A stretch of DNA of 64,000 bases from positions 496,001-560,000 of the forward strand of contig NZ_JAQZAJ010000003.1 of the NCBI RefSeq assembly GCF_028737195.1, in the 5' to 3' direction. A program made the position numbers and the translations under genes. Positions 1-64,000 of this stretch are shown in pieces. The notes beneath the pieces were generated by a model. It saw only the letters and a program-made list of their open reading frames with translations, made no database searches and was not told where the DNA came from. Position 1 is the stretch's first letter; every line of letters begins with the position of its first letter. The stretch comes from Pseudovibrio exalbescens (lineage in GTDB: Bacteria > Pseudomonadota > Alphaproteobacteria > Rhizobiales > Stappiaceae).

Positions 1-123
1 GCTTTTGACGTGACGCCTGCGGAGTATGTGACCGGACTGATTACCGAGCGCGGCGTGTGTGAAGCTTCTCCTGAAGGGCTGAAGGCGCTGTTTCAGGAAA
101 AAGACACGGTCGCCGCTGGCTAA
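1..123 (+). CDS. mtnA: C-terminal end of MtnA-like aldose-ketose isomerase (partial)
   Basis: Only the last 40 codons are in the window, in frame 1, ending with TAA at 121-123. The tail ([20 protein letters not shown], then a short acidic end) matches what I know of the C-terminus of S-methyl-5-thioribose-1-phosphate isomerase and related eIF2B-like isomerases. These enzymes convert an aldose 1-phosphate to a ketose 1-phosphate in methylthioadenosine or 5'-deoxyadenosine salvage. The next gene starts 17 bases downstream, so it probably heads or belongs to the same operon as the split transketolase and RuBisCO-like protein. With so little sequence, the exact substrate (methylthioribose, 5-deoxyribose or another sugar phosphate) cannot be told. 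Confidence 0.75.
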
Positions 124-140
124 ACACTAGGAACGAAACG

Positions 141-1061
141 ATGAAAAACCAGGAATCCGAAGTCGTTGCACTCGGAATAAGGCGGCGTGTGTTTGAACAC
201 ACGATCCGGAACAACGGCGGTTATCTCTCGCAGGCGTGTTCGGCAGCTGACACTTTGGCTGTGCTTTACGAAGACGTTTTGAACCTTGGCCCGAGCATTG
301 CTCCGGCCATTCCCGCCCCGTTTGGCGGTGTGCCTTCTCCAGACAACCCGAACTCCTTTACCGGGGCGGGGTATCACGGGGAATTTGCACCGCACTATGA
401 CCGCTTCATCATCAGCCCGGCGCATTACGCGCTGGTGTTTTACGCCGCACTCATTGAAGTGGGCCGGATGGCACCTGAAGGGCTGAAGATGTTCAACAAG
501 GATGGCTCCTCTGTTGAGATGATCGGCGCTGAGCACTCTCCGGGGATGGAAGTGACCAACGGTTCGCTCGCTCAGGGCCTGTCCATGGCATCCGGCATTG
601 CGTTTGCCCGCAAGCGCCGCGGCGATGAGGGCCGGGTGTTCGTCTACATGTCTGATGGCGAGTTTGAAGAAGGCCAGACCTGGGAATGCTTTGCCAACAT
701 GGCGCACCACAAGATCAACAACGTGACCTGTGTGGTGGACTTCAACGCCCAGCAGTGTGACGGTGCCATGAGCGCTGTAACCGAGATCGGTGATCTTGTG
801 GCCAAGCTGAAGGCGTTTGGCGCGGATGCCGTGATGGTGGACGGGCACGACCATGAAGCTCTGCGTGAGGCCATGAACCGGCGCAGCGAAGACGGCCCGG
901 TGGTTGTGATTGCCAAGACCTCTCCTTACGAGGGGATGGACTACCTGCAAAAGCGGTTCCCGCGGCTCCACTACGTGCGCTTTACCTCCGAGGACGAAAA
1001 GATCGAGCTCCGCGATGCCATTGCCGAGCAGCTTGGCGTCAATGTTGCCGAGATCGAATAG
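141..1061 (+). CDS. Transketolase, N-terminal (TPP-binding) subunit
   Basis: 306 residues forming the first half of a split transketolase. The thiamine diphosphate/magnesium site is visible as SDGEFEEGQTWE at about residues 171-182, followed by the family's Asn region (HHKINN), and the early H-rich segment around residues 95-135 fits the substrate channel. The first residue of the usual GDGE motif is Ser here. With the downstream C-terminal half it should transfer a two-carbon ketol unit between sugar phosphates in the cytoplasm. It starts 17 bases after the MtnA-like gene and ends 12 bases before the partner subunit. The context of an MtnA-like isomerase and a RuBisCO-like protein suggests a dedicated pathway, not the pentose phosphate cycle; D-apulose 4-phosphate or a methylthio-pentulose phosphate are possible substrates (inference). 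Confidence 0.85.
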   Translation: MKNQESEVVALGIRRRVFEHTIRNNGGYLSQACSAADTLAVLYEDVLNLGPSIAPAIPAPFGGVPSPDNPNSFTGAGYHGEFAPHYDRFIISPAHYALVFYAALIEVGRMAPEGLKMFNKDGSSVEMIGAEHSPGMEVTNGSLAQGLSMASGIAFARKRRGDEGRVFVYMSDGEFEEGQTWECFANMAHHKINNVTCVVDFNAQQCDGAMSAVTEIGDLVAKLKAFGADAVMVDGHDHEALREAMNRRSEDGPVVVIAKTSPYEGMDYLQKRFPRLHYVRFTSEDEKIELRDAIAEQLGVNVAEIE

Positions 1062-1073
1062 GGACCGATAGAG

Positions 1074-2075
1074 ATGGAAATTGCAATCAAGCCCTATGTG
1101 AAGTCCTTTATCGACTTTGCCAGCCAGCGCCCTGAAGTGCTGTGCCTTTCTGCTGACCTGACCAGCTCGTGCGAGGTGGACAAGTTCCGCGACCAATACC
1201 CGGATCAGTTCGTTTCCTGCGGCATGGCCGAGCAGAACATGCTGTCCTTTGCGGGCGGCCTTGCCATGGAAGGTTACCGGCCATTCCTGCACACGTTCGC
1301 CGTGTTCCTGTATCGCCGGCCGCTGGACCAGCTGATCAACTCGGTTGCCTATTCCAACCGCAAGGTGCGGTTGATGGGCTTCCTGCCGGGCATCACCACG
1401 CCGGGGGGCATTACCCACCAGGCGATTGAAGATGTGGCGATCCTGCGGGCGATCCCCAACATGACCATTCTGGAAACCGGTGATGCCACGGAAGTGGAAA
1501 CCGTGCTGCCGGTGGCCGATGCGGTGGACGGCCCGGTTTATGTGCGCGTGTTGCGCGGGCAGGTGCCGCGCCTGTTCTCAACCCCGTTTGAGTTCAACAA
1601 GCTGCGCTGCCTTTCTGAAGGCAAGGACCTGCTCGTTGTGACCTCCGGCATCTGCACCGAGGAAGCCCTGCGCGCGACCGCTGTGCTCAAGGAAAAAGGC
1701 GTTGGCATTCGCCATCTGCATGCAAGCACCTTGAAGCCGTTCAACAAGGAAGCGCTGCTGGAGCACATAAGCGAAGTGGATGGCGGGGTGATCACCCTTG
1801 AAAACCACAGCATCGTCGGCGGCCTTGGCAGCATTGTTTCCGAGATCATGGCGGAAGAGGGCGTTGGCAAGAAGCTGATCCGTCTGGGCCTGAAAGACAC
1901 CTTTGCCCATGGGGCCTCCAAGGGGTACCTGATGGAAAAGTATGGTCTTGATGCCAAGGCGCTGGTGGCGGCGGTTGAAACCCTGAGCGGGCAGAAGACC
2001 GGCATCACGGCCGACGATCTGGCTGAGGCGCGGATTGATGACGTGCATTCGGCAGCAAAGGCGGAGGCGCTCTGA
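1074..2075 (+). CDS. Transketolase, C-terminal (pyrimidine-binding) subunit
   Basis: 333 residues, the second half of the split transketolase. The pyrimidine-binding domain comes first, with the conserved Glu of the GMAEQNM motif at about residue 53 that activates the thiamine ring. The C-terminal transketolase domain follows, ending in an extension after residue 305. Split enzymes of this kind work as alpha2-beta2 assemblies with the N-terminal subunit. It is spaced 12 bases after its partner and one base before the RuBisCO-like gene, so the three are almost certainly cotranscribed. A DXS-like or pyruvate dehydrogenase beta-like reading was considered, but the size and the adjacent N-half favour transketolase. 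The substrate is not known. Confidence 0.85.
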   Translation: MEIAIKPYVKSFIDFASQRPEVLCLSADLTSSCEVDKFRDQYPDQFVSCGMAEQNMLSFAGGLAMEGYRPFLHTFAVFLYRRPLDQLINSVAYSNRKVRLMGFLPGITTPGGITHQAIEDVAILRAIPNMTILETGDATEVETVLPVADAVDGPVYVRVLRGQVPRLFSTPFEFNKLRCLSEGKDLLVVTSGICTEEALRATAVLKEKGVGIRHLHASTLKPFNKEALLEHISEVDGGVITLENHSIVGGLGSIVSEIMAEEGVGKKLIRLGLKDTFAHGASKGYLMEKYGLDAKALVAAVETLSGQKTGITADDLAEARIDDVHSAAKAEAL

Positions 2076-2076
2076 T

Positions 2077-3186
2077 ATGGATCGTTTTGTTGTTACCTAC
2101 CACGTGACAGCACAGGCGGACGAGATTGCCAAGCGCGCGCTTGGCATCGCCCTTGAGCAGACCATCGAGCTGCCAGCAAACCTTGCAACGCCGGGCTTTG
2201 TTGCCGATGAGGTGGTGGGGCAGATCCTTTCCACCGAGGCTTTGGGCGGGGACGTGTGGGAGGTGAAAATCTCCTATCACCCGGATGCCGCGGGCGGCGA
2301 GCTGACCCAGCTTTTGAACGTGATCTTCGGCAACTCCTCCATCCAGAGCGGCATTCGTCTGGCCTCCTTTGAGTTGCCAGAGGCCATGATGGCGCAGTTC
2401 AAGGGGCCACGGTTTGGCGTTGCTGGCCTGCGGGAGCTGGTGGGCGTGCCCGAAAAGCCGCTGATCCAGACCGCGTTGAAGCCCATGGGCACGGATGCCA
2501 AGGGCCTTGCAGAGCTGGCCTACAAGTTCGCTCTGGGCGGTGTGGACGTGATCAAGGATGACCACGGTCTTGCCAACCAGGTGTGGGCGCCGTTTGAAGA
2601 GCGGGTGGAAGCGTGTGTTGCTGCCGTCAACAAGGCCAATGCGGAGACGGGCGGCAAAACCGTTTACGCGCCGAATGTTTCCGGCGACTTCACGGCCGTG
2701 ATGCAGCGGGCAAAGTTTGCCAAGCAGGCCGGGGCAGGGGCGCTTTTGCTGTGTCCGGGGCTTACTGGGTTTGATGCCATGCGCACCATTGCCGATGATG
2801 ACAGCATCGCGCTGCCCATCATTGCGCATCCCTCTCTGCTGGGCGGCAATGTGACCTCCCAAGCGTCAGGGTTCAGCCACCGGGTGCTGTTTGGTCAGAT
2901 CGCCCGCCTGTGCGGGGCAGATTCCTCCGTCTACCCAAACTACGGCGGGCGATTTGGCTTTTCCAAGCAGGAGTGTCTTTCCATCGTGGATGGGTGCTTG
3001 AGCGCGTGGGGCCACCTGAAGACCGTGTTCCCAACGCCGGGTGGGGGCATGACGCTGGAGCGGGTGGAAGACATGCAGGCCACCTATGGCAATGAGGTCA
3101 TGTATCTCATTGGCGGCGGCCTTTATGGACTGACGGATGATCTGGTGAAGTCTACCCGCATCTTCCGGGAGGCGCTTGGCCGCTAA
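2077..3186 (+). CDS. RuBisCO-like protein (form IV large subunit homologue)
   Basis: 369 residues, starting at the ATG one base after the transketolase stop; a longer frame opens upstream but overlaps the previous gene. The RuBisCO large-subunit fold is recognised by ALKPMG (K135, equivalent to catalytic K175) and GGVDVIKDDHG (K160, the carbamylated lysine position; D162 a metal ligand). Residues needed for CO2 fixation are changed: the second lysine of the KPK motif is Met137, the metal-ligand Glu of KDDE is His163, and no loop-6 GKLEG lysine motif is seen. It is therefore a form IV protein, probably an enolase, isomerase or decarboxylase acting on a sugar phosphate. Known family jobs include 5-methylthioribulose-1-phosphate isomerase and 3-oxo-isoapionate-4-phosphate processing (OiaX). 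Which applies here is not settled. Confidence 0.88.
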   Translation: MDRFVVTYHVTAQADEIAKRALGIALEQTIELPANLATPGFVADEVVGQILSTEALGGDVWEVKISYHPDAAGGELTQLLNVIFGNSSIQSGIRLASFELPEAMMAQFKGPRFGVAGLRELVGVPEKPLIQTALKPMGTDAKGLAELAYKFALGGVDVIKDDHGLANQVWAPFEERVEACVAAVNKANAETGGKTVYAPNVSGDFTAVMQRAKFAKQAGAGALLLCPGLTGFDAMRTIADDDSIALPIIAHPSLLGGNVTSQASGFSHRVLFGQIARLCGADSSVYPNYGGRFGFSKQECLSIVDGCLSAWGHLKTVFPTPGGGMTLERVEDMQATYGNEVMYLIGGGLYGLTDDLVKSTRIFREALGR

Positions 3187-3207
3187 AGCCTAATTGCTGC
3201 AAAGACC

Positions 3208-3244
3208 AAAGGCCCGGTTCGCCCCTGCGCACCGGGCCTTTTTC
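3208..3244 (+). terminator. Rho-independent terminator after the RuBisCO-like gene
   Basis: AAAGGCCCGGT (3208-3218) pairs with ACCGGGCCTTT (3231-3241) around a 12-base loop, and the second arm runs into a T tract. It lies 22 bases after the stop codon and closes the operon. Confidence 0.88.
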
Positions 3245-3399
3245 GTGTTTGCACTTGGCGGGCTGGGGAGGACTGGTCAGGCCCATGCATCGTCTGCGCG
3301 ATCGCGCTCTTAATGCGCGAAAAGCCTCGGGAATGGCGGTTGCCAATCCTCGCAGTCAGAGTGCTATTCCAGTCGAGTTCTCTATTCCAAGCAAGAGTA

Positions 3400-3840
3400 T
3401 TGTGCGGAGTGTCTTGCCGACCTGCTTAATGAGCTGATCGCTCGGCGCTATAACCGGGTACCCAAGAACATGGCGTGGGCAGGTCCCATGGCTCAGTGCG
3501 ACGCGGACAAGGAAGGGGCCAGCTTGCTTCGATTGAGACTATGACCCTTGCTGTGGGGGCGGCGGGTGTGTCTGCCAACGGTAGCAACGAACTGCGCTTA
3601 AGGCTCAATGCCGTGCGCCCGGAGTTGACGCGGCTGATTGATGGTCACCGGCCGTGCCTCTTGATTAGCCCGAACTGCACAACGCTGATCCGTGGGTTTG
3701 CCAGCGGCTACAAGTACAATAAACGCGCAAATGACAATGGCCCGGCTTATGATCCGGAGCCCTGTAGGAACGATTATTCCCACCCATTTGATGGGCTGCA
3801 GTATGTGGTTTTGGGCCATAGAGGCGGCCAACTGTTGTGA
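3400..3840 (+). pseudogene. Phage terminase large subunit, C-terminal remnant
   Basis: Two frames together resemble the nuclease end of a phage large terminase (TerL). One frame, from about 3404, reads ADLLNELIARRYNR followed by a DPAG-like stretch (AGPMAQCDADKEGAS) and stops at 3541. The other, from about 3540 to the stop at 3840, reads LRLRLNAVRPELTRLIDG, then LLISPNCTTLIRGFASGYKY, and ends RNDYSHPFDGLQYVVL. This is the order expected in TerL (variable region, AVR..L..MIDG, LLISP.C..L..G..GGY, YSHPHDALQY), broken by a frameshift. No ATPase half, portal or capsid gene is nearby, so it is a decayed prophage scrap. The family match is from memory of the motif pattern. Confidence 0.7.
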
Positions 3841-4096
3841 CGGGGTAGCGAGGCCAATCTGGGGCAGGGAGGATCCGCGCAGCGGTAAAAGCGGCACAAG
3901 CGCAAAGCGGTGTTTGATCCACACCGGTTTTGAAAGTTGGGTTAAAGCGCGCAGGAGCTAAGTACGCCTAGTTGGCGGAAACTGCTATTGGGAAACAAAA
4001 ACAGGCGCGCTAGGAATGGGCGCAATCCAGAATGCTCTTGGTTGAGTTCATGTTAAATTTCTTGAAGGCGATTGAAACCTTGGCCATTCAGCCAAG
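3841..4096. other. Intergenic stretch without a recognisable gene
   Basis: About 250 bases between the terminase scrap and the minus-strand gene. It may be further decayed phage DNA. I see no convincing reading frame, RNA gene or strong hairpin. Confidence 0.4.
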
Positions 4097-4924
4097 CTAG
4101 TCACCAATGTCAATTATTTGATGTAGGGTGGTAACAGAATACGCGACTGGCCTACCTCCATTAGCGACCTTAACGCAAATATCCACCATGAAACCTTTGT
4201 GATAGACATTGTCATCTGATTCACGGATCTCATGTTTGATTTGATCTTCCGCCAATTCCGATCCATAGACTAGGGGCATCGGTTTTTCAGATAGTTCTTC
4301 AATCTTTACAAGTTCGCCAGAACGCTTTCCTGTTTTTGAGTTGTTAACATCTGAGCGCGTAAACACCATCAAAACGCGTTTGTATGCCTTCGTTTCCGGC
4401 CTGTTCAACAGTTTTTTGCGATCTTCAATGTGTTGAAGCGCAGTGCGTGCATCAGGGGCAGAGAACTTGAAAGAAGCTCGGACTCTTTTCTTGCCATCTA
4501 CGAAGTCAGCGGCTTCAAGTCTATGTCCTGCAACGGGATCGCTGGCAATGGATTTTGCCGCATCCGCCCAATCTTTCAGTTCCCTCATCGTTTCGAGTTC
4601 GCCTACAGGAACAGTACCTTTTGAAAGAAAGGTGAACCGCTGGCCCCATCGCTTGACAAAATCTTCAAGGATTAGAATTTGATCCATGTGTTGCACGGCG
4701 GCGCCGGCCAAAGCCGCCAAACCGGTAAACAAATCAGCTTCAATACACCCGCTTCGCACTTCGCGGACATACATTTGCGGCTCTGATTTGATATCGTCGT
4801 ATGAAGTTTGCACAAAGCGCTCAAATTCGTTGGCGAGCGACGTAAATGCGCCAACGAAATCCCGCAGCTCAACGGGTTCATCGGTATCAATTTTTAAGGT
4901 CAATAAAGCAGATTGTTCTCCCAT
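4097..4924 (-). CDS. Conserved-looking hypothetical protein, 275 aa
   Basis: 275 residues on the minus strand, starting ATG at 4924. I do not recognise the family. The N-terminal half (about 1-100) looks like a compact domain with an EVRSGCIEADLF segment near residue 55, a pattern I associate loosely with uncharacterised element-borne proteins. A short hydrophobic stretch (LAALAGAAV, about residues 68-76) follows but is too short for a membrane span. The C-terminal part (about 175-275) is beta-rich in appearance. No catalytic motif stands out. It sits alone beside phage and island scraps, so it is probably an accessory gene. The frame is intact and coding-like. Confidence 0.6.
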   Translation of the reverse strand: MGEQSALLTLKIDTDEPVELRDFVGAFTSLANEFERFVQTSYDDIKSEPQMYVREVRSGCIEADLFTGLAALAGAAVQHMDQILILEDFVKRWGQRFTFLSKGTVPVGELETMRELKDWADAAKSIASDPVAGHRLEAADFVDGKKRVRASFKFSAPDARTALQHIEDRKKLLNRPETKAYKRVLMVFTRSDVNNSKTGKRSGELVKIEELSEKPMPLVYGSELAEDQIKHEIRESDDNVYHKGFMVDICVKVANGGRPVAYSVTTLHQIIDIGD

Positions 4925-5256
4925 AGGTTGAGTGTACTTTTTTTGTAATCACTTGTCACCTCACCTTTCTGATCGGTGAAGCGGCTTCCTATAGTTCTAT
5001 CACTATGTAAACCTGGAAAATTTCAACGTGCATTTATTTACTGGGTCGAATGATTTTACCTTTGTTGCAGTATCGTGTTTCGAGTACGAACCTTGGCCGT
5101 TAGGAGTTTTGTGATCTGGTTATGATGTTACATGAAAGCCGATGCAGCTCACAATGAAAATAGATAATGTTGGATTTCTAGGTGACTTAAGTTTATATTA
5201 AAATAAAATATATTATTAAAGGTTATGTATTTATTTTGTAAATTTTTTTTAATCTT
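4925..5256. other. AT-rich intergenic region
   Basis: About 330 bases, becoming very AT-rich toward 5200-5256 (runs of A and T). No gene is supported. It may hold the promoter of the 4924 minus-strand gene, but no clear -35/-10 pair was identified. Confidence 0.4.
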
Positions 5257-5694
5257 TTATTTGGTTAATATTTCGCAATTTCTTTTGATGTATTCTTGGG
5301 TTGCTTTTTTCTGCTGCAGAGATTTCCAAGAATCGAAAGTGTGTATATTCCAGTCGGGCTTCGGAAGAGTTTCTTGAATTGATTTATTGGTACTCGCCCA
5401 AATTGCACCCACTATGATGTCTATGGTCAGTCCAAGTTCATAAATTTCAAAAATTCTTATGAACTCGCCTTTTTCTTTTTCTGATAATTCATCACTAACA
5501 GCAGCTGATAGGCCAGTTCTAAGGTTCGAAACTCCATTCAGAAGAAATTGGGTATAATTATCCTTTTCAAGAACAGAGGATAGAGCCGAGCACTCTAATT
5601 GTGCAAGCCCCCGCTTTACTTGCAATAGAGGACTGGAATGGGATTCTACGGTAGAGAATACAAGCAAAAGAATGAAAAAGTATCTTGAAGTCAT
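5257..5694 (-). CDS. Small putative exported protein, 145 aa, unknown function
   Basis: 145 residues with a hydrophobic N-terminus (YFFILLLVFSTVESHSS) that looks like a signal peptide cut near residue 20, so the product is probably periplasmic. The rest is mixed helical with two Cys (about 35 and 140) that could form a disulfide. I recognise no family. It is much richer in A+T than the surrounding DNA and stands alone, which suggests acquisition from elsewhere. Confidence 0.5.
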   Translation of the reverse strand: MTSRYFFILLLVFSTVESHSSPLLQVKRGLAQLECSALSSVLEKDNYTQFLLNGVSNLRTGLSAAVSDELSEKEKGEFIRIFEIYELGLTIDIIVGAIWASTNKSIQETLPKPDWNIHTFDSWKSLQQKKATQEYIKRNCEILTK

Positions 5695-5985
5695 TATTGC
5701 CTACATATCGCGCCAAGTTGATTTTGGGCAATTATGACGTTTTCAGTTGTGAGTGTGTTGTCCTGAATTTTGATTGAACATTAATTCCTTTGTTCATAGT
5801 GGTATACTAGTGAATCTTGGTATTGTGCGGTCAAAATAGCTTGGATCATGACAGTAAGCAAAATCTCATTAAGGAGATATCGTCTAAATGCGCGTTGACG
5901 AATATGTTTATGGCGGTAATGAAATTTGCGTGTATTAGCTAGTGAATAGCAATCTAAGATGGATGGAGCTTTTGTGAGGGGGCAG
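5695..5985. other. Intergenic region without a supported gene
   Basis: AT-rich spacer upstream of the small exported protein. A 70-codon minus-strand frame exists here but has no recognisable features. Confidence 0.4.
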
Positions 5986-6090
5986 ATACACAAAAAGCCG
6001 CAGAGTTGCGGCTATTAAGTCATTTGCTTCAAACAGATTATGAGTGGTTCCAGCAGCAGGGATAGAACTCCTGCGCCGACCCTTAATACG
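5986..6090 (-). repeat. Decayed third copy of the tRNA-Thr 3' end and terminator (old att site)
   Basis: The stretch starting ATACACAAAAAGCCGCA at 5986 copies the terminator and flank found beside the intact tRNA-Thr at 33253 and the partial copy at 12951. The tRNA part (6045 to about 6088) is mutated: TGGTTCCAGCAGCAGGGATA where the intact gene gives TGGTGCCGGCAGCAGGGATC. It cannot encode a working tRNA. The likely explanation is an old integration at the same tRNA, with the boundary now decaying. Confidence 0.7.
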
Positions 6091-6325
6091 CATGGGGAAG
6101 GGGGACTTGAATGTTGTCCCGCCACCTCAACCCAATTGTTTCCGATTATCTTCGTCTCTGCCGTGTCTGGCCTGTTTAACCAACCGCGCGTTGGAATGAC
6201 GTTGCCCTGTCCGTAGCTCCGGGCTCACAGGAAAGAGCTTTGTTTCACGTCAACGGCTGAAGCGATGAAGAGGGAGGGGCCATGCTGTTTGCGCCTACAG
6301 CAGCCCCTGCATGGTGCGCGCGATG
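6091..6325. other. Spacer between old att remnant and phosphatase gene
   Basis: No supported gene or clear terminator was seen. A plus-strand frame over 6265-6558 runs antisense to the phosphatase gene and was not accepted. Confidence 0.4.
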
Positions 6326-6871
6326 TCAGGCGCACATTTGGAACTGGCCCGGTTCTATTTGCAGCGGCAATGCGTTTGGCACAGACTCTTTTTGCGTTTC
6401 CAATCCATAAATCTGGCAGAGAGCGCGGAAAACGCCGGAGTGTGAGACCACCAGCGGCCTGTCAGTGTCGCCAATCAGCGAAATCGAGGCGCGAACGCGC
6501 TCCACAAAGGCGTCAAAAGGTTCTGCTGAGGGAGGGCTGTCGTAAAAGCTCGGTCTGAGCACAGCGCTTTTGCCCTGATAGACCCCCCAGTTGCGCTCCG
6601 CCAAGCCCGGCAGTACGGATACAGGGAGGCGGGAAAGGCCAGGGACGGCCAGCTGCATCGTTTGCTGGCAGCGCTTGAGCGGGCTGCGCCAGACTGACGT
6701 GACATTGTAGCGTTCGATTTGTTCCCGGACCGCAAATGCTTGTTGTTTGCCAGTCCGGTTCAGCGCGACATTTGCTTGCCCCATGGTTAAACCGAGGGCA
6801 TTCCAATCGGTTTCTCCGTGCCGCAGGAAGAATAGTTGGGTGGGAATATTTCTTGTCATTTTTGGTTTCAA
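6326..6871 (-). CDS. Histidine phosphatase family protein
   Basis: 181 residues of the phosphoglycerate mutase-like (branch 1) histidine phosphatase fold. The catalytic RHGE motif is at residues 17-20, the second-arm LAERNWG Glu near residue 90, and the second catalytic His in VVSHSGVFR near residue 143. Members remove phosphate from small phosphorylated metabolites. Its start overlaps the end of the metallo-hydrolase gene (ATGA type), and both follow the RpiR regulator, so the three form one operon divergent from an ABC importer. That context suggests dephosphorylation of an imported organophosphate or its product (inference). The true substrate is unknown. Confidence 0.8.
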   Translation of the reverse strand: MKPKMTRNIPTQLFFLRHGETDWNALGLTMGQANVALNRTGKQQAFAVREQIERYNVTSVWRSPLKRCQQTMQLAVPGLSRLPVSVLPGLAERNWGVYQGKSAVLRPSFYDSPPSAEPFDAFVERVRASISLIGDTDRPLVVSHSGVFRALCQIYGLETQKESVPNALPLQIEPGQFQMCA

Positions 6872-7905
6872 CTTTGGGCCAGAATGGAAAGCAGTTCACC
6901 CTGCAACAGCGTTGCCGTGTCCTCATCGCAGAAGGCGGGCAAACAGTGCTCGGCTTGCGTCTCTTTGAGCAGGCTCTTGGTTTGTGAAATAGAGGGATGG
7001 ACGGGCCAGACAGAACGCTTCCCGCGCCCAGACCGCAGCAGGCCATGGGCGAAACTTCCCTCTGTAAGATGCCCTGTAAAAAAGACGGTGCCGTTTTGTT
7101 CGAGTGTCTTGAGCGCGAGGGTCTGCGCGTCGGAGCCTGTGAGCATGGCGTCGTCCAACAGGTGTATCGAGGCGTCCTGACTGTCTTGCTCCAGCAGGGC
7201 TTGGAGGCGGCTGTAAGCTTCGGGCCAGAGGACTTGCCGGTCCGACAGCATTTGCTGGAAGGCCTCCCGCGTTCTTGGGCAAAGGGTGGCGCGCATGCCC
7301 GCTTGATGCAGCGCCAATGCGATTTCAACGCTTCGCCCTTGTGCTGGTGCGGGAAGCAAGACCGGGGCCGTTTGGTGTCTTAGGGCGTCAATCACAGCGC
7401 GCCGGGCGTTCTGCGGCCTCGCTTCCAGTCCATAAGACGCATCCAGTATGACGGACTTGGCCGCTGGTGGCTGCTGGTAGCGGAAAACCTCGCTATCAGG
7501 CAGGATGTCGCCGCAATAAAGCAGGCTTTCTTCGCCCGCAGAAAGGTGAATCCACACCCCGCCGGGGGCATGGCCATTGGCGCCGGTCTGGATGTGCAAA
7601 CCACCAACGCTGATCTCTCCCGCCAGTGGTAGCTCCATGGCCTTTATGCCAAGTGTCGAGGCCACAAACCGGGTTGCGTAAACATCAGGATCGCCCAGTG
7701 CGGACCTCATGGAGAGTGCGCCTACATGATCGCCATGCTGATGCGATATTAAAATCGCATCAACGTTTCCGATCGCCGCGAGATCAGGTTGCGAGGTGCG
7801 CGTGCGTCCGCAATCAAGCAACACGCGCCTGCCTTGGTGTTCGATCACGAAGGCGGCTGCCTCCTTGTACCCAAAGCCAGAGCTGAGGGAGTGCACGACA
7901 TGCAT
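6868..7905 (-). CDS. Metallo-beta-lactamase fold hydrolase, beta-CASP-like
   Basis: 345 residues. The metal-binding motif HQHGDH lies at residues 55-60 in ILISHQHGDHVG, with a later metal Asp in YCGDILPDSE (about 135). After the MBL core, the stretch VLLPAPAQGRSVEIALAL and the C-terminal FFTGHLTEGSFAHGLL are arranged as in beta-CASP proteins. Most of those act on nucleic acids, but some family members act on small molecules. It starts 3 bases after the RpiR stop and overlaps the phosphatase start. Standing beside a phosphatase and an importer, a phosphodiester of a small metabolite is a possible substrate (inference). Confidence 0.78.
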   Translation of the reverse strand: MHVVHSLSSGFGYKEAAAFVIEHQGRRVLLDCGRTRTSQPDLAAIGNVDAILISHQHGDHVGALSMRSALGDPDVYATRFVASTLGIKAMELPLAGEISVGGLHIQTGANGHAPGGVWIHLSAGEESLLYCGDILPDSEVFRYQQPPAAKSVILDASYGLEARPQNARRAVIDALRHQTAPVLLPAPAQGRSVEIALALHQAGMRATLCPRTREAFQQMLSDRQVLWPEAYSRLQALLEQDSQDASIHLLDDAMLTGSDAQTLALKTLEQNGTVFFTGHLTEGSFAHGLLRSGRGKRSVWPVHPSISQTKSLLKETQAEHCLPAFCDEDTATLLQGELLSILAQS

Positions 7906-7908
7906 TCT

Positions 7909-8748
7909 TCAGGACCCTTTGATCAAGTGACGCAGTTCGCCATAGCGCTTTACGGCTTCCAGAGCCTCGTTTCCGAGAGACTTGGTTGCCGCAAGGACCA
8001 GCGCTGATATCAGCGCGGTGGGCACAACCAGCGTCTGTGCTTCAATGGCCGCGCTTCGCGGAACAGTCAGCGTAACGTTGGGTATGGTTTCATCAAAAGG
8101 AACGCTGGTGTCCGTGATCAGCAGCACCTGGAAGCCAGCGTTGCGGGCGACGGCCATGGCACGCACCAAGACCTCTGGCATTCGTGTAACGGCCACTGCG
8201 ACAAAGGCGTCCCCGCTGTTTGCACTCGCAAGATGCTTGGCAATTTCTCGTGGATTGAGCGGGATGCTTTCTGCAACCATACCCACGCGCCCGAGCCGAT
8301 CGGTCAGCACATCTGCGAGAAACCCGCTGCTCCCTTCACCGCAGGCGAGGGTTCTTTGAGCTCCGTTGAGTATATGTGCTGCCGCTTCAAGATCCGCTTC
8401 GCTGATCATTGTTTGCAGTTCAGCAAGGGCATTGGTTTCGCGCTTCACCAAGTCCGATAGCACTTGGCCGACTGGCAAGTTGCCAAGACGTTCGCGCAGG
8501 CGTTCTTCTGGTTCATTTGCCCGAAAGACCTCCGAGTGAATTTGGGCGCGGAGTTCGGGGTATCCGTCAAATCCCAGTTTGTGGGCCAATCTCACAAGGC
8601 TGGAACGATGCACGCCAACCTCCTTTGCCAAGGCGGCCACTGACAGCATGGCGGCCTTCATGGGCTCAGCTTCAACTGCTGCCACAATTTTCTGCTCTGT
8701 GGCGGTGAGACTGCCGGAGGTCGGCGTAAGGGTTCGAATAATGCTCAT
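7909..8748 (-). CDS. RpiR/MurR-family transcriptional regulator
   Basis: 279 residues. An N-terminal HTH_6 helix-turn-helix covers about residues 5-80 (AKEVGVHRSSLVRLAHKLGF is the recognition part). A SIS sugar-isomerase-like effector domain covers about 125-260 (LACGEGSSGFLADVLTDRLG). RpiR proteins sense phosphorylated sugars or similar ligands. The gene is divergent from the ABC importer across a 148-base gap that contains two TTGCAAC-type palindromes, its probable operators. It is the first gene of the minus-strand operon with the MBL hydrolase and phosphatase, so it probably controls both directions. Confidence 0.87.
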   Translation of the reverse strand: MSIIRTLTPTSGSLTATEQKIVAAVEAEPMKAAMLSVAALAKEVGVHRSSLVRLAHKLGFDGYPELRAQIHSEVFRANEPEERLRERLGNLPVGQVLSDLVKRETNALAELQTMISEADLEAAAHILNGAQRTLACGEGSSGFLADVLTDRLGRVGMVAESIPLNPREIAKHLASANSGDAFVAVAVTRMPEVLVRAMAVARNAGFQVLLITDTSVPFDETIPNVTLTVPRSAAIEAQTLVVPTALISALVLAATKSLGNEALEAVKRYGELRHLIKGS

Positions 8749-8779
8749 GTGGGCCTGATATCAGCTTTGCTCAGTTCTT

Positions 8780-8826
8780 GCAACAGTTGTTGCGGGATTA
8801 TGAATTTTTTGCAACACATGTTGCAA
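8780..8826. promoter_or_regulatory. Two palindromic operator sites between rpiR-type gene and ABC importer
   Basis: Site 1 is GCAACAGTTGTTGC at 8780-8793 (6-bp arms, 2-base centre). Site 2 is TTGCAACACATGTTGCAA at 8809-8826 (7-bp arms TTGCAAC/GTTGCAA around ACAT). They are 30 bases apart centre to centre, about three helical turns, in the divergent promoter region. They share the half site TTGCAACA and are the obvious targets for the RpiR-type regulator. Confidence 0.72.
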
Positions 8827-8896
8827 GAGGGCGGCAGCTCTGACATATGAGGAAGCGCCCGGCTGCCGGGTGAGTCCACACCAAGGAGATACTCCT

Positions 8897-9880
8897 ATGA
8901 TTCAGAAGTTGTTTAGCAAGACCTGTGCGGCGGCGCTTGTTGTCGCCAGCGTCACCACCGCCGAGGCGGCAGATCTCGTGCTCTATACCTCGCAGCCTAC
9001 TGCGCAGATGGAATCCGTTCTGGAACTGTTCAACGAACAGCACCCGGACATCTCGGTCGACGTGTATCGCTCTGGCACCACAGAGGTTCTGAACAAGCTT
9101 CAGGCGGAAATTGCTGGCGGCAACCCGCAGCCCGACGTTCTGTTGATCGCTGATAGTGTGGCGATGGAGCAGCTCAAAGCGCAGGACGTGTTGCAGCCCT
9201 ATCCTGAAGCGGATGTTTCTGCCCTGCCTGCCGGCCAGTATGATCCGGAAGGGTACTGGTTCGGGACCAAGATGATTACAACTGGAATTATCTACAACAC
9301 GCGGATGGATGTTCCCAAGCCGACGTCCTGGCAAGACCTTCTGGCGCCAGCGGCCGAGAACCAGGTCATCATGCCATCTCCACTTTATTCCGGCGCGGCC
9401 TTGGCGCACGTAGGAACGGTTACACAGCAACAGGGTATGGGCTGGGACTACTACGAAGCGCTGGCAGCGAACGGCGCAATCGCAGGCAAGGGGAACGGCT
9501 CCGTTCGCGATGCGGTCAGCCGAGGTGAAAAAGCCTACGGTATCATCATCGACTACATGGCTTTCGGTCAGAAGTTGAAGGGTTCGCCAGTGGATTTCGT
9601 CTTCCCTGAGGAAGGTGTGAGCGTGATCAATCAGCCTGTTGCCATCCTTGCCTCTGCGAAGAATGTCGAGGCGGCCAAAGCCTTTGTCGATTTTCAGCTG
9701 AGCCAGCAGGCATCAGAACACGCCGTAACACAGAACTACTTCCCGATCCGTGCGGGCATTTCTGCTCCTGAAGGATACCCAGACCCTGCGTCTTTGAAAA
9801 TCATGCCGCTTGACGCCTCTGAGCTGATGCAGTCCACAGATGATCTGAAACGCACCTTTGCCGAATTGTTCGGGGGATAA
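8897..9880 (+). CDS. ABC importer, periplasmic substrate-binding protein
   Basis: About 327 residues from the ATG at 8897, which has a good AAGGAG ribosome site 10 bases upstream; a longer frame opens at 8870 but lacks one. An N-terminal signal peptide (to about AEA-A at residue 23) precedes a mature domain of the iron(III)/2-aminoethylphosphonate family of binding proteins (DLVLYTSQPTAQMESVLELF near the start, PDVLLIADS near residue 80). It delivers substrate to the fused permease encoded 2 bases downstream. Without the ligand pocket identified, iron, aminoethylphosphonate and organophosphates all remain possible. The neighbouring phosphatase and hydrolase favour a phosphorus-containing ligand (inference). 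Confidence 0.85.
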   Translation: MIQKLFSKTCAAALVVASVTTAEAADLVLYTSQPTAQMESVLELFNEQHPDISVDVYRSGTTEVLNKLQAEIAGGNPQPDVLLIADSVAMEQLKAQDVLQPYPEADVSALPAGQYDPEGYWFGTKMITTGIIYNTRMDVPKPTSWQDLLAPAAENQVIMPSPLYSGAALAHVGTVTQQQGMGWDYYEALAANGAIAGKGNGSVRDAVSRGEKAYGIIIDYMAFGQKLKGSPVDFVFPEEGVSVINQPVAILASAKNVEAAKAFVDFQLSQQASEHAVTQNYFPIRAGISAPEGYPDPASLKIMPLDASELMQSTDDLKRTFAELFGG

Positions 9881-9882
9881 CC

Positions 9883-11604
9883 GTGGTGCAGTCCAGCAAC
9901 ACACAATGGGCGCGCGTTCCACGCGCGCTCACCAACGGCGCAATGGGCAGTAAGGTTTTACTGGCAGGCCTATCCCTCTATGTTGTGGGCCTGTGCGTAG
10001 TACCGTTGTTACTCCTGTTTGCCGAAATCGGTACAACCGGGCTGCCGACTGTTGCGGAAGTAATGGCTGCGCCAAGTACCCGTCTGGCCGCCTATCGAAC
10101 GGTCGAAGCGAGCCTGGGAGCCACTGCGGTTTCGCTCGTTCTTGGAGGATATCTGGCGCTTGTGCTTGGCGCAGCGCGGCCCGCTGGGCGCGCTTGTTTG
10201 ACGTTCCTGGTGCTGGTCCCCATGCTTGTTCCGGCCCAGATTGCCGCCCTCGCGTGGCTCGAGCTGACCGGTCCGTCCTCCGTTATTCTTGGAGCGATTG
10301 GCCTTGCGCCTGAGCCGGGCACACGCAACCCGCTTTATTCGCGGGAAGGCATTATACTGCTCATGGGTATTGAGCACATGCCGATCGTTTTCTTGGCCGT
10401 ACGCGCGGGCCTTCGGTCGATACCCAACGATCTTCTGGAAGCTGGCAACCTTGCGGGCGCTGGCAGTATGCGCTCCCTTTGGCGGATCGTGTTCCCTCTG
10501 CTGCGGCCGAGTTTTCTCGCAGGCGGCGCCTTGGCCTTTGCTGCGGCGGTGGGGAATTTCGGCATTCCTGCTTTGCTGGGCATTCCGGGGCGGTACACGA
10601 TGCTGACGGCTCTGATCTATCAACGGCTGTCCGGGTTCGGCCCTTCTGTTCTTGGTGAGGTGGCCGTGTTGTCCCTCTTGCTGGCATTGATTGCGGTGAT
10701 TGCTCTTACCGCTCAGGGCTTTGCACAGGCTCGCGCGCGCGTCGTTTTGTCCGGGCAGGGCATGCCGGTGCAGTTCAAGGTGTCGCAGCGGACAAGGATT
10801 GCGCTTACGGTCAGTGTGCTGCTTCTTTTGATCCCTGCATCTGTGCTGCCTGTGTTTGCACTGATGGGTACATCCGTTGTAAAGGCCCTTGGTCTGCCTT
10901 TGACCTTGGAGACAATGACGATTTCGCATTACGCAGATGTGCTGTCAAATTCAACGGCCCGGCGCGCCTTTGTCAATTCGGCATGGCTTTCTGCAGCATC
11001 CGCGGTCCTGAGCATGTTGATCGCTGTTCCGTTGGCTTGGATGATGCTCAACCGCCGCAACCGGCTGGCCCGGGTGCTCAATCGGTGCGCCGACTTGCCA
11101 TATGCACTGCCGGGTGTTGTGATCTCGATTGCCTTCATTCTGGCGTTTCTGCGGCCCATCCCCGTGCTGGGCATTGGTCTCTACGGGACTGGTTGGCTGA
11201 TCCTTCTTGCCTATCTTGCGCGCTTTCTGGCGCTGAGTCTTCGTCCAGTCACGGCGGCGTTCGAAGCCATGGATCCTGCATTGGACGAGGCTGCGCGCAT
11301 CGCTGGCGCGGGACCTGTGGTGCGCATGCGGCGCATCCTCTTGCCTTCGGTTGCACCTGCCGCCGGTGCCGGGGTGCTCCTTGTTGTGTTGTCCGCCTAT
11401 AACGAACTGACCGTCTCAGCCCTGTTGTGGAGCCGCGGAAATGAGACCGTCGGGGTGCTTGTGTTCAACCTGTATGATGAGGGCAACGCGACAGGCGCCG
11501 CCGCCGCATCAGTCTTGGCCGTTGCCGTAACATTCGCTGCCGCCGCACTTGCGACTGCGATCGCGCGCTGGCTACCCAAAGGAGTTCTGCCATGGCAGGC
11601 CTGA
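9883..11604 (+). CDS. ABC importer, fused double permease
   Basis: 573 residues with about 12 membrane segments, arranged as two BPD_transp_1 domains in one chain, as in ThiP- and FbpB-like permeases. The coupling EAA-type loops are seen as LLEAGNLAGAGSMRSLWRIV in the first half (about residue 185) and DEAARIAGAGPVVRMRRI in the second (about residue 470). It starts with GTG two bases after the binding-protein stop and overlaps the ATPase start by 13 bases, so all three parts are translationally coupled. A fused permease means one polypeptide makes the whole channel. Confidence 0.88.
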   Translation: MVQSSNTQWARVPRALTNGAMGSKVLLAGLSLYVVGLCVVPLLLLFAEIGTTGLPTVAEVMAAPSTRLAAYRTVEASLGATAVSLVLGGYLALVLGAARPAGRACLTFLVLVPMLVPAQIAALAWLELTGPSSVILGAIGLAPEPGTRNPLYSREGIILLMGIEHMPIVFLAVRAGLRSIPNDLLEAGNLAGAGSMRSLWRIVFPLLRPSFLAGGALAFAAAVGNFGIPALLGIPGRYTMLTALIYQRLSGFGPSVLGEVAVLSLLLALIAVIALTAQGFAQARARVVLSGQGMPVQFKVSQRTRIALTVSVLLLLIPASVLPVFALMGTSVVKALGLPLTLETMTISHYADVLSNSTARRAFVNSAWLSAASAVLSMLIAVPLAWMMLNRRNRLARVLNRCADLPYALPGVVISIAFILAFLRPIPVLGIGLYGTGWLILLAYLARFLALSLRPVTAAFEAMDPALDEAARIAGAGPVVRMRRILLPSVAPAAGAGVLLVVLSAYNELTVSALLWSRGNETVGVLVFNLYDEGNATGAAAASVLAVAVTFAAAALATAIARWLPKGVLPWQA

Positions 11605-12683
11605 AAATTTCCAATGTTCGCAAATCCTTCGGTGAAAAGCTCGTTTTGAACAATGTGTCCATGCACGTGGAGCCCGGAGAGTTTGTGGCCCTGCTTGGCC
11701 CATCAGGTTGCGGCAAGTCCACATTGCTCCGGCTGATTGCTGGCTTTGAGGGGCTCGACGGCGGTGAAATTCACCTGAACGGGGCAGCGGTTTCTACCGC
11801 ACGGACCCATGTGCCAACCGAGCGGCGTGGGCTGGGCATGGTGTTTCAATCCTATGCGTTGTGGCCACATATGTCGGTCTGGGACAATGTCGCATTTGCA
11901 CTCGACGTGGACCGTGTCCCCGCCGCGGAGAAACGAAAACGTGTCGATCAGGCACTGGAGTCCGTTGGCTTGCAGGACTACACGCAGCGCCAGCCTGCGG
12001 AGCTTTCGGGTGGACAGCGCCAGCGGGTTGCCTTGGCGCGGACCCTGGCGGCCCGCAATTCGGTTATTCTGCTTGATGAGCCGCTTGCCAACCTTGATGC
12101 CAATCTTCGCGAAACCATGCAGGACGAGTTCCGCAGAATTCATCGGGAGACCGGCGCTACAATGATCTTCGTAACCCACGATCAGTCGGAGGCGCTGGCT
12201 CTGGCAGACAGGGTCGCCGTGATGATGGACGGGGATCTTCGGCAAATTGACACACCGCGACATCTCTACAACAGGCCGATTGACGTTGATGTTGCTCGGT
12301 TCATCGGTCGCGGCTCCGTCTTGCCGGTGGTTTGCTTGGAAGCTGGCACAGGGACCGCCCAGGTCGCCTTCGGGGGCGGAAATTTCACTGTTCATGCACC
12401 GCAAGGTTCTGCCTCCGGTCCGGCTGAGGTCTGCCTGAGGCCGGAGAACTGCCTGATTGCCGAAGAGACCGGATCATCGATAAAAGCGCGGGTTGTATCG
12501 GCCCGGTATACCGGCCCAAATACCTTGGTTTCGGTCGAGCTCTGTGATGGTGAACCGTGCAATCTGTTGGCGACCTGTCCTGCAGAAGTCCCAGTAAGCC
12601 CAGGCGACGAGGTGTTTGTGCAGATTAAAGAAGGTTGGATGCTGCCCATGCAAGAACGCTCAGCTGTAACGGCGAGTATATAA
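11592..12683 (+). CDS. ABC importer ATP-binding protein
   Basis: 363 residues. The Walker A motif GPSGCGKST is at residues 36-44, the Q-loop near VFQSYALWPHM, the signature LSGGQRQRVALAR near residue 138, Walker B VILLDEPLANLD near residue 158 and the switch His in FVTHDQSEA. The last 120 residues form a TOBE-like regulatory domain, as in PotA/FbpC-type importers. It overlaps the permease gene by 13 bases and powers the importer of this operon. No terminator was found in the bases after its stop. Confidence 0.9.
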   Translation: MAGLKISNVRKSFGEKLVLNNVSMHVEPGEFVALLGPSGCGKSTLLRLIAGFEGLDGGEIHLNGAAVSTARTHVPTERRGLGMVFQSYALWPHMSVWDNVAFALDVDRVPAAEKRKRVDQALESVGLQDYTQRQPAELSGGQRQRVALARTLAARNSVILLDEPLANLDANLRETMQDEFRRIHRETGATMIFVTHDQSEALALADRVAVMMDGDLRQIDTPRHLYNRPIDVDVARFIGRGSVLPVVCLEAGTGTAQVAFGGGNFTVHAPQGSASGPAEVCLRPENCLIAEETGSSIKARVVSARYTGPNTLVSVELCDGEPCNLLATCPAEVPVSPGDEVFVQIKEGWMLPMQERSAVTASI

Positions 12684-12950
12684 GAGTATTGGCGACCTTA
12701 GAACAGGCATCGGTCCAGGCACATCCCTGATAGTGGATCGCAGTTTCAAAGCTGCGCTCCATCACGGGGCCATCGAACCTGATTTTGCTGCCTCGTATCC
12801 TTTGACAGTGCCTAGCGAATTAAACGCAAAGGCTGCGCAAGGCAACCCGGCCTGAGAGTGACTGAAAAGTCGCTGGAAAGGGCAGCAGGACACGCCAGCC
12901 GACGCAGCGTTCGCCCCGTTACGGCCGGGCGCTTTCTTGAGGGAGGCTAG
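12684..12950. other. Spacer between the importer operon and the island boundary
   Basis: About 270 bases with no supported gene. The region ends at the duplicated tRNA-Thr flank starting at 12951. Confidence 0.4.
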
Positions 12951-13056
12951 ATACACAAAAAGCCGCAGGGTTGCGGCCTTTAAGTCATTGACTTTAATGA
13001 AGTAAAGCGTGGTGCCGGCAGCAGGGATCGAACCCGCGACCCCCTGATTACAAGTC
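12951..13056 (-). repeat. Left island boundary: partial tRNA-Thr (3' part) with terminator, att copy
   Basis: This stretch matches 33253-33358 at 100 of 106 positions by my count, and 47 of 47 across the tRNA portion (13010-13056). It holds the CCA end, acceptor 3' strand, T arm and anticodon arm 3' side of tRNA-Thr on the minus strand, then breaks off after CAAGTC into unrelated DNA, so it is not a functional gene. The hairpin AAAAAGCCGCAGGGTTGCGGCC (12957-12978) is the tRNA terminator copy. It is the displaced tRNA 3' end left by integration of the element to its right. Confidence 0.88.
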
Positions 13057-13175
13057 TGAAAACAAAGGGTTTTTTCTGTTTCCTCTCTTTTCCTTGAGTT
13101 TCTGTTTCCCTAATAATTAAGGGGTGTTAGCGCGACCAGTTGATACCTACGTTCCTGAAGCTTCCTGCAAGCGTG

Positions 13176-13208
13176 CTTACTGGGTGATTACTGGGTGCTT
13201 ACTGGAGC
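13176..13208 (+). repeat. Integrase arm-type repeats, left end
   Basis: Three tandem 11-base units, CTTACTGGGTG, ATTACTGGGTG and CTTACTGGAGC, lie 30 bases before the integrase start. Two units of the same sequence recur at 33213-33234 inside the other end. The placement fits arm sites bound by the integrase N-terminal domain. Confidence 0.7.
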
Positions 13209-13237
13209 AGCGCTAAAAACCAACAAGAAGAAGCTCA

Positions 13238-14446
13238 ATGCGCATATCAAAGTCGGTTGCAGATGGTGTCCGGCCTGAGAAGAAAGACACCTATTTATGG
13301 GACAGTCACCTAAGGGGCTTTGGCCTTAAAACGACGCCAACAGGCCACAAGACATACCTCATACAGTACAGGCTGGGTGGGCGGAACGGCAGAACGCGCC
13401 GTTTCACCATTGGCACCCACGGGAAGATAACCGCAGACCAGGCGCGCAAGGAAGCCAAGAGGCTGCTGGGGGAGGTTTCCGCAGGCCGTGATCCTATGAG
13501 TGCGCGCGATGAACAAAGGCGCTGCAAACCCCTCTACGAGGTTCTGGATGAGTTCCTTACGCAGCATGTGGCGATCAATTTGAAGCCTAGGTCACAAGAG
13601 CATTACAGCCGCAGCATCAGGCTTCATATCAAACCAACCCTTAGAAACGTTCCGATTACAGAAGTTGATCGCGCTCAAATAGCCCATGTGCACCATCAGT
13701 TGAACAAAACGCCCTATGAGGCCAATCGAACACTTGCTGTTCTGTCCAAGTTCTTCAACTGGTGCGAGGCGGTTGGTTATCGAAATGACGGAAGCAACCC
13801 GTGCAAGCACATCTCAAAATATAAGGAACATCGCAGAGAGCGTTTTCTTTCCGCTGCCGAACTGGCGCGCTTGGGCGAGGCGATTTCAAAAGCCGAGACG
13901 CAGGGGCTGGCGAATGAGAAGGGCTGGGTATGGCACCCAAGCCCGCACGTGATAGCTGCCGTTCGGCTGCTCATCATGACGGGCGCACGCCTTTCTGAGG
14001 TGCTGACTTTGAAATGGGAGTTCGTTGACTTCGAGAAGATGCAGGCCCGCTTGCCCGACTCCAAGACTGGAGCCAAAACCCTCTACCTTAATGCCCCTGC
14101 CATGTCGGTTCTGGCGGAGGTGCCAAGGCTCCACGGCAACCCCTATGTCATCTGTGGAGACGGGGGAACGGGCCGCCTGATCAACCTGCAAAAGCCTTGG
14201 CGGAAAATACGCGGTGAGGCAGGGCTTGAAGATGTCCGCATCCATGACCTGCGCCATACCTTCGCGTCTTTTGCCGTGGCTCAAGGGATGTCCTTGCCGA
14301 TGATTGGGAAGTTGCTGGGCCACTCTCAACCGGCAACAACCGCCCGGTACGCTCATCTTTCAAATGACCCGGCGCAACAAGCGAGTGAGGAAACATCAAG
14401 AGCCTTGACACTTCATTTCTATCCCGAAAAACAAAGAAACGAGTGA
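13238..14446 (+). CDS. Tyrosine recombinase integrase
   Basis: 402 residues of the P4-type integrase family. The N-terminal arm-binding domain (DUF4102-like, DSHLRGFGLKTTPTGHKTY, about residues 20-90) is followed by a core-binding SAM-like domain (about 100-190) and the catalytic domain. The active-site set is complete: R251 (TGARLSEVL), H336 and R339 (HDLRH), H362 (LLGHSQ) and nucleophile Y371 (ARYAHL). It inserts and removes the island at the tRNA-Thr 3' end, and sits just inside the left att copy, as is usual. The frame is intact, so it may still work. Confidence 0.93.
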   Translation: MRISKSVADGVRPEKKDTYLWDSHLRGFGLKTTPTGHKTYLIQYRLGGRNGRTRRFTIGTHGKITADQARKEAKRLLGEVSAGRDPMSARDEQRRCKPLYEVLDEFLTQHVAINLKPRSQEHYSRSIRLHIKPTLRNVPITEVDRAQIAHVHHQLNKTPYEANRTLAVLSKFFNWCEAVGYRNDGSNPCKHISKYKEHRRERFLSAAELARLGEAISKAETQGLANEKGWVWHPSPHVIAAVRLLIMTGARLSEVLTLKWEFVDFEKMQARLPDSKTGAKTLYLNAPAMSVLAEVPRLHGNPYVICGDGGTGRLINLQKPWRKIRGEAGLEDVRIHDLRHTFASFAVAQGMSLPMIGKLLGHSQPATTARYAHLSNDPAQQASEETSRALTLHFYPEKQRNE

Positions 14447-14456
14447 GGTAAAGACC

Positions 14457-15209
14457 ATGCCAAGGGAGCATAACCCGATAGAAGGACTTCTTGGTGGGGC
14501 GTTGGAGGGATACCGGGAGTTTAAGTCGTCAACCGATTTCAGGTCTGAACTCAGCAAAATCATGCAGGTTCCGCTGAATGACTGCTCTTACAACGCTGTT
14601 GTTGAGAGAATTGATAGTTTCTGTTTCGACTGCGCAATTCACGAAAACTCCTCGAGCCTAGCGGAAATAGGAAAAAGGCTGAAACGAATAGAGAAGGCGA
14701 CTGACAACTTTCGAAAAGTGTTGAGAGAGGAACTGACAGGGTGCTCTGCCGCGGATGGCGACAATGAATCTCAATGCGTTGTCTATGGGCAGCGCCTAGC
14801 ATTTGATATGTTGATTAGTACCTATTTGGATACGGGGACAGAAAAAAATCTCTGTCTGAATCAATTGTATAAAGATGTGTCAAGATTATCGCGGGCGGTT
14901 AGACGTAGCCAATCTGAATTAAATAATCCGGCTTACGAGCACAACGTCCAAAATGCCTTTGATGGTTTGATTTATGAGCTTGTTTCTGTATCCGAACGTG
15001 AAGGTTTCCCGGTAAGCAGCCGCAAGGATGATGGCTCAAGTGGCAAAGCTTCCCCGTTTGTAGAGCTTGTGTGGTGTTGTCTGCATGCTGCCAAAGAGGG
15101 CCGTGGTGTTGCAAGGTTCCTGCATTCAAAAGGTGGTTTGGCAAATCGGGTTTCCACCTCACTGAAAAGGCTTCGCGAGAAGAAGGCGGGCCTAAAAAAT
15201 CAGATTTGA
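14457..15209 (+). CDS. Hypothetical protein, 250 aa, downstream of integrase
   Basis: 250 residues starting 11 bases after the integrase stop (GAGGTAAAGACC before ATG), so it is probably cotranscribed. I recognise no family. It appears mostly helical, with scattered Cys residues (about 43, 57, 60 and 97), and has a basic C-terminal tail (SLKRLREKKAGLKNQ). No membrane segment or enzyme motif was seen. Its position beside an integrase suggests an island accessory role, but nothing in the sequence shows what. Confidence 0.6.
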   Translation: MPREHNPIEGLLGGALEGYREFKSSTDFRSELSKIMQVPLNDCSYNAVVERIDSFCFDCAIHENSSSLAEIGKRLKRIEKATDNFRKVLREELTGCSAADGDNESQCVVYGQRLAFDMLISTYLDTGTEKNLCLNQLYKDVSRLSRAVRRSQSELNNPAYEHNVQNAFDGLIYELVSVSEREGFPVSSRKDDGSSGKASPFVELVWCCLHAAKEGRGVARFLHSKGGLANRVSTSLKRLREKKAGLKNQI

Positions 15210-15303
15210 TGAAATTTTAAAACCCGGGACTCTCCAAGTACCATCAAGTACTCAGTTTCCCTGCAAGGCGTTTAGAACTGTAGACGAATACTTGGAGATC
15301 AAG

Positions 15304-15495
15304 ATGTACAATGGAAGCTCTAAGCTTTTGAATGTCGAGCAGGCGGCAAAATACCTTAGCCTATCGACATCCACACTGGCGAAAATGCGCTTGTCGGGTG
15401 AAAGCCCGAAGTTTGTAAAAATGGGCAGGCGGGTAGCCTACAGGCAAGAAGACTTGGATGCCTGGATCGAACAACGGTTGAAGCAAACAACCTGA
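15304..15495 (+). CDS. AlpA/excisionase-like helix-turn-helix protein
   Basis: 63 residues from the ATG at 15304, chosen because GGAG lies 6 bases before it; the frame could also open at TTG 15292. The pattern LNVEQAAKYLSLSTSTLAKM, then SPKFVKMGRRVAYRQEDLDAWI, is the MerR-like winged HTH of AlpA regulators and excisionases. Such proteins control integrase expression or direct excision. It is followed by a strong inverted repeat at 15505-15535. Confidence 0.85.
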   Translation: MYNGSSKLLNVEQAAKYLSLSTSTLAKMRLSGESPKFVKMGRRVAYRQEDLDAWIEQRLKQTT

Positions 15496-15504
15496 TATTT
15501 TTGA

Positions 15505-15535
15505 CTTGAGCCCCAGCGCGGGCGTGGGGCTCAAG
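15505..15535 (+). terminator. Inverted repeat after the AlpA-like gene, probable terminator
   Basis: CTTGAGCCCC pairs perfectly with GGGGCTCAAG across an 11-base GC-rich loop, 9 bases after the stop codon. There is no clear T tract, so its strength as a terminator is uncertain. Confidence 0.55.
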
Positions 15536-15637
15536 ACCTTCACTCTACTCATCGTTGTTTAATGGACGCGAAAGACCGCTTTCGTGAACGGCGGAGCTAT
15601 GCCGTTTTTCCAAGAAGAGCGCGGAAGGAAGAACAGA

Positions 15638-15961
15638 ATGAGACGTAGCGAGCAGCTGCTTGTCAGCTTCACAGATGTTCATGGTGCTTACCGTGAGCAC
15701 GAACTTTCTGGCGATGCCGCAGGTCTGCTGTACAGGCTTGCCGAGGCTGGGCAAAAGGGGGTTGGGGAGGAGCACTTTCCCAAAGGTCGATTGGGAGAAC
15801 TGGTTGGTTTGCTGAGCAGCAAATACCTGATCGACATCGAGCAAGTGCCTCAGGGGTTTGGGGGCGTGTTTGCTGACGCTTCACCCCGATACATCGTCAG
15901 AACAGATATCAACCTGATTAGCAGGATTACAATCGAACGAGAGGAGCGAGCCGATGCCTAG
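15638..15961 (+). CDS. Hypothetical protein, about 107 aa, island-borne
   Basis: The start at 15638 is preferred because GGAAGGA lies 8 bases upstream; the frame extends back to 15584. The product (MRRSEQLLVSFTDVHGAYRE onwards) has no family I recognise. Its end overlaps the start of the winged-helix gene by 8 bases, so the two are translationally coupled and probably act together in island regulation or replication (inference). Confidence 0.6.
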   Translation: MRRSEQLLVSFTDVHGAYREHELSGDAAGLLYRLAEAGQKGVGEEHFPKGRLGELVGLLSSKYLIDIEQVPQGFGGVFADASPRYIVRTDINLISRITIEREERADA

Positions 15962-16415
15962 GAGGAAATTGCTCAATGGACGCAACAAGGACGAAGGACA
16001 GTATATGCTGCTGCCCTACGCCTTGGTTCAACACCCAAATTGGAGGCGGCTGCGACCTGCCTCTGTCAAACTGCTCATTGAACTGAGAAGCCGATACAAC
16101 GGCTTCAACAATGGACGGCTGCATATTAGCCTAGAGGAAGGGGCCAAGCTACTGGGAATGTCCAAGTCCACGGTTCAACGGGCCTTCCAACAGCTCGAGC
16201 GCCACGGTCTAATTACCATGACGAAGCGTGGGCATTGGTATTCGCGAAGTGCTACCGAATGGGCGGTGACCTTTGAGCGAACCGAAGACAAACTTGCCAG
16301 CCGCCTCTACCAAAAGCCGGGGTTCAAACTGGAGTTAAAAACAGAACGCGGTACCGAGGTGAACTTACAGGCCGGGTCCAAGGGACCGAATGAGAACCAT
16401 TCGACCCTCGATTGA
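15954..16415 (+). CDS. Winged-helix DNA-binding protein, possible replication or regulatory protein
   Basis: 153 residues. A winged helix-turn-helix covers about residues 35-100 (LRPASVKLLIELRSRYNG, then EEGAKLLGMSKSTVQRAFQQ and LERHGLITMTKRG). This pattern is seen in replication-initiator-like and GntR/RepO-like proteins of integrative elements. The tail after residue 110 is basic and low in structure. It could initiate copying of the excised island or regulate its genes; the sequence does not decide between these. Confidence 0.68.
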   Translation: MPRRKLLNGRNKDEGQYMLLPYALVQHPNWRRLRPASVKLLIELRSRYNGFNNGRLHISLEEGAKLLGMSKSTVQRAFQQLERHGLITMTKRGHWYSRSATEWAVTFERTEDKLASRLYQKPGFKLELKTERGTEVNLQAGSKGPNENHSTLD

Positions 16416-16939
16416 TCCAAATGGATACCCGTCAGGCCATCAATAGTGTGTGGTCTTCGGTTCTCAGATGGGTCTCTGTTATCAGCCAGATCGAAGGCGC
16501 TAGCCGAGAGCATGGCTGATAACTCTGCTTAACAAAACAGAACACCCCATTCCTCTTTCTGCAGCATTAAGCCCGTTAAGCGATTGGGGTTCATGATGGC
16601 GCGCACAGAAACGGAAATGGGTTTTACAAACACCAGAAAACACTCAAATAGTGCGCTGCGCCGTGCCCGCCGACAGACCTTGCTGGAAAGAACCTATAGG
16701 GCAGGGGCTTCGGCCCGACTGGGCATCGGTATGGAGATATGAGCGATTTGGTTGATGCTACTGGGAAGTTTACATACCCTTGGTAGTCTAATCCTGTGGA
16801 GCCAAGCTAAGTGTGATTTCTGAGAAGCTTGTTCTCTTGGTTTTTAAGAGTTGAGTTTCAGAAACGGTGAGCTTCCCCGCCACGAGTTTTATTTGAAATC
16901 GTTGCTTTTTATGCTGCCATTCGGCTGCTGCAAATTGGA
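16416..16939. other. Island spacer without a supported gene
   Basis: About 520 bases. No frame, tRNA or repeat is convincing. An origin for the excised form could lie here next to the winged-helix gene, but I see no iteron set. Confidence 0.4.
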
Positions 16940-17194
16940 TCACGGTTTGGTATCCCAAACATGCTTGGATGACTTCGGGAGGTGTGGTGGCTTTCCCTCG
17001 GCAAGTCGATCCTGCAGGAACTTCTCTGCCTCTTCCCTAGGGCATTTCCAAGCTTCGAGTTCGGCTTTGAGGCGGTAGAAGATAGGGGCGTAGACATCGC
17101 CATACTCCAAAACCACCCAGGCCATGAAGGTGACCGCATTCTCTAATCTTTCGCGGGTGACGGGACCTTTAGGTGTGCGCTGTTTCTTTTTCAT
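16940..17194 (-). CDS. Small basic hypothetical protein, 84 aa
   Basis: 84 residues from the ATG at 17194, preferred because GGAG lies 5 bases upstream; the frame runs back to 17233. It begins MKKKQRTPKGPVTRERLENA, has an aromatic middle (VVLEYGDVYAPIFYRLKAEL) and looks helical. I recognise no family. It has a sound ribosome site and coding-like composition. Confidence 0.6.
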   Translation of the reverse strand: MKKKQRTPKGPVTRERLENAVTFMAWVVLEYGDVYAPIFYRLKAELEAWKCPREEAEKFLQDRLAEGKPPHLPKSSKHVWDTKP

Positions 17195-17910
17195 TGCTAC
17201 TCCACTGCATTGAAATGAAAAGTAGTAAGCCATTTTGAAACACCCGGGCTCTAGCTCGTAGGTTGCGTAGGGCGAGTACTTGTTCGTCGTTTTGTATTTC
17301 TGTCGCGAATACTGTCGAATATTTTTCTTGAATCGGTTTCAGTCCAATTTTTCAATTTTAGAAATTATTAAAGGAGGAACTGAGAGCTTGCCATCCCCTA
17401 GAAGCCCTTAAGATGTCTCCCAGCCCCTTCCGTTCCTGAGAGGCGATATGAACCTCGGTGGCTTCATAGTGAGCTTTGCAGGAGTTGGGTTATTGCACCA
17501 CCCGTCCTCAGAGGAAATCTGTGTGAAGGGCCGGCAGGTAGTACGGTTTCGGAGGATGGAATTGCTTGTGCGCTCTCGCTTGGGCTTCGGTGCGTCAGGG
17601 AGATGTAGTTGTTCCAGCGCATGTCGGGGCATGCCACCTTCAACGGTATGAAGCAAAACGCCATCGGAAATCAGCGGATAAGGGGCACTTCTTATCCGCT
17701 GACTTTTTCGTCCAGCCCTTTGTTTGAGCTACAACTTGCGATCTTCACGAAGCCATGCTGTTTCAGACAGTTCGGGCAACATCTCAGGAGCGGGAGTAAG
17801 GGCGTGCTAAAGGTCTTGTGGGTCGCTGACGGCCATTTTGCAAAGCCTATCGATGAGTTGGCGTGTGCGTTATCGCTTACTGCCCAGAAACTAGATTTGC
17901 ATGTCAAATG
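17195..17910. other. Spacer between small gene and defence operon end
   Basis: About 715 bases without a gene I can support. It contains one strong hairpin (17671-17708) listed separately. Several short frames overlap on both strands and none shows a family pattern, so decayed DNA is likely. Confidence 0.4.
17671..17708 (+). terminator. Strong hairpin with T tract
   Basis: TCAGCGGATAAG (17671-17682) pairs perfectly with CTTATCCGCTGA (17691-17702) over an 8-base loop, followed by CTTTTT. It has the form of a plus-strand terminator, although no plus-strand gene ends just before it. It also lies about 200 bases beyond the end of the minus-strand operon. Confidence 0.6.
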
Positions 17911-18681
17911 CTATTCATTGGGGGCTTTATTCTCGAAAACCTTCGACCTGTGCCATTCAAGAAAGAACCTATGCTGATCGGTTAGTAGCAGCGGTTTATT
18001 GAAACGAAGACTTTCTTTCGCGGCAGTATCTAGTTGCTTTGAAAATGTTGGATACCCGTCATTGCTGAACGTTACGAGACCACTATCAAATGCCGCATCC
18101 CAAAAAGCGGATAGAAGTAAGCCATTATAAATACTGAGCCGTTCGTCGTCGTGTTTGCAGTCACTCCATGGTTTAATGTGCGAAGCTCTAAGGAGTGACT
18201 GGTTTGCGATTCCGGTTAGGGGGCATCGGCCCTGCCAGTACTCGATCAAACGTTGGCGGAAAATATTTTGTCCAACACGTTGAACCACCAGCCGTTCCGC
18301 CTCGGTGTTTCTTGGCAAATTTTTTGTTTCATTGATGAACTCCTGAAGCGGTGCGTCTGGGAGGCTTGCGGCTAGCTCGTAAACTCTCGGCATCACGCCA
18401 TAAAGCTGTGCCAGCGAGGCAAACTGGAACCGTGCGAGGCCCGGTCCTGCTGCATCGGACGCTTCAATCCCGATCTCTGCAATAACTCCGGCGTGATCCA
18501 GGGCGAGGAACCACGCGCCGGAACTGTCCCGAGCCAGCCAAATTGAACCCTGCGCTGTTGTCGAGCTGTAGTTTCGCCATCCACCGGTCTCACCATGGTT
18601 CCGGCGATAGCCATTCCGGAATGCAAGCTGTTCGCACTCGTGGCAGGTCACGAAGGATTGGGGCGTTTCAATTACAACCAT
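17911..18681 (-). CDS. HNH endonuclease, last gene of the defence operon
   Basis: 256 residues from ATG at 18681, two bases after the previous stop; a TTG at 18687 would overlap it. The HNH nuclease domain is in the C-terminal half: a Cys in GRCPLTG, ASHIKPWSDCKHDDERLSIY and NGLLLSAFWDAAFDSGLVTF (about residues 150-200), the pattern of the HNH_2 (PF13391) restriction-nuclease family. A CHEC pair near residues 12-15 may bind metal. It is the only clear nuclease in the operon and is the probable effector that cuts unmodified or invading DNA. Confidence 0.85.
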   Translation of the reverse strand: MVVIETPQSFVTCHECEQLAFRNGYRRNHGETGGWRNYSSTTAQGSIWLARDSSGAWFLALDHAGVIAEIGIEASDAAGPGLARFQFASLAQLYGVMPRVYELAASLPDAPLQEFINETKNLPRNTEAERLVVQRVGQNIFRQRLIEYWQGRCPLTGIANQSLLRASHIKPWSDCKHDDERLSIYNGLLLSAFWDAAFDSGLVTFSNDGYPTFSKQLDTAAKESLRFNKPLLLTDQHRFFLEWHRSKVFENKAPNE

Positions 18682-18683
18682 GG

Positions 18684-19472
18684 TCAACCGTCCAATTGAT
18701 CCAGCAGTCTGGCCCTCATGTCCTCTAGCGAGGGCATCACGTCCTTCTCGCGAACCAGCATGCGCACCTCGTTTTCGAAGTGCTCGAGGAAGATGGAGAA
18801 GACGGCTCCCTCGTCGTCTTCAGCCGCTGATGCCATGAAGGCGTCTACCAACTCGTCAGCCAGTTCGGACAGATTAGCCTTAGGGTCGATGAGTGCGTCG
18901 CAGCCGTTGGCAATGAGATCCATCGCCTCGTCTCTGTCAGACAGGATGGACCAAACCATACCCGAGCCGTCGACTTCGTAACTGATAACGTCTCCGCGGT
19001 CAGGGCCAATCAGGTCGAGCGTGCGGCGTGACGCACGGGTATTCACCTCGTCGTGGACGAGCGACACAATCCCATCCATCCAGATGCTACCGAGGGATTC
19101 CTCCTCGTCGCAATCGATGTCCTCTTCGTATGCTCGCGCGCTCAGGAAAGTCTGGGCGTGTTTCGGCAGTTTCTCAACTTCGGAAAGGATCACCGCGCGC
19201 ACAACGTCGTCGAAAGCGTCTGAGAACGAGCCGAGGTTGACATCATCCCAGCCAATGTTGTCATCGAACGGCCCCTCCTGCAGCGACCAGCAGTATTCAT
19301 CCCAGAGGTGACGAGCCGCGACATCGCCAAAGATTCCATTGGCCGGTTGGGAGCGCAGATCGGCGATAACTGAACTTGCGATTAGTTTAATCCCGGCGCG
19401 GGCAAAGTCCTCCGCCGCAGATTGAAGCCTGGCCAAGCCGTCTCGGCTGACCTCAATAGTATCCTCGTCCAT
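18684..19472 (-). CDS. Very acidic hypothetical protein, 262 aa, in the defence operon
   Basis: 262 residues. I count about 60 Asp/Glu against about 21 Lys/Arg, spread along the chain, with clusters such as EEDIDCDEEE and AAEDDEG. I recognise no family or catalytic motif. It starts 3 bases after the methyltransferase stop and ends just before the HNH gene, so it is tightly coupled to both. High acidity could mean DNA mimicry, a modulator or inhibitor of the nuclease, or an adaptor, but none of this is shown by the sequence. It is the least explained part of the operon. Confidence 0.72.
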   Translation of the reverse strand: MDEDTIEVSRDGLARLQSAAEDFARAGIKLIASSVIADLRSQPANGIFGDVAARHLWDEYCWSLQEGPFDDNIGWDDVNLGSFSDAFDDVVRAVILSEVEKLPKHAQTFLSARAYEEDIDCDEEESLGSIWMDGIVSLVHDEVNTRASRRTLDLIGPDRGDVISYEVDGSGMVWSILSDRDEAMDLIANGCDALIDPKANLSELADELVDAFMASAAEDDEGAVFSIFLEHFENEVRMLVREKDVMPSLEDMRARLLDQLDG

Positions 19473-19475
19473 CGC

Positions 19476-22400
19476 CTACATCCCCATTTCGGTAAATTCG
19501 CCGTTCGCTTCCATCCGGTCCCAGGCGGCGAGGACGAGGCGGCGGGTGCGGTATTCGCCGTGCTGGCGGATTTCCTTTTCCTTGAGGACGCGGAAGGTTT
19601 CCGAGGGGTAGTCGGGGCCCTTCACGTCGGCGGGGTCGAGGATGTAGCGCAGCTCGTCGCGGGTCAGGCCGTAGGCGCGGGCGTAGAAGGCGTCGAGATC
19701 GGCGCGCAGGTGGGTGCGGCGGTTCTCGTCCCACGCGAAGGGCGGGCCGTCATGCCCCAGATCGCGGGCGAAGGGGGCGAGGCTGTGCGAGGTGTAGGTG
19801 AGTTCCAGCACCTTCGGGGTGATGAAGGCGAGGCGGGATTCGGTGTAGAATTCTGGTGGAAGAATGGGGAACTGAAATAAGAGGTATAGATTAAGATTTG
19901 CCCCGCCCAATTTCTGCCGCGCAGCGAAATCGACGACCAAAGATGCGCAGTTTGCTGCAAGGCTAGCTATCTTGCGAGGGTCCATCTCCTTCGGAAGGAT
20001 CCAGATTGGAAAGCTATTTCCAACGGCTACCATCGGAATTATACACGAAATGAAGGTTCTCTCATCCGTAGCTCTCGCAAGCCCACGATGCCCAAAAAGC
20101 CAATCGTGGTGCCAGTCGGTGGACACGAGTCTTGAAACAACCTCACTTTTTGGCACCCAATAGCGAGGCAAGGGGTCAAAACTATCGTTTATTTTTTCGT
20201 TTTGCGTTACATCATGAGATTTTGTGCCATCCGGCATGTATCCGGCCCAGCGATGGTCATAGAGATGAACCATCTTAGCTTCGTAGAGCGGCAAATAATC
20301 TTTTTCAGCGTAGTCGTTTTTTACCGCACCGTTTTCAGAACAGACCACTTCCTCTTGGATATGTGGATCGGGGTCCTTGCTGATGAAACTGTCTTTTTCG
20401 AGATCACAAGCAGATTTGAACCAATCAGAGTCTTCGGTCATATGCCAAATGCGCGTATAGACTCTAACGCTCCAAGGATTGCCGTCCTTCTTATTTCCCT
20501 CGTCGATCAAAACAGGCGCGTTGCGATAGATCTTTGCAGTCAGTTCGGCATCTAAGCGAGAGCGGAATACTGGAACCGTCTTGGTATTTGGGTTGATAGC
20601 CGCTATCTGCTCAGGACTTAAAGTGAAATTGCGCTCGGGTTCAGCTAGCTGTGCAGGTTCAGTCAAAAAGAACGCAAAATGCGCCTCAGGTTCATCCCGA
20701 CCAATGCTGAGTAAGCAAAACTTGTAGCTTCGATGTACGGCTTGGAAAATCGGCGCGGAGTTCTCGAAATCGATTAAGCTCGCAAGCCTCTTTGCCTCAA
20801 CCAAATGCGCAAAGAACGGTGCAGTGGTCGCATCAGTTGCCACGCCGGTCGGTACAATTACTCCAGCACGCTGGCGCGCTAGATTGGAGAAGAGTTCGGC
20901 GAACAAAGCATAAGTATTTACGTCACCTCGACCCGCAAGTGCAAAACGACCGCCGTCCTCTCCCGAAAGACGGGCGAATTCACTGCTCGCGTCGGCCTCA
21001 CGCTTTGCCGCAATGAAGGCATTGTGGAGAGTTCTTTCGGGGCTACCTTCTGGCGCTGCGGCCAATGATCTTATTAGCTTGTCGCGAGCCGTCTTGTTGG
21101 CAGCACTCGCAATGTCGGGGGAAAGGGTAGCAAAAAATTCTTGCTCCTGAAGCTTAACCCGTTCCCACGGCGGGTTTCCTAGAACCACGTCAAACCCGCC
21201 GCGCTGCATCACATCGGGGAACTCCAGCGGCCAGTGGAAAGCCCGCGCACGGCGCGCTGCCTTGGGCGCGTCCACCATCGCCTGCCGCATCTTGCCCTGA
21301 TTGAGGGCCATCCACAGCTCCTCGGTCGTCGGCACGGTGCGGGCCGACGCCCCCGCAGGAGCCCCGCCGACCTTGGGCAGCACGAAGGCTGCGACATAGA
21401 GGTCCGAGGCCGTCTTCGCGCGGACAAAGGTCCGCCCCTTACGCAGTTCCTTGAACCGCTTGGCCTTGGCGCCGATCTGCTCGACCGTATCCTCGGGCAG
21501 GTCGCGGAAGCCCGAGAAATCCAGCGCCAGCGGCTTCACCTCGGGCATGGACGCCTGACCGGTGCCGAAGTCGAACCCGCCTTGGCCCGCAGTCGCGTCG
21601 CGATTGGCCTTGAGGTAGTATTTCGCGGTTTCCTTGTCGTCGCCGGTCAGCGGCTTATAGGCAGCATCGGGAATGCCGTCCTCCAGCACCTGCAAGTCAA
21701 AAACCCCCAGCAGCGCGTCGCCGCAGCGGATCTGCGCGTCGAAAAAGCCGAGGGGAAGGCCCGGGTCCACCGTCTCGATCCAGAGCGCGACCTTGGTCAG
21801 CTCCACCGCCATCGGGTTGCGATCCACCCCGTGGATGCAGCAGCGCGCAACATCGCGCAGGGCATGGCGGAAATCGGCGAGCGAGGGCGTGCCGCCATGA
21901 TCTTGGGTGGCCCGGATGCGCGCAAGCCGCGTGGCGATGCGGCGGGCGGCGGCCAGCAGGAAGTGGCCCGAACCGCAGGCGGGGTCGATGACCGAGAGTT
22001 TCAGCAGCGCCTTGGCGGGATCGTCCGCCTCGGCCTCGGTCTTGTCGAGCACGGGGTCGAGCGCGGTGTCGAGCAGCGCCTGGACGAGGCTGTCGGGCGT
22101 GTAGTAGGAGCCGGTGGTCTTGCGCTGGTTGCCCTTCTGCTCGGCCGCCTCGGAGGCGAAGACCAGCGTCTTGCCATCATCGCCGAGCTGGGGCTGCAGT
22201 TCGAGGAGGGACTCGTAGACCGAGCCCAGTTCCTCGGTCTCCATCGCACGCCAGTTAACGGGGACCATGCCGGTTTTGTCCGAGAGCCAGGAGAGGCGGT
22301 AGAGCGCCTCCATGAAGGCCTTGTTGCGCAGGCGGGCGGTTTCAAAATGAGGCAAACGGTCGTCGGCAAAGAGGCCACCAAGCGCCGGGAGGGCGAGTGC

Positions 22401-23447
22401 TGGCTGGCCATTGGCGAGCGCCTTGAAGACGATCTTGACGCCTTCGTAGCGGTCGTGGTGCTTGTCCCAAGTCGCGGCGCGGTAGCATTGCTTTCGGAGC
22501 GCTGCGAGGCTGTAGCCTTCGGCGTAGAGCGCGCGGGCCTCCGCCTTCGATTTCGCCGGGTGTAGGAGGTTCCGATCCTCGGCGACCATCAGGAAGATCA
22601 GCCGGTAGACGAGGCGGAGGAGTTCGTTGAACCAGGTGGTGAGGTTCACCTCGCCCGATTTCAGTTTGGCCGCGAGCTCTGGGTTGGCTTCGAGGAAGCC
22701 CGAGCCCAGAACCTTGAGCGCGATCTGGACCTGGTCTGCCAGGCGGTCACGCGCGGCCTCGCCCTCGCGGGAGCCTGCCTCGCGCCAGCGCTCCAACGGG
22801 CAGTCGGTGGCCGGGGTGTCGGCGGCGCCGAAACGGGTCCGGTGTATCAGGAGCCAGAGCGCGGCGAAGGACGCGATGTCGTCGTTGGTGAACATCTGCG
22901 CCAAATCGGCCTCGATATAGGCCGGGCGGGTCAGAGAGGCATTGTCGCGCATGAGGCGCAACTGCATTCCGTTGGTCACGATGCCCCAGAGAGCCTCGTC
23001 CCGATCATTCAGGTAGTCCTGAAGGGCGAAGGCTGGAGAGCGCGACCTGTCCGTCGAGAGCGTCGGGCTGCGACGGTCAAGCAGTTCGGACGGGGGGACG
23101 ACCACAACGGGTACACGGTCGGACGCGATCAGAGCGATCGGTGCCGCTGCTAGGGCGAGGTCGGAATACCCGAAGGTTTCCTTGAAGAAGTCGGCAATGA
23201 AACGCGTGGTTGCTGCGGCCGAGGGGTGCTCAATCTTTGCAAAGGCGTCGAAATGCGATTGGCCCACGCGGAAGGCGGTGGCGATTTCCTCGCGGATCTG
23301 GAGACCTTTGCGAACCCCGTATTCCTCGGGGGATTGCTCGGTTGCCTGGCGCTGATCGATCTTGGCGATCATCGCAGGCGCGATCAGGTTGCCTTCGAGG
23401 CCTAGCGACGGCCACGCGGTCATATCGGTGATTGGTTTGCGGGCCAT
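19476..23447 (-). CDS. Eco57I-type N6-adenine DNA methyltransferase
   Basis: 1323 residues. The SAM-binding motif I is DPACGSGHFL at about residues 488-497 and catalytic motif IV is GNPPW at about 757, the order of gamma-class adenine methyltransferases of the Eco57I/PglX type. The first 480 residues are a helical region of the kind found in PglX and DrmMI; I see no PD-D/ExK or HNH motif in it. A target-recognition region follows to about residue 1250. In size and architecture it resembles DrmMI of class 1 DISARM, and it probably marks host DNA as self. It starts 3 bases after the SNF2 helicase stop. Confidence 0.9.
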   Translation of the reverse strand: MARKPITDMTAWPSLGLEGNLIAPAMIAKIDQRQATEQSPEEYGVRKGLQIREEIATAFRVGQSHFDAFAKIEHPSAAATTRFIADFFKETFGYSDLALAAAPIALIASDRVPVVVVPPSELLDRRSPTLSTDRSRSPAFALQDYLNDRDEALWGIVTNGMQLRLMRDNASLTRPAYIEADLAQMFTNDDIASFAALWLLIHRTRFGAADTPATDCPLERWREAGSREGEAARDRLADQVQIALKVLGSGFLEANPELAAKLKSGEVNLTTWFNELLRLVYRLIFLMVAEDRNLLHPAKSKAEARALYAEGYSLAALRKQCYRAATWDKHHDRYEGVKIVFKALANGQPALALPALGGLFADDRLPHFETARLRNKAFMEALYRLSWLSDKTGMVPVNWRAMETEELGSVYESLLELQPQLGDDGKTLVFASEAAEQKGNQRKTTGSYYTPDSLVQALLDTALDPVLDKTEAEADDPAKALLKLSVIDPACGSGHFLLAAARRIATRLARIRATQDHGGTPSLADFRHALRDVARCCIHGVDRNPMAVELTKVALWIETVDPGLPLGFFDAQIRCGDALLGVFDLQVLEDGIPDAAYKPLTGDDKETAKYYLKANRDATAGQGGFDFGTGQASMPEVKPLALDFSGFRDLPEDTVEQIGAKAKRFKELRKGRTFVRAKTASDLYVAAFVLPKVGGAPAGASARTVPTTEELWMALNQGKMRQAMVDAPKAARRARAFHWPLEFPDVMQRGGFDVVLGNPPWERVKLQEQEFFATLSPDIASAANKTARDKLIRSLAAAPEGSPERTLHNAFIAAKREADASSEFARLSGEDGGRFALAGRGDVNTYALFAELFSNLARQRAGVIVPTGVATDATTAPFFAHLVEAKRLASLIDFENSAPIFQAVHRSYKFCLLSIGRDEPEAHFAFFLTEPAQLAEPERNFTLSPEQIAAINPNTKTVPVFRSRLDAELTAKIYRNAPVLIDEGNKKDGNPWSVRVYTRIWHMTEDSDWFKSACDLEKDSFISKDPDPHIQEEVVCSENGAVKNDYAEKDYLPLYEAKMVHLYDHRWAGYMPDGTKSHDVTQNEKINDSFDPLPRYWVPKSEVVSRLVSTDWHHDWLFGHRGLARATDERTFISCIIPMVAVGNSFPIWILPKEMDPRKIASLAANCASLVVDFAARQKLGGANLNLYLLFQFPILPPEFYTESRLAFITPKVLELTYTSHSLAPFARDLGHDGPPFAWDENRRTHLRADLDAFYARAYGLTRDELRYILDPADVKGPDYPSETFRVLKEKEIRQHGEYRTRRLVLAAWDRMEANGEFTEMGM

Positions 23448-23449
23448 GA

Positions 23450-26221
23450 TTACACCTCCCCCGGAACAAGAACGAAGAGGCCGATGACGTCTGGGGGAAT
23501 GATCGGGTCGACACTGACACGCGACGCAGAACCGGCTGCGGCACGAAGACGGGCGTGGTCTTCAACCAGCTCCGCGGCACGCTGTTGCACGAAATCGGCA
23601 ATCGGGCCGCCCAGCAGGTCAGGAAGGGCCGCCTTCGCCGTATTGATCATCCGGTCGCGGGCGACAGGCGCAAGATCAGCAGTCGCGGGAGAGGCAAGCA
23701 GCGCGTGCGCCTCGCTGCCAGAGGCGATTACCGAATTGCTGTCAAGGGCAACGAGGGCGGCTTCCTCTGCCAGCAGAAGGCGTTCACGCCGCGCATGGAC
23801 GGTAAGCTTGTAACGAATGCGCAAGAGAGCGACACGCGTCATCTGAGTGACGGCGGCACTCGGCCAGGCCCCGACACGGCCGATGCCCAGATCCGGCAGT
23901 GCTTCGGTGTCGAGAGAGGCTTCAAGCAGGCTTTCTGCCAGGGACGATGTCAGCGGATGGGTTCTGGTCAGAAGTGAAGCGCCTGATGGCACCGGTTCCT
24001 GCGTGGCCAGTTTCACAGAGCCTTTCAGCCCACGCTGCTCCAGCTTTTCCTTGAGGCTATCCTGAAGGGCATGCACGTGGGCGAACTGCAGTACTTTCTT
24101 CTTCTCGAGAGGCACCCCGAACCGAGACATCGCGCGCTCGAGAAATTCGAGCGTTTCCGCTGGCGATCCAAGCAGGGACTTCACCTTGTCCCATTCAGGA
24201 GCGACCTCACTTGGCTTCATGGCGTTTTGTGCAAACCGGGCGCGTGACCGCTTTTCATTCTCGCTTGCGTCGCGCCAGCGGGTCTCCATCACCTGGATGC
24301 CGTCGCCGATTTGCAGGTCCAGCGTTAGCTGCTTGTGATTGCCACCGTCACGGCGGAGCATCATCGCGGCCATCAATGCATCGGTTACTGGTCCACGCTC
24401 ATCAGGGAGTGGGACTGTAACACCGGTTGCTTCCCGGATGTCCTTAGCTTTACGAAGGATGACATCTAGTACAGCACCGTCGATCGCGCTGTCGGGCGAG
24501 AACATCATAATTGAACGAACGAGTTCTGCAGGCTGGCCGAAACGATCCACGCGTCCTTCGCGTTGTTGATGCCGTGTGGGGTTCCAGCAAAGGTCATAAT
24601 GGACCACAGTATCGAATACTTGCTGCAGGTTGATACCCTCGGACAAACAGTCCGTTGCGACGAGAATGCGCTGATCCCCGTCACCACCATCCTCGGGCGC
24701 CATTTCCGCGACGCGATCACGACGTTCGTCCGGCGTCAATTCACCTGTCACGGCCTGCACATTCAGTTTGGGGAAGGCCTTCCGAAGCCCTTTTTTTACA
24801 TGTTCCGCAGTGGCGAGGTAGCGGCAGAAGACGACGGGGTTGGCGCCGTTTTTGATCAAGGGCTTGAGAGCCTTGATGAGGGCGTTCAGCTTGGGATCTT
24901 CGGCGGTCAGAAGTTCGCAGGCCTTGTCGAGCAGCCCTTGGAGAGCGGGATCATTTGAGAACACAGTGTTTGGCTCAATGTCCACGGCGTCTTCATCATC
25001 GCCATCTTCGTCGTAAATCTGCGGCTCGATGCGGTCGTCTTCATTGGAAGCCCGGTTTCGCAACGCGCTCATTGCGGCTGCGGGTGATGATCCGACACAG
25101 CGCATCAGCGCTAGAGTGCCCCAGAAGGCGAGACGGCGATCCTTCTGCGCATCTCCGGCCCGAGATACGACCGAGAAACAGTAATCAAGTACGGCCTCTT
25201 GGAAGGATCGATGCTCGGCGTTCAGGCGATACGAATATTCGGTGGTCTCGTGCTTGGGGAACGAGCGGTTCTCATCCCAGTCGCCCTCGATCAGGTCGAC
25301 GCGCCGGCGCTGAACAAAGTGCCTGACAAGGCGCTCGCGGTATTTCTGGTTGTCGAAGTTGACGGTCCCGAATTCCGTGTCGATCAGCGACAGAAGCCGA
25401 GCGAACGCATCTTCATCTCCGGAGTGCGGCGTGGCTGTCAGCAGGATCAACCGACGCTCAGGATCGCGCGCAAGGCCTTGGAGCAGGTCGAAACGCTGCT
25501 GCTTTCCCTTGTGCGTCCCGACGCAGGCGTGTGCCTCATCAACGATAACGAAATCCGGGCAGGCCCTGGCGAACCCATCCCGACGCTTCTCGGCTTTGAT
25601 GTAGTCAAGGCTGACCACCGTGAACGGATAGGCATCGAAAAGGGTCTGCGCCAATGGGAGGTTGCGCTCCAGACGCGCCGCAGTCCCGGAGGTGACGGCA
25701 ACGGCATCGATCCCGAAGCGATCCTTCAGTTCTGTGATCCACTGGTCCACGAGGTGCGGAGGACAGAGAACCGAAAACGCATCGACCTCTCCGCGATCCA
25801 TGAGTTCACGGAGGATCAGACCAGCTTCAATGGTTTTGCCGATGCCAACGTCGTCGGCAATCAACAGCCGCGGGACCTGAAGCCGAAGGGCCATGAGAAG
25901 CGGGACCAGCTGGTACGCCCGAGGCTCAAACGCAAGCTGTGCAGCGGATCGGAAAGGGCCCGCCCCTCGACGGAGGGTCAATCGCAACGCGTCGGCGAGA
26001 AGCGCCGCCTTAGATTGCACAGTTGGACGAGCATCTTCCGGTAGATCGAAGCGAGCAGCCTCAACCGTTGTCAGCTCAAGTTCCGGAGCGAGAACAATGA
26101 TGTCGTTTTCATTGCCCGAAAGAGGGCGCAGGGCAAGCAAACCCTCGCCGGGTGCTGGCAAAGTAACCCATTCACGGCCGCGTGCTCTGACGAGATCTCC
26201 AGGGGTGAAATCAATGGTCAT
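23450..26221 (-). CDS. SNF2-family helicase, DrmD-like
   Basis: 923 residues from the ATG at 26221, one base after the previous stop; the frame extends back to 26287 but that would overlap the helicase gene. An N-terminal segment (FTPGDLVRARGREWVTLP) is followed by Walker A ADDVGIGKT (about residues 122-130), DEAH (about 228-231) and motif VI RHQQREGRVDRFGQ (about 550). This is the SNF2/RapA-type double-stranded DNA translocase layout. It resembles DrmD, the SNF2 helicase of class 1 DISARM, which also pairs with an Eco57I-type methylase. The C-terminal 300 residues are helical and of unknown role. Confidence 0.88.
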   Translation of the reverse strand: MTIDFTPGDLVRARGREWVTLPAPGEGLLALRPLSGNENDIIVLAPELELTTVEAARFDLPEDARPTVQSKAALLADALRLTLRRGAGPFRSAAQLAFEPRAYQLVPLLMALRLQVPRLLIADDVGIGKTIEAGLILRELMDRGEVDAFSVLCPPHLVDQWITELKDRFGIDAVAVTSGTAARLERNLPLAQTLFDAYPFTVVSLDYIKAEKRRDGFARACPDFVIVDEAHACVGTHKGKQQRFDLLQGLARDPERRLILLTATPHSGDEDAFARLLSLIDTEFGTVNFDNQKYRERLVRHFVQRRRVDLIEGDWDENRSFPKHETTEYSYRLNAEHRSFQEAVLDYCFSVVSRAGDAQKDRRLAFWGTLALMRCVGSSPAAAMSALRNRASNEDDRIEPQIYDEDGDDEDAVDIEPNTVFSNDPALQGLLDKACELLTAEDPKLNALIKALKPLIKNGANPVVFCRYLATAEHVKKGLRKAFPKLNVQAVTGELTPDERRDRVAEMAPEDGGDGDQRILVATDCLSEGINLQQVFDTVVHYDLCWNPTRHQQREGRVDRFGQPAELVRSIMMFSPDSAIDGAVLDVILRKAKDIREATGVTVPLPDERGPVTDALMAAMMLRRDGGNHKQLTLDLQIGDGIQVMETRWRDASENEKRSRARFAQNAMKPSEVAPEWDKVKSLLGSPAETLEFLERAMSRFGVPLEKKKVLQFAHVHALQDSLKEKLEQRGLKGSVKLATQEPVPSGASLLTRTHPLTSSLAESLLEASLDTEALPDLGIGRVGAWPSAAVTQMTRVALLRIRYKLTVHARRERLLLAEEAALVALDSNSVIASGSEAHALLASPATADLAPVARDRMINTAKAALPDLLGGPIADFVQQRAAELVEDHARLRAAAGSASRVSVDPIIPPDVIGLFVLVPGEV

Positions 26222-26222
26222 A

Positions 26223-29200
26223 TCAACCTTCAAAATTCTTGATGAAGCCATCTGGCAGCCCCTCGGACGGAGCCGAAGGCAGACCAAACACGACCCAGCC
26301 TTTGTTCAGCGCGTCCGCCTCAGCTTCTGCCGTCAGGTTTGCGGTCGTCGCGGCAACCGCGTATGCGCGCCAAACAAACTCAAAATCACGTCCACCAAAG
26401 CTTGCGGGCATCGTATCGACGGGGGGAATGCCTGCCGCGCTGAACTCCTCAAGCCATGGTGATGGCATGGTTCTGGCGGCCGGTTTTTCAGCAAGGGAAA
26501 TCTGGCCGCGTGCAAGATTGATCAGGAATTGCGCCACTTCCGGGCTCGAGCTGTCGATCAGCTCATGATCCGGTTGGTTGAAGTAGGAGAGCAGGCAACG
26601 GTAGCAGCCACGATGGCAATTTCCGTCTTTCTTCTTCAGCAGATCCGCATCACCAGCAGCAATCGCAGCATCCACATTCTCGAAGTGCATCAGACCCAGT
26701 GCGGTCTTCGCCACCTCGTTGATAGCCTTTCCGTCATCAATCAGGCGCGTGAGTACGCCGGCGCCGCCTTCCGTTGCCTCGTAGGCAAGGATTGCGCGAC
26801 GGTTGTCCCTCGCGGGCAGCGGTTCACCGAGGATTTCGCCTTCTTCCAACTGGAAAACCACTTCGATTCCGCGCAGCAAAGCATGCTGAACCGTCGCGAT
26901 TGTCACGGGCTCATACTGCTCCGGCTTTTCGAAGCGGAACAAAAGGGCATTCTTGTTGTCACGGACGATCGGAACAATGCGAACCGGCTTGACCACGTCG
27001 GGTGGAATGTCCGTATCACTGTCTTCGCCATCAGATTTTGCCCAGTAACCCGATCTTGGGTCAATATAGAAGCCATACTCTGTTTCAGCCTTGCGACGCT
27101 TCAAGCCCTTGTTCAGGCGACTAATTTCTGCGCGGTTGGCATATTGAAGGTCCAGCAGCGAAGTTTCACCGCAGACGAAATTGGCATTGGTCACTTGGGC
27201 TCGACCATCTTTTTTCGGCCAAGCGAAGACGGTCTGGATGTCAAAACCCTGCCGAACGCGCTCTTCATCGTTCGCGGTGATACGCTCAGTCGGCGCAGCC
27301 TCGACGTTATCAATGCGCAGGGTCTGTTTGATGGCGACCTCGCCCGCCATGTGGTTGTTGCACCCATGGCAGCGCTCGACCTCGCCCTCATGCGAGGCAC
27401 CACAGTTGGAGCAGATGTAGATATCTTTGGTCACCAATTCCGATCCATCGCCCTGACGCACCTCGGGCGGCAGTTTGGCTTTCATGACCCGATAGGCGCG
27501 CCCCTCGTGATAGATCAGACTGCGCGGGCCGAATTCGGAAATGGCCAGGAAGCGGGCTCTGGACAGGAAGGACCCCGTCTTGCCTTCGCCAGGGACAAAC
27601 GCGTAGAGCGGCAGGCGCGGGAAATTGTAACCAGGCAAGAAGCCCTCAGTCGCCAGATATCGATACGAATAGAAATCGGAGCCATTCGAGGCTTTGCCTT
27701 GTTCGAGGATGGCGATCTGATCTTGGGCTTGCATCTGCGCGGCTTTAATCTTGCGCCGGTCGGCTCCCGAGAGCCCAGTGATCTCCGAACGCTTGTTGGC
27801 TTCTGCCAATTGCGTTCGGGCAGATCTATAAAGCTCCCGCCAACGGTCGAACGCGCGGTCAAACTCCTTTGGGGCATTCATGGCCGTGTAAAGAACGAAC
27901 TCGTCTGGATCGTCCATCCAGATCGGGGTTTGCCCTCCGTCGGACGCGAGAATCTGGTTCAAGACACGCGCCATCGGCCCCCGTACCTGCGAAACCAGAG
28001 CTGGTTTCGAGATGACCGCCAGAACGTCGTCCTTCAGTGGGAATTTGTCCGCATGAAGGTCCAGAATCTCTGGGATGTCGGGAGAAAGCGCCAGTTTCGC
28101 TTCCGCAAGCCACACCGCGTGCAGGTGCGATCGGATCAGCTCTTCATTCGTGATGTCGAGTGCTGGCGGCCGCACGACGCCGGCCACCATATCGTTGCGC
28201 CGTTCGAAGAAGTACTGGTCATGCGGAGACCCCGAGGCGCAGTAGGTCACCACAACCGCGGCCTGACCCGATCGGCCGGCACGACCAGCGCGCTGCGCGT
28301 AATTCGCCGGCGTAGGCGGTACGTTGCGCAAGTAGACGGCGTTCAAGGCGGAAATATCAACGCCGAGTTCCATGGTCGGAGAGCAAAACAGCGCGGGCAG
28401 GAACCGGTCTGACTCGCCGGTCGCCCGAATTTCCGTTCGGTACTCAGACGTTGCAAGATGGTCCATGTCGTCCTGCTCGAAACGGAACCGCCATTCCCGC
28501 CATTCCCGCTGCTTCTGCGAAACCTGAGCCGTGTGCTCGCGTCCCTCCAGCCCCCAGTAGGAACTACGCCCGTCGCCAAGGTCACTGGCAATCGCGGTGT
28601 AAAGGTCGTGGAAATATCGGTTACCGCGGTGGGTTTCATCATCGAGGGCCGGTCCAGGAACAAGCCGAACCGCAGATGGTGACAGGCGCCAGCCCGTCAC
28701 ATCGCTATCGAGTTCGACAGGCACCAGCAGCCCTTCGTCGCTCAGGAAGGCAAGCATCCCTTCCATGAACTCGTAGTATTCATCCCTGTTCAGCTTTATG
28801 CTGAGAACGGACTTCCGGTTCACGAGCCGTGCGATCCGTGAATTGGGACCTGCCCGAAGAAGCGTTTGTTCTTCACGCAGCGTGACGACGTTCTTGCTGC
28901 CCGCGCGCAGAACAAGCGAGGACCGCGCTCGCGGATTTTCCTTTTGGTCAATGGCCCAAGGTGCCTGAAGCAGCATTCGGGATTTCTGGGCCACGCCGTC
29001 GAGGACAGTCAGGTCCAAGGCTTCGGTCTGAACAGCCAAACCCTCGAGCATCGCGGACAAAATCGCCTTTAGAATTGCCTGCCGCTGTTCGAGGCTGAGG
29101 TCTCCCAGCGCTGGATGGATGTCCATGAAGCGCTCGCGATCCTGAGAGATTTCCTCGAGGCCGAGGAAATTCACGTCGATCAGGTTCAGGACAGACAAGC

Positions 29201-31397
29201 TGGGGTTGGTGAAGCGCCAACCGCGACGCAGGTCCGTCCAGACGCGATGTGCGAGAACCTTTGCGAGCGACCGCTGGGCGTCTTCGCGAATGATGGCACC
29301 AGCATTCGAATCCAGGATCCAGTGCTGGCGCGCCTCTTTGTTGGCGGCAGTAAAGCCGAGTGCCTTCACCACCTGCAGGCCGAACTCGTCTTCTGCAAGC
29401 CCACCTGAGCCAGCAGAAATGACCGCGCGAAGGATGGCTCCGCGCAACAGGCTCACGAACAGGAAATCATTGAAATGGCCAGACTGCAGGGCTGCATCCT
29501 GGCGGTTGTCCGTGAACCCTAGAAGCTTCCGCTTCGTCTCAGGTACGCCGCTATCAGGTTTGTTCATCCACTCCAGGGCGCTGGCTACGAGCAAAGTTGT
29601 TGCCGAGCTTCGCCCTTCGCCGGAGAGCCCCGCCAACTTGCTGCGTTCACGCATCCCCTGCGCCGGTTCGTCATGACAGCACAGGCAGAACGCGAACTTC
29701 CCCGGGATGAACCAGAAATCGTTTCCGCCCGCTCCGTGGCGACCATCTGCACCCACGACGTAGGACACCGGCATACGCTTCTTGCGATAGCCTCTCAGTC
29801 GTTCAATGCCGTTTTTCTCTTCTCGCCAGCTTTCTGGGTAACCCTCAAGCTCGCCTGTGAACTGAAAGTCAGTATCGTTGGGCCTTACCGGACAGAGATA
29901 CCCTGCAACCTCGTCTTCTTCAGTGTCGAGCGGCGTGTCGTCTATGCTTCTGGGTAGAAAGCGCAAACTCCCATCATCGTCTACCTTGGTCACGACATGG
30001 TATTCTTGGCCACAGTTTCGGCAGAACCGCGTGGGGTAGAGGCGGTTTTGTGGGGTTTCGGGGTCCACCAGCTGCCCTTCAAGAAGTATCCGACGCGGAC
30101 TGGCTGTGAGCGTCGTAAAGACTTCACCGGCACCGGAGATGAAACGGTGGAGTTTGAAGGCGAGAAAGGCCCCATCCTTCGTACCGCCGCGCTCATGCTC
30201 CGGCAGGCTTACCCGGGTCAGGAATTTTTCGAGATAGTCTCGGCAGGTTTCGGTATCGACCGCACTGGCCAGAGAAAGCTTTTCTACGGCTTCTTCGAAA
30301 GGGATCGGCTTCTTCCTGCGAAGCTCAAGCCCATCGTCCAATCCGAGTTCGAGTTCGGCCCAAACCGAGAGCGGATGACGCCTCAGGGTCTCGTCATCAA
30401 GTGTGTCCGGGAGGGGCTGCGTCAGGACCATCTTCAAAGCGCCGAGGACGTGCTCGGTCTTCAGAGCGTCGTCGGTCGCGCGCTGCAAGGACTCATCTAT
30501 GACTGCGTCTGGACCAATATCGGTGCCAAACAGACGCGACGCCACCCTCGCGACAGCAAGTGCGCGGTTCTCGTCCGATCCCTCGGATGCCATCGTCGCC
30601 GAGGTCCCGATGCAGATTGGTTCCTTGTCAGGCGAGCACCTGTCTCGGAGGCGCCGAACGAGGACAGCTACATCGGCACCCTGACGTCCGCGATAGGTGT
30701 GGAGTTCGTCGAGAATGATGAACTCGAGACCAGACGCGTTCGAGACGACTTTCGAGTCCAGGTCGTCCTGACGCGTCAGAAGCAATTCTGCCATCATGTA
30801 GTTCGTCAGGAGAACATCGGGCGGATTGGCAGCTATGCGCTCACGTTCTTCACGGCTTTCCTGGCCGGTGTACCGTTTGACCACCGGCTTGAGCTCATCG
30901 GGCAAACCGGAACCGGCGATGAACTTGTCGATCTCCTTCATCTGGCTATTTGCCAGTGCGTTCATCGGATAGACGATGATTGCCATTGTGCGTCGCGGCT
31001 TTCCAGCGCGCCGCGCGCGAATGATTGCATCGACAACCGGCACGAAGAAGCACAGGGATTTCCCCGAACCCGTGCCGGTAGTGACGACATAACTCTTTCC
31101 TTGCTTCGCCTTCGCGATGGCCTCAGCTTGGTGCCGGTGAAAGCGAAGAGGTGTGGCACCAAACCGGAAAACTTTGCCCGTGCCGTCGTCGACATCACCC
31201 GTGGCTACGAGTTCATCGATCGTCGGCCCCGCCATGAAGCGTGGGTTCAGCGACAAGAGAGCATCTGGCCAGAATTTTCCTGCGTCGTACTGGGCATCGA
31301 TCTCTGATTTCAGGTCAGTCGCCCGAATAGCGCTGAATGAACGCGAAAAGTGCTCGTAGGCATGGATTAGTTGATGGTCAAAATCAAATGCTTTCAT
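26223..31397 (-). CDS. Giant DExH helicase with C-terminal DUF1998-type region
   Basis: About 1724 residues; ATG at 31397 with AGG upstream, or GTG one codon earlier. Helicase domain 1 has Walker A GTGSGKS (about residue 110) and DExH in IILDELHTYRGRQGADVAVL (about 231). Domain 2 ends with FCSPTMELGVDISALNAVYL and QRAGRAGRSGQ. A Cys-rich segment (CSNCGASHEGEVERCHGCNN) and, near residue 1590, CHRGCYRCLLSY form the C-terminal zinc/DUF1998-type region. The DELHTYRG context is that of YprA/MrfA and the very large DruE helicases, not of DISARM DrmA as I know it. It is the first gene of the operon. Confidence 0.9.
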   Translation of the reverse strand: MKAFDFDHQLIHAYEHFSRSFSAIRATDLKSEIDAQYDAGKFWPDALLSLNPRFMAGPTIDELVATGDVDDGTGKVFRFGATPLRFHRHQAEAIAKAKQGKSYVVTTGTGSGKSLCFFVPVVDAIIRARRAGKPRRTMAIIVYPMNALANSQMKEIDKFIAGSGLPDELKPVVKRYTGQESREERERIAANPPDVLLTNYMMAELLLTRQDDLDSKVVSNASGLEFIILDELHTYRGRQGADVAVLVRRLRDRCSPDKEPICIGTSATMASEGSDENRALAVARVASRLFGTDIGPDAVIDESLQRATDDALKTEHVLGALKMVLTQPLPDTLDDETLRRHPLSVWAELELGLDDGLELRRKKPIPFEEAVEKLSLASAVDTETCRDYLEKFLTRVSLPEHERGGTKDGAFLAFKLHRFISGAGEVFTTLTASPRRILLEGQLVDPETPQNRLYPTRFCRNCGQEYHVVTKVDDDGSLRFLPRSIDDTPLDTEEDEVAGYLCPVRPNDTDFQFTGELEGYPESWREEKNGIERLRGYRKKRMPVSYVVGADGRHGAGGNDFWFIPGKFAFCLCCHDEPAQGMRERSKLAGLSGEGRSSATTLLVASALEWMNKPDSGVPETKRKLLGFTDNRQDAALQSGHFNDFLFVSLLRGAILRAVISAGSGGLAEDEFGLQVVKALGFTAANKEARQHWILDSNAGAIIREDAQRSLAKVLAHRVWTDLRRGWRFTNPSLSVLNLIDVNFLGLEEISQDRERFMDIHPALGDLSLEQRQAILKAILSAMLEGLAVQTEALDLTVLDGVAQKSRMLLQAPWAIDQKENPRARSSLVLRAGSKNVVTLREEQTLLRAGPNSRIARLVNRKSVLSIKLNRDEYYEFMEGMLAFLSDEGLLVPVELDSDVTGWRLSPSAVRLVPGPALDDETHRGNRYFHDLYTAIASDLGDGRSSYWGLEGREHTAQVSQKQREWREWRFRFEQDDMDHLATSEYRTEIRATGESDRFLPALFCSPTMELGVDISALNAVYLRNVPPTPANYAQRAGRAGRSGQAAVVVTYCASGSPHDQYFFERRNDMVAGVVRPPALDITNEELIRSHLHAVWLAEAKLALSPDIPEILDLHADKFPLKDDVLAVISKPALVSQVRGPMARVLNQILASDGGQTPIWMDDPDEFVLYTAMNAPKEFDRAFDRWRELYRSARTQLAEANKRSEITGLSGADRRKIKAAQMQAQDQIAILEQGKASNGSDFYSYRYLATEGFLPGYNFPRLPLYAFVPGEGKTGSFLSRARFLAISEFGPRSLIYHEGRAYRVMKAKLPPEVRQGDGSELVTKDIYICSNCGASHEGEVERCHGCNNHMAGEVAIKQTLRIDNVEAAPTERITANDEERVRQGFDIQTVFAWPKKDGRAQVTNANFVCGETSLLDLQYANRAEISRLNKGLKRRKAETEYGFYIDPRSGYWAKSDGEDSDTDIPPDVVKPVRIVPIVRDNKNALLFRFEKPEQYEPVTIATVQHALLRGIEVVFQLEEGEILGEPLPARDNRRAILAYEATEGGAGVLTRLIDDGKAINEVAKTALGLMHFENVDAAIAAGDADLLKKKDGNCHRGCYRCLLSYFNQPDHELIDSSSPEVAQFLINLARGQISLAEKPAARTMPSPWLEEFSAAGIPPVDTMPASFGGRDFEFVWRAYAVAATTANLTAEAEADALNKGWVVFGLPSAPSEGLPDGFIKNFEG

Positions 31398-31680
31398 CAC
31401 TTACCTGCAAAATAAAAAAACAAAATTCTTAACGATATTGCTTTCCATTTTAGAAATGCGTTCTTTTAGCGCCGATATCTCGCTAAAGCTTTAATTGTCT
31501 GATTTCGCAAATGTGTTTTGAACATCGCATCCAATTCGTTCTAGAGTATTTGCAATTTCTGGTTAACATTTTGAGTTGTTGCGATTTGAATGATTCACTA
31601 GTTCGTCATGATAGAAAGCGTTGATGGAAGTGGTCAAACGCGTTTATGTATTGACCCAGTGAAAATCTGCTCATGCTACA
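31398..31680. promoter_or_regulatory. AT-rich region upstream of the defence operon
   Basis: About 280 AT-rich bases between the defence operon start and the IS3 scrap. The operon promoter should lie here on the minus strand, but I could not single out a -35/-10 pair. Confidence 0.45.
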
Positions 31681-32363
31681 GTGAGGAAAATGGTAGCGAT
31701 GAGTGAAGCGTTGGAAGAAGGTATCAAACGTTGGACAGCCAAGCGCAAATCAGCGCTTGCCAAAGAGATAATGCGGGGCAAGACCACCATGGCCGAGGCC
31801 AGCCGGACTTATGATCTGACACCAAGCGAGATCGAGGGTTGGGTGGACGATACCCAGAAGGGCATGGAAAATGCCTTGCGTGCCAATCCCCTTGATGTTC
31901 GTTAGCACTTTGAGTAAAGGCTGTGCGATCTTCCGGAAGCCTATGGGGTGTAATGCTGGAGTTGGGGCGCGAAAAAACGTTGCAGGCCTTGCTGGACGCG
32001 GAGGACGACAAATGATCCGCAGTGTCCAGTAAGGCTTTCTGGAACAAGGTGTTGTGATCCTGCTGACGAAGTTGTGCATCAGGTTCAACGTTCCGCGCCG
32101 CATTGTTTATTATAAACCAACCAAGGCCGCATCGAAGGTCAACTCGGCTTTCAGTGAGCCCATGAAGGCTTTCATCGCACAGGAGCCTCCCTTCGGCTAT
32201 AGCACGGTGGCCAATTTCTGGGCTTTAACAAAAACACCGTGCAGCGGATATTCCAGCTGAAAGGGTGGCAGGTTCGCAAGCGTTGCATTGGAGTTAGGAC
32301 CATAGTTGAAGCACTGCCTTCCGTTGCGCACGCTCCCAACCAGCGCTGGTCACCTGATTTATG
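31681..32363 (+). pseudogene. IS3-family transposase remnant (orfA and orfB pieces)
   Basis: The first frame (31681-31905) reads KRWTAKRKSALAKEIMRGKT and PSEIEGWVDD, the OrfA of an IS3-family element of the DUF1153 type, and stops early. After a broken stretch, OrfB pieces appear: VPRRIVYYKPTKAASKVN (from about 32090) and, in another frame, NKNTVQRIFQLKGWQVRKR (from about 32228), ending at a stop near 32370 after RWSPDLCC. Frameshifts and missing parts make it inactive. No terminal repeats were found. Confidence 0.8.
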
Positions 32364-32364
32364 T

Positions 32365-32870
32365 TGTTAGTGGGCCTATCACGACCAGCGTACACAATTT
32401 GGCATCTTCAGCGCGAAGAGCACTGTAGATGCCATCTGCCCATATGTAGATCTATTCATCCTTACAAAGATCGCTCTGACGCCATGTATTATACTCCTGC
32501 GCCCACTTTTTCTTCAATCTGGAGACGGTGCTGGCAGAATGGCCACTGGCTTCAGGTCCGACCAGAACTCTCAAGACCCATCCATTTCGCCGCTGGAGAT
32601 GCCTTTCAGATAAAGTCAGGGTAAGGCCTGGCTTCCAGGCTTCTTGCTTTGCGAACATAGGGCGGCACGAGCGCAGATTGGAAGGTAACCGGTGCGCCGG
32701 AGCGATTACGGACTTTCGTAACCTGGACTGCAACAGGTCTTATCCCGGTCTGGATCTGACCTTCAGGATGATATCCGCTACGCACAACACGCGAGCGGCC
32801 TTCCACATCCATATCTTTTCGGAAACGGGCAAGCACACACTGGAGTTACTGTTCTATAGCCTGCTGTAGC
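32365..32870 (-). pseudogene. IS256-family (mutator) transposase remnant
   Basis: Read on the minus strand, pieces match the IS256 transposase order: GYHPEGQIQTGIRPVAVQVT, PPYVRKARSLEA, then in another frame GPEASGHSASTVSRLKKKWA with LCKDE, an in-frame TAG where Trp is expected, and IYIWADGIYSALRAEDAKLC. The frameshift, the stop and the missing C-terminus show it is dead. It abuts the IS3 scrap at about 32364, and one insertion or deletion may have cut the other. Confidence 0.82.
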
Positions 32871-33208
32871 AAGTCTCGCGCTCCATCGCGCAGCAACTGA
32901 GTCAGGGATCGTCAAAAACGCTGTTTTAACGCGCAAGCTCAACGATATTATCGTTCTCCACGATGGCGTATCTCTTAGTGGTTGAAATGTGGATTTGGGC
33001 ATCAATCAGTCAACCCGATACGCCGCCGACTGAACTTCACAATGCACCAGATGCAGGTATAGCTCTGCAATGTGCGCTCGGTGCCATTCTTCTCAGTTGC
33101 ATGACGATATGTTTGCTCTAAAGGCAAGAGCATTTGGTGAGCAGACATCACAGTATCCTACAGGTTCATTCTAAATGTTTAGGGCTGTTCTGCTGAGACG
33201 TATTTTGC
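32871..33208. other. Decayed DNA near the right end of the island
   Basis: About 340 bases between the IS256 scrap and the arm-type repeats. No gene is supported. Confidence 0.4.
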
Positions 33209-33212
33209 CGTG

Positions 33213-33234
33213 CTTACTGGGTGATTACTGGAGC
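33213..33234 (+). repeat. Integrase arm-type repeats, right end
   Basis: Two units, CTTACTGGGTG and ATTACTGGAGC, match the left set at 13176-13208. The shared exact block is 23 bases (13172-13194 and 33209-33231), in direct orientation. The pair marks both ends of the island. Confidence 0.7.
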
Positions 33235-33258
33235 TTTTTTGAGGGGTGCTGGATACAC

Positions 33259-33283
33259 AAAAAGCCGCAAATTTGCGGCTTTT
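33259..33283 (-). terminator. tRNA-Thr terminator
   Basis: AAAAGCCGCAAATTTGCGGC followed by TTTT forms a near-perfect palindrome 29 bases beyond the CCA end of tRNA-Thr. A-runs and T-runs on both sides let it end transcription in either direction. Confidence 0.8.
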
Positions 33284-33311
33284 AAGTCATTGACTTTAAT
33301 AAAGGAAAGCG

Positions 33312-33387
33312 TGGTGCCGGCAGCAGGGATCGAACCCGCGACCCCCTGATTACAAGTCAGGTGCTCTACCATCTGAGCTATACCGGC
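33312..33387 (-). tRNA. tRNA-Thr (anticodon TGT)
   Basis: A complete cloverleaf with encoded CCA on the minus strand. The acceptor GCCGGTA pairs with TGCCGGC, the D stem is GCTC/GAGC, the anticodon stem CCTGA/TCAGG holds loop CTTGTAA (anticodon TGT, reads ACA), and the T arm GCGGG-TTCGATC-CCTGC is intact. Its 3' 47 bases are duplicated at 13010-13056, so the gene is the integration target of the island and was restored by the element's own copy of the 3' end. Confidence 0.95.
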
Positions 33388-33775
33388 GTCGCTGGAGGGG
33401 CTTTTAAGGGGCTCTGGCCGGTTTGTAAATGCTTTTGGAAAAATTCTTTGCGGAAATTCACAGCTGGACCTTGAGCGGCGGCCTGCGCCGTAAATGCGTT
33501 GGCAGGTTTCTGCGGTTTTTCTAAGCCTCGTCATCCACAAGTCCCTGATGAAAAGTAGAGAATCCGACTGAGTGTCACGCTGGTCCGGCGCGTGCGCGGG
33601 TTGGTTATCCGCAGGTGAGTGGGGGATCGATTATCTATTTTGCCGGGAAACTAAAGCAATTTCAGTGCCTTTTAGTTTTTCCAATCTCAAATTGATACAA
33701 CTCAATGTACCTAGTGAATGCTACCAATAGTTGTTTTGCTCGTGGGAAGAAAACCTAGAACTCTGGAGGTAGATT
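33388..33775. other. Spacer between tRNA-Thr and the ompW-like gene
   Basis: About 390 bases holding, on opposite strands, the expected promoters of tRNA-Thr (minus) and the porin gene (plus). No further gene is supported. Confidence 0.4.
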
Positions 33776-34462
33776 ATGGGTTTGAAAAGGACCATGGGTC
33801 TTGTGGGGGCTGCGGCGATGCTTGCCACCACCGGGCAGGCGTTGGCGGCGGACCTGAGCCCGCAGCAAGATGCGGTGATGGCTGCTGCGGCATCACAAAA
33901 GAGCCCTTGGCAGATTCGTGTGCGCGCACTTGGCGTTATCACTGAGGACAGTGGCAGTGTGGATGGCATTGCTGGTTCCGACTTGTCTTACTCAGACACG
34001 GTCATTCCAGAGCTGGATATCACCTATTACTTTACGGATAACATTGCAGCTGAACTCATCCTCGGCACCACATGGGCCGATGTGAAGGGGGAAGGGTCGA
34101 TTTCGGCACTGGGAACGGTAGGTGAGACATGGCTTTTGCCGCCTACACTCACTCTGCAGTATCACTTCACCAATTTCGGTCAGTTCAAGCCCTATGTGGG
34201 TGCCGGGGTGAACTACACGATTTTCTATAGTCAGGACGGCAAGAACGCCATGTCCGATCTTGATATTGAAAACACGTGGGGAGCTGCATTGCAGGTCGGC
34301 TTCGATTACATGATCGATGACAACTGGGGTGTGAACCTGGATGTAAAGAAGCTCTTCCTTGAGCCGGACTACGACATCACCATGAATGACGGAACCAAGC
34401 TCTCAGGCAAGGCGGAGCTGAACCCATGGCTGGTTGGTGCCGGCATTACCTACCGCTTCTGA
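33776..34462 (+). CDS. OmpW-family outer membrane protein
   Basis: 228 residues from an ATG preceded by GGAGG at 6 bases. A signal peptide (to about AALA-AD, residue 24) precedes an eight-stranded barrel domain. The mature protein shows the OmpW pattern: IRVRALGV near the start, LGTTWADVKG, LPPTLTLQYHF followed by FKPYVGAGVNYT, and a terminal aromatic GITYRF for barrel assembly. OmpW proteins form small hydrophobic channels in the outer membrane. It stands alone and is followed by its own terminator. Confidence 0.9.
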   Translation: MGLKRTMGLVGAAAMLATTGQALAADLSPQQDAVMAAAASQKSPWQIRVRALGVITEDSGSVDGIAGSDLSYSDTVIPELDITYYFTDNIAAELILGTTWADVKGEGSISALGTVGETWLLPPTLTLQYHFTNFGQFKPYVGAGVNYTIFYSQDGKNAMSDLDIENTWGAALQVGFDYMIDDNWGVNLDVKKLFLEPDYDITMNDGTKLSGKAELNPWLVGAGITYRF

Positions 34463-34485
34463 TGGCAGCGGTTTGGTGAAGAGGA

Positions 34486-34526
34486 GGGCTTGAGCGGCGG
34501 TGCCACTCGAGCCCGATTTGTATTTT
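34486..34526 (+). terminator. Terminator after the ompW-like gene
   Basis: GGGCTTGAG (34486-34494) pairs with CTCGAGCCC (34506-34514), with one G-U pair, followed by the T-rich GATTTGTATTTT. It lies 24 bases after the stop. Confidence 0.7.
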
Positions 34527-34603
34527 GCCCTTGGTGCCTATCAAAAACGGCCCACCAGCAGGTGCTGGCAGGCCGCGAACCTTCAAAGCGTAGGGATGGG
34601 CGC

Positions 34604-35428
34604 TCAGCCGAGGCCCATCTTCATGCGGGCAACATAAAGAGACAGAACGGCAGCATTAGAGACGTTGAGCGACTTGATCTCGCCGGGCATGTCCAGCCGG
34701 GCGAGGGTGTCACAGGCTTCTCGCACGCCGTGACGGACGCCTTTTCCTTCCGAGCCGAGGACCAAGAGTGTCTTCTCGGTGAACTCAGTATTTTCCAATG
34801 AGGCTGGGCCTTCGCTGTCCAGTGCAATGGCCTTGTACCCTTGTTCCCGCATTTCATCGACAAACCGCGCCATGTTCGGCACGCGGACATGGCGGATCAT
34901 ATCGAGGGCGCCTGAGGCGGTTTTTGCCAGAACGGGCCCTTCTTCTGGGGCGTGCCGGCGCGTCGTGACGACAGCATCAGCGGACAAGGCAACGGCAGAG
35001 CGAAGGATCGCGCCAACATTATGGGGGTCGGTTACCTGGTCGAGGGCCAGCACCAACTTGCCGCGTTCCAGTTCCTCTGCGCCGTAGTGGGGCAGGGGAT
35101 CAACGAACAAGGCAGCGCCCTGATGGACTGCATCCTTTGGCAAGAGCTTGTCGATGGCGCGGGGTGTTTCAATTTCAATGGGCACGTCTGGCTTTACACC
35201 GCGCTCTTCAAGGCGGCGTAGCGCGTTCTGGCTGATGACCAGCTTGTGGCGCGTGCGGGCCGGGTTGGCAAAGGCAGCTTCGACCGTGTGAAGGCCGTAG
35301 ATGAAGAAGGGGCCGTCGTCCGTGTCGGGACGGCCACCCATGGCTTTCTTCTTCCAGGGCGGTATGCCGCCGCGGTGGCCGGCCTGTGGTTTATCTTTGA
35401 ATTGTTTGGGGCGTTTGTTCTGGCTCAT
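34604..35428 (-). CDS. rlmB: 23S rRNA 2'-O-ribose methyltransferase RlmB-type (TrmH/SpoU family)
   Basis: 274 residues from ATG at 35428 (MSQNKRPKQF); an in-frame ATG at 35455 would add 9 residues, and neither has a clear ribosome site. A basic N-terminal tail precedes the substrate-binding domain (FFIYGLHTVEAAFANPARTR) and the SPOUT knot domain with motif 1 NVGAILRSAVAL, motif 2 LVLGSEGKGV and motif 3 SLNVSNAAVLSLY. RlmB methylates the ribose of G2251 in the 23S P loop. It is convergent with the porin gene and divergent from the tRNA-tuf operon. Confidence 0.9.
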   Translation of the reverse strand: MSQNKRPKQFKDKPQAGHRGGIPPWKKKAMGGRPDTDDGPFFIYGLHTVEAAFANPARTRHKLVISQNALRRLEERGVKPDVPIEIETPRAIDKLLPKDAVHQGAALFVDPLPHYGAEELERGKLVLALDQVTDPHNVGAILRSAVALSADAVVTTRRHAPEEGPVLAKTASGALDMIRHVRVPNMARFVDEMREQGYKAIALDSEGPASLENTEFTEKTLLVLGSEGKGVRHGVREACDTLARLDMPGEIKSLNVSNAAVLSLYVARMKMGLG

Positions 35429-35737
35429 GAAGGTGAGCGATACAGCGCTGCGCATTTCTGTTCAATAAGTAAAACCGAATCCTTGTCTGCTGTTTATCCA
35501 CACGAGAGGGCGGATGGAGGGCCTGTGACAATGGGAAAGCTTTGCCGGATCAATGGGGATAGCTTTTTGCGGCAAATGCTTGGCGAGGGGCACCGAAAGC
35601 CAAAGAGCGCGGGTTCCTGCGAAAAACTTGGCGAGCCGGAAATGGGTTTCGGGCATAAATCGGGCGGTGGACCGGAAAGGGGAGAAGGATTTGTTTCGTG
35701 TTCCTGTTGTTTTTGCACAATCTGTTGCAGATGGCCG

Positions 35738-35766
35738 TTGACACGGCGGGTCTACAACTGCATAAA
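35738..35766 (+). promoter_or_regulatory. Candidate promoter for the tRNA-Tyr/tuf operon
   Basis: TTGACA (35738-35743), 17 bases, then CATAAA (35761-35766), about 100 bases before tRNA-Tyr. The consensus -35 and ideal spacing are seen directly; activity is inferred. Confidence 0.55.
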
Positions 35767-35866
35767 CCGCGCCACAGGAACGCGGTACCCGCTTGCGGCG
35801 TACAGCGGTCTGTCGAAGCTAGCTAAGCTGAAGGCGGTTCATTTGTCTTTTGCTTAGAGGTGTTTC

Positions 35867-35951
35867 GGAGGAGTGCCCGAGTGGCTAAAGGGGGCGGACT
35901 GTAAATCCGCTGGCTATGCCTACGTTGGTTCGAATCCAACCTCCTCCACCA
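35867..35951 (+). tRNA. tRNA-Tyr (anticodon GTA)
   Basis: A type II tRNA with long variable arm and encoded CCA. GGAGGAG pairs with CTCCTCC, the anticodon stem GCGGA/TCCGC holds loop CTGTAAA (anticodon GTA), and the T arm is GTTGG-TTCGAAT-CCAAC. It lies 16 bases upstream of tRNA-Gly and is probably cut from the same transcript. Confidence 0.95.
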
Positions 35952-35967
35952 TTCACCGTTTGGTTTC

Positions 35968-36041
35968 GCGGGTGTAGCTCAATGGTAGAGCAACAGCCTT
36001 CCAAGCTGATGACGAGGGTTCGATTCCCTTCACCCGCTCCA
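35968..36041 (+). tRNA. tRNA-Gly (anticodon TCC)
   Basis: A complete tRNA with CCA. GCGGGTG pairs with CACCCGC, the loop CTTCCAA gives anticodon TCC (reads GGA/GGG), and the T arm is AGGG-TTCGATT-CCCT. It is followed after 124 bases by tuf, the usual alphaproteobacterial order. Confidence 0.95.
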
Positions 36042-36165
36042 ATCTTTAGCTGCGCCAGAACGCGCGATCCTCAAAGGTTTTAATTGGGGCGGTTTGACGT
36101 TGGTTTGAGTCTGTGCCTCAGGACCTTGATAGTCTGAACTGCGGATTGGATAGAGAGTTACGCCT

Positions 36166-37341
36166 ATGGCGAAGGAAAAGTTTGACCGTACGAAGCCGCA
36201 CGTCAACATCGGCACAATTGGCCACGTTGACCACGGTAAGACCACTCTGACTGCTGCTATCACCAAGCAGTTCGGTGAGTTCAAGGCTTACGACGAAATC
36301 GACGGTGCACCTGAAGAGCGTGCACGCGGCATCACCATCTCAACTGCACACGTTGAGTATGAGACCGAAAACCGTCACTACGCTCACGTTGACTGCCCAG
36401 GTCACGCTGACTACGTGAAGAACATGATCACCGGTGCAGCGCAGATGGACGGCGCAATCCTGGTTGTGAACGCAGCTGATGGCCCAATGCCACAGACCCG
36501 CGAACACATCCTGCTTGCTCGTCAGGTTGGCGTTCCTGCTCTGGTTGTTTTCATGAACAAGGTTGACCAGGTAGATGACGAAGAACTTCTCGAGCTCGTC
36601 GAGATGGAAATTCGTGAACTGCTGTCCTCCTATGAATTCCCAGGCGACGACATTCCGATCGTAGCTGGTTCTGCTCTGGCAGCTCTGGAAGATCGCGACG
36701 ACAACATCGGCAAGGACAAGATCACCGAGCTGATGGCTGCAGTTGACGAGTACATCCCAACTCCAGACCGTCCACGCGATCAGCCGTTCCTGATGCCAAT
36801 CGAAGACGTGTTCTCCATCTCTGGCCGCGGTACTGTTGTAACCGGTCGTGTAGAGCGCGGCGTGATCAAGGTTGGTGAAGAAGTCGAGATCGTCGGCATC
36901 AAGGACACCGCCAAGACCACCGTTACCGGTGTTGAAATGTTCCGCAAGCTGCTCGATCAGGGTGAAGCTGGCGACAACATTGGCGCATTGATCCGCGGTG
37001 TTGGTCGTGAAGAAGTTGAGCGTGGCCAGGTTCTTTGTAAGCCGGGTTCTGTAACCCCGCACACGAAGTTCAAGGCAGAGGCATACATCCTGACCAAGGA
37101 AGAAGGCGGTCGTCACACCCCATTCTTCACTAACTACCGTCCACAGTTCTACTTCCGTACGACTGACGTGACCGGTGTTGTTAGCCTGCCGGAAGGCACT
37201 GAGATGGTTATGCCTGGCGATAACGTTTCCGTTTCTGTTGAGCTGATCGTTCCGATCGCAATGGAAGATGGTCTGCGTTTCGCTATCCGCGAAGGCGGCC
37301 GCACCGTTGGTGCTGGCGTCGTTGCTGAAATCATCGAATAA
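36166..37341 (+). CDS. tuf: Elongation factor Tu, copy 1
   Basis: 391 residues. EF-Tu carries aminoacyl-tRNA to the ribosome as a GTP complex. Domain 1 has the P-loop GHVDHGKT (residues 19-26), DCPGH (G3) near residue 80 and NKVD (G4) near 135; domains 2 and 3 follow. The protein is identical to copy 2 at 53424, and the DNA appears identical from codon 6 to the stop. Only third positions of codons 2, 3 and 5 differ (GCG AAG GAA AAG here). It lies between tRNA-Gly and tRNA-Trp. Confidence 0.98.
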
Positions 37342-37438
37342 GATCAGTTGACCTGATCAAAGGTGTCGCCTATATCACGGCGACTCCGGCCCTCTAACCG
37401 GGCCAGCAAGAGTTCTATCCGCCAAGGCGGGTTGATGC

Positions 37439-37514
37439 AGGGGTATAGCTCAGTTGGTAGAGCGACGGTCTCCAAAACCGTAGGTCGGGGGTTCGAGCCC
37501 CTCTGCCCCTGCCA
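37439..37514 (+). tRNA. tRNA-Trp (anticodon CCA)
   Basis: A complete tRNA with encoded CCA. AGGGGTA pairs with TGCCCCT (one G-T at the end), the anticodon stem ACGGT/ACCGT holds loop CTCCAAA (anticodon CCA), and the T arm GGGGG-TTCGAGC-CCCTC is intact. It lies between tuf and secE, as in many bacteria. Confidence 0.94.
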
Positions 37515-37622
37515 TTTAACTCTTGATAAGCGAGCCTACATGGCTTAAAGAAGTTTTTTCTGATCATGGGGGCGCGTGGATCACTTCACGCGCCCACCTG
37601 TCGTGAGTTGGGCCGGTACCGG

Positions 37623-37820
37623 ATGGCAAAAACCAATCCTTTTACTTTTCTACAGCAGGTTCGTTCTGAGACTGCGAAGGTTACATGGCCAACACGCCGT
37701 GAGACCGTGATTACCACTGTCATGGTGTTCATCATGGTGTTTCTGGCGGCCCTGTTTTTCTTGGCGGCTGACCAGTTGATGAGCTTTGTAATTTCTTACG
37801 TGCTTGGCCTTGCTGGCTAA
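37623..37820 (+). CDS. secE: Preprotein translocase subunit SecE
   Basis: 65 residues from ATG at 37623; the frame extends upstream but MAKTNPFTFLQQVRSETAKV is the usual SecE start. An amphipathic helix with the conserved EtaKVTWPtr motif (about 16-25) precedes one membrane segment (VMVFIMVFLAALFFLAAD, about 33-50). SecE clamps the SecY channel in the inner membrane. It sits 28 bases before nusG, the universal pairing. Confidence 0.95.
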   Translation: MAKTNPFTFLQQVRSETAKVTWPTRRETVITTVMVFIMVFLAALFFLAADQLMSFVISYVLGLAG

Positions 37821-37848
37821 AGTTCGCACTGGGAGCAGACTTTAAAAA

Positions 37849-38382
37849 ATGGCTAAGCGCTGGTATATCGTTCACGCTTACTCCAACTTCGAGAAGAAGG
37901 TTGCTGAGGCTATCAAAGAGAAAGCCGCGCAGCAGGGGCTTGAGGACTTGTTTGACGAGGTTCTCGTCCCGACGGAGAAGGTTACAGAAGTCCGTCGCGG
38001 TCGCAAGGTTGAAAGCGAGCGCAAATTCTTCCCTGGCTATGTGCTGGTGAAGATGGAGATGACCGACGAAGCGTATCACCTCATCAACGATACACCAAAG
38101 GTCTCCGGGTTCCTGGGGAACGACAAGAAGCCAATGCCGATTTCCGAATCCGAGGCTCGTCGTATTCAGGGCCAGGTTGAGGAGGGCGTGGAAGCGCCGC
38201 GGCCATCTATCAGTTTTGAAGTGGGTGAGCAGGTTCGCGTCAGCGACGGTCCATTCGCTTCCTTCTCCGGCCTTGTTGAAGAGGTCGATGAGGAGCGGGC
38301 ACGTCTGAAAGTGACAGTGTCCATCTTTGGCCGGGCGACCCCGGTTGAACTCGAATACGGTCAGGTCGACAAGGTCGGCTAA
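37849..38382 (+). CDS. nusG: Transcription elongation/antitermination factor NusG
   Basis: 177 residues. The NGN domain (about 1-115; RWYIVHAYSNFEKKVAEAI, then FFPGYVLVKMEM) binds RNA polymerase, and the KOW domain (about 125-177; VGEQVRVSDGPFASFSGLVE) contacts Rho or ribosomal S10. NusG lowers pausing and links transcription to translation. It lies in the standard secE-nusG-rplK order. Confidence 0.97.
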   Translation: MAKRWYIVHAYSNFEKKVAEAIKEKAAQQGLEDLFDEVLVPTEKVTEVRRGRKVESERKFFPGYVLVKMEMTDEAYHLINDTPKVSGFLGNDKKPMPISESEARRIQGQVEEGVEAPRPSISFEVGEQVRVSDGPFASFSGLVEEVDEERARLKVTVSIFGRATPVELEYGQVDKVG

Positions 38383-38498
38383 CCGTTTGACAAGGGGCGG
38401 CAGGTTTCGCGCACTTTCGCCGGTGCGCTTTCGGACCAGACCGCCCGCTCTCTTGTGTGCTGTATCTTCAGTACACCCATTCCTTAATGGAGAGGATT

Positions 38499-38927
38499 AT
38501 GGCGAAAAAAATTGAAGGTTACCTAAAGCTTCAGGTGCCGGCTGGCTCTGCTACGCCGTCCCCGCCAATCGGCCCAGCATTGGGTCAGCGCGGCCTGAAC
38601 ATCATGGAATTCTGTAAGGCGTTCAATGCGAAGACGCAGGACGTTGAAAAGGGTGCTCCGTGCCCGACAGTAATTACCTACTACTCTGATAAGTCTTTCT
38701 CTTTCGAGGTTAAGACTGCACCTGTTTCCTTCTTCCTGAAGAAGGCTGCCAACATCAAGTCTGGTTCCCAGACTCCGGGTCGCGGCACAGTTGCATCCGT
38801 AACCAAGGCGCAGGTTCGTGAGATCGCTGAAGCCAAGATGAAAGACCTCAATGCCAACGACATTGAATCAGCAATGCTGATGGTTGAAGGCTCTGCCCGT
38901 TCCATGGGCGTGGAAGTTACGGAGTAA
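38499..38927 (+). CDS. rplK: 50S ribosomal protein L11
   Basis: 142 residues from ATG at 38499 with GGAGAGG upstream; the frame opens earlier but [16 protein letters not shown] is the family start. L11 binds 23S rRNA in the GTPase-associated centre. The proline-rich N-terminal domain ([20 protein letters not shown]) and the rRNA-binding C-terminal domain (about 75-142) are complete. It lies 5 bases before rplA. Confidence 0.97.
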
Positions 38928-38932
38928 GATCA

Positions 38933-39628
38933 ATGGCTAAAGTAGGTAAGCGCACCAAAGCGGCCCGTGAAGGCCTTGATCGCGACAAGATTTATGCTCT
39001 TGGCGAAGCTGTAACCCTCGTCAAGGATCGCGCAACTGCAAAGTTCGACGAGAGTGTTGAAGTTGCAATCAACCTCGGTGTTGATCCTCGTCACGCTGAC
39101 CAGATGGTTCGCGGCGCATGTGTGCTGCCACACGGCACCGGTAAGACCGTTCGTGTTGCAGTGTTTGCACGTGATGCCAAGGCTGAAGAAGCCAAGGCAG
39201 CTGGTGCTGACATCGTTGGCGCAGAAGATCTGGTTAAAGAAGTTCAGGATGGCAACATCAACTTCGACACCGTAATCGCTACTCCAGACATGATGCCACT
39301 GGTTGGTCGTCTGGGTAAGGTTCTCGGTCCTCGCGGCATGATGCCAAACCCTAAGGTTGGCACTGTTACTCCTGACGTCACCAAGGCAGTTAACGATGCC
39401 AAGGGTGGTGCAGTGCAGTTCCGCGTTGAGAAGGCTGGTATCATCCACGCTGGTGTTGGCAAGGTTTCTTTCGAGCCTACCAAGCTGGAAGAGAACATCA
39501 AGGCACTGGTAGATGCTGTTGTTAAGGCAAAGCCAACTGGCGCAAAGGGTACTTACCTGAAGCGCGTGGCACTGTCTTCCACAATGGGTCCAGGCCTGAA
39601 GGTTGAAGTTGCTTCCGTTACCGAATAA
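38933..39628 (+). CDS. rplA: 50S ribosomal protein L1
   Basis: 231 residues. L1 forms the mobile stalk that guides tRNA out of the E site and in many bacteria represses its own L11-L1 mRNA. The pattern [20 protein letters not shown] followed by MPNPKVGT (about residues 115-140) is diagnostic. It follows rplK by 5 bases. Confidence 0.97.
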
Positions 39629-39649
39629 ACGGTAACGCGAACTAAGTTT

Positions 39650-39957
39650 CCCTCTCTTCTTTAAGGAGAGAGGGGTTCCAGTCAATTCCTTAGTGGGATT
39701 TGACGCCCCTGTCCGAGACTGCAGGTGTTGGTCCTTTTGGGCCGACTTAAGCCAACCGGGCCTGCATAGATGGAGAAGGACCGATGACAAACACTTTGTT
39801 GGTTACCGGTTCGAACCGTACGGCCTTGCTGCAGCCATAACGGCGAGCGAGGGGACAGGAACCCTAAGCGTCGTTGTGGGGTCACTTCATGTGATCGCGT
39901 AGCGGCAAAGGCTAACCGGCGAAATCCCTTGAGGGTTTCGCTAAATGGAGTAGGCAA
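39650..39957 (+). promoter_or_regulatory. rplJ leader region with hairpin
   Basis: The 330-base gap between rplA and rplJ begins with a hairpin, CCCTCTCT/AGAGAGGG (39650-39674), without a T tract, then about 280 bases of GC-rich leader before the GTG start of rplJ. L10-L7/L12 operons are commonly controlled by L10 binding to such a leader. I infer the same here from position and length; the kink-turn was not folded. Confidence 0.55.
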
Positions 39958-40476
39958 GTGGAAAGAGCGGAAAAGCAAAAGTTCGTGACGTCCTTCAACG
40001 AAGTGTTGTCCAACACTGGCGTTGCGGTTGTTGCGCACTATGCAGGCCTCTCTGTTTCCCAGATGACTCAGCTGCGCGCTGAGGCACGTGAAGCAGGTGG
40101 TACTGTAAGAGTTGCTAAGAACCGTCTTGTAAAGCTTGCCCTTCAAGGCACTGAGCTGGAGCACATCTCCGACCTGTTCCAGGGCCCAACCGTGATTGTC
40201 TATTCTGACGATCCAGTTGCAGCTCCTAAGGTCGCAGCAAACTTCGCCAAGGCAAACGACAAGTTCGTCATCCTTGGTGGTGCTCTCGGTTCTACTAACC
40301 TGGATGCTTCTGGCGTGAACGCGCTGGCTACAATGCCGTCTCTGGACGAGCTGCGTGGCAAGCTTGTTGGTCTGCTTCAGACCCCAGCGTCCCGCATCGC
40401 ACAGGTTACAAGCGCACCGGCCGGGCAGCTTGCTCGCGTCTTCAATGCGTATGCCGAAAAGGGCGAAGCCGCGTAA
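39958..40476 (+). CDS. rplJ: 50S ribosomal protein L10
   Basis: 172 residues starting with GTG ([20 protein letters not shown]). L10 anchors the L7/L12 stalk to the 23S rRNA. The rRNA-binding N-terminal domain ([17 protein letters not shown], then [12 protein letters not shown]) is followed by the C-terminal helix that holds L7/L12 dimers. The long upstream leader suggests autoregulation. Confidence 0.97.
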
Positions 40477-40536
40477 GGCGGAACCACTTAATTTTTGTCA
40501 AAACCCTAGCGGTTCGAACAGTAAGGTACATAGAAA

Positions 40537-40914
40537 ATGGCTGATCTCGAAAAGATCGTTGAAGAACTCTCCACCCTCACCGTCATGGAAGCTGCTGAGC
40601 TGTCCAAGATGCTCGAAGAAAAGTGGGGCGTTTCCGCTGCTGCTCCTGTAGCTGTTGCTGCAGTTGCTGGTGGTGCAGATGCAGGTGCAGCTGCTGAAGA
40701 AAAGACCGAATTCGACGTGATCCTGGCAGACGCTGGCGCGAAGAAGATCAACGTAATTAAGGAAGTACGTGCGATCACCGGTCTTGGCCTTAAGGAAGCT
40801 AAGGAGCTCGTAGAAGGCGCTCCTAAGCCAGTTAAGGAAGCAGTTTCCAAGGACGAAGCAGAAGAGCTGAAGAAGAAGCTCGAAGAAGCTGGCGCAAAGG
40901 TCGAACTCAAGTAA
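40537..40914 (+). CDS. rplL: 50S ribosomal protein L7/L12
   Basis: 125 residues. The N-terminal dimerisation helices (about 1-35), an Ala/Gly-rich hinge (about 37-55) and the C-terminal factor-binding domain ([20 protein letters not shown], then [15 protein letters not shown]) are all present. The stalk recruits and activates translation GTPases. Hairpins follow before rpoB. Confidence 0.97.
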
Positions 40915-40933
40915 TTCTTGGGTTTCATATAAC

Positions 40934-41008
40934 GGTCCCGGAGAAATCCGGGGCCGCCTTCTTACCCTGGCGGGTTTCCTTGCCGGGGTAAACGTCCCAA
41001 AAGGGACG
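40934..41008 (+). terminator. Three hairpins between rplL and rpoB, probable attenuator/processing site
   Basis: GGTCCCGG/CCGGGGCC (40934-40955, followed by CTTCTT), ACCCTGGC/GCCGGGGT (about 40964-40989) and CGTCCC/GGGACG (40993-41008) stand in a row in the 170-base gap. Partial termination or RNase cleavage at this junction is known in other bacteria, where it keeps polymerase below stalk protein levels. Confidence 0.6.
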
Positions 41009-41084
41009 GTTTCGCAAAATTGCGCGTGACTATTGAGAGTGTAGTTTCGCCGAACCGTCACCTTGAGTGATACGAGGAGCGACA

Positions 41085-44000
41085 ATGACGCAGACGTTCA
41101 ACGGTCGCAAAAGGGTCCGCAAGTACTTCGGGTCCATTCGCGATGTAGCGGCCATGCCGAACCTTATCGAAGTGCAGAAGGCATCTTATGATCAATTTCT
41201 GCAGGTCGAGAAGCCAGAGGGTGGCCGAGTTGAAGAAGGCCTTGAGGCCGTTTTCAAGTCCGTATTTCCGATTTCGGATTTTGCAGGCACTTCCCTTCTT
41301 GAGTTCGTATCCTACGAATTCGAGCATCCTAAATATGACGTAGACGAGTGTCGCCAGCGTGACATGACCTACGCAGCGCCACTCAAGCTGACGCTGCGCT
41401 TGATCGTGTTCGACGTTGATGAGGACACTGGCGCGAAGTCTGTCAAGGACATCAAGGAACAAGATGTCTACATGGGCGATATTCCGTTCATGACAGACAA
41501 TGGTACCTTCATCATCAATGGTACCGAGCGTGTTATCGTTTCCCAGATGCACCGCTCTCCGGGTGTGTTCTTCGATCACGATAAAGGCAAGACGCACTCT
41601 TCCGGCAAGCTGCTGTTTGCCGCGCGCGTGATTCCTTACCGTGGTTCCTGGCTCGACATCGAGTTCGACGCCAAGGACATCGTCCACGCACGTATCGACC
41701 GTCGTCGTAAGATCCCAGTGACGTCACTTTTGATGGCGCTTGGTCTCGACCACGAAGAAATCCTGAATACCTTCTATCGCCGTATTGAGTACACCCGCAT
41801 TGGCGAAAACGCTTGGCGCGCGCCATTTGATGCTGAGCGTCTGAAGGGTTCAAAGGCAAATCGTGATCTTATTGATGCCGACAGCGGTGAAGTCGTTGTC
41901 GAAGAAGGCAAGAAGATCACTGCGCGTACCATTCGCCAGCTCGAAGAGCAGGGCGTTTCAGCGCTGAAGATTGCTGACGAAGATCTCTATGCTCAGTTCC
42001 TCGCTGAGGATGTTGTCGACCCAAGCACCGGTGAAATCTTCGGTGAAGCAGGCGACGAGCTTAACGAAAAGACACTGGCTGAATTCATCGAGCGCGGGTT
42101 CCATGACCTGGCGATCCTCGATATCGACCATGTGAACACCGGCGCCTACATTCGCGACACGCTTGCTGCTGACAAGAATGATAACCGCGAAGAAGCGCTG
42201 TTCGACATCTACCGCGTCATGCGTCCAGGTGAGCCGCCAACCATCGAAACTGCAGAAGCGATGTTCCATTCGCTGTTCTTCGATGCGGAGCGTTATGATC
42301 TGTCCGCCGTTGGCCGCGTTAAGATGAACATGCGCATGGACCTTCAGTGTGAAGACACTGTTCGCGTGCTGCGCAAGGAAGACATTCTCGCTGTTATTGC
42401 GACCCTTCTGGACATGCGTGATGGCCGTGGTGAAATCGATGATATCGATAACCTCGGTAACCGCCGCGTACGTTCCGTTGGTGAGCTGATGGAAAACCAG
42501 TACCGTGTTGGTCTTCTGCGTATGGAACGTGCGATCAAGGAGCGTATGAGCTCCGTTGAGATCGACACCGTGATGCCGCAGGATCTGATCAACGCGAAGC
42601 CTGCTGCAGCCGCAGTACGCGAGTTCTTCGGTTCTTCTCAGCTTTCACAGTTCATGGACCAGACCAACCCGCTGTCAGAAGTCACCCACAAGCGTCGTCT
42701 TTCTGCTCTCGGCCCAGGTGGTTTGACCCGCGAACGCGCAGGCTTTGAAGTTCGCGACGTGCACCCAACGCACTATGGCCGTATCTGTCCGATTGAGACC
42801 CCTGAAGGTCCGAACATCGGTCTGATCAACTCCTTGGCGACCTACGCCCGTGTCAACAAGTACGGCTTTATCGAAAGCCCGTACCGTAAGGTTGTCGACG
42901 GCAAGGTGTCTCGTGACGTGGTCTATCTCTCCGCAATGGAAGAGAGCAAGTATTACGTTTCTCAGGCAAACGCCGAGTTGAATGACGACTTTGAGTTCGT
43001 TTCCGATCTGGTGCAGTGTCGTCACGCTGGTGAAAACATTCTTGTTCCGCCAAGCCGCGTTGACCTAATGGACGTGTCTCCGAAGCAGCTGGTTTCCGTT
43101 GCTGCATCGTTGATCCCGTTCCTTGAAAACGATGACGCGAACCGCGCACTTATGGGTTCCAACATGATGCGTCAGGCGGTGCCATTGGTCCGCGCTGAAG
43201 CACCATACGTTGGCACTGGCATGGAGCCGGTTGTTGCTCGTGACTCTGGTGCCGCTATCGGCGCGCGTCGGGGCGGTGTCGTTGACCAGGTTGATGCGAC
43301 TCGTATCGTTATCCGTGCGACAGAGGATCTGGATCCGTCCAAATCTGGGGTTGACATCTATCGCCTCTTGAAGTTCCAGCGCTCCAACCAGGACACTTGT
43401 ATCAACCAGCGTCCGCTGGTGAACGTGGGTGACCGCGTGGAGAAGGGCGACATTATCGCTGATGGTCCGTCCACTGATCTTGGTGATCTGGCTCTTGGTC
43501 GTAACGTGCTCGTGGCGTTCATGCCATGGAACGGCTACAACTTCGAAGACTCCATTCTTCTTTCCGAGCGCATCGTTCGCGATGACGTATTCACCTCCAT
43601 CCACCTCGAAGAATTCGAAGTGATGGCGCGTGATACCAAGCTTGGCCCTGAAGAAATCACACGCGACATTCCGAACGTTTCTGAAGAGGCTCTGAAGAAC
43701 CTCGATGAAGCCGGTATTGTTTACGTGGGTGCTGAGGTTAAGCCTGGCGACATTCTCGTTGGCAAGATCACACCAAAGGGCGAAAGCCCAATGACGCCGG
43801 AAGAAAAGCTTCTGCGCGCCATCTTTGGTGAGAAGGCGTCTGACGTTCGTGATACCTCGCTGCGCCTGTCTCCAGGTGTGTCCGGTACCGTTGTTGAGGT
43901 TCGCGTCTTTAACCGCCACGGCGTGGAAAAAGACGAGCGCGCGATGTCCATCGAGCGTGAAGAAATCGAACGCCTCGCAAAGGACCGTGACGACGAACAG

Positions 44001-45227
44001 GCAATTCTTGACCGTAACGTCTATGGCCGTCTGGCCGAGATGATCATGGGTCATGTGGCTGTTGGTGGTCCGAAGAACTTCCGCAAGGGTGTTGAGATCG
44101 ACGGTAATGTTCTCAACGAGTTCCCACGTTCACAGTGGTGGCAGTTTGCGGTCGAAGACGAAAAGCTCATGAGCGAGCTGGAAGCTCTTCGCGGTTCTTA
44201 TGACGAAAGCCGCAAGCGTCTCGAGCAGCGTTTCATCGACAAGGTTGAGAAGCTGCAGCGTGGTGACGAGTTGCCACCTGGCGTGATGAAGATGGTCAAG
44301 GTCTTCGTTGCTGTGAAGCGCAAGATCCAGCCAGGCGACAAGATGGCTGGCCGTCACGGTAACAAGGGTGTGGTCTCCAAGATCAACCCGAACGAAGACA
44401 TGCCGTTCCTCGAAGATGGAACGCACGTTGACATCGTTCTGAACCCGCTGGGTGTGCCGTCGCGCATGAACGTTGGTCAGATCCTTGAAACGCACCTTGG
44501 CTGGGCCTGTGCGGGCATGGGTAAGAAGATCGGCGAGCTTTACGATCAGTACCGCAAGACCGGTGAGATTGAGCAGCTTCGCGGCAAGGTCATCGAGATC
44601 TATGGCGACAACCTCAAGGGTGACCCGGTTCAGGAATACGATGACGCGGGTATTGCAAAGCTGGGTGAGCAGCTGAAGAAGGGCGTGTCCATAGCGACAC
44701 CAGTCTTCGACGGCGCACGCGAGCCAGACGTTGTTGACATGCTCAACATCGCCGAGGTGAAGCCATCCGGTCAGTCAACCCTGTTCGATGGCCGTACTGG
44801 TGAACAGTTCGACCGTCAGGTGACTGTGGGCTACATCTACATGCTGAAGCTCCACCACCTGGTTGACGACAAGATCCACGCTCGTTCCATTGGCCCATAC
44901 TCCCTCGTTACTCAGCAGCCGCTGGGTGGTAAGGCGCAGTTTGGTGGTCAGCGCTTCGGTGAGATGGAGGTGTGGGCACTGGAAGCTTACGGTGCTGCAT
45001 ACACCCTTCAGGAAATGCTTACCGTCAAGTCTGATGACGTGGCAGGTCGTACGAAGGTTTATGAAGCCATCGTTCGCGGTGATGACACGTTCGAAGCCGG
45101 TATCCCGGAGAGCTTCAACGTTCTCGTCAAGGAAATGCGCTCACTCGGTCTTAACGTCGAGTTGCAGGATAAGGAACCGCGTCAACCGGTTAACGATGAC
45201 GCAACGGCTGCGGATGCTGCGGAATAA
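41085..45227 (+). CDS. rpoB: RNA polymerase beta subunit
   Basis: 1380 residues from ATG at 41085, with CGAGGAG 6 bases before it. The rifampicin pocket is of the sensitive type: [20 protein letters not shown] at residues 521-540 with D525, H535 and S540. The C-terminal [20 protein letters not shown] region, which holds the active-site partner surface for beta prime, is present. It is slightly longer than the E. coli protein, as is usual in alphaproteobacteria. It forms an operon with rpoC after a 101-base gap holding a strong hairpin. Confidence 0.98.
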
Positions 45228-45277
45228 ACATCCAGTGACGCATCCCGCCCAGAACATTCACTTGATGCCGGTTGTTG

Positions 45278-45302
45278 GGGAGTTCGCTGTTCGCGAACTC
45301 CC
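45278..45302 (+). promoter_or_regulatory. Perfect hairpin between rpoB and rpoC
   Basis: GGGAGTTCGC pairs exactly with GCGAACTCCC over a TGTTC loop, 26 bases before the rpoC start. There is no T tract, so it is more likely an RNA processing or stability element than a terminator. Confidence 0.6.
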
Positions 45303-45328
45303 TGGCCGCGCATGTTAGGAGAGAGCCG

Positions 45329-49528
<4,200 letters not shown>

Positions 49529-49551
49529 TCGCTGACTTGCAAGAACTAAAG

Positions 49552-49579
49552 AGGCCGCCCAGTATCAGGGCGGCCTTTT
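49552..49579 (+). terminator. Rho-independent terminator after rpoC
   Basis: AGGCCGCCC (49552-49560) pairs perfectly with GGGCGGCCT (49568-49576) over AGTATCA, running into TTT. It ends the rpoBC transcript. Confidence 0.92.
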
Positions 49580-49601
49580 CCATTTAAAGAGAGGGGCCAT
49601 C

Positions 49602-49916
49602 ATGGCTGAGACAGACAACACCAATTCACTCAATGGCTCGGGCGAAGCGCCAGTACTTTACATTCTTGTCGGTCGCGGCTGGGAAGAAGAAGATGGACAC
49701 CCGGATGATGCCGTTCCGTTCAACATTCTTGTCACCGCAGCCGATGATGATGGCGCCGTGCGTCGGGGCCTCGAAGCCTTGACCGCGCAAGGTTTCATCG
49801 AGGCGGAACTCGACCAGATCGGCATTGTCACCGAACGCCCGGAAGAAGACATGTTTGCCTCGGCATATGATGATGCCATGGCCGGCAATGTTGCGGTGAT
49901 CGCGTTCCGCGACTAA
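49602..49916 (+). CDS. Small acidic hypothetical protein between rpoC and rpsL
   Basis: 104 residues with GAGAGGGG about 9 bases before the ATG. After a polar N-terminus it has a beta-alpha pattern (APVLYILVGRGWEEEDGHPD, FNILVTAADDDGAVRRGLEA, GNVAVIAFRD) that could form a single small alpha/beta domain. I do not recognise the family. It is flanked by terminators on both sides, so it is a separate unit within the polymerase/ribosome region, unless read-through occurs. Codon use looks like its neighbours, which suggests it is native. Confidence 0.75.
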   Translation: MAETDNTNSLNGSGEAPVLYILVGRGWEEEDGHPDDAVPFNILVTAADDDGAVRRGLEALTAQGFIEAELDQIGIVTERPEEDMFASAYDDAMAGNVAVIAFRD

Positions 49917-49954
49917 GAGATTCAACGGGTCCTGCTAGAGGATCGTTGGAATCA

Positions 49955-49984
49955 AAAGGCGGGGTAGGGGCGAGAGCCTTTGTT
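49955..49984 (+). terminator. Probable terminator after the 104-aa gene
   Basis: AAAGGC (49955-49960) pairs with GCCTTT (49976-49981), followed by TGTT. The stem is short, so confidence is modest. Confidence 0.45.
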
Positions 49985-50150
49985 CCGCCTAACTATTAAT
50001 GCGCATGACACTGTTTGAGAATGTGGTACGAAAATTACAAGATCATCTCTCATTCTGCGCATTTGTTGCTGCTGCAGGTTCCCGGTCCGTTAACCAAGTT
50101 TGGCTGGCGTTAATATAGTCTTTACCCGAGATTATTTTGCGCTGGGGTAC

Positions 50151-50179
50151 TTGACGAAACATGGGACTGTGAGTAGTTT
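50151..50179 (+). promoter_or_regulatory. Candidate promoter for the rpsL-rpsG-fusA-tuf operon
   Basis: TTGACG (50151-50156), 17 bases, then TAGTTT (50174-50179), in a 500-base gap before rpsL. It would give a leader of about 235 bases. The rest of the gap shows no gene. Confidence 0.5.
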
Positions 50180-50420
50180 CCGCGCAACCACATGGCAGGC
50201 GGTAAGCAATGTCCTTTTTCTATGGCGCCACGCTGAGAAATACTGAAGCTTAAACGCTGCCGGGTTCATAGGCGAATATACGTCGAGTTCATGATCGCGT
50301 TAACGCGTGATCCTCTGGTGTCGCAGCGCCTTCCGCGAGAAAAAAGCGGAATAGGCGCGTTTGCGTTTGTCTAACTGGATGTGAGACTCGACGAGAACAT
50401 TAGGTAAAGGGCAATTTAGT

Positions 50421-50792
50421 ATGCCGACGATCAATCAGTTGATCCGCAAGCCACGCAAGGATCCTCCTAAGCGGAACAAAGTTCCAGCTATGGAAGCAAA
50501 TCCTCAGAAGCGTGGCGTTTGTACACGCGTTTACACCACTACGCCAAAGAAGCCGAACTCGGCTCTGCGTAAGGTGGCAAAGATCCGTCTGACGAATGGC
50601 TTCGAAGTCATTGGTTATATCCCAGGTGAGGGCCACAACCTGCAAGAGCACTCTGTCGTGATGATCCGCGGCGGCCGTGTAAAGGATTTGCCAGGTGTGC
50701 GTTATCACATCATTCGTGGTGTTCTTGATACCCAGGGTGTTAAGGACCGTAAGCAGCGTCGCTCCCATTACGGCGCGAAGCGCCCGAAATAA
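50421..50792 (+). CDS. rpsL: 30S ribosomal protein S12
   Basis: 123 residues. S12 lies at the decoding centre and guards accuracy. [13 protein letters not shown] has the wild-type lysines (K43, K44) linked to streptomycin sensitivity, and [13 protein letters not shown] is the second accuracy loop. It is the first gene of the str operon and lies 12 bases before rpsG. Confidence 0.98.
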
Positions 50793-51275
<483 letters not shown>

Positions 51276-51299
51276 CATCCCCGGAAAGAGGCTGGCGCT

Positions 51300-53375
51300 A
51301 TGTCACGCACACACAAAATCGAGGACTACCGCAACTTCGGCATCATGGCCCACATTGATGCCGGTAAGACGACTACTACAGAGCGTATCCTCTTCTACAC
51401 CGGTAAGTCTCACAAGATCGGTGAAGTTCATGATGGCGCAGCTACCATGGACTGGATGGAGCAGGAGCAGGAGCGTGGTATCACCATCACTTCTGCGGCT
51501 ACCACCGCGCACTGGAAAGAAAAGCGTCTTAACATCATTGACACCCCAGGCCACGTTGACTTCACCATTGAAGTTGAGCGTTCCCTGCGTGTTCTTGATG
51601 GTGCAGTAGCTCTTCTGGACGCCAACGCTGGCGTAGAACCGCAGACCGAAACTGTTTGGCGTCAGGCCGACAAGTACAACGTTCCGCGGATGATCTTCGT
51701 CAACAAGATGGACAAGCTGGGTGCAGACTTCTTCCGCTGTGTGGAGATGATCGAAAAGCGCCTCGGTGCAAACCCACTCTGCCTTCAGCTGCCTATCGGC
51801 GCTGAGAGCGAGTTCGCGGGTGTTGTCGATCTGCTCAAGATGAAGGCTCTCGTCTGGCAGGGTGAAAACCTCGGCGCAAGCTGGGATGAGCTGGATATTC
51901 CTGCTGATCTGGCTGATCAGGCTCAGGAATACCGCGAAAAGCTCATCGAAACCGCTGTTGAGGTCGATGAAGCCACAATGGAAGCTTATCTGGAAGGTGA
52001 AGAGCCGACCTTTGAGAAGCTTCAGGAGCTCATTCGCAAGGGCACCATCGCTGGCGATTTCGTTCCTGTGATGTGTGGTACGGCGTTTAAGAACAAGGGT
52101 GTGCAGCCTCTGCTGGACGCGGTTGTTGATTACCTGCCAAGCCCAGTCGAAGTTCCTGCGATTAAGGGCATCGACGCAAAGACCGAAGAAGAAACTGTTC
52201 GCAAGTCTTCTGATGAAGAGCCGCTTGGCATGCTTGCGTTCAAGATCATGAACGACCCGTTCGTTGGTTCTTTGACCTTCTGCCGTATTTACTCTGGTGT
52301 CCTGAACAAGGGCTCATCAGTAATGAATACGGTCAAGGAAAAGCGCGAGCGCGTTGGCCGCATGATGCAGATGCATTCCAACAGCCGTGAAGACATCGAT
52401 GTAGCTTACGCAGGCGACATCGTGGCTATCGCTGGCCTGAAGGATACTACTACGGGTGATACGCTCTGCGACCCTCTCAAGCCTGTTATTCTGGAACGCA
52501 TGGAGTTCCCGGATCCAGTTATTGAGATCGCTGTTGAGCCAAAGACCAAAGCTGACCAGGAAAAGATGGGCCTTGCCCTGAACCGTCTGGCTGCTGAGGA
52601 TCCATCATTCCGTGTTAAGACCGACGAAGAGTCCGGCCAGACCATCATTGCTGGCATGGGTGAACTTCACCTGGACATCCTCGTTGATCGCATGAAGCGC
52701 GAATTCAAGGTGGAAGCAAACATTGGTGCTCCTCAGGTTGCATACCGTGAGACCATCACCAAGGTTGCAGACGTCGACTATACCCACAAGAAACAGTCTG
52801 GTGGTTCTGGTCAGTTCGCGCGCGTTAAGCTCACCATTGAGCCGAACGAAGTCGGCGCTGGGTTTGAGTTCGCTAACACAGTTGTGGGTGGTAACGTTCC
52901 TAAGGAATACATCCCGGGTGTTGAAAAGGGTGTCGAAAGCGTCATGTCTTCCGGCCCTCTGGCAGGCTTCCCAATGGTCGATATCAAGGTAACCCTCACT
53001 GACGGTGCTTACCACGATGTTGACTCCTCTGTGATGGCGTTCGAAATCGCAGGTCGTGCAGGTTTCCGTGAAGCAATCGCCAAAGCTGGTGCAAAGCTCA
53101 TGGAACCAATCATGAAGGTTGAGGTTGTTACCCCTGAAGATTACATGGGTGACGTAATCGGCGATCTGAACTCACGTCGTGGGCAGATTGCAGGTACCGA
53201 AAACCGCGGTGTCGTGACCGTTATCACTGCTATGGTTCCGCTGGCCAACATGTTTGGTTACGTCAACAACCTGCGCTCCATGTCGCAGGGACGTGCACAG
53301 TATTCCATGGTGTTCGATCATTACGATCTTGTCCCACAGGCTGTGGCTGATGAGGTTCAGGCGAAATACGCCTGA
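51300..53375 (+). CDS. fusA: Elongation factor G
   Basis: 691 residues. EF-G drives translocation of tRNA and mRNA with GTP. The P-loop AHIDAGKT is at residues 17-24, DTPGH near 80 and NKMD near 136, followed by domains II to V, including the domain IV tip ([18 protein letters not shown], about 490). It is part of the str operon and lies 48 bases before tuf copy 2. Confidence 0.98.
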
Positions 53376-53423
53376 ACCTAAAAAATACAGTCAACGGGAT
53401 TACAGAGAGAACGGAGAAATCCG

Positions 53424-54599
53424 ATGGCAAAAGAAAAATTTGACCGTACGAAGCCGCACGTCAACATCGGCACAATTGGCCACGTTGACCACGGTAAGAC
53501 CACTCTGACTGCTGCTATCACCAAGCAGTTCGGTGAGTTCAAGGCTTACGACGAAATCGACGGTGCACCTGAAGAGCGTGCACGCGGCATCACCATCTCA
53601 ACTGCACACGTTGAGTATGAGACCGAAAACCGTCACTACGCTCACGTTGACTGCCCAGGTCACGCTGACTACGTGAAGAACATGATCACCGGTGCAGCGC
53701 AGATGGACGGCGCAATCCTGGTTGTGAACGCAGCTGATGGCCCAATGCCACAGACCCGCGAACACATCCTGCTTGCTCGTCAGGTTGGCGTTCCTGCTCT
53801 GGTTGTTTTCATGAACAAGGTTGACCAGGTAGATGACGAAGAACTTCTCGAGCTCGTCGAGATGGAAATTCGTGAACTGCTGTCCTCCTATGAATTCCCA
53901 GGCGACGACATTCCGATCGTAGCTGGTTCTGCTCTGGCAGCTCTGGAAGATCGCGACGACAACATCGGCAAGGACAAGATCACCGAGCTGATGGCTGCAG
54001 TTGACGAGTACATCCCAACTCCAGACCGTCCACGCGATCAGCCGTTCCTGATGCCAATCGAAGACGTGTTCTCCATCTCTGGCCGCGGTACTGTTGTAAC
54101 CGGTCGTGTAGAGCGCGGCGTGATCAAGGTTGGTGAAGAAGTCGAGATCGTCGGCATCAAGGACACCGCCAAGACCACCGTTACCGGTGTTGAAATGTTC
54201 CGCAAGCTGCTCGATCAGGGTGAAGCTGGCGACAACATTGGCGCATTGATCCGCGGTGTTGGTCGTGAAGAAGTTGAGCGTGGCCAGGTTCTTTGTAAGC
54301 CGGGTTCTGTAACCCCGCACACGAAGTTCAAGGCAGAGGCATACATCCTGACCAAGGAAGAAGGCGGTCGTCACACCCCATTCTTCACTAACTACCGTCC
54401 ACAGTTCTACTTCCGTACGACTGACGTGACCGGTGTTGTTAGCCTGCCGGAAGGCACTGAGATGGTTATGCCTGGCGATAACGTTTCCGTTTCTGTTGAG
54501 CTGATCGTTCCGATCGCAATGGAAGATGGTCTGCGTTTCGCTATCCGCGAAGGCGGCCGCACCGTTGGTGCTGGCGTCGTTGCTGAAATCATCGAATAA
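53424..54599 (+). CDS. tuf: Elongation factor Tu, copy 2
   Basis: 391 residues, the same protein as copy 1 at 36166. The first codons read ATG GCA AAA GAA AAA where copy 1 has ATG GCG AAG GAA AAG. From codon 6 to the stop I saw no difference, while the flanks are unrelated. This sharp border shows recent or ongoing gene conversion. It is the fourth gene of the str operon and is followed by a hairpin before rpsJ. Confidence 0.98.
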
Positions 54600-54612
54600 G
54601 AATTGAGTTTGA

Positions 54613-54654
54613 CGGCAGCAGCTGGTCATTAACAAAAACGAACGGCTGCTGCCG
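54613..54654 (+). promoter_or_regulatory. Hairpin in the tuf-rpsJ gap (S10 operon leader)
   Basis: CGGCAGCAGC (54613-54622) pairs perfectly with GCTGCTGCCG (54645-54654) across a 22-base A-rich loop, 23 bases before rpsJ. It may be an attenuator, a processing site or part of an S10-operon control leader; no T tract follows. Confidence 0.55.
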
Positions 54655-54677
54655 ATCTTGCTCACTAGGGAAAAGTC

Positions 54678-54986
54678 ATGAACGGTCAGAATATTCGGAT
54701 CCGCCTGAAGGCGTTTGATCACCGTGTTCTCGACGCTTCCACAAAGGAAATCGTCAACACGGCGAAGCGGACCGGCGCGCAAGTGCGCGGACCTGTGCCG
54801 CTGCCGACGCGGATCGAGAAGTACACTGTACTTCGCGGACCGCATATCGACAAAAAGAGTCGTGATCAGTTTGAGATGCGCACACATAAGCGTCTTCTCG
54901 ACATCGTCGATCCTACTCCTCAGACAGTTGATGCTCTTATGAAGCTCGACCTGGCTGCAGGTGTAGACGTCGAGATCAAGCTCTAA
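54678..54986 (+). CDS. rpsJ: 30S ribosomal protein S10
   Basis: 102 residues ([20 protein letters not shown]). S10 is part of the 30S head and, as NusE, joins NusB in antitermination. The [20 protein letters not shown] loop is typical. It is the first gene of the S10 operon, 22 bases before rplC. Confidence 0.98.
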
Positions 54987-55008
54987 GGCGGCCAAAGGGG
55001 ACACGCAG

Positions 55009-55725
55009 ATGCGTTCTGGAGTGATCGCCCAGAAGGTGGGTATGACTCGCGTCTATAACGACGCTGGTGAACATGTGCCGGTAACGGTACTTCGTCTGGA
55101 CAACTGTCAGGTTGTTGCCCACCGGACGGAAGAAAAGAACGGCTACACTGCGCTTCAATTGGGCGTAGGTGCAGCTAAAGTTAAAAATACGGATCGCGCA
55201 ATGCGCGGACACTTCGCAGTAGCGAAGGTTGAACCTAAGCGTAAGCTTGCCGAGTTCCGTGTTACTTCTGAAAACATGATCGACGTTGGTGCAGAAATCA
55301 CTGCAGAACACTTCGTCAACGGTCAGTTCGTAGACGTAACCGGCACTTCTATCGGTAAGGGCTTCGCTGGTGCAATGAAGCGCCACAACTTCGGTGGTGG
55401 TCGTGCTTCTCACGGTGTGTCTATCTCTCACCGTTCGCACGGTTCAACGGGCCAGTGTCAGGATCCAGGTAAAGTGTTCAAAGGCAAGAAAATGGCCGGT
55501 CACCTCGGTGATGAACGCGTTACCACGCAGAACCTCAAGGTTGTACGCACTGATGCAGAGCGTGGCCTGATCCTCGTGGAAGGTTCTGTACCTGGTTCCA
55601 AGGGCGGCTGGATTCTCGTTCGCGACGCCATCAAGAAGGCACTGCCGGAAGCAGCACCACTACCAGGTGCGATCCGTCAGGCTGCTGCTGATGCTGCGGC
55701 CGAAACCGGGAAGGAAGGTGAGTGA
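55009..55725 (+). CDS. rplC: 50S ribosomal protein L3
   Basis: 238 residues. L3 begins 50S assembly and reaches the peptidyl transferase centre. The loop region [20 protein letters not shown] followed by [20 protein letters not shown] is diagnostic. The tail after residue 215 is Ala-rich and longer than in E. coli, as is common in alphaproteobacteria. It overlaps rplD by one base. Confidence 0.97.
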
Positions 55726-56342
55726 TGGAACTCGAGGTCAAGACCCTCGGCGGCGGTGCGGCCGGTTCGATCACCGTGTCTGAAGAAATCTTCGGACTTG
55801 AGCCACGCACAGACCTGATTCAGCGCGTTGTACGTTGGCAGCTGGCTAAGCGCCAGGCTGGCACGCACAAGACCCTGGGTCGCTCTGAAGTGAACGGTAC
55901 TACCAAGAAGTTCGTTCGTCAGAAAGGTTCTGGCGGCGCTCGTCACGGTAACCGTAAGGTTCCTCAGTTCAAGGGCGGCGGTCGCGCCTTTGGTCCAGTC
56001 GTACGCTCTCATGCGCACGATCTGCCAAAGAAAGTCCGCGCACTTGGTCTCAAGCATGCTCTGTCTGCAAAGGCAGCTGCTGGGAACCTGATCGTGCTTG
56101 AAGAAGCTAAGGCTGGCGAAGCAAAGACAAAGGCACTGAAGGCACAGCTTGCTGGTCTCGGTCTGTCTAACGTCCTTTTCGTTGATGGTGCAGAAGTAGA
56201 TGCAAACTTCGGTCTTGCATCCCGCAACATCCCGAATGTTGACGTGCTTCCAGTACAGGGCATCAACGTTTACGACATTCTGCGTCGTGACACGCTCGTA
56301 CTGACCAAGGCTGCAGTTGCTGCACTGGAGGAACGTTTCTAA
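55725..56342 (+). CDS. rplD: 50S ribosomal protein L4
   Basis: 205 residues from ATG at 55725, overlapping the rplC stop (TGATG). L4 lines the exit tunnel through its extended loop ([20 protein letters not shown], about 85-105) and represses the S10 operon in some bacteria. Its stop overlaps the rplW start by one base. Confidence 0.97.
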
Positions 56343-56635
56343 TGAGCAAGGTTGTTCACTACGACACGATCGTTTCTCCGGTAATTACCGAAAAAGCAAC
56401 TTATGCTTCTGAAGAGAACAAGGTCGTTTTCAAGGTCGCTATCACTGCTACAAAGCCTGAAATCAAGGCAGCAGTTGAATCCCTGTTCGGCGTAAAGGTT
56501 AAAGCGGTAAACACTCTTGTCCGTAAGGGTAAGACCAAGCGTTTCCGTGGCATCCTCGGCCGTCAGAGCGACTTCAAGAAGGCTGTGGTCACCCTCGAGG
56601 ACGGTCAGTCCATCGATGTGACGACTGGTCTCTAA
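56342..56635 (+). CDS. rplW: 50S ribosomal protein L23
   Basis: 97 residues ([20 protein letters not shown]). L23 sits at the tunnel exit and docks trigger factor and SRP. The C-terminal [20 protein letters not shown] is typical. It is coupled to rplD by TAATG and lies 17 bases before rplB. Confidence 0.97.
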
Positions 56636-56652
56636 GGGCGAGGTAGGAAAAA

Positions 56653-57486
56653 ATGGCACTTAAGACATTTAATCCCACATCTCCTGGCCGTCGTCAGCTG
56701 ATCCAGGTTGACCGTTCAGAACTGTGGAAGGGCAAGCCAGTCAAGAAATTGACTGAAGGCCTGTCCAAGTCCGGTGGTCGTAACAACACCGGCCGCAAGA
56801 CCGCAAACAACATTGGTGGTGGTCATAAGCGCACTTATCGTGTAGTTGACTTCAAGCGTCGCAAGTTCGACGTTGTCGGCACCGTTGAGCGCCTTGAATA
56901 TGATCCAAACCGTACCGCTTTCATCGCACTCATTTCTTATGAGGACGGTGAGCAGGCTTACATCCTGGCACCACAGCGTCTTGCTGCTGGCGACAAGGTT
57001 GTAGCTGGTCAGGCTGTGGACGTTAAGCCGGGCAACGCAATGCCGCTGGCTTCCATCCCGGTCGGTACTGTTGTTCACAACATCGAGCTGAAGCCAGGCA
57101 AGGGTGCGCAGATTGCACGTTCTGCTGGTGCTTACGCTCAGATCGTTGGTCGTGACGCCGGTTACACGGTTGTCCGTCTCCTGTCTGGTGAGCAGCGCCG
57201 TGTACTCGGCACCTGCATGGCCACGATTGGTGCGGTATCCAACCCAGACCACGCAAACGTGAACTACGGTAAAGCCGGTCGTTCTCGTTGGCTCGGTCGC
57301 CGTCCACATGTTCGCGGTGTAGCTATGAACCCGATCGATCACCCACACGGTGGTGGTGAAGGTCGTACCTCAGGCGGACGTCATCCGGTTACCCCTTGGG
57401 GCAAGCCGACCAAAGGTAAGCGCACCCGTCGTAACAAGGCGACCGATAAGTTTATCGTTCGCTCACGTCATGCGCGTAAGAAGTAA
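56653..57486 (+). CDS. rplB: 50S ribosomal protein L2
   Basis: 277 residues. L2 binds domain IV of 23S rRNA and is needed for subunit joining and peptide transfer. The OB-fold and SH3-like domains are followed by the key loop [20 protein letters not shown] (about 225-245), which contains the functionally important His. Confidence 0.98.
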
Positions 57487-57498
57487 GAGGGACGGATC

Positions 57499-57777
57499 GT
57501 GACACGTTCGATCTGGAAAGGCCCGTTCGTTGACGGTTACCTCCTGAAGAAAGCGGAAAAGGTTCGTGAGTCCGGCCGTAACGAGGTCATCAAGACCTGG
57601 AGCCGCCGTTCCACTATTCTTCCGAACTTTGTGGGGCTGACCTTCGGCGTTTATAACGGCCAGAAGCACATTCCGGTTCTGATCAGCGAAGAAATGGTCG
57701 GGCACAAGCTTGGTGAGTTTTCACCATCTCGTACCTACTACGGCCATGGCGCTGACAAGAAGGCAAAGAGGAAATAA
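57499..57777 (+). CDS. rpsS: 30S ribosomal protein S19
   Basis: 92 residues with a GTG start and GAGGGACGG upstream. S19 is in the 30S head near the A site. [19 protein letters not shown] and [19 protein letters not shown] are the family ends. It lies 2 bases before rplV. Confidence 0.97.
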
Positions 57778-57779
57778 CG

Positions 57780-58160
57780 ATGGGCAAGCAGAAGCGTGAG
57801 CGGACGCTCGCCGACAACGAGGCAAAGGCAGTATGCCGCATGCTGCGGGTTTCCCCGCAGAAGCTAAACCTCGTTGCAGCATCGATCCGCGGTAAGAAGG
57901 TTAGCTCCGCAATGGCTGACCTGACCTTCTCTCGCAAGCGCATTGCAGGCGACGTCAAGAAGACCTTGATGTCTGCTGTAGCAAACGCAGAAAACAACCA
58001 CGATCTCGACGTCGACAATCTTGTCGTCGCCGAGGCATTCGTTGGCAAGGCGCTCGTAATGAAGCGCTTTCAGCCACGTGCCCGTGGTCGTGTTGGACGG
58101 ATCCAGAAGCCGTTTTCCAACCTGACCATCGTAGTCCGTGAAGTTGAGGAGACTGCCTAA
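57780..58160 (+). CDS. rplV: 50S ribosomal protein L22
   Basis: 126 residues. L22 has a beta-hairpin lining the exit tunnel ([20 protein letters not shown]), the site of some macrolide resistance changes, which here looks unaltered. The [20 protein letters not shown] segment is typical. It overlaps rpsC by one base (TAATG). Confidence 0.97.
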
Positions 58161-58876
58161 TGGGACAGAAGATTAACCCAATTGGCCTTCGTCTTGGCAT
58201 CAACCGGACCTGGGATTCACGTTGGTTCGCCAGCAAGAACGAATACGGCGATCTTCTTCATGAAGATTTCCGCATCCGTGAATACCTGCTCAAGGAATTG
58301 AAGCAGGCGGCAGTTTCCAAGGTCGTCATCGAGCGTCCGCACAAGAAGTGCCGTGTGACCATCCACTCTGGTCGTCCAGGTGTGGTCATCGGCAAGAAGG
58401 GTGCAGACATCGAGCGTCTTCGCAAGAAGCTGTCATCCATGACCAATTCGGAAGTGCACCTCAACATCGTTGAAGTGCGCAAGCCGGAAACGGACGCGCA
58501 GCTGGTTGCAGCTTCTATTGCTCAGCAGCTGGAACGTCGTGTTGCTTTCCGTCGTGCCATGAAGCGTTCAGTTCAGTCTGCAATGCGTCTTGGTGCCCAG
58601 GGCATCCGGATCAACTGTTCCGGTCGTCTTGGTGGCGCGGAAATCGCGCGCATTGAATGGTACCGTGAAGGTCGCGTGCCGCTGCACACTCTTCGTGCAG
58701 ACATCGACTATGGTACCGCAACCGCGCATACCGCTTACGGCGCATGTGGCGTGAAGGTTTGGGTATTCAAGGGCGAAATCCTTGAGCATGACCCAATGGC
58801 CTCCGAACGCCGCGCGACTGAAGGCGGTGGCAAGAACGAACGCCAGGGCGGCGGTCGCCGGGAACGTGCAGCGTAA
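58160..58876 (+). CDS. rpsC: 30S ribosomal protein S3
   Basis: 238 residues. S3 helps form the mRNA entry channel. The KH domain shows [20 protein letters not shown] (about 75-95), and the C-terminal domain has [20 protein letters not shown]. The tail after residue 215 is rich in Glu, Gly and Arg. It lies 42 bases before rplP. Confidence 0.97.
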
Positions 58877-58918
58877 GCTGCACGGTCTCCGTGACAGAAT
58901 AGAGAAGCGAGAGATACG

Positions 58919-59332
58919 ATGCTGCAGCCAAAGCGAACTAAGTTCCGCAAGCAGCACAAGGGCCGCATCCATGGCAAGGCCAAGGGTGGTTTTGAGCTCA
59001 ATTTCGGTGCCTACGGTTTGAAGGCACAGGAGCCAGAGCGTATTACAGCTCGGCAGATTGAGGCGGCTCGTCGTGCTATGACCCGTTACATGAAGCGTGC
59101 GGGTCGCGTGTGGATCCGTATTTTCCCAGACGTACCGGTCTCTTCCAAGCCGGCCGAAGTCCGTATGGGTAAAGGTAAGGGTAGCCCGGAATACTGGGCG
59201 TGTAAGGTCAAGCCTGGCCGGATCATGTTTGAGGTTGATGGTGTGTCAGAAGAAATTGCTCGTGAAGCAATGCGTCTGGCGGCCGCCAAGCTCCCGATTA
59301 AGTGTCGCTTCGTGACACGTATCGGCGAGTGA
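58919..59332 (+). CDS. rplP: 50S ribosomal protein L16
   Basis: 137 residues ([20 protein letters not shown]). L16 organises the A-site region of the 50S. The [20 protein letters not shown] segment carries the loop where alphaproteobacterial and E. coli proteins show the hydroxylated Arg. It is followed 24 bases later by rpmC. Confidence 0.97.
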
Positions 59333-59356
59333 TCGGACAGTCGAGAGGAATAGGCC

Positions 59357-59557
59357 ATGAAGGCTACTGACGTAAGAGCAAAGACCGCCGACCAGCTCCG
59401 TGAGGAACTGGAAGGCCTGAAGAAAGAGCAGTTCAACCTGCGCTTTCAGCGGGCAACCGGTCAGCTCGAAAACACCGCTCGTGTTCGCGTAGTACGTCGC
59501 GACATCGCGCGGATTCAGACAATCCTGCGCGAAAAGCGCACGTCTGAGAACGCATAA
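59357..59557 (+). CDS. rpmC: 50S ribosomal protein L29
   Basis: 66 residues, two long helices ([20 protein letters not shown], then [18 protein letters not shown]). L29 sits beside L23 at the tunnel exit. Its stop is 10 bases before rpsQ. Confidence 0.96.
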
Positions 59558-59567
59558 GGAGCTAATG

Positions 59568-59810
59568 ATGCCAAAGCGTATTCTGCAGGGCGTCGTTGTT
59601 AGCGATGCGAATGACAAGACAGTTACGGTGAAGGTAGAGCGTCGCTTTACGCACCCACTGTTGAAGAAAACTGTGCGCCGTACGAAGAAGTATCGTGCAC
59701 ACGACGAAAATAATTCTTACAAGAACGGCGATACCGTGCTCATCCAAGAGTGCGCGCCAATCTCTAAGAATAAGAGTTGGATCGTTGTTTCTGAGGAAGC
59801 AGCGAGCTAA
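59568..59810 (+). CDS. rpsQ: 30S ribosomal protein S17
   Basis: 80 residues from the second of two adjacent ATGs (59565 and 59568), which leaves AAGGAG at about 7 bases. S17 is an early 16S-binding protein with an OB fold. [20 protein letters not shown] and [16 protein letters not shown] are typical. Confidence 0.96.
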
Positions 59811-59866
59811 AAGACGCATCCGGTGATCCTGCATAGGACGCTGAGAAAAGAACAAGGCGACGAGTC

Positions 59867-60235
59867 ATGATTCAGATGCAAACTAACCTCGATGTGGCCG
59901 ATAATTCCGGCGCACGTCGTGTCCAGTGCATCAAAGTGCTCGGCGGCTCCAAGCGGAAGTACGCTTCTGTAGGCGACATCATCGTAGTGTCTGTCAAGGA
60001 AGCTATCCCTCGGGGTCGTGTTAAAAAGGGCGATGTGATGAAAGCAGTCGTCGTGCGCACGGCTAAGGATATCCGCCGCGCCGATGGCAGCGTGATCCGT
60101 TTCGACCGCAATGCGGCCGTGCTGATCAACAACAATAAAGAACCGATCGGAACTCGTATTTTTGGCCCAGTTCCTCGTGAACTGCGTGGCAAAAATCACA
60201 TGAAGATCATTTCGCTTGCGCCGGAGGTGCTCTGA
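59867..60235 (+). CDS. rplN: 50S ribosomal protein L14
   Basis: 122 residues. L14 forms intersubunit bridges with 16S rRNA and is where RsfS binds. [20 protein letters not shown] and [20 protein letters not shown] are the invariant ends. It overlaps rplX by one base. Confidence 0.98.
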
Positions 60236-60552
60236 TGCCTGCGAAAATTAAAAAGGGCGACAAGGTCGTCGTAATCGCCGGTCGTGACAAGGGCAAGACT
60301 GGGGAAGTTATCCAGATGCTCCCATCTGAAAATCGCGCTGTCGTGCGTGGCGTTAATTTGGTGCGTCGTCACCAACGCCAGACCCAGCAGAGCGAGGGTG
60401 GCATCATTTCTAAGGAAGCTCCTATCCAGCTGTCCAACATTGCCATCGTTGATCCTAAGGATGGCAAGCCAACTCGCGTCGGTTTCAAGACCAACGAAGA
60501 TGGCGTTACTGTACGTATCGCCAAGCGTTCGGGAGATGTGATTGATGGCTGA
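60235..60552 (+). CDS. rplX: 50S ribosomal protein L24
   Basis: 105 residues. L24 starts 50S assembly and contains a KOW motif ([20 protein letters not shown], about residues 3-22). It overlaps rplN at its start and rplE at its end. Confidence 0.97.
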
Positions 60553-61102
60553 CGCTAATTACATCCCACGGCTGAAGACGCACTACTCTGACGTAGTGCG
60601 TGGTCAGCTCCAGGAGAAGTTTAACTACACCAACCCGATGATGATCCCGTCTATTGACAAGGTCGTTTTGAACATGGGTGTTGGTGAAGCAGTTGGTGAC
60701 AGCAAGAAGGTTCGTTCTGCAGCAGAAGAGCTGAGCTTGATTGCTGGTCAGAAAGCGGTTATTACCCGTGCGACGAAGTCTATCGCGACCTTTAAGGTTC
60801 GTGAGGGCATGCCGCTCGGTGCTAAGGTAACCCTTCGTCGTAACCAGATGTTTGAATTCCTTGATCGCCTGATCACGATTGCGCTTCCACGCGTGCGTGA
60901 CTTCCGCGGTCTGAACCCGAAGAGCTTTGACGGTCGCGGCAACTATGCCATGGGCCTGAAAGAGCAAATCGTGTTCCCTGAAATCGACTACGATAAGGTC
61001 GATTCCATGCGGGGTATGGACATCGTGGTTTGCACCACGGCAACTAACGATGACGAAGCGCGTGAACTGCTGCGCGCGTTCAACTTCCCGTTCCGCAAAT
61101 AA
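60545..61102 (+). CDS. rplE: 50S ribosomal protein L5
   Basis: 185 residues from ATG at 60545, overlapping rplX by 8 bases. L5 binds 5S rRNA and contacts P-site t[23 protein letters not shown], then the [10 protein letters not shown] and [15 protein letters not shown] segments, are typical. Confidence 0.97.
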
Positions 61103-61135
61103 TCGCGGTATACGGGAAAGGAACGAGGACAGACG

Positions 61136-61441
61136 ATGGCGAAGAAAAGCGCGGTCGAGAAGAACAAGCGGCGCGAGCGTCTTGTAGCAAAGTACGCTGC
61201 TAAGCGCGCTGAGTTGAAGGCCAAGGCCAAAGACGAAAGCCTGTCTCTTGAGGAGCGGTTCAATGCGCGTTTGCAGCTCTCTAAGCTGCCGCGCAATTCC
61301 GCGCCTACACGAGTACGCAACCGGTGTGAAGTTTCAGGTCGCCCACGCGGTTTCTACCGCAAGCTCAAGATGTCGCGTATTGCGCTCCGTGAGCTGGGTT
61401 CCCTGGGCAAGATCCCGGGTCTCGTGAAGTCGAGCTGGTAA
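61136..61441 (+). CDS. rpsN: 30S ribosomal protein S14
   Basis: 101 residues of the long, zinc-free type; the C-terminal half has no CxxC pair ([20 protein letters not shown]). S14 is in the 30S head. It lies between rplE and rpsH, the usual spc order. Confidence 0.97.
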
Positions 61442-61453
61442 GGAGTTACGGTA

Positions 61454-61852
61454 ATGTCGATTTCCGATCCAGTCGGCGATATGCTGACACGCATTCGTAA
61501 TGCACAAATGCGCCGCAAGAGCAAGGTTTCTACACCTGCATCAAAATTGCGCGCTCGGGTACTGGACGTATTGGCCTCGGAAGGTTATATCCGTGGCTAT
61601 ACAACCGTCTCTTTCGAGAGCGGTAAGTCTGAACTCGAAATTGAACTGAAGTACTTTGATGGCGAACCAGTGATCCGCACCATTGAGCGCGTATCTAAGC
61701 CTGGTCGTCGCGTGTACTCCTCAGTGAAGAACATCCCTCACGTTGCAAACGGTTTGGGTGTATCTATTCTGTCCACGCCTCAGGGTGTGATGGCAGACCA
61801 TGAAGCTCGCGACAAGAACGTGGGCGGTGAGGTTCTGTGCCGCGTCTTCTGA
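61454..61852 (+). CDS. rpsH: 30S ribosomal protein S8
   Basis: 132 residues. S8 binds the central domain of 16S rRNA and is the spc-operon repressor in E. coli. [20 protein letters not shown] and [20 protein letters not shown] with GGEVLCRVF at the end are typical. Confidence 0.97.
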
Positions 61853-61899
61853 TGCGGCACTACCACTACATATAATACATTAACTGACAGGTTGATCCT

Positions 61900-62433
61900 A
61901 TGTCTCGAATTGGCAAAAAGCCAGTCCCCGTGCCTAGCGGGGTAACGGCAACGATCAACGGCCAGGAAGTAGCGGTCAAAGGCCCGAAGGGGGAACTCTC
62001 CTTCGTGGTCAATGACCTTGTTCTGGTCGAGATGACTGATGACGGCATCCGCGTTGATCCGCGCAACCAGACTAAGGCAGCGCGTTCTATGTGGGGCATG
62101 AGCCGTACAATGATCGCGAACCTTATCACTGGTGTGACATCTGGCTACGAAAAGAAGCTGGAAATCCAGGGTGTTGGTTACCGTGCCCAAGTTCAGGGTA
62201 ATACACTGAATCTTGCTCTCGGTTTCTCCCATGATGTCAAGTTCGACATCCCTCAGGGAGTTAACATCGTTTGCCCTAAGCCTACCGAAATCGTTCTCAG
62301 CGGTATCGATAAGCAGCAGATTGGACAGGTCGCAGCGAATATTCGCGAGTGGCGTCCACCTGAGCCATACAAGGGCAAGGGTATTCGATACGCGGATGAG
62401 TTCATCGTCCGTAAGGAAGGCAAGAAGAAGTAA
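61900..62433 (+). CDS. rplF: 50S ribosomal protein L6
   Basis: 177 residues made of two similar domains. L6 supports the sarcin-ricin region where GTPases bind. [20 protein letters not shown] and [20 protein letters not shown] are the family ends. It lies 47 bases after rpsH and 11 before rplR. Confidence 0.97.
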
Positions 62434-62444
62434 CGGAACCGATC

Positions 62445-62801
62445 ATGGCGAACAATCAATTCGAACGTCGTCGCGCTCGCGTCCGCCGTTCGTTAAAAAA
62501 GGTAGCGAATGGACGTCCTCGTCTGTCCGTTTTCCGCTCGTCCAAGCAGATTTATGCTCAGATCATCGACGATGCGCAGGGTAAGACCCTGGCAGCTGCG
62601 TCCACGATCGAGAAGGACGTGAAGAGCTCCTTGAAGACCGGTGCTGACAAGGCTGCGGCCGAAGCAGTTGGCAAGCTGATCGCTGAACGTGCGATTGCTG
62701 CAGGTGTCAAGGATGTCGTGTTTGATCGTGGCGGTTATCTGTTCCACGGCCGTGTTAAGGCCCTGGCGGATGCTGCTCGTGAAGGCGGCCTGAATTTCTG
62801 A
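62445..62801 (+). CDS. rplR: 50S ribosomal protein L18
   Basis: 118 residues. L18 brings 5S rRNA into the 50S with L5. [20 protein letters not shown] near the start is the basic 5S-binding tail, and [20 protein letters not shown] is the typical C-terminus. Confidence 0.96.
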
Positions 62802-62842
62802 TCTGCATCTAACGATGCAAAGAGAGAACGGAAGACGATAAT

Positions 62843-63406
62843 ATGGCGAGACAGGACAACCGGGATCGCGAAGAGCGCGACAGCGAATTTGTCGATAAGC
62901 TCGTTCACATCAACCGTGTCGCAAAAGTGGTCAAGGGCGGTCGTCGCTTTGGCTTTGCTGCGCTGGTTGTTGTTGGAGACCAGAAGGGCCGTGTAGGCTT
63001 TGGTCACGGTAAGGCCCGCGAAGTACCTGAGGCAATCCGCAAGGCAACTGAAGCTGCCAAGCGGTCTATGATCCGGGTACCACTTCGTGAAGGTCGTACC
63101 CTTCACCACGACGTTGAAGGCCGTCACGGCGCAGGCAAGGTCATGATGCGTGCAGCACCTGCGGGTACTGGTATCATCGCAGGTGGTCCAATGCGTGCTG
63201 TGTTCGAAACGCTCGGCGTTCAGGACGTGGTTGCAAAATCAACTGGCACTTCTAACCCGTACAACATGGTTCGTGCGACGTTTGAAGCGCTGAAGAAGGA
63301 AGACAGCCCACGTTCAGTTGCGGCACGTCGCGGCCTCAAGGTTTCTACCATTCAGGCTCGTCGTCGCGACAACGACGAAGCGGCAGCGGCTCCTTCCGAG
63401 GGTTAA
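62843..63406 (+). CDS. rpsE: 30S ribosomal protein S5
   Basis: 187 residues. S5 helps unwind mRNA at the entry and keeps decoding accurate. [20 protein letters not shown] and [20 protein letters not shown] are typical. The first 15 residues are charged, and the tail is Ala-rich, longer than in E. coli. Confidence 0.97.
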
Positions 63407-63450
63407 TCCTCGGTAGGGATCCGTCTTAGACATGAACAAGGGTTAGTGTC

Positions 63451-63642
63451 ATGGCGAATGAAAAGACCGTAACGGTCGAACAGATCGGCAGCCCGCTGCG
63501 CCGTCCTGCTGATCAGCGCGCAACGCTGATCGGCCTTGGACTGAACAAGATGCACCGTCGTCGCACCCTGAAGGATACTCCTGAAGTGCGCGGCATGATC
63601 CGTAAGGTTCAGCATCTCGTTCGTATCGTTGACGAAGCGTAA
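63451..63642 (+). CDS. rpmD: 50S ribosomal protein L30
   Basis: 63 residues ([20 protein letters not shown], then [20 protein letters not shown]). L30 is a small 50S protein bound to domain II of 23S rRNA. It lies between rpsE and rplO. Confidence 0.97.
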
Positions 63643-63663
63643 CGAGAGCCGGGAGAAAAACAG

Positions 63664-64000
63664 ATGAAACTTAACGAACTCCGGGACAATCCGGGTGCTG
63701 TTAAGGACCGTACCCGCGTAGGACGCGGTATCGGTTCCGGCAAGGGCAAGACCGGCGGCCGTGGTGTTAAAGGTCAGAAGTCCCGTTCAGGTGTAGCCAT
63801 TAAGGGCTTCGAAGGTGGTCAGATGCCATTGCATCGCCGTCTTCCAAAGCGCGGCTTCACCAATATCTTTGCCAAGGACTTCAACGTAGTGTCCTTGGGC
63901 CGTGTTCAGACTGCAATCGAAGCGGGCAAGCTTGATGCTTCCGCACCGGTCACAGTTGAAACACTTAAAGCAGCAGGCGTTGTCAAGCGCGTACGGGACG
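63664..64000 (+). CDS. rplO: 50S ribosomal protein L15 (partial, runs off the window)
   Basis: The first 112 codons are present from ATG at 63664 (AACAG before it, GGGAGAAAA further upstream). The Gly/Lys-rich N-terminal extension ([20 protein letters not shown], then KGQKSRSG) that threads into 23S rRNA is complete. The C-terminal globular part is cut off by the window edge. secY is expected next. Confidence 0.96.

Follow-up and report, generated by a model that had tools for sequence, protein, structure and literature searches.

ARMADA has been described in a 2025 preprint (Bell et al.; PMC12458937) and has been grouped by a 2026 review with BREX, DISARM and Druantia among the systems that restrict by unknown mechanisms (PMC12904381). 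For the ARMADA Type I helicases, the preprint gives a BrxA-like insertion and a zinc-rich barrel among the features and predicts the C-terminal domain to be an active Vsr nuclease, which stands outside the definition of the clade, while for ARMADA Type II the deletion of any gene has been reported to abolish protection (PMC12458937). Equally, a YprA-family helicase, a BrxHII-like SNF2 protein and a PglX-like methylase, in this order, have been assigned to Type I in the same source.

These three genes recur in the same order in the window, the whole stretch of 64,000 nucleotides of DNA that was analysed. As the original prediction had it, five open reading frames lie on the minus strand with gaps of 1-3 bases, the spacing from the helicase to the HNH gene being 1, 2, 3 and 2 bases:

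26223-31397, minus strand, YprA helicase gene (DEAD-box, ARMADA Type I-like), 1724 aa from ATG (1725 aa from a GTG start at 31400)
26226-26579, minus strand, C-terminal tail of the helicase, a decayed Vsr-type nuclease domain with the catalytic E, D and DGxxH absent
23450-26221, minus strand, SNF2 gene, 923 aa from ATG (945 aa from an alternative TTG start)
19476-23447, minus strand, methylase gene, 1323 aa
19848-21200, minus strand, variable part of the methylase, residues ~751-1200, a putative target-recognition region
18684-19472, minus strand, acidic protein gene, 262 aa
17911-18681, minus strand, HNH endonuclease gene, 256 aa from ATG
Within the HNH protein: N-terminal domain at residues ~1-106, linker helices, VcaM4I/TagI-like HNH domain at residues ~125-250

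Since the core trio in its order fits published ARMADA Type I, the core does not represent a new system, and the earlier suggestion of a separate system is not sustained in this respect; three of the five genes match this one named system. The HNH and acidic genes are not mentioned in the available portion of the main text of the preprint, where 'HNH' turns up a single time, within the title of a reference, and 'acidic' nowhere (PMC12458937). A UvrD-type domain (ArmD) was absent from the five operon proteins in Pfam searches, and ArmD is equally lacking in ARMADA Type I. We lean, with some reserve, towards an anti-phage system that is mobile and of the ARMADA Type I kind, in a lineage where cutting would have moved from a Vsr nuclease fused to the helicase to a separate HNH protein.

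The operon is housed in an integrated element of ~20.3 kb, a feature overlooked in the original prediction, with the following parts:

12928-13056, left att-type direct repeat (D1 repeat), a partial tRNA-Thr 3' end
13238-14446, plus strand, tyrosine integrase with the Pfam domains Arm-DNA-bind_3 and Phage_integrase
15292-15495, plus strand, small AlpA-like HTH protein (HTH_17, 4.7e-12)
33230-33358, right att-type direct repeat, overlapping the 3' end of tRNA-Thr(TGT)
33312-33387, minus strand, tRNA-Thr(TGT)

The two repeat copies of 129 nt are 91% identical at a spacing of 20302, and the AlpA-like HTH_17 protein is what we take to be a possible excisionase. In the same-genus genome G820, the counterparts of window positions 1-3838 and 33196 onward lie only ~2.5 kb apart, and the stretch retrieved from G820 holds no match to the integrase, helicase or HNH protein of the element. 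The preprint likewise places ARMADA islands in integrative elements at tRNA genes (PMC12458937). No relative of the query P0002 was found among viral contigs and none of the query P0005 among phages at E 1e-30. Eight helicase loci are located on viral contigs, six of which were examined by similarity only; none entered the counts below.

The helicase carries DEAD (residues 89-272), Helicase_C (984-1045) and MZB (the MrfA/DUF1998 zinc domain, 1505-1603) domains in Pfam and is homologous to ArmC and DruE, both of which join the tree via very long branches. In the original prediction this giant helicase replaced DrmA/DrmB, a view at odds with the DUF1998/MZB part being situated in the same protein and with the tail being of the Vsr kind. 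Alignment of 26 decayed with 26 intact tails gave a probability of 98.7% in hhalign; E52, D82, D95, G96, H99 and D108, invariant in the intact tails, are all missing in the tail of the window. This tail is homologous to the Vsr nuclease domain but decayed.

Decay of the Vsr domain was subsequently related to the presence of the HNH gene. Of at least 543 matches, the best 80 were taken as genome loci, with helicase identities from 95% to 36%, so that this sample is biased to close relatives. The tree, from which helicases of up to 1300 aa were left out, has 89 rows, of which 17 carry no HNH state, two of these also no Vsr state, leaving 72. Among them, the HNH gene is present in 57: 52 loci are decayed with HNH, two decayed without HNH, five intact with HNH and 13 intact without HNH (Fisher p 1e-8, for 72 of the 89 loci and uncorrected for phylogeny). 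An altered DGxxH motif places locus L073 among the decayed ones; scored as intact, it shifts the table to 51, 2, 6 and 13. L101 was scored intact by hand, since its 'PDFI' was missed by the pattern. HNH presence was taken from copies truncated by contig ends in L071 and L050 and from the continuing contig in L057. Absence of HNH was assigned by hand in 15 rows, on the basis of the plasmid records for L031 and L032, of the contig for L078, of downstream sequence of at least 21 kb for G233 and G131 and of genome searches for the other ten; in the HNH-absent L079, L083, L104 and L105, HNH-like matches occur far away or on other contigs.

A survey of 10-kb flanks had hinted at strict mutual exclusion of the two nucleases. 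The HNH search was widened to further downstream sequence and to the genomes of 35 of the 36 HNH-negative loci (all but L067), and the HNH gene was found beside an intact Vsr domain in five loci (L069, L072, L074, L077, L081), which refutes exclusion; it was consequently dropped and a one-way statement kept. On the tree, one HNH gain and at least three Vsr losses (two if L073 is intact) were counted, with every loss on HNH-positive branches (branch-length p 0.002-0.005; 0.017 with two losses). An independent-pair sign test on the same tree was powerless, with 3 pairs and p 1.

The HNH gene is inherited together with the helicase, as seen in distances correlated across 53 loci (Mantel r 0.893, without a neutral-neighbour control) and in a shared strand in all 56 HNH-positive loci checked. 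In the 55 loci measured, HNH lies <2.5 kb from the methylase in 40, starts <300 bases after the methylase end in 15 and, in nine, shares 4 bases with the methylase stop when read from its earliest possible start; in six it is found 6-11 kb away with other genes intervening. The full HNH profile was found in four of 385 class genomes, three times with the helicase and once beside an SNF2 remnant, and on 12 plasmids, ten of which have the helicase 7-10 kb off on the same strand; a solitary copy occurs in Rhizobium SU303. Of the two decayed loci without HNH, L031 has an IS21 adjoining the methylase and is on a plasmid absent from the 55 HNH-bearing records, and in L078 an SMC-type ATPase gene follows and then a gene that, by eye, resembles aconitase.

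Against a hand-over of cutting to HNH speak both these loci, the five loci with both nucleases, the six distant HNH genes, the solitary Rhizobium copy and the small number, two or three, of independent Vsr losses. The HNH protein might instead be an auxiliary or backup nuclease, with the ARMADA core blocking phage without a nuclease and the Vsr domain decayed as it was never essential. The text of PMC12839542 calls HNH and other nucleases near BREX and BREX-related cores likely compensatory, and L078 and the distant HNH genes agree with such a role. On the other hand, the confinement of the counted losses to HNH-positive branches, the tight co-inheritance with the helicase and the 4-base gene overlaps oppose it, and we consider the backup role doubtful. 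A hand-over of cutting stays the reading to which we incline.

The HNH protein itself (Pfam HNH_2, 37.8 bits; AF2 pLDDT 95.2) matches PDB 6yex at 4.3e-17 over residues 125-250 by sequence and 6yex (5.8e-08) and 6ghs (0.017) in Foldseek. Its H168, N186, D195 and D199, invariant in 31 copies, align with the catalytic H224/N241/D250/D254 of VcaM4I. Because these structural relatives, of which VcaM4I and TagI are the closest to the HNH domain, are modification-dependent enzymes, they would suit a separate role as an independent Type IV enzyme against modified phage DNA, with ARMADA handling unmodified DNA; a weak NCBIfam match to a phosphorothioate-dependent enzyme (19.8 bits, cut-off 180) points in the same direction. 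However, the N-terminal domain gave no significant fold or reader-domain match (EVE, SRA, NEco, SBD, wH) in Foldseek searches of PDB and BFVD or in PDB sequence searches, in both collections that were searched the full-length protein is almost restricted to ARMADA loci or what remains of them, and it follows the helicase phylogeny, which makes an independent Type IV enzyme improbable. Equally, the original prediction had HNH in place of a PLD nuclease, a substitution not borne out, as HNH instead accompanies the decay of the Vsr domain fused to the helicase.

The acidic protein (pI 4.06, D+E 22.9%) has no family match in PADLOC, Pfam or NCBIfam, and a model made for the DNA-mimic idea reached an AF2 pLDDT of 38.7. 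Relatives were sought in plasmids, viral contigs, 397 genomes of the order and ARMADA loci; the protein occurs in one of the 397 genomes, its own, and relatives occupy the same slot in L028 and L036, two of the 91 further loci surveyed, where the methylase match is spread over more than one open reading frame. The operon thus recurs, with the core plus HNH in dozens of loci and the acidic gene in these two. A separate system of five genes, unlike any yet named and with an essential acidic protein, would agree with the shared slot in L028 and L036 and with the missing family match. This reading is made most improbable by the fit of the core trio to ARMADA Type I, by L034 and L039, which fill the slot with other genes, and by 15 of the 55 loci, where the <300 bases between methylase and HNH leave no room. 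Near-identical operons with different genes in the slot make the acidic protein look like an exchangeable accessory; a place in the core, tried as a candidate, was rejected on its rarity, the swapped slot and the loci without room.

The SNF2 protein is SNF2/RapA-like (BrxHII/DrmD/ArmA-like; Pfam SNF2-rel_dom and Helicase_C) and matches ArmA of E. coli ATCC 8739 at 3.7e-38 in BLAST. In PADLOC it scores 259 bits against DrmD, and a further score of 290 bits compares with a DrmD cut-off of 610; two PLD-helicase models match it, restricted to the helicase part. The methylase is a PglX/DrmMI-like N6-adenine methyltransferase (Pfam Eco57I/N6_Mtase, Eco57I 7e-18; PADLOC DrmMI 249 bits, PglX 52 bits; ArmB of E. 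coli ATCC 8739, BLAST 4.9e-16) containing the motifs DPACGSGHF and NPPW. Its variable part shows, per 75 residues, identities of 31-71% with L034 and 33-89% with L039, loci whose helicases are 95% identical to that of the window, whereas residues 1201-1275 are 92-93% identical with both. Among 109 close pairs methylase identity likewise drops, there from residue ~600. This divergence of near-identical operons in one methylase stretch suggests that the methylase, via its variable region, sets the target specificity. In the comparison of L034 with L039, identity amounts to 37-84% in the methylase region, 88-100% in helicase blocks and 87-99% in HNH blocks; a site specificity of HNH matched to that of the methylase is unsupported, since HNH is nearly constant where the methylase region diverges.

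In the working that we propose from sequence, the methylase would mark host DNA at sites chosen by its variable region and would double as the recognition part of a complex. Unmarked incoming DNA would engage the SNF2 and YprA helicases, which would travel along this DNA or open it. The HNH protein, which its N-terminal domain and linker helix probably keep inactive, would then be delivered or released onto the engaged DNA and cleave it, so that the host would be protected. The acidic protein would be an optional passenger, a regulator or counter-measure, outside the core. Of all this, the sequences directly show which genes are present, which residues are conserved, that Vsr has decayed, that HNH is inherited jointly and that one methylase region varies among near-identical operons; cleavage, assembly of a complex, the sequence of steps and protection of the host are inferences. 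More tentatively, and on balance rather unlikely in all its parts, an ancestral ARMADA I with a Vsr-fused helicase may have gained a trans-acting HNH with a new docking or inhibitory N-terminal domain, the fused Vsr thereafter being dead and kept undeleted as an HNH dock, with a swappable methylase region targeting both marking and cutting.

The lineage can be seen as a natural experiment, with loci carrying both nucleases, Vsr alone or HNH alone, so that the questions of the cutter and of the part that chooses the site become directly testable. Searches limited to the three core genes would overlook a component. Caution is equally needed with the PADLOC model PDLC02853 'DpdE', which matches the SNF2 protein of the operon almost end to end (646 bits over 23-942).

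The comparison with known systems can be summarized as follows. Related to both DISARM and Druantia but the same as neither, as had been predicted for this defence-type operon, the locus shares a DrmD-like SNF2 protein and a DrmMI-like methylase with class 1 DISARM, which differs by separate DrmA/DrmB and a DrmC PLD nuclease in contrast to the single fused helicase here; no PLD nuclease domain was found by Pfam in the five operon proteins. With Druantia it has in common a giant helicase of the YprA family, whose partial matches to DruE reach 258 bits, but methylase and SNF2 genes take the place of Druantia genes, and no DruH or other Druantia model is among the matches listed (the best 25 of 34-45 families, for three proteins). 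The operon holds no Dpd 7-deazaguanine modification genes, only the DpdE, DpdF and DpdJ models matching the two helicases. Hma and Type-1 BREX-related systems (PMC8565338, PMC12839542) share a core of helicase and methylase and nearby nucleases that substitute where a helicase-fused nuclease is absent, but have the ATPase HmaC/DUF499, with no counterpart in the operon, and no YprA helicase is described in the available portions of both sources. Membership in Hma, Dpd, DISARM and Druantia was rejected. VcaM4I and TagI (PMC7897488) share with the HNH protein the HNH domain, the catalytic H/D/D and an N-terminal domain and linker helix preceding it; the N-terminal domain here, however, gave no EVE or SRA match in any search, and the HNH gene keeps to ARMADA loci. 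ARMADA Type II (E. coli ATCC 8739 / NCTC 12900) shares ArmA, ArmB and ArmC homologues, the helicase with local similarity only (36% over 221 aa and 37% over 117 aa), and differs by its strict SNF2-first order and ArmD (RelE-UvrD), neither of which is seen in this operon. From ARMADA Type I, finally, the locus differs by the decayed Vsr tail and the added HNH and acidic genes.

The cutting of DNA may have moved from a Vsr-type nuclease fused to the YprA helicase of the operon to a separate HNH protein, a hand-over which in the surveyed relatives would rest on two or three independent Vsr losses, with two decayed loci lacking HNH. The operon of the window is composed as follows:

17911-31397, minus strand: operon of five genes with intergenic gaps of 1, 2, 3 and 2 bases
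First product: YprA/DUF1998-type helicase, 1724 aa
Second product: SNF2 helicase, 923 aa
Third product: adenine methylase, 1323 aa
Fourth product: acidic protein, 262 aa, pI 4.06
Fifth product: HNH protein, 256 aa, closing the operon

According to the available text of the preprint on the anti-phage system ARMADA, its helicases carry at their C-terminal end a Vsr-type nuclease that is predicted to be active (PMC12458937). The tail of the window helicase is homologous to such intact Vsr tails (hhalign 98.7%) and lacks the E, D and DGxxH residues that are invariant in them. Beyond the zinc motif, intact tails extend over 155-209 residues (n=29) and decayed tails over 126-166 residues; the persistence of such a stretch in all 58 decayed tails read suggests that a decayed tail may keep a structural role.

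The survey covered 91 loci besides the window, 80 obtained by scanning genomes (the best 80 of at least 543 matches), six plasmid regions and five other genomes, with some loci extended downstream. The helicase was long enough for the tree in 89 cases, 72 of them with both states known: the Vsr tail was decayed with HNH present in 52 and absent in two, and intact with HNH present in five and absent in 13. A clade of 66 rows (SH-aLRT 100) excludes the Vsr-intact, HNH-negative rows, and HNH occurs in each of its rows of known state except two (L031 and L078). This clade includes a nine-row betaproteobacterial group, where the Vsr motifs are mostly kept and are damaged in the helicases of L082 and L073, both HNH-positive; in the other 57 rows Vsr is decayed in 56, and L043 is a fragment. 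Upon rooting with DruE (23 rows), intact, HNH-negative rows are basal. A minimum of three Vsr changes is placed on the tree, every one on an HNH-positive branch (branch-length test, p 0.002; 0.005 leaving out four long tips; 0.017 leaving out L073, where the motif is merely altered and a Vsr loss is arguable), and a test on independent pairs had no power. In L047 (1-3750 of a MAG contig) the helicase frame continues into HNH-like sequence, either by internal deletion or as an assembly chimera, and L081, with Vsr intact, harbours an HNH match with one TAG stop (G405:C13:169484-170203).

Distances of HNH correlate with those of the helicase with r 0.893 (53 loci), compared, among the genes of the operon itself, to 0.977 for SNF2 and 0.796 for the methylase. 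Measured in 55 loci, HNH is located within 2.5 kb of the methylase in 40 and 6-11 kb off in six; in nine, HNH read from its earliest possible start overlaps the end of the methylase gene by 4 bases. An HNH match at E 1e-30 occurs in 13 of 385 sampled class genomes and covers the full profile in four, three with the helicase and one, G066, beside an SNF2 remnant. At this latter locus (L156, about 7854-8954) the HNH gene is kept beside a 69-aa SNF2 remnant, 84% identical, and the 20 kb examined gave a match to neither helicase nor methylase. On plasmids, at least 80% of the HNH protein is covered in 12 of 55 matching records, and in ten of these the helicase is encoded on the strand of the HNH gene at a distance of 7-10 kb; HNH is accompanied by a methylase tail and an SMC-type ATPase on a Paracoccus versutus plasmid and stands alone on a Rhizobium SU303 plasmid. 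Alternatively to a hand-over, HNH could be a backup nuclease or an independent restriction enzyme.

The HNH protein (AlphaFold2 model, pLDDT 95.2) matches VcaM4I (6yex) with its HNH half (phmmer 4.3e-17, Foldseek 5.8e-08) and, more weakly, TagI (0.017), and its N-terminal half gave no significant match in structure and sequence searches. The VcaM4I residues H224, D250 and D254, which were tested according to the available text of PMC7897488, and its N241 align with H168, D195, D199 and N186, which are invariant in all 31 aligned HNH copies. In VcaM4I, the HNH domain is described in the text available as kept inactive by a linker helix, and the similar layout suggests that the window HNH protein might be controlled in the same way.

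Two helicases, from L034 and L039, are 95% identical to that of the window and, compared block by block, show 88-100% identity between themselves. Their methylases mostly keep an identity of about 85% or more with that of the window over the first 750 residues, and 92-93% over residues 1201-1275; residues 751-1200, 31-71% (L034) and 33-89% (L039) identical, look like an exchanged target-recognition region. This divergence between otherwise near-identical operons suggests that the methylase might set the site for the whole machine.

Despite the near-identical helicases, the genes between methylase and HNH all differ in these three loci. The acidic protein occupies this slot in the window, L028 and L036 (at L028 27209-31234 and L036 17930-22980, more than one ORF shares the C-terminal part of the methylase match). 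In L034 the slot holds a protein whose weak UDG-superfamily match stays below the cut-off, in L039 a protein that by eye looks membrane-bound and in L064 a GmrSD-like HNH protein. The slot is empty, with HNH within 300 bases of the methylase, in 15 of 55 loci, and holds an SMC-type ATPase in at least 25 of 80; this protein of 650-700 aa (for example L017 9900-11897) shows weak similarity to LmuB of Lamassu, matched in two of three tested. SMC, Rad50 or AAA are not mentioned in the available main text of PMC12458937.

The operon resides on an element of about 20.3 kb flanked by a 129-bp repeat, which overlaps the tRNA-Thr(TGT) 3' end; the opposite end of the element encodes an integrase and a small HTH protein. 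In G820, a genome of the same genus, the counterparts of window 1-3838 and of window 33196 onward are only about 2.5 kb apart, and the 18.5 kb examined gave no match to the integrase, helicase or HNH of the element. Within 3839-13056, an att-like sequence (about 5958-6068, about 80% identical) forms a third copy of the repeat and is separated from the left one by an RpiR/metallo-hydrolase/ABC-transporter cluster, as if two elements had inserted in tandem at tRNA-Thr; neither the third copy nor the cluster is present in the G820 stretch. Between operon and right repeat (31660-33000), IS3-type transposase remnants are apparent by eye.

ARMADA is treated in PMC12458937 and mentioned in passing in PMC13192584 and PMC12904381; in the available parts of the literature on ARMADA, YprA relatives and the gene set, neither an HNH component nor a decayed Vsr was found for Type I. 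The hand-over is rendered less surprising by stand-in nucleases already published for BREX-related systems (PMC12839542, text available in part). The SNF2 helicase (23450-26221) is matched by the PADLOC DpdE model PDLC02853 (646 bits, residues 23-942) in spite of an absent Dpd system, and could be mislabelled as DpdE by automatic annotation. Compared with the ARMADA locus of E. coli ATCC 8739, the reference for Type II, the SNF2 helicase and the methylase are BLAST relatives of ArmA and ArmB, respectively, and the match of the large helicase to ArmC, as to DruE, is confined to the motor parts. ARMADA is defined, in the available text, by a YprA helicase, a BrxHII-like helicase and a PglX-like methylase, with the YprA gene generally first in Type I (PMC12458937). 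The window core agrees with Type I in each gene and in gene order; from gene content and order we infer that the operon belongs to the Type I clade.
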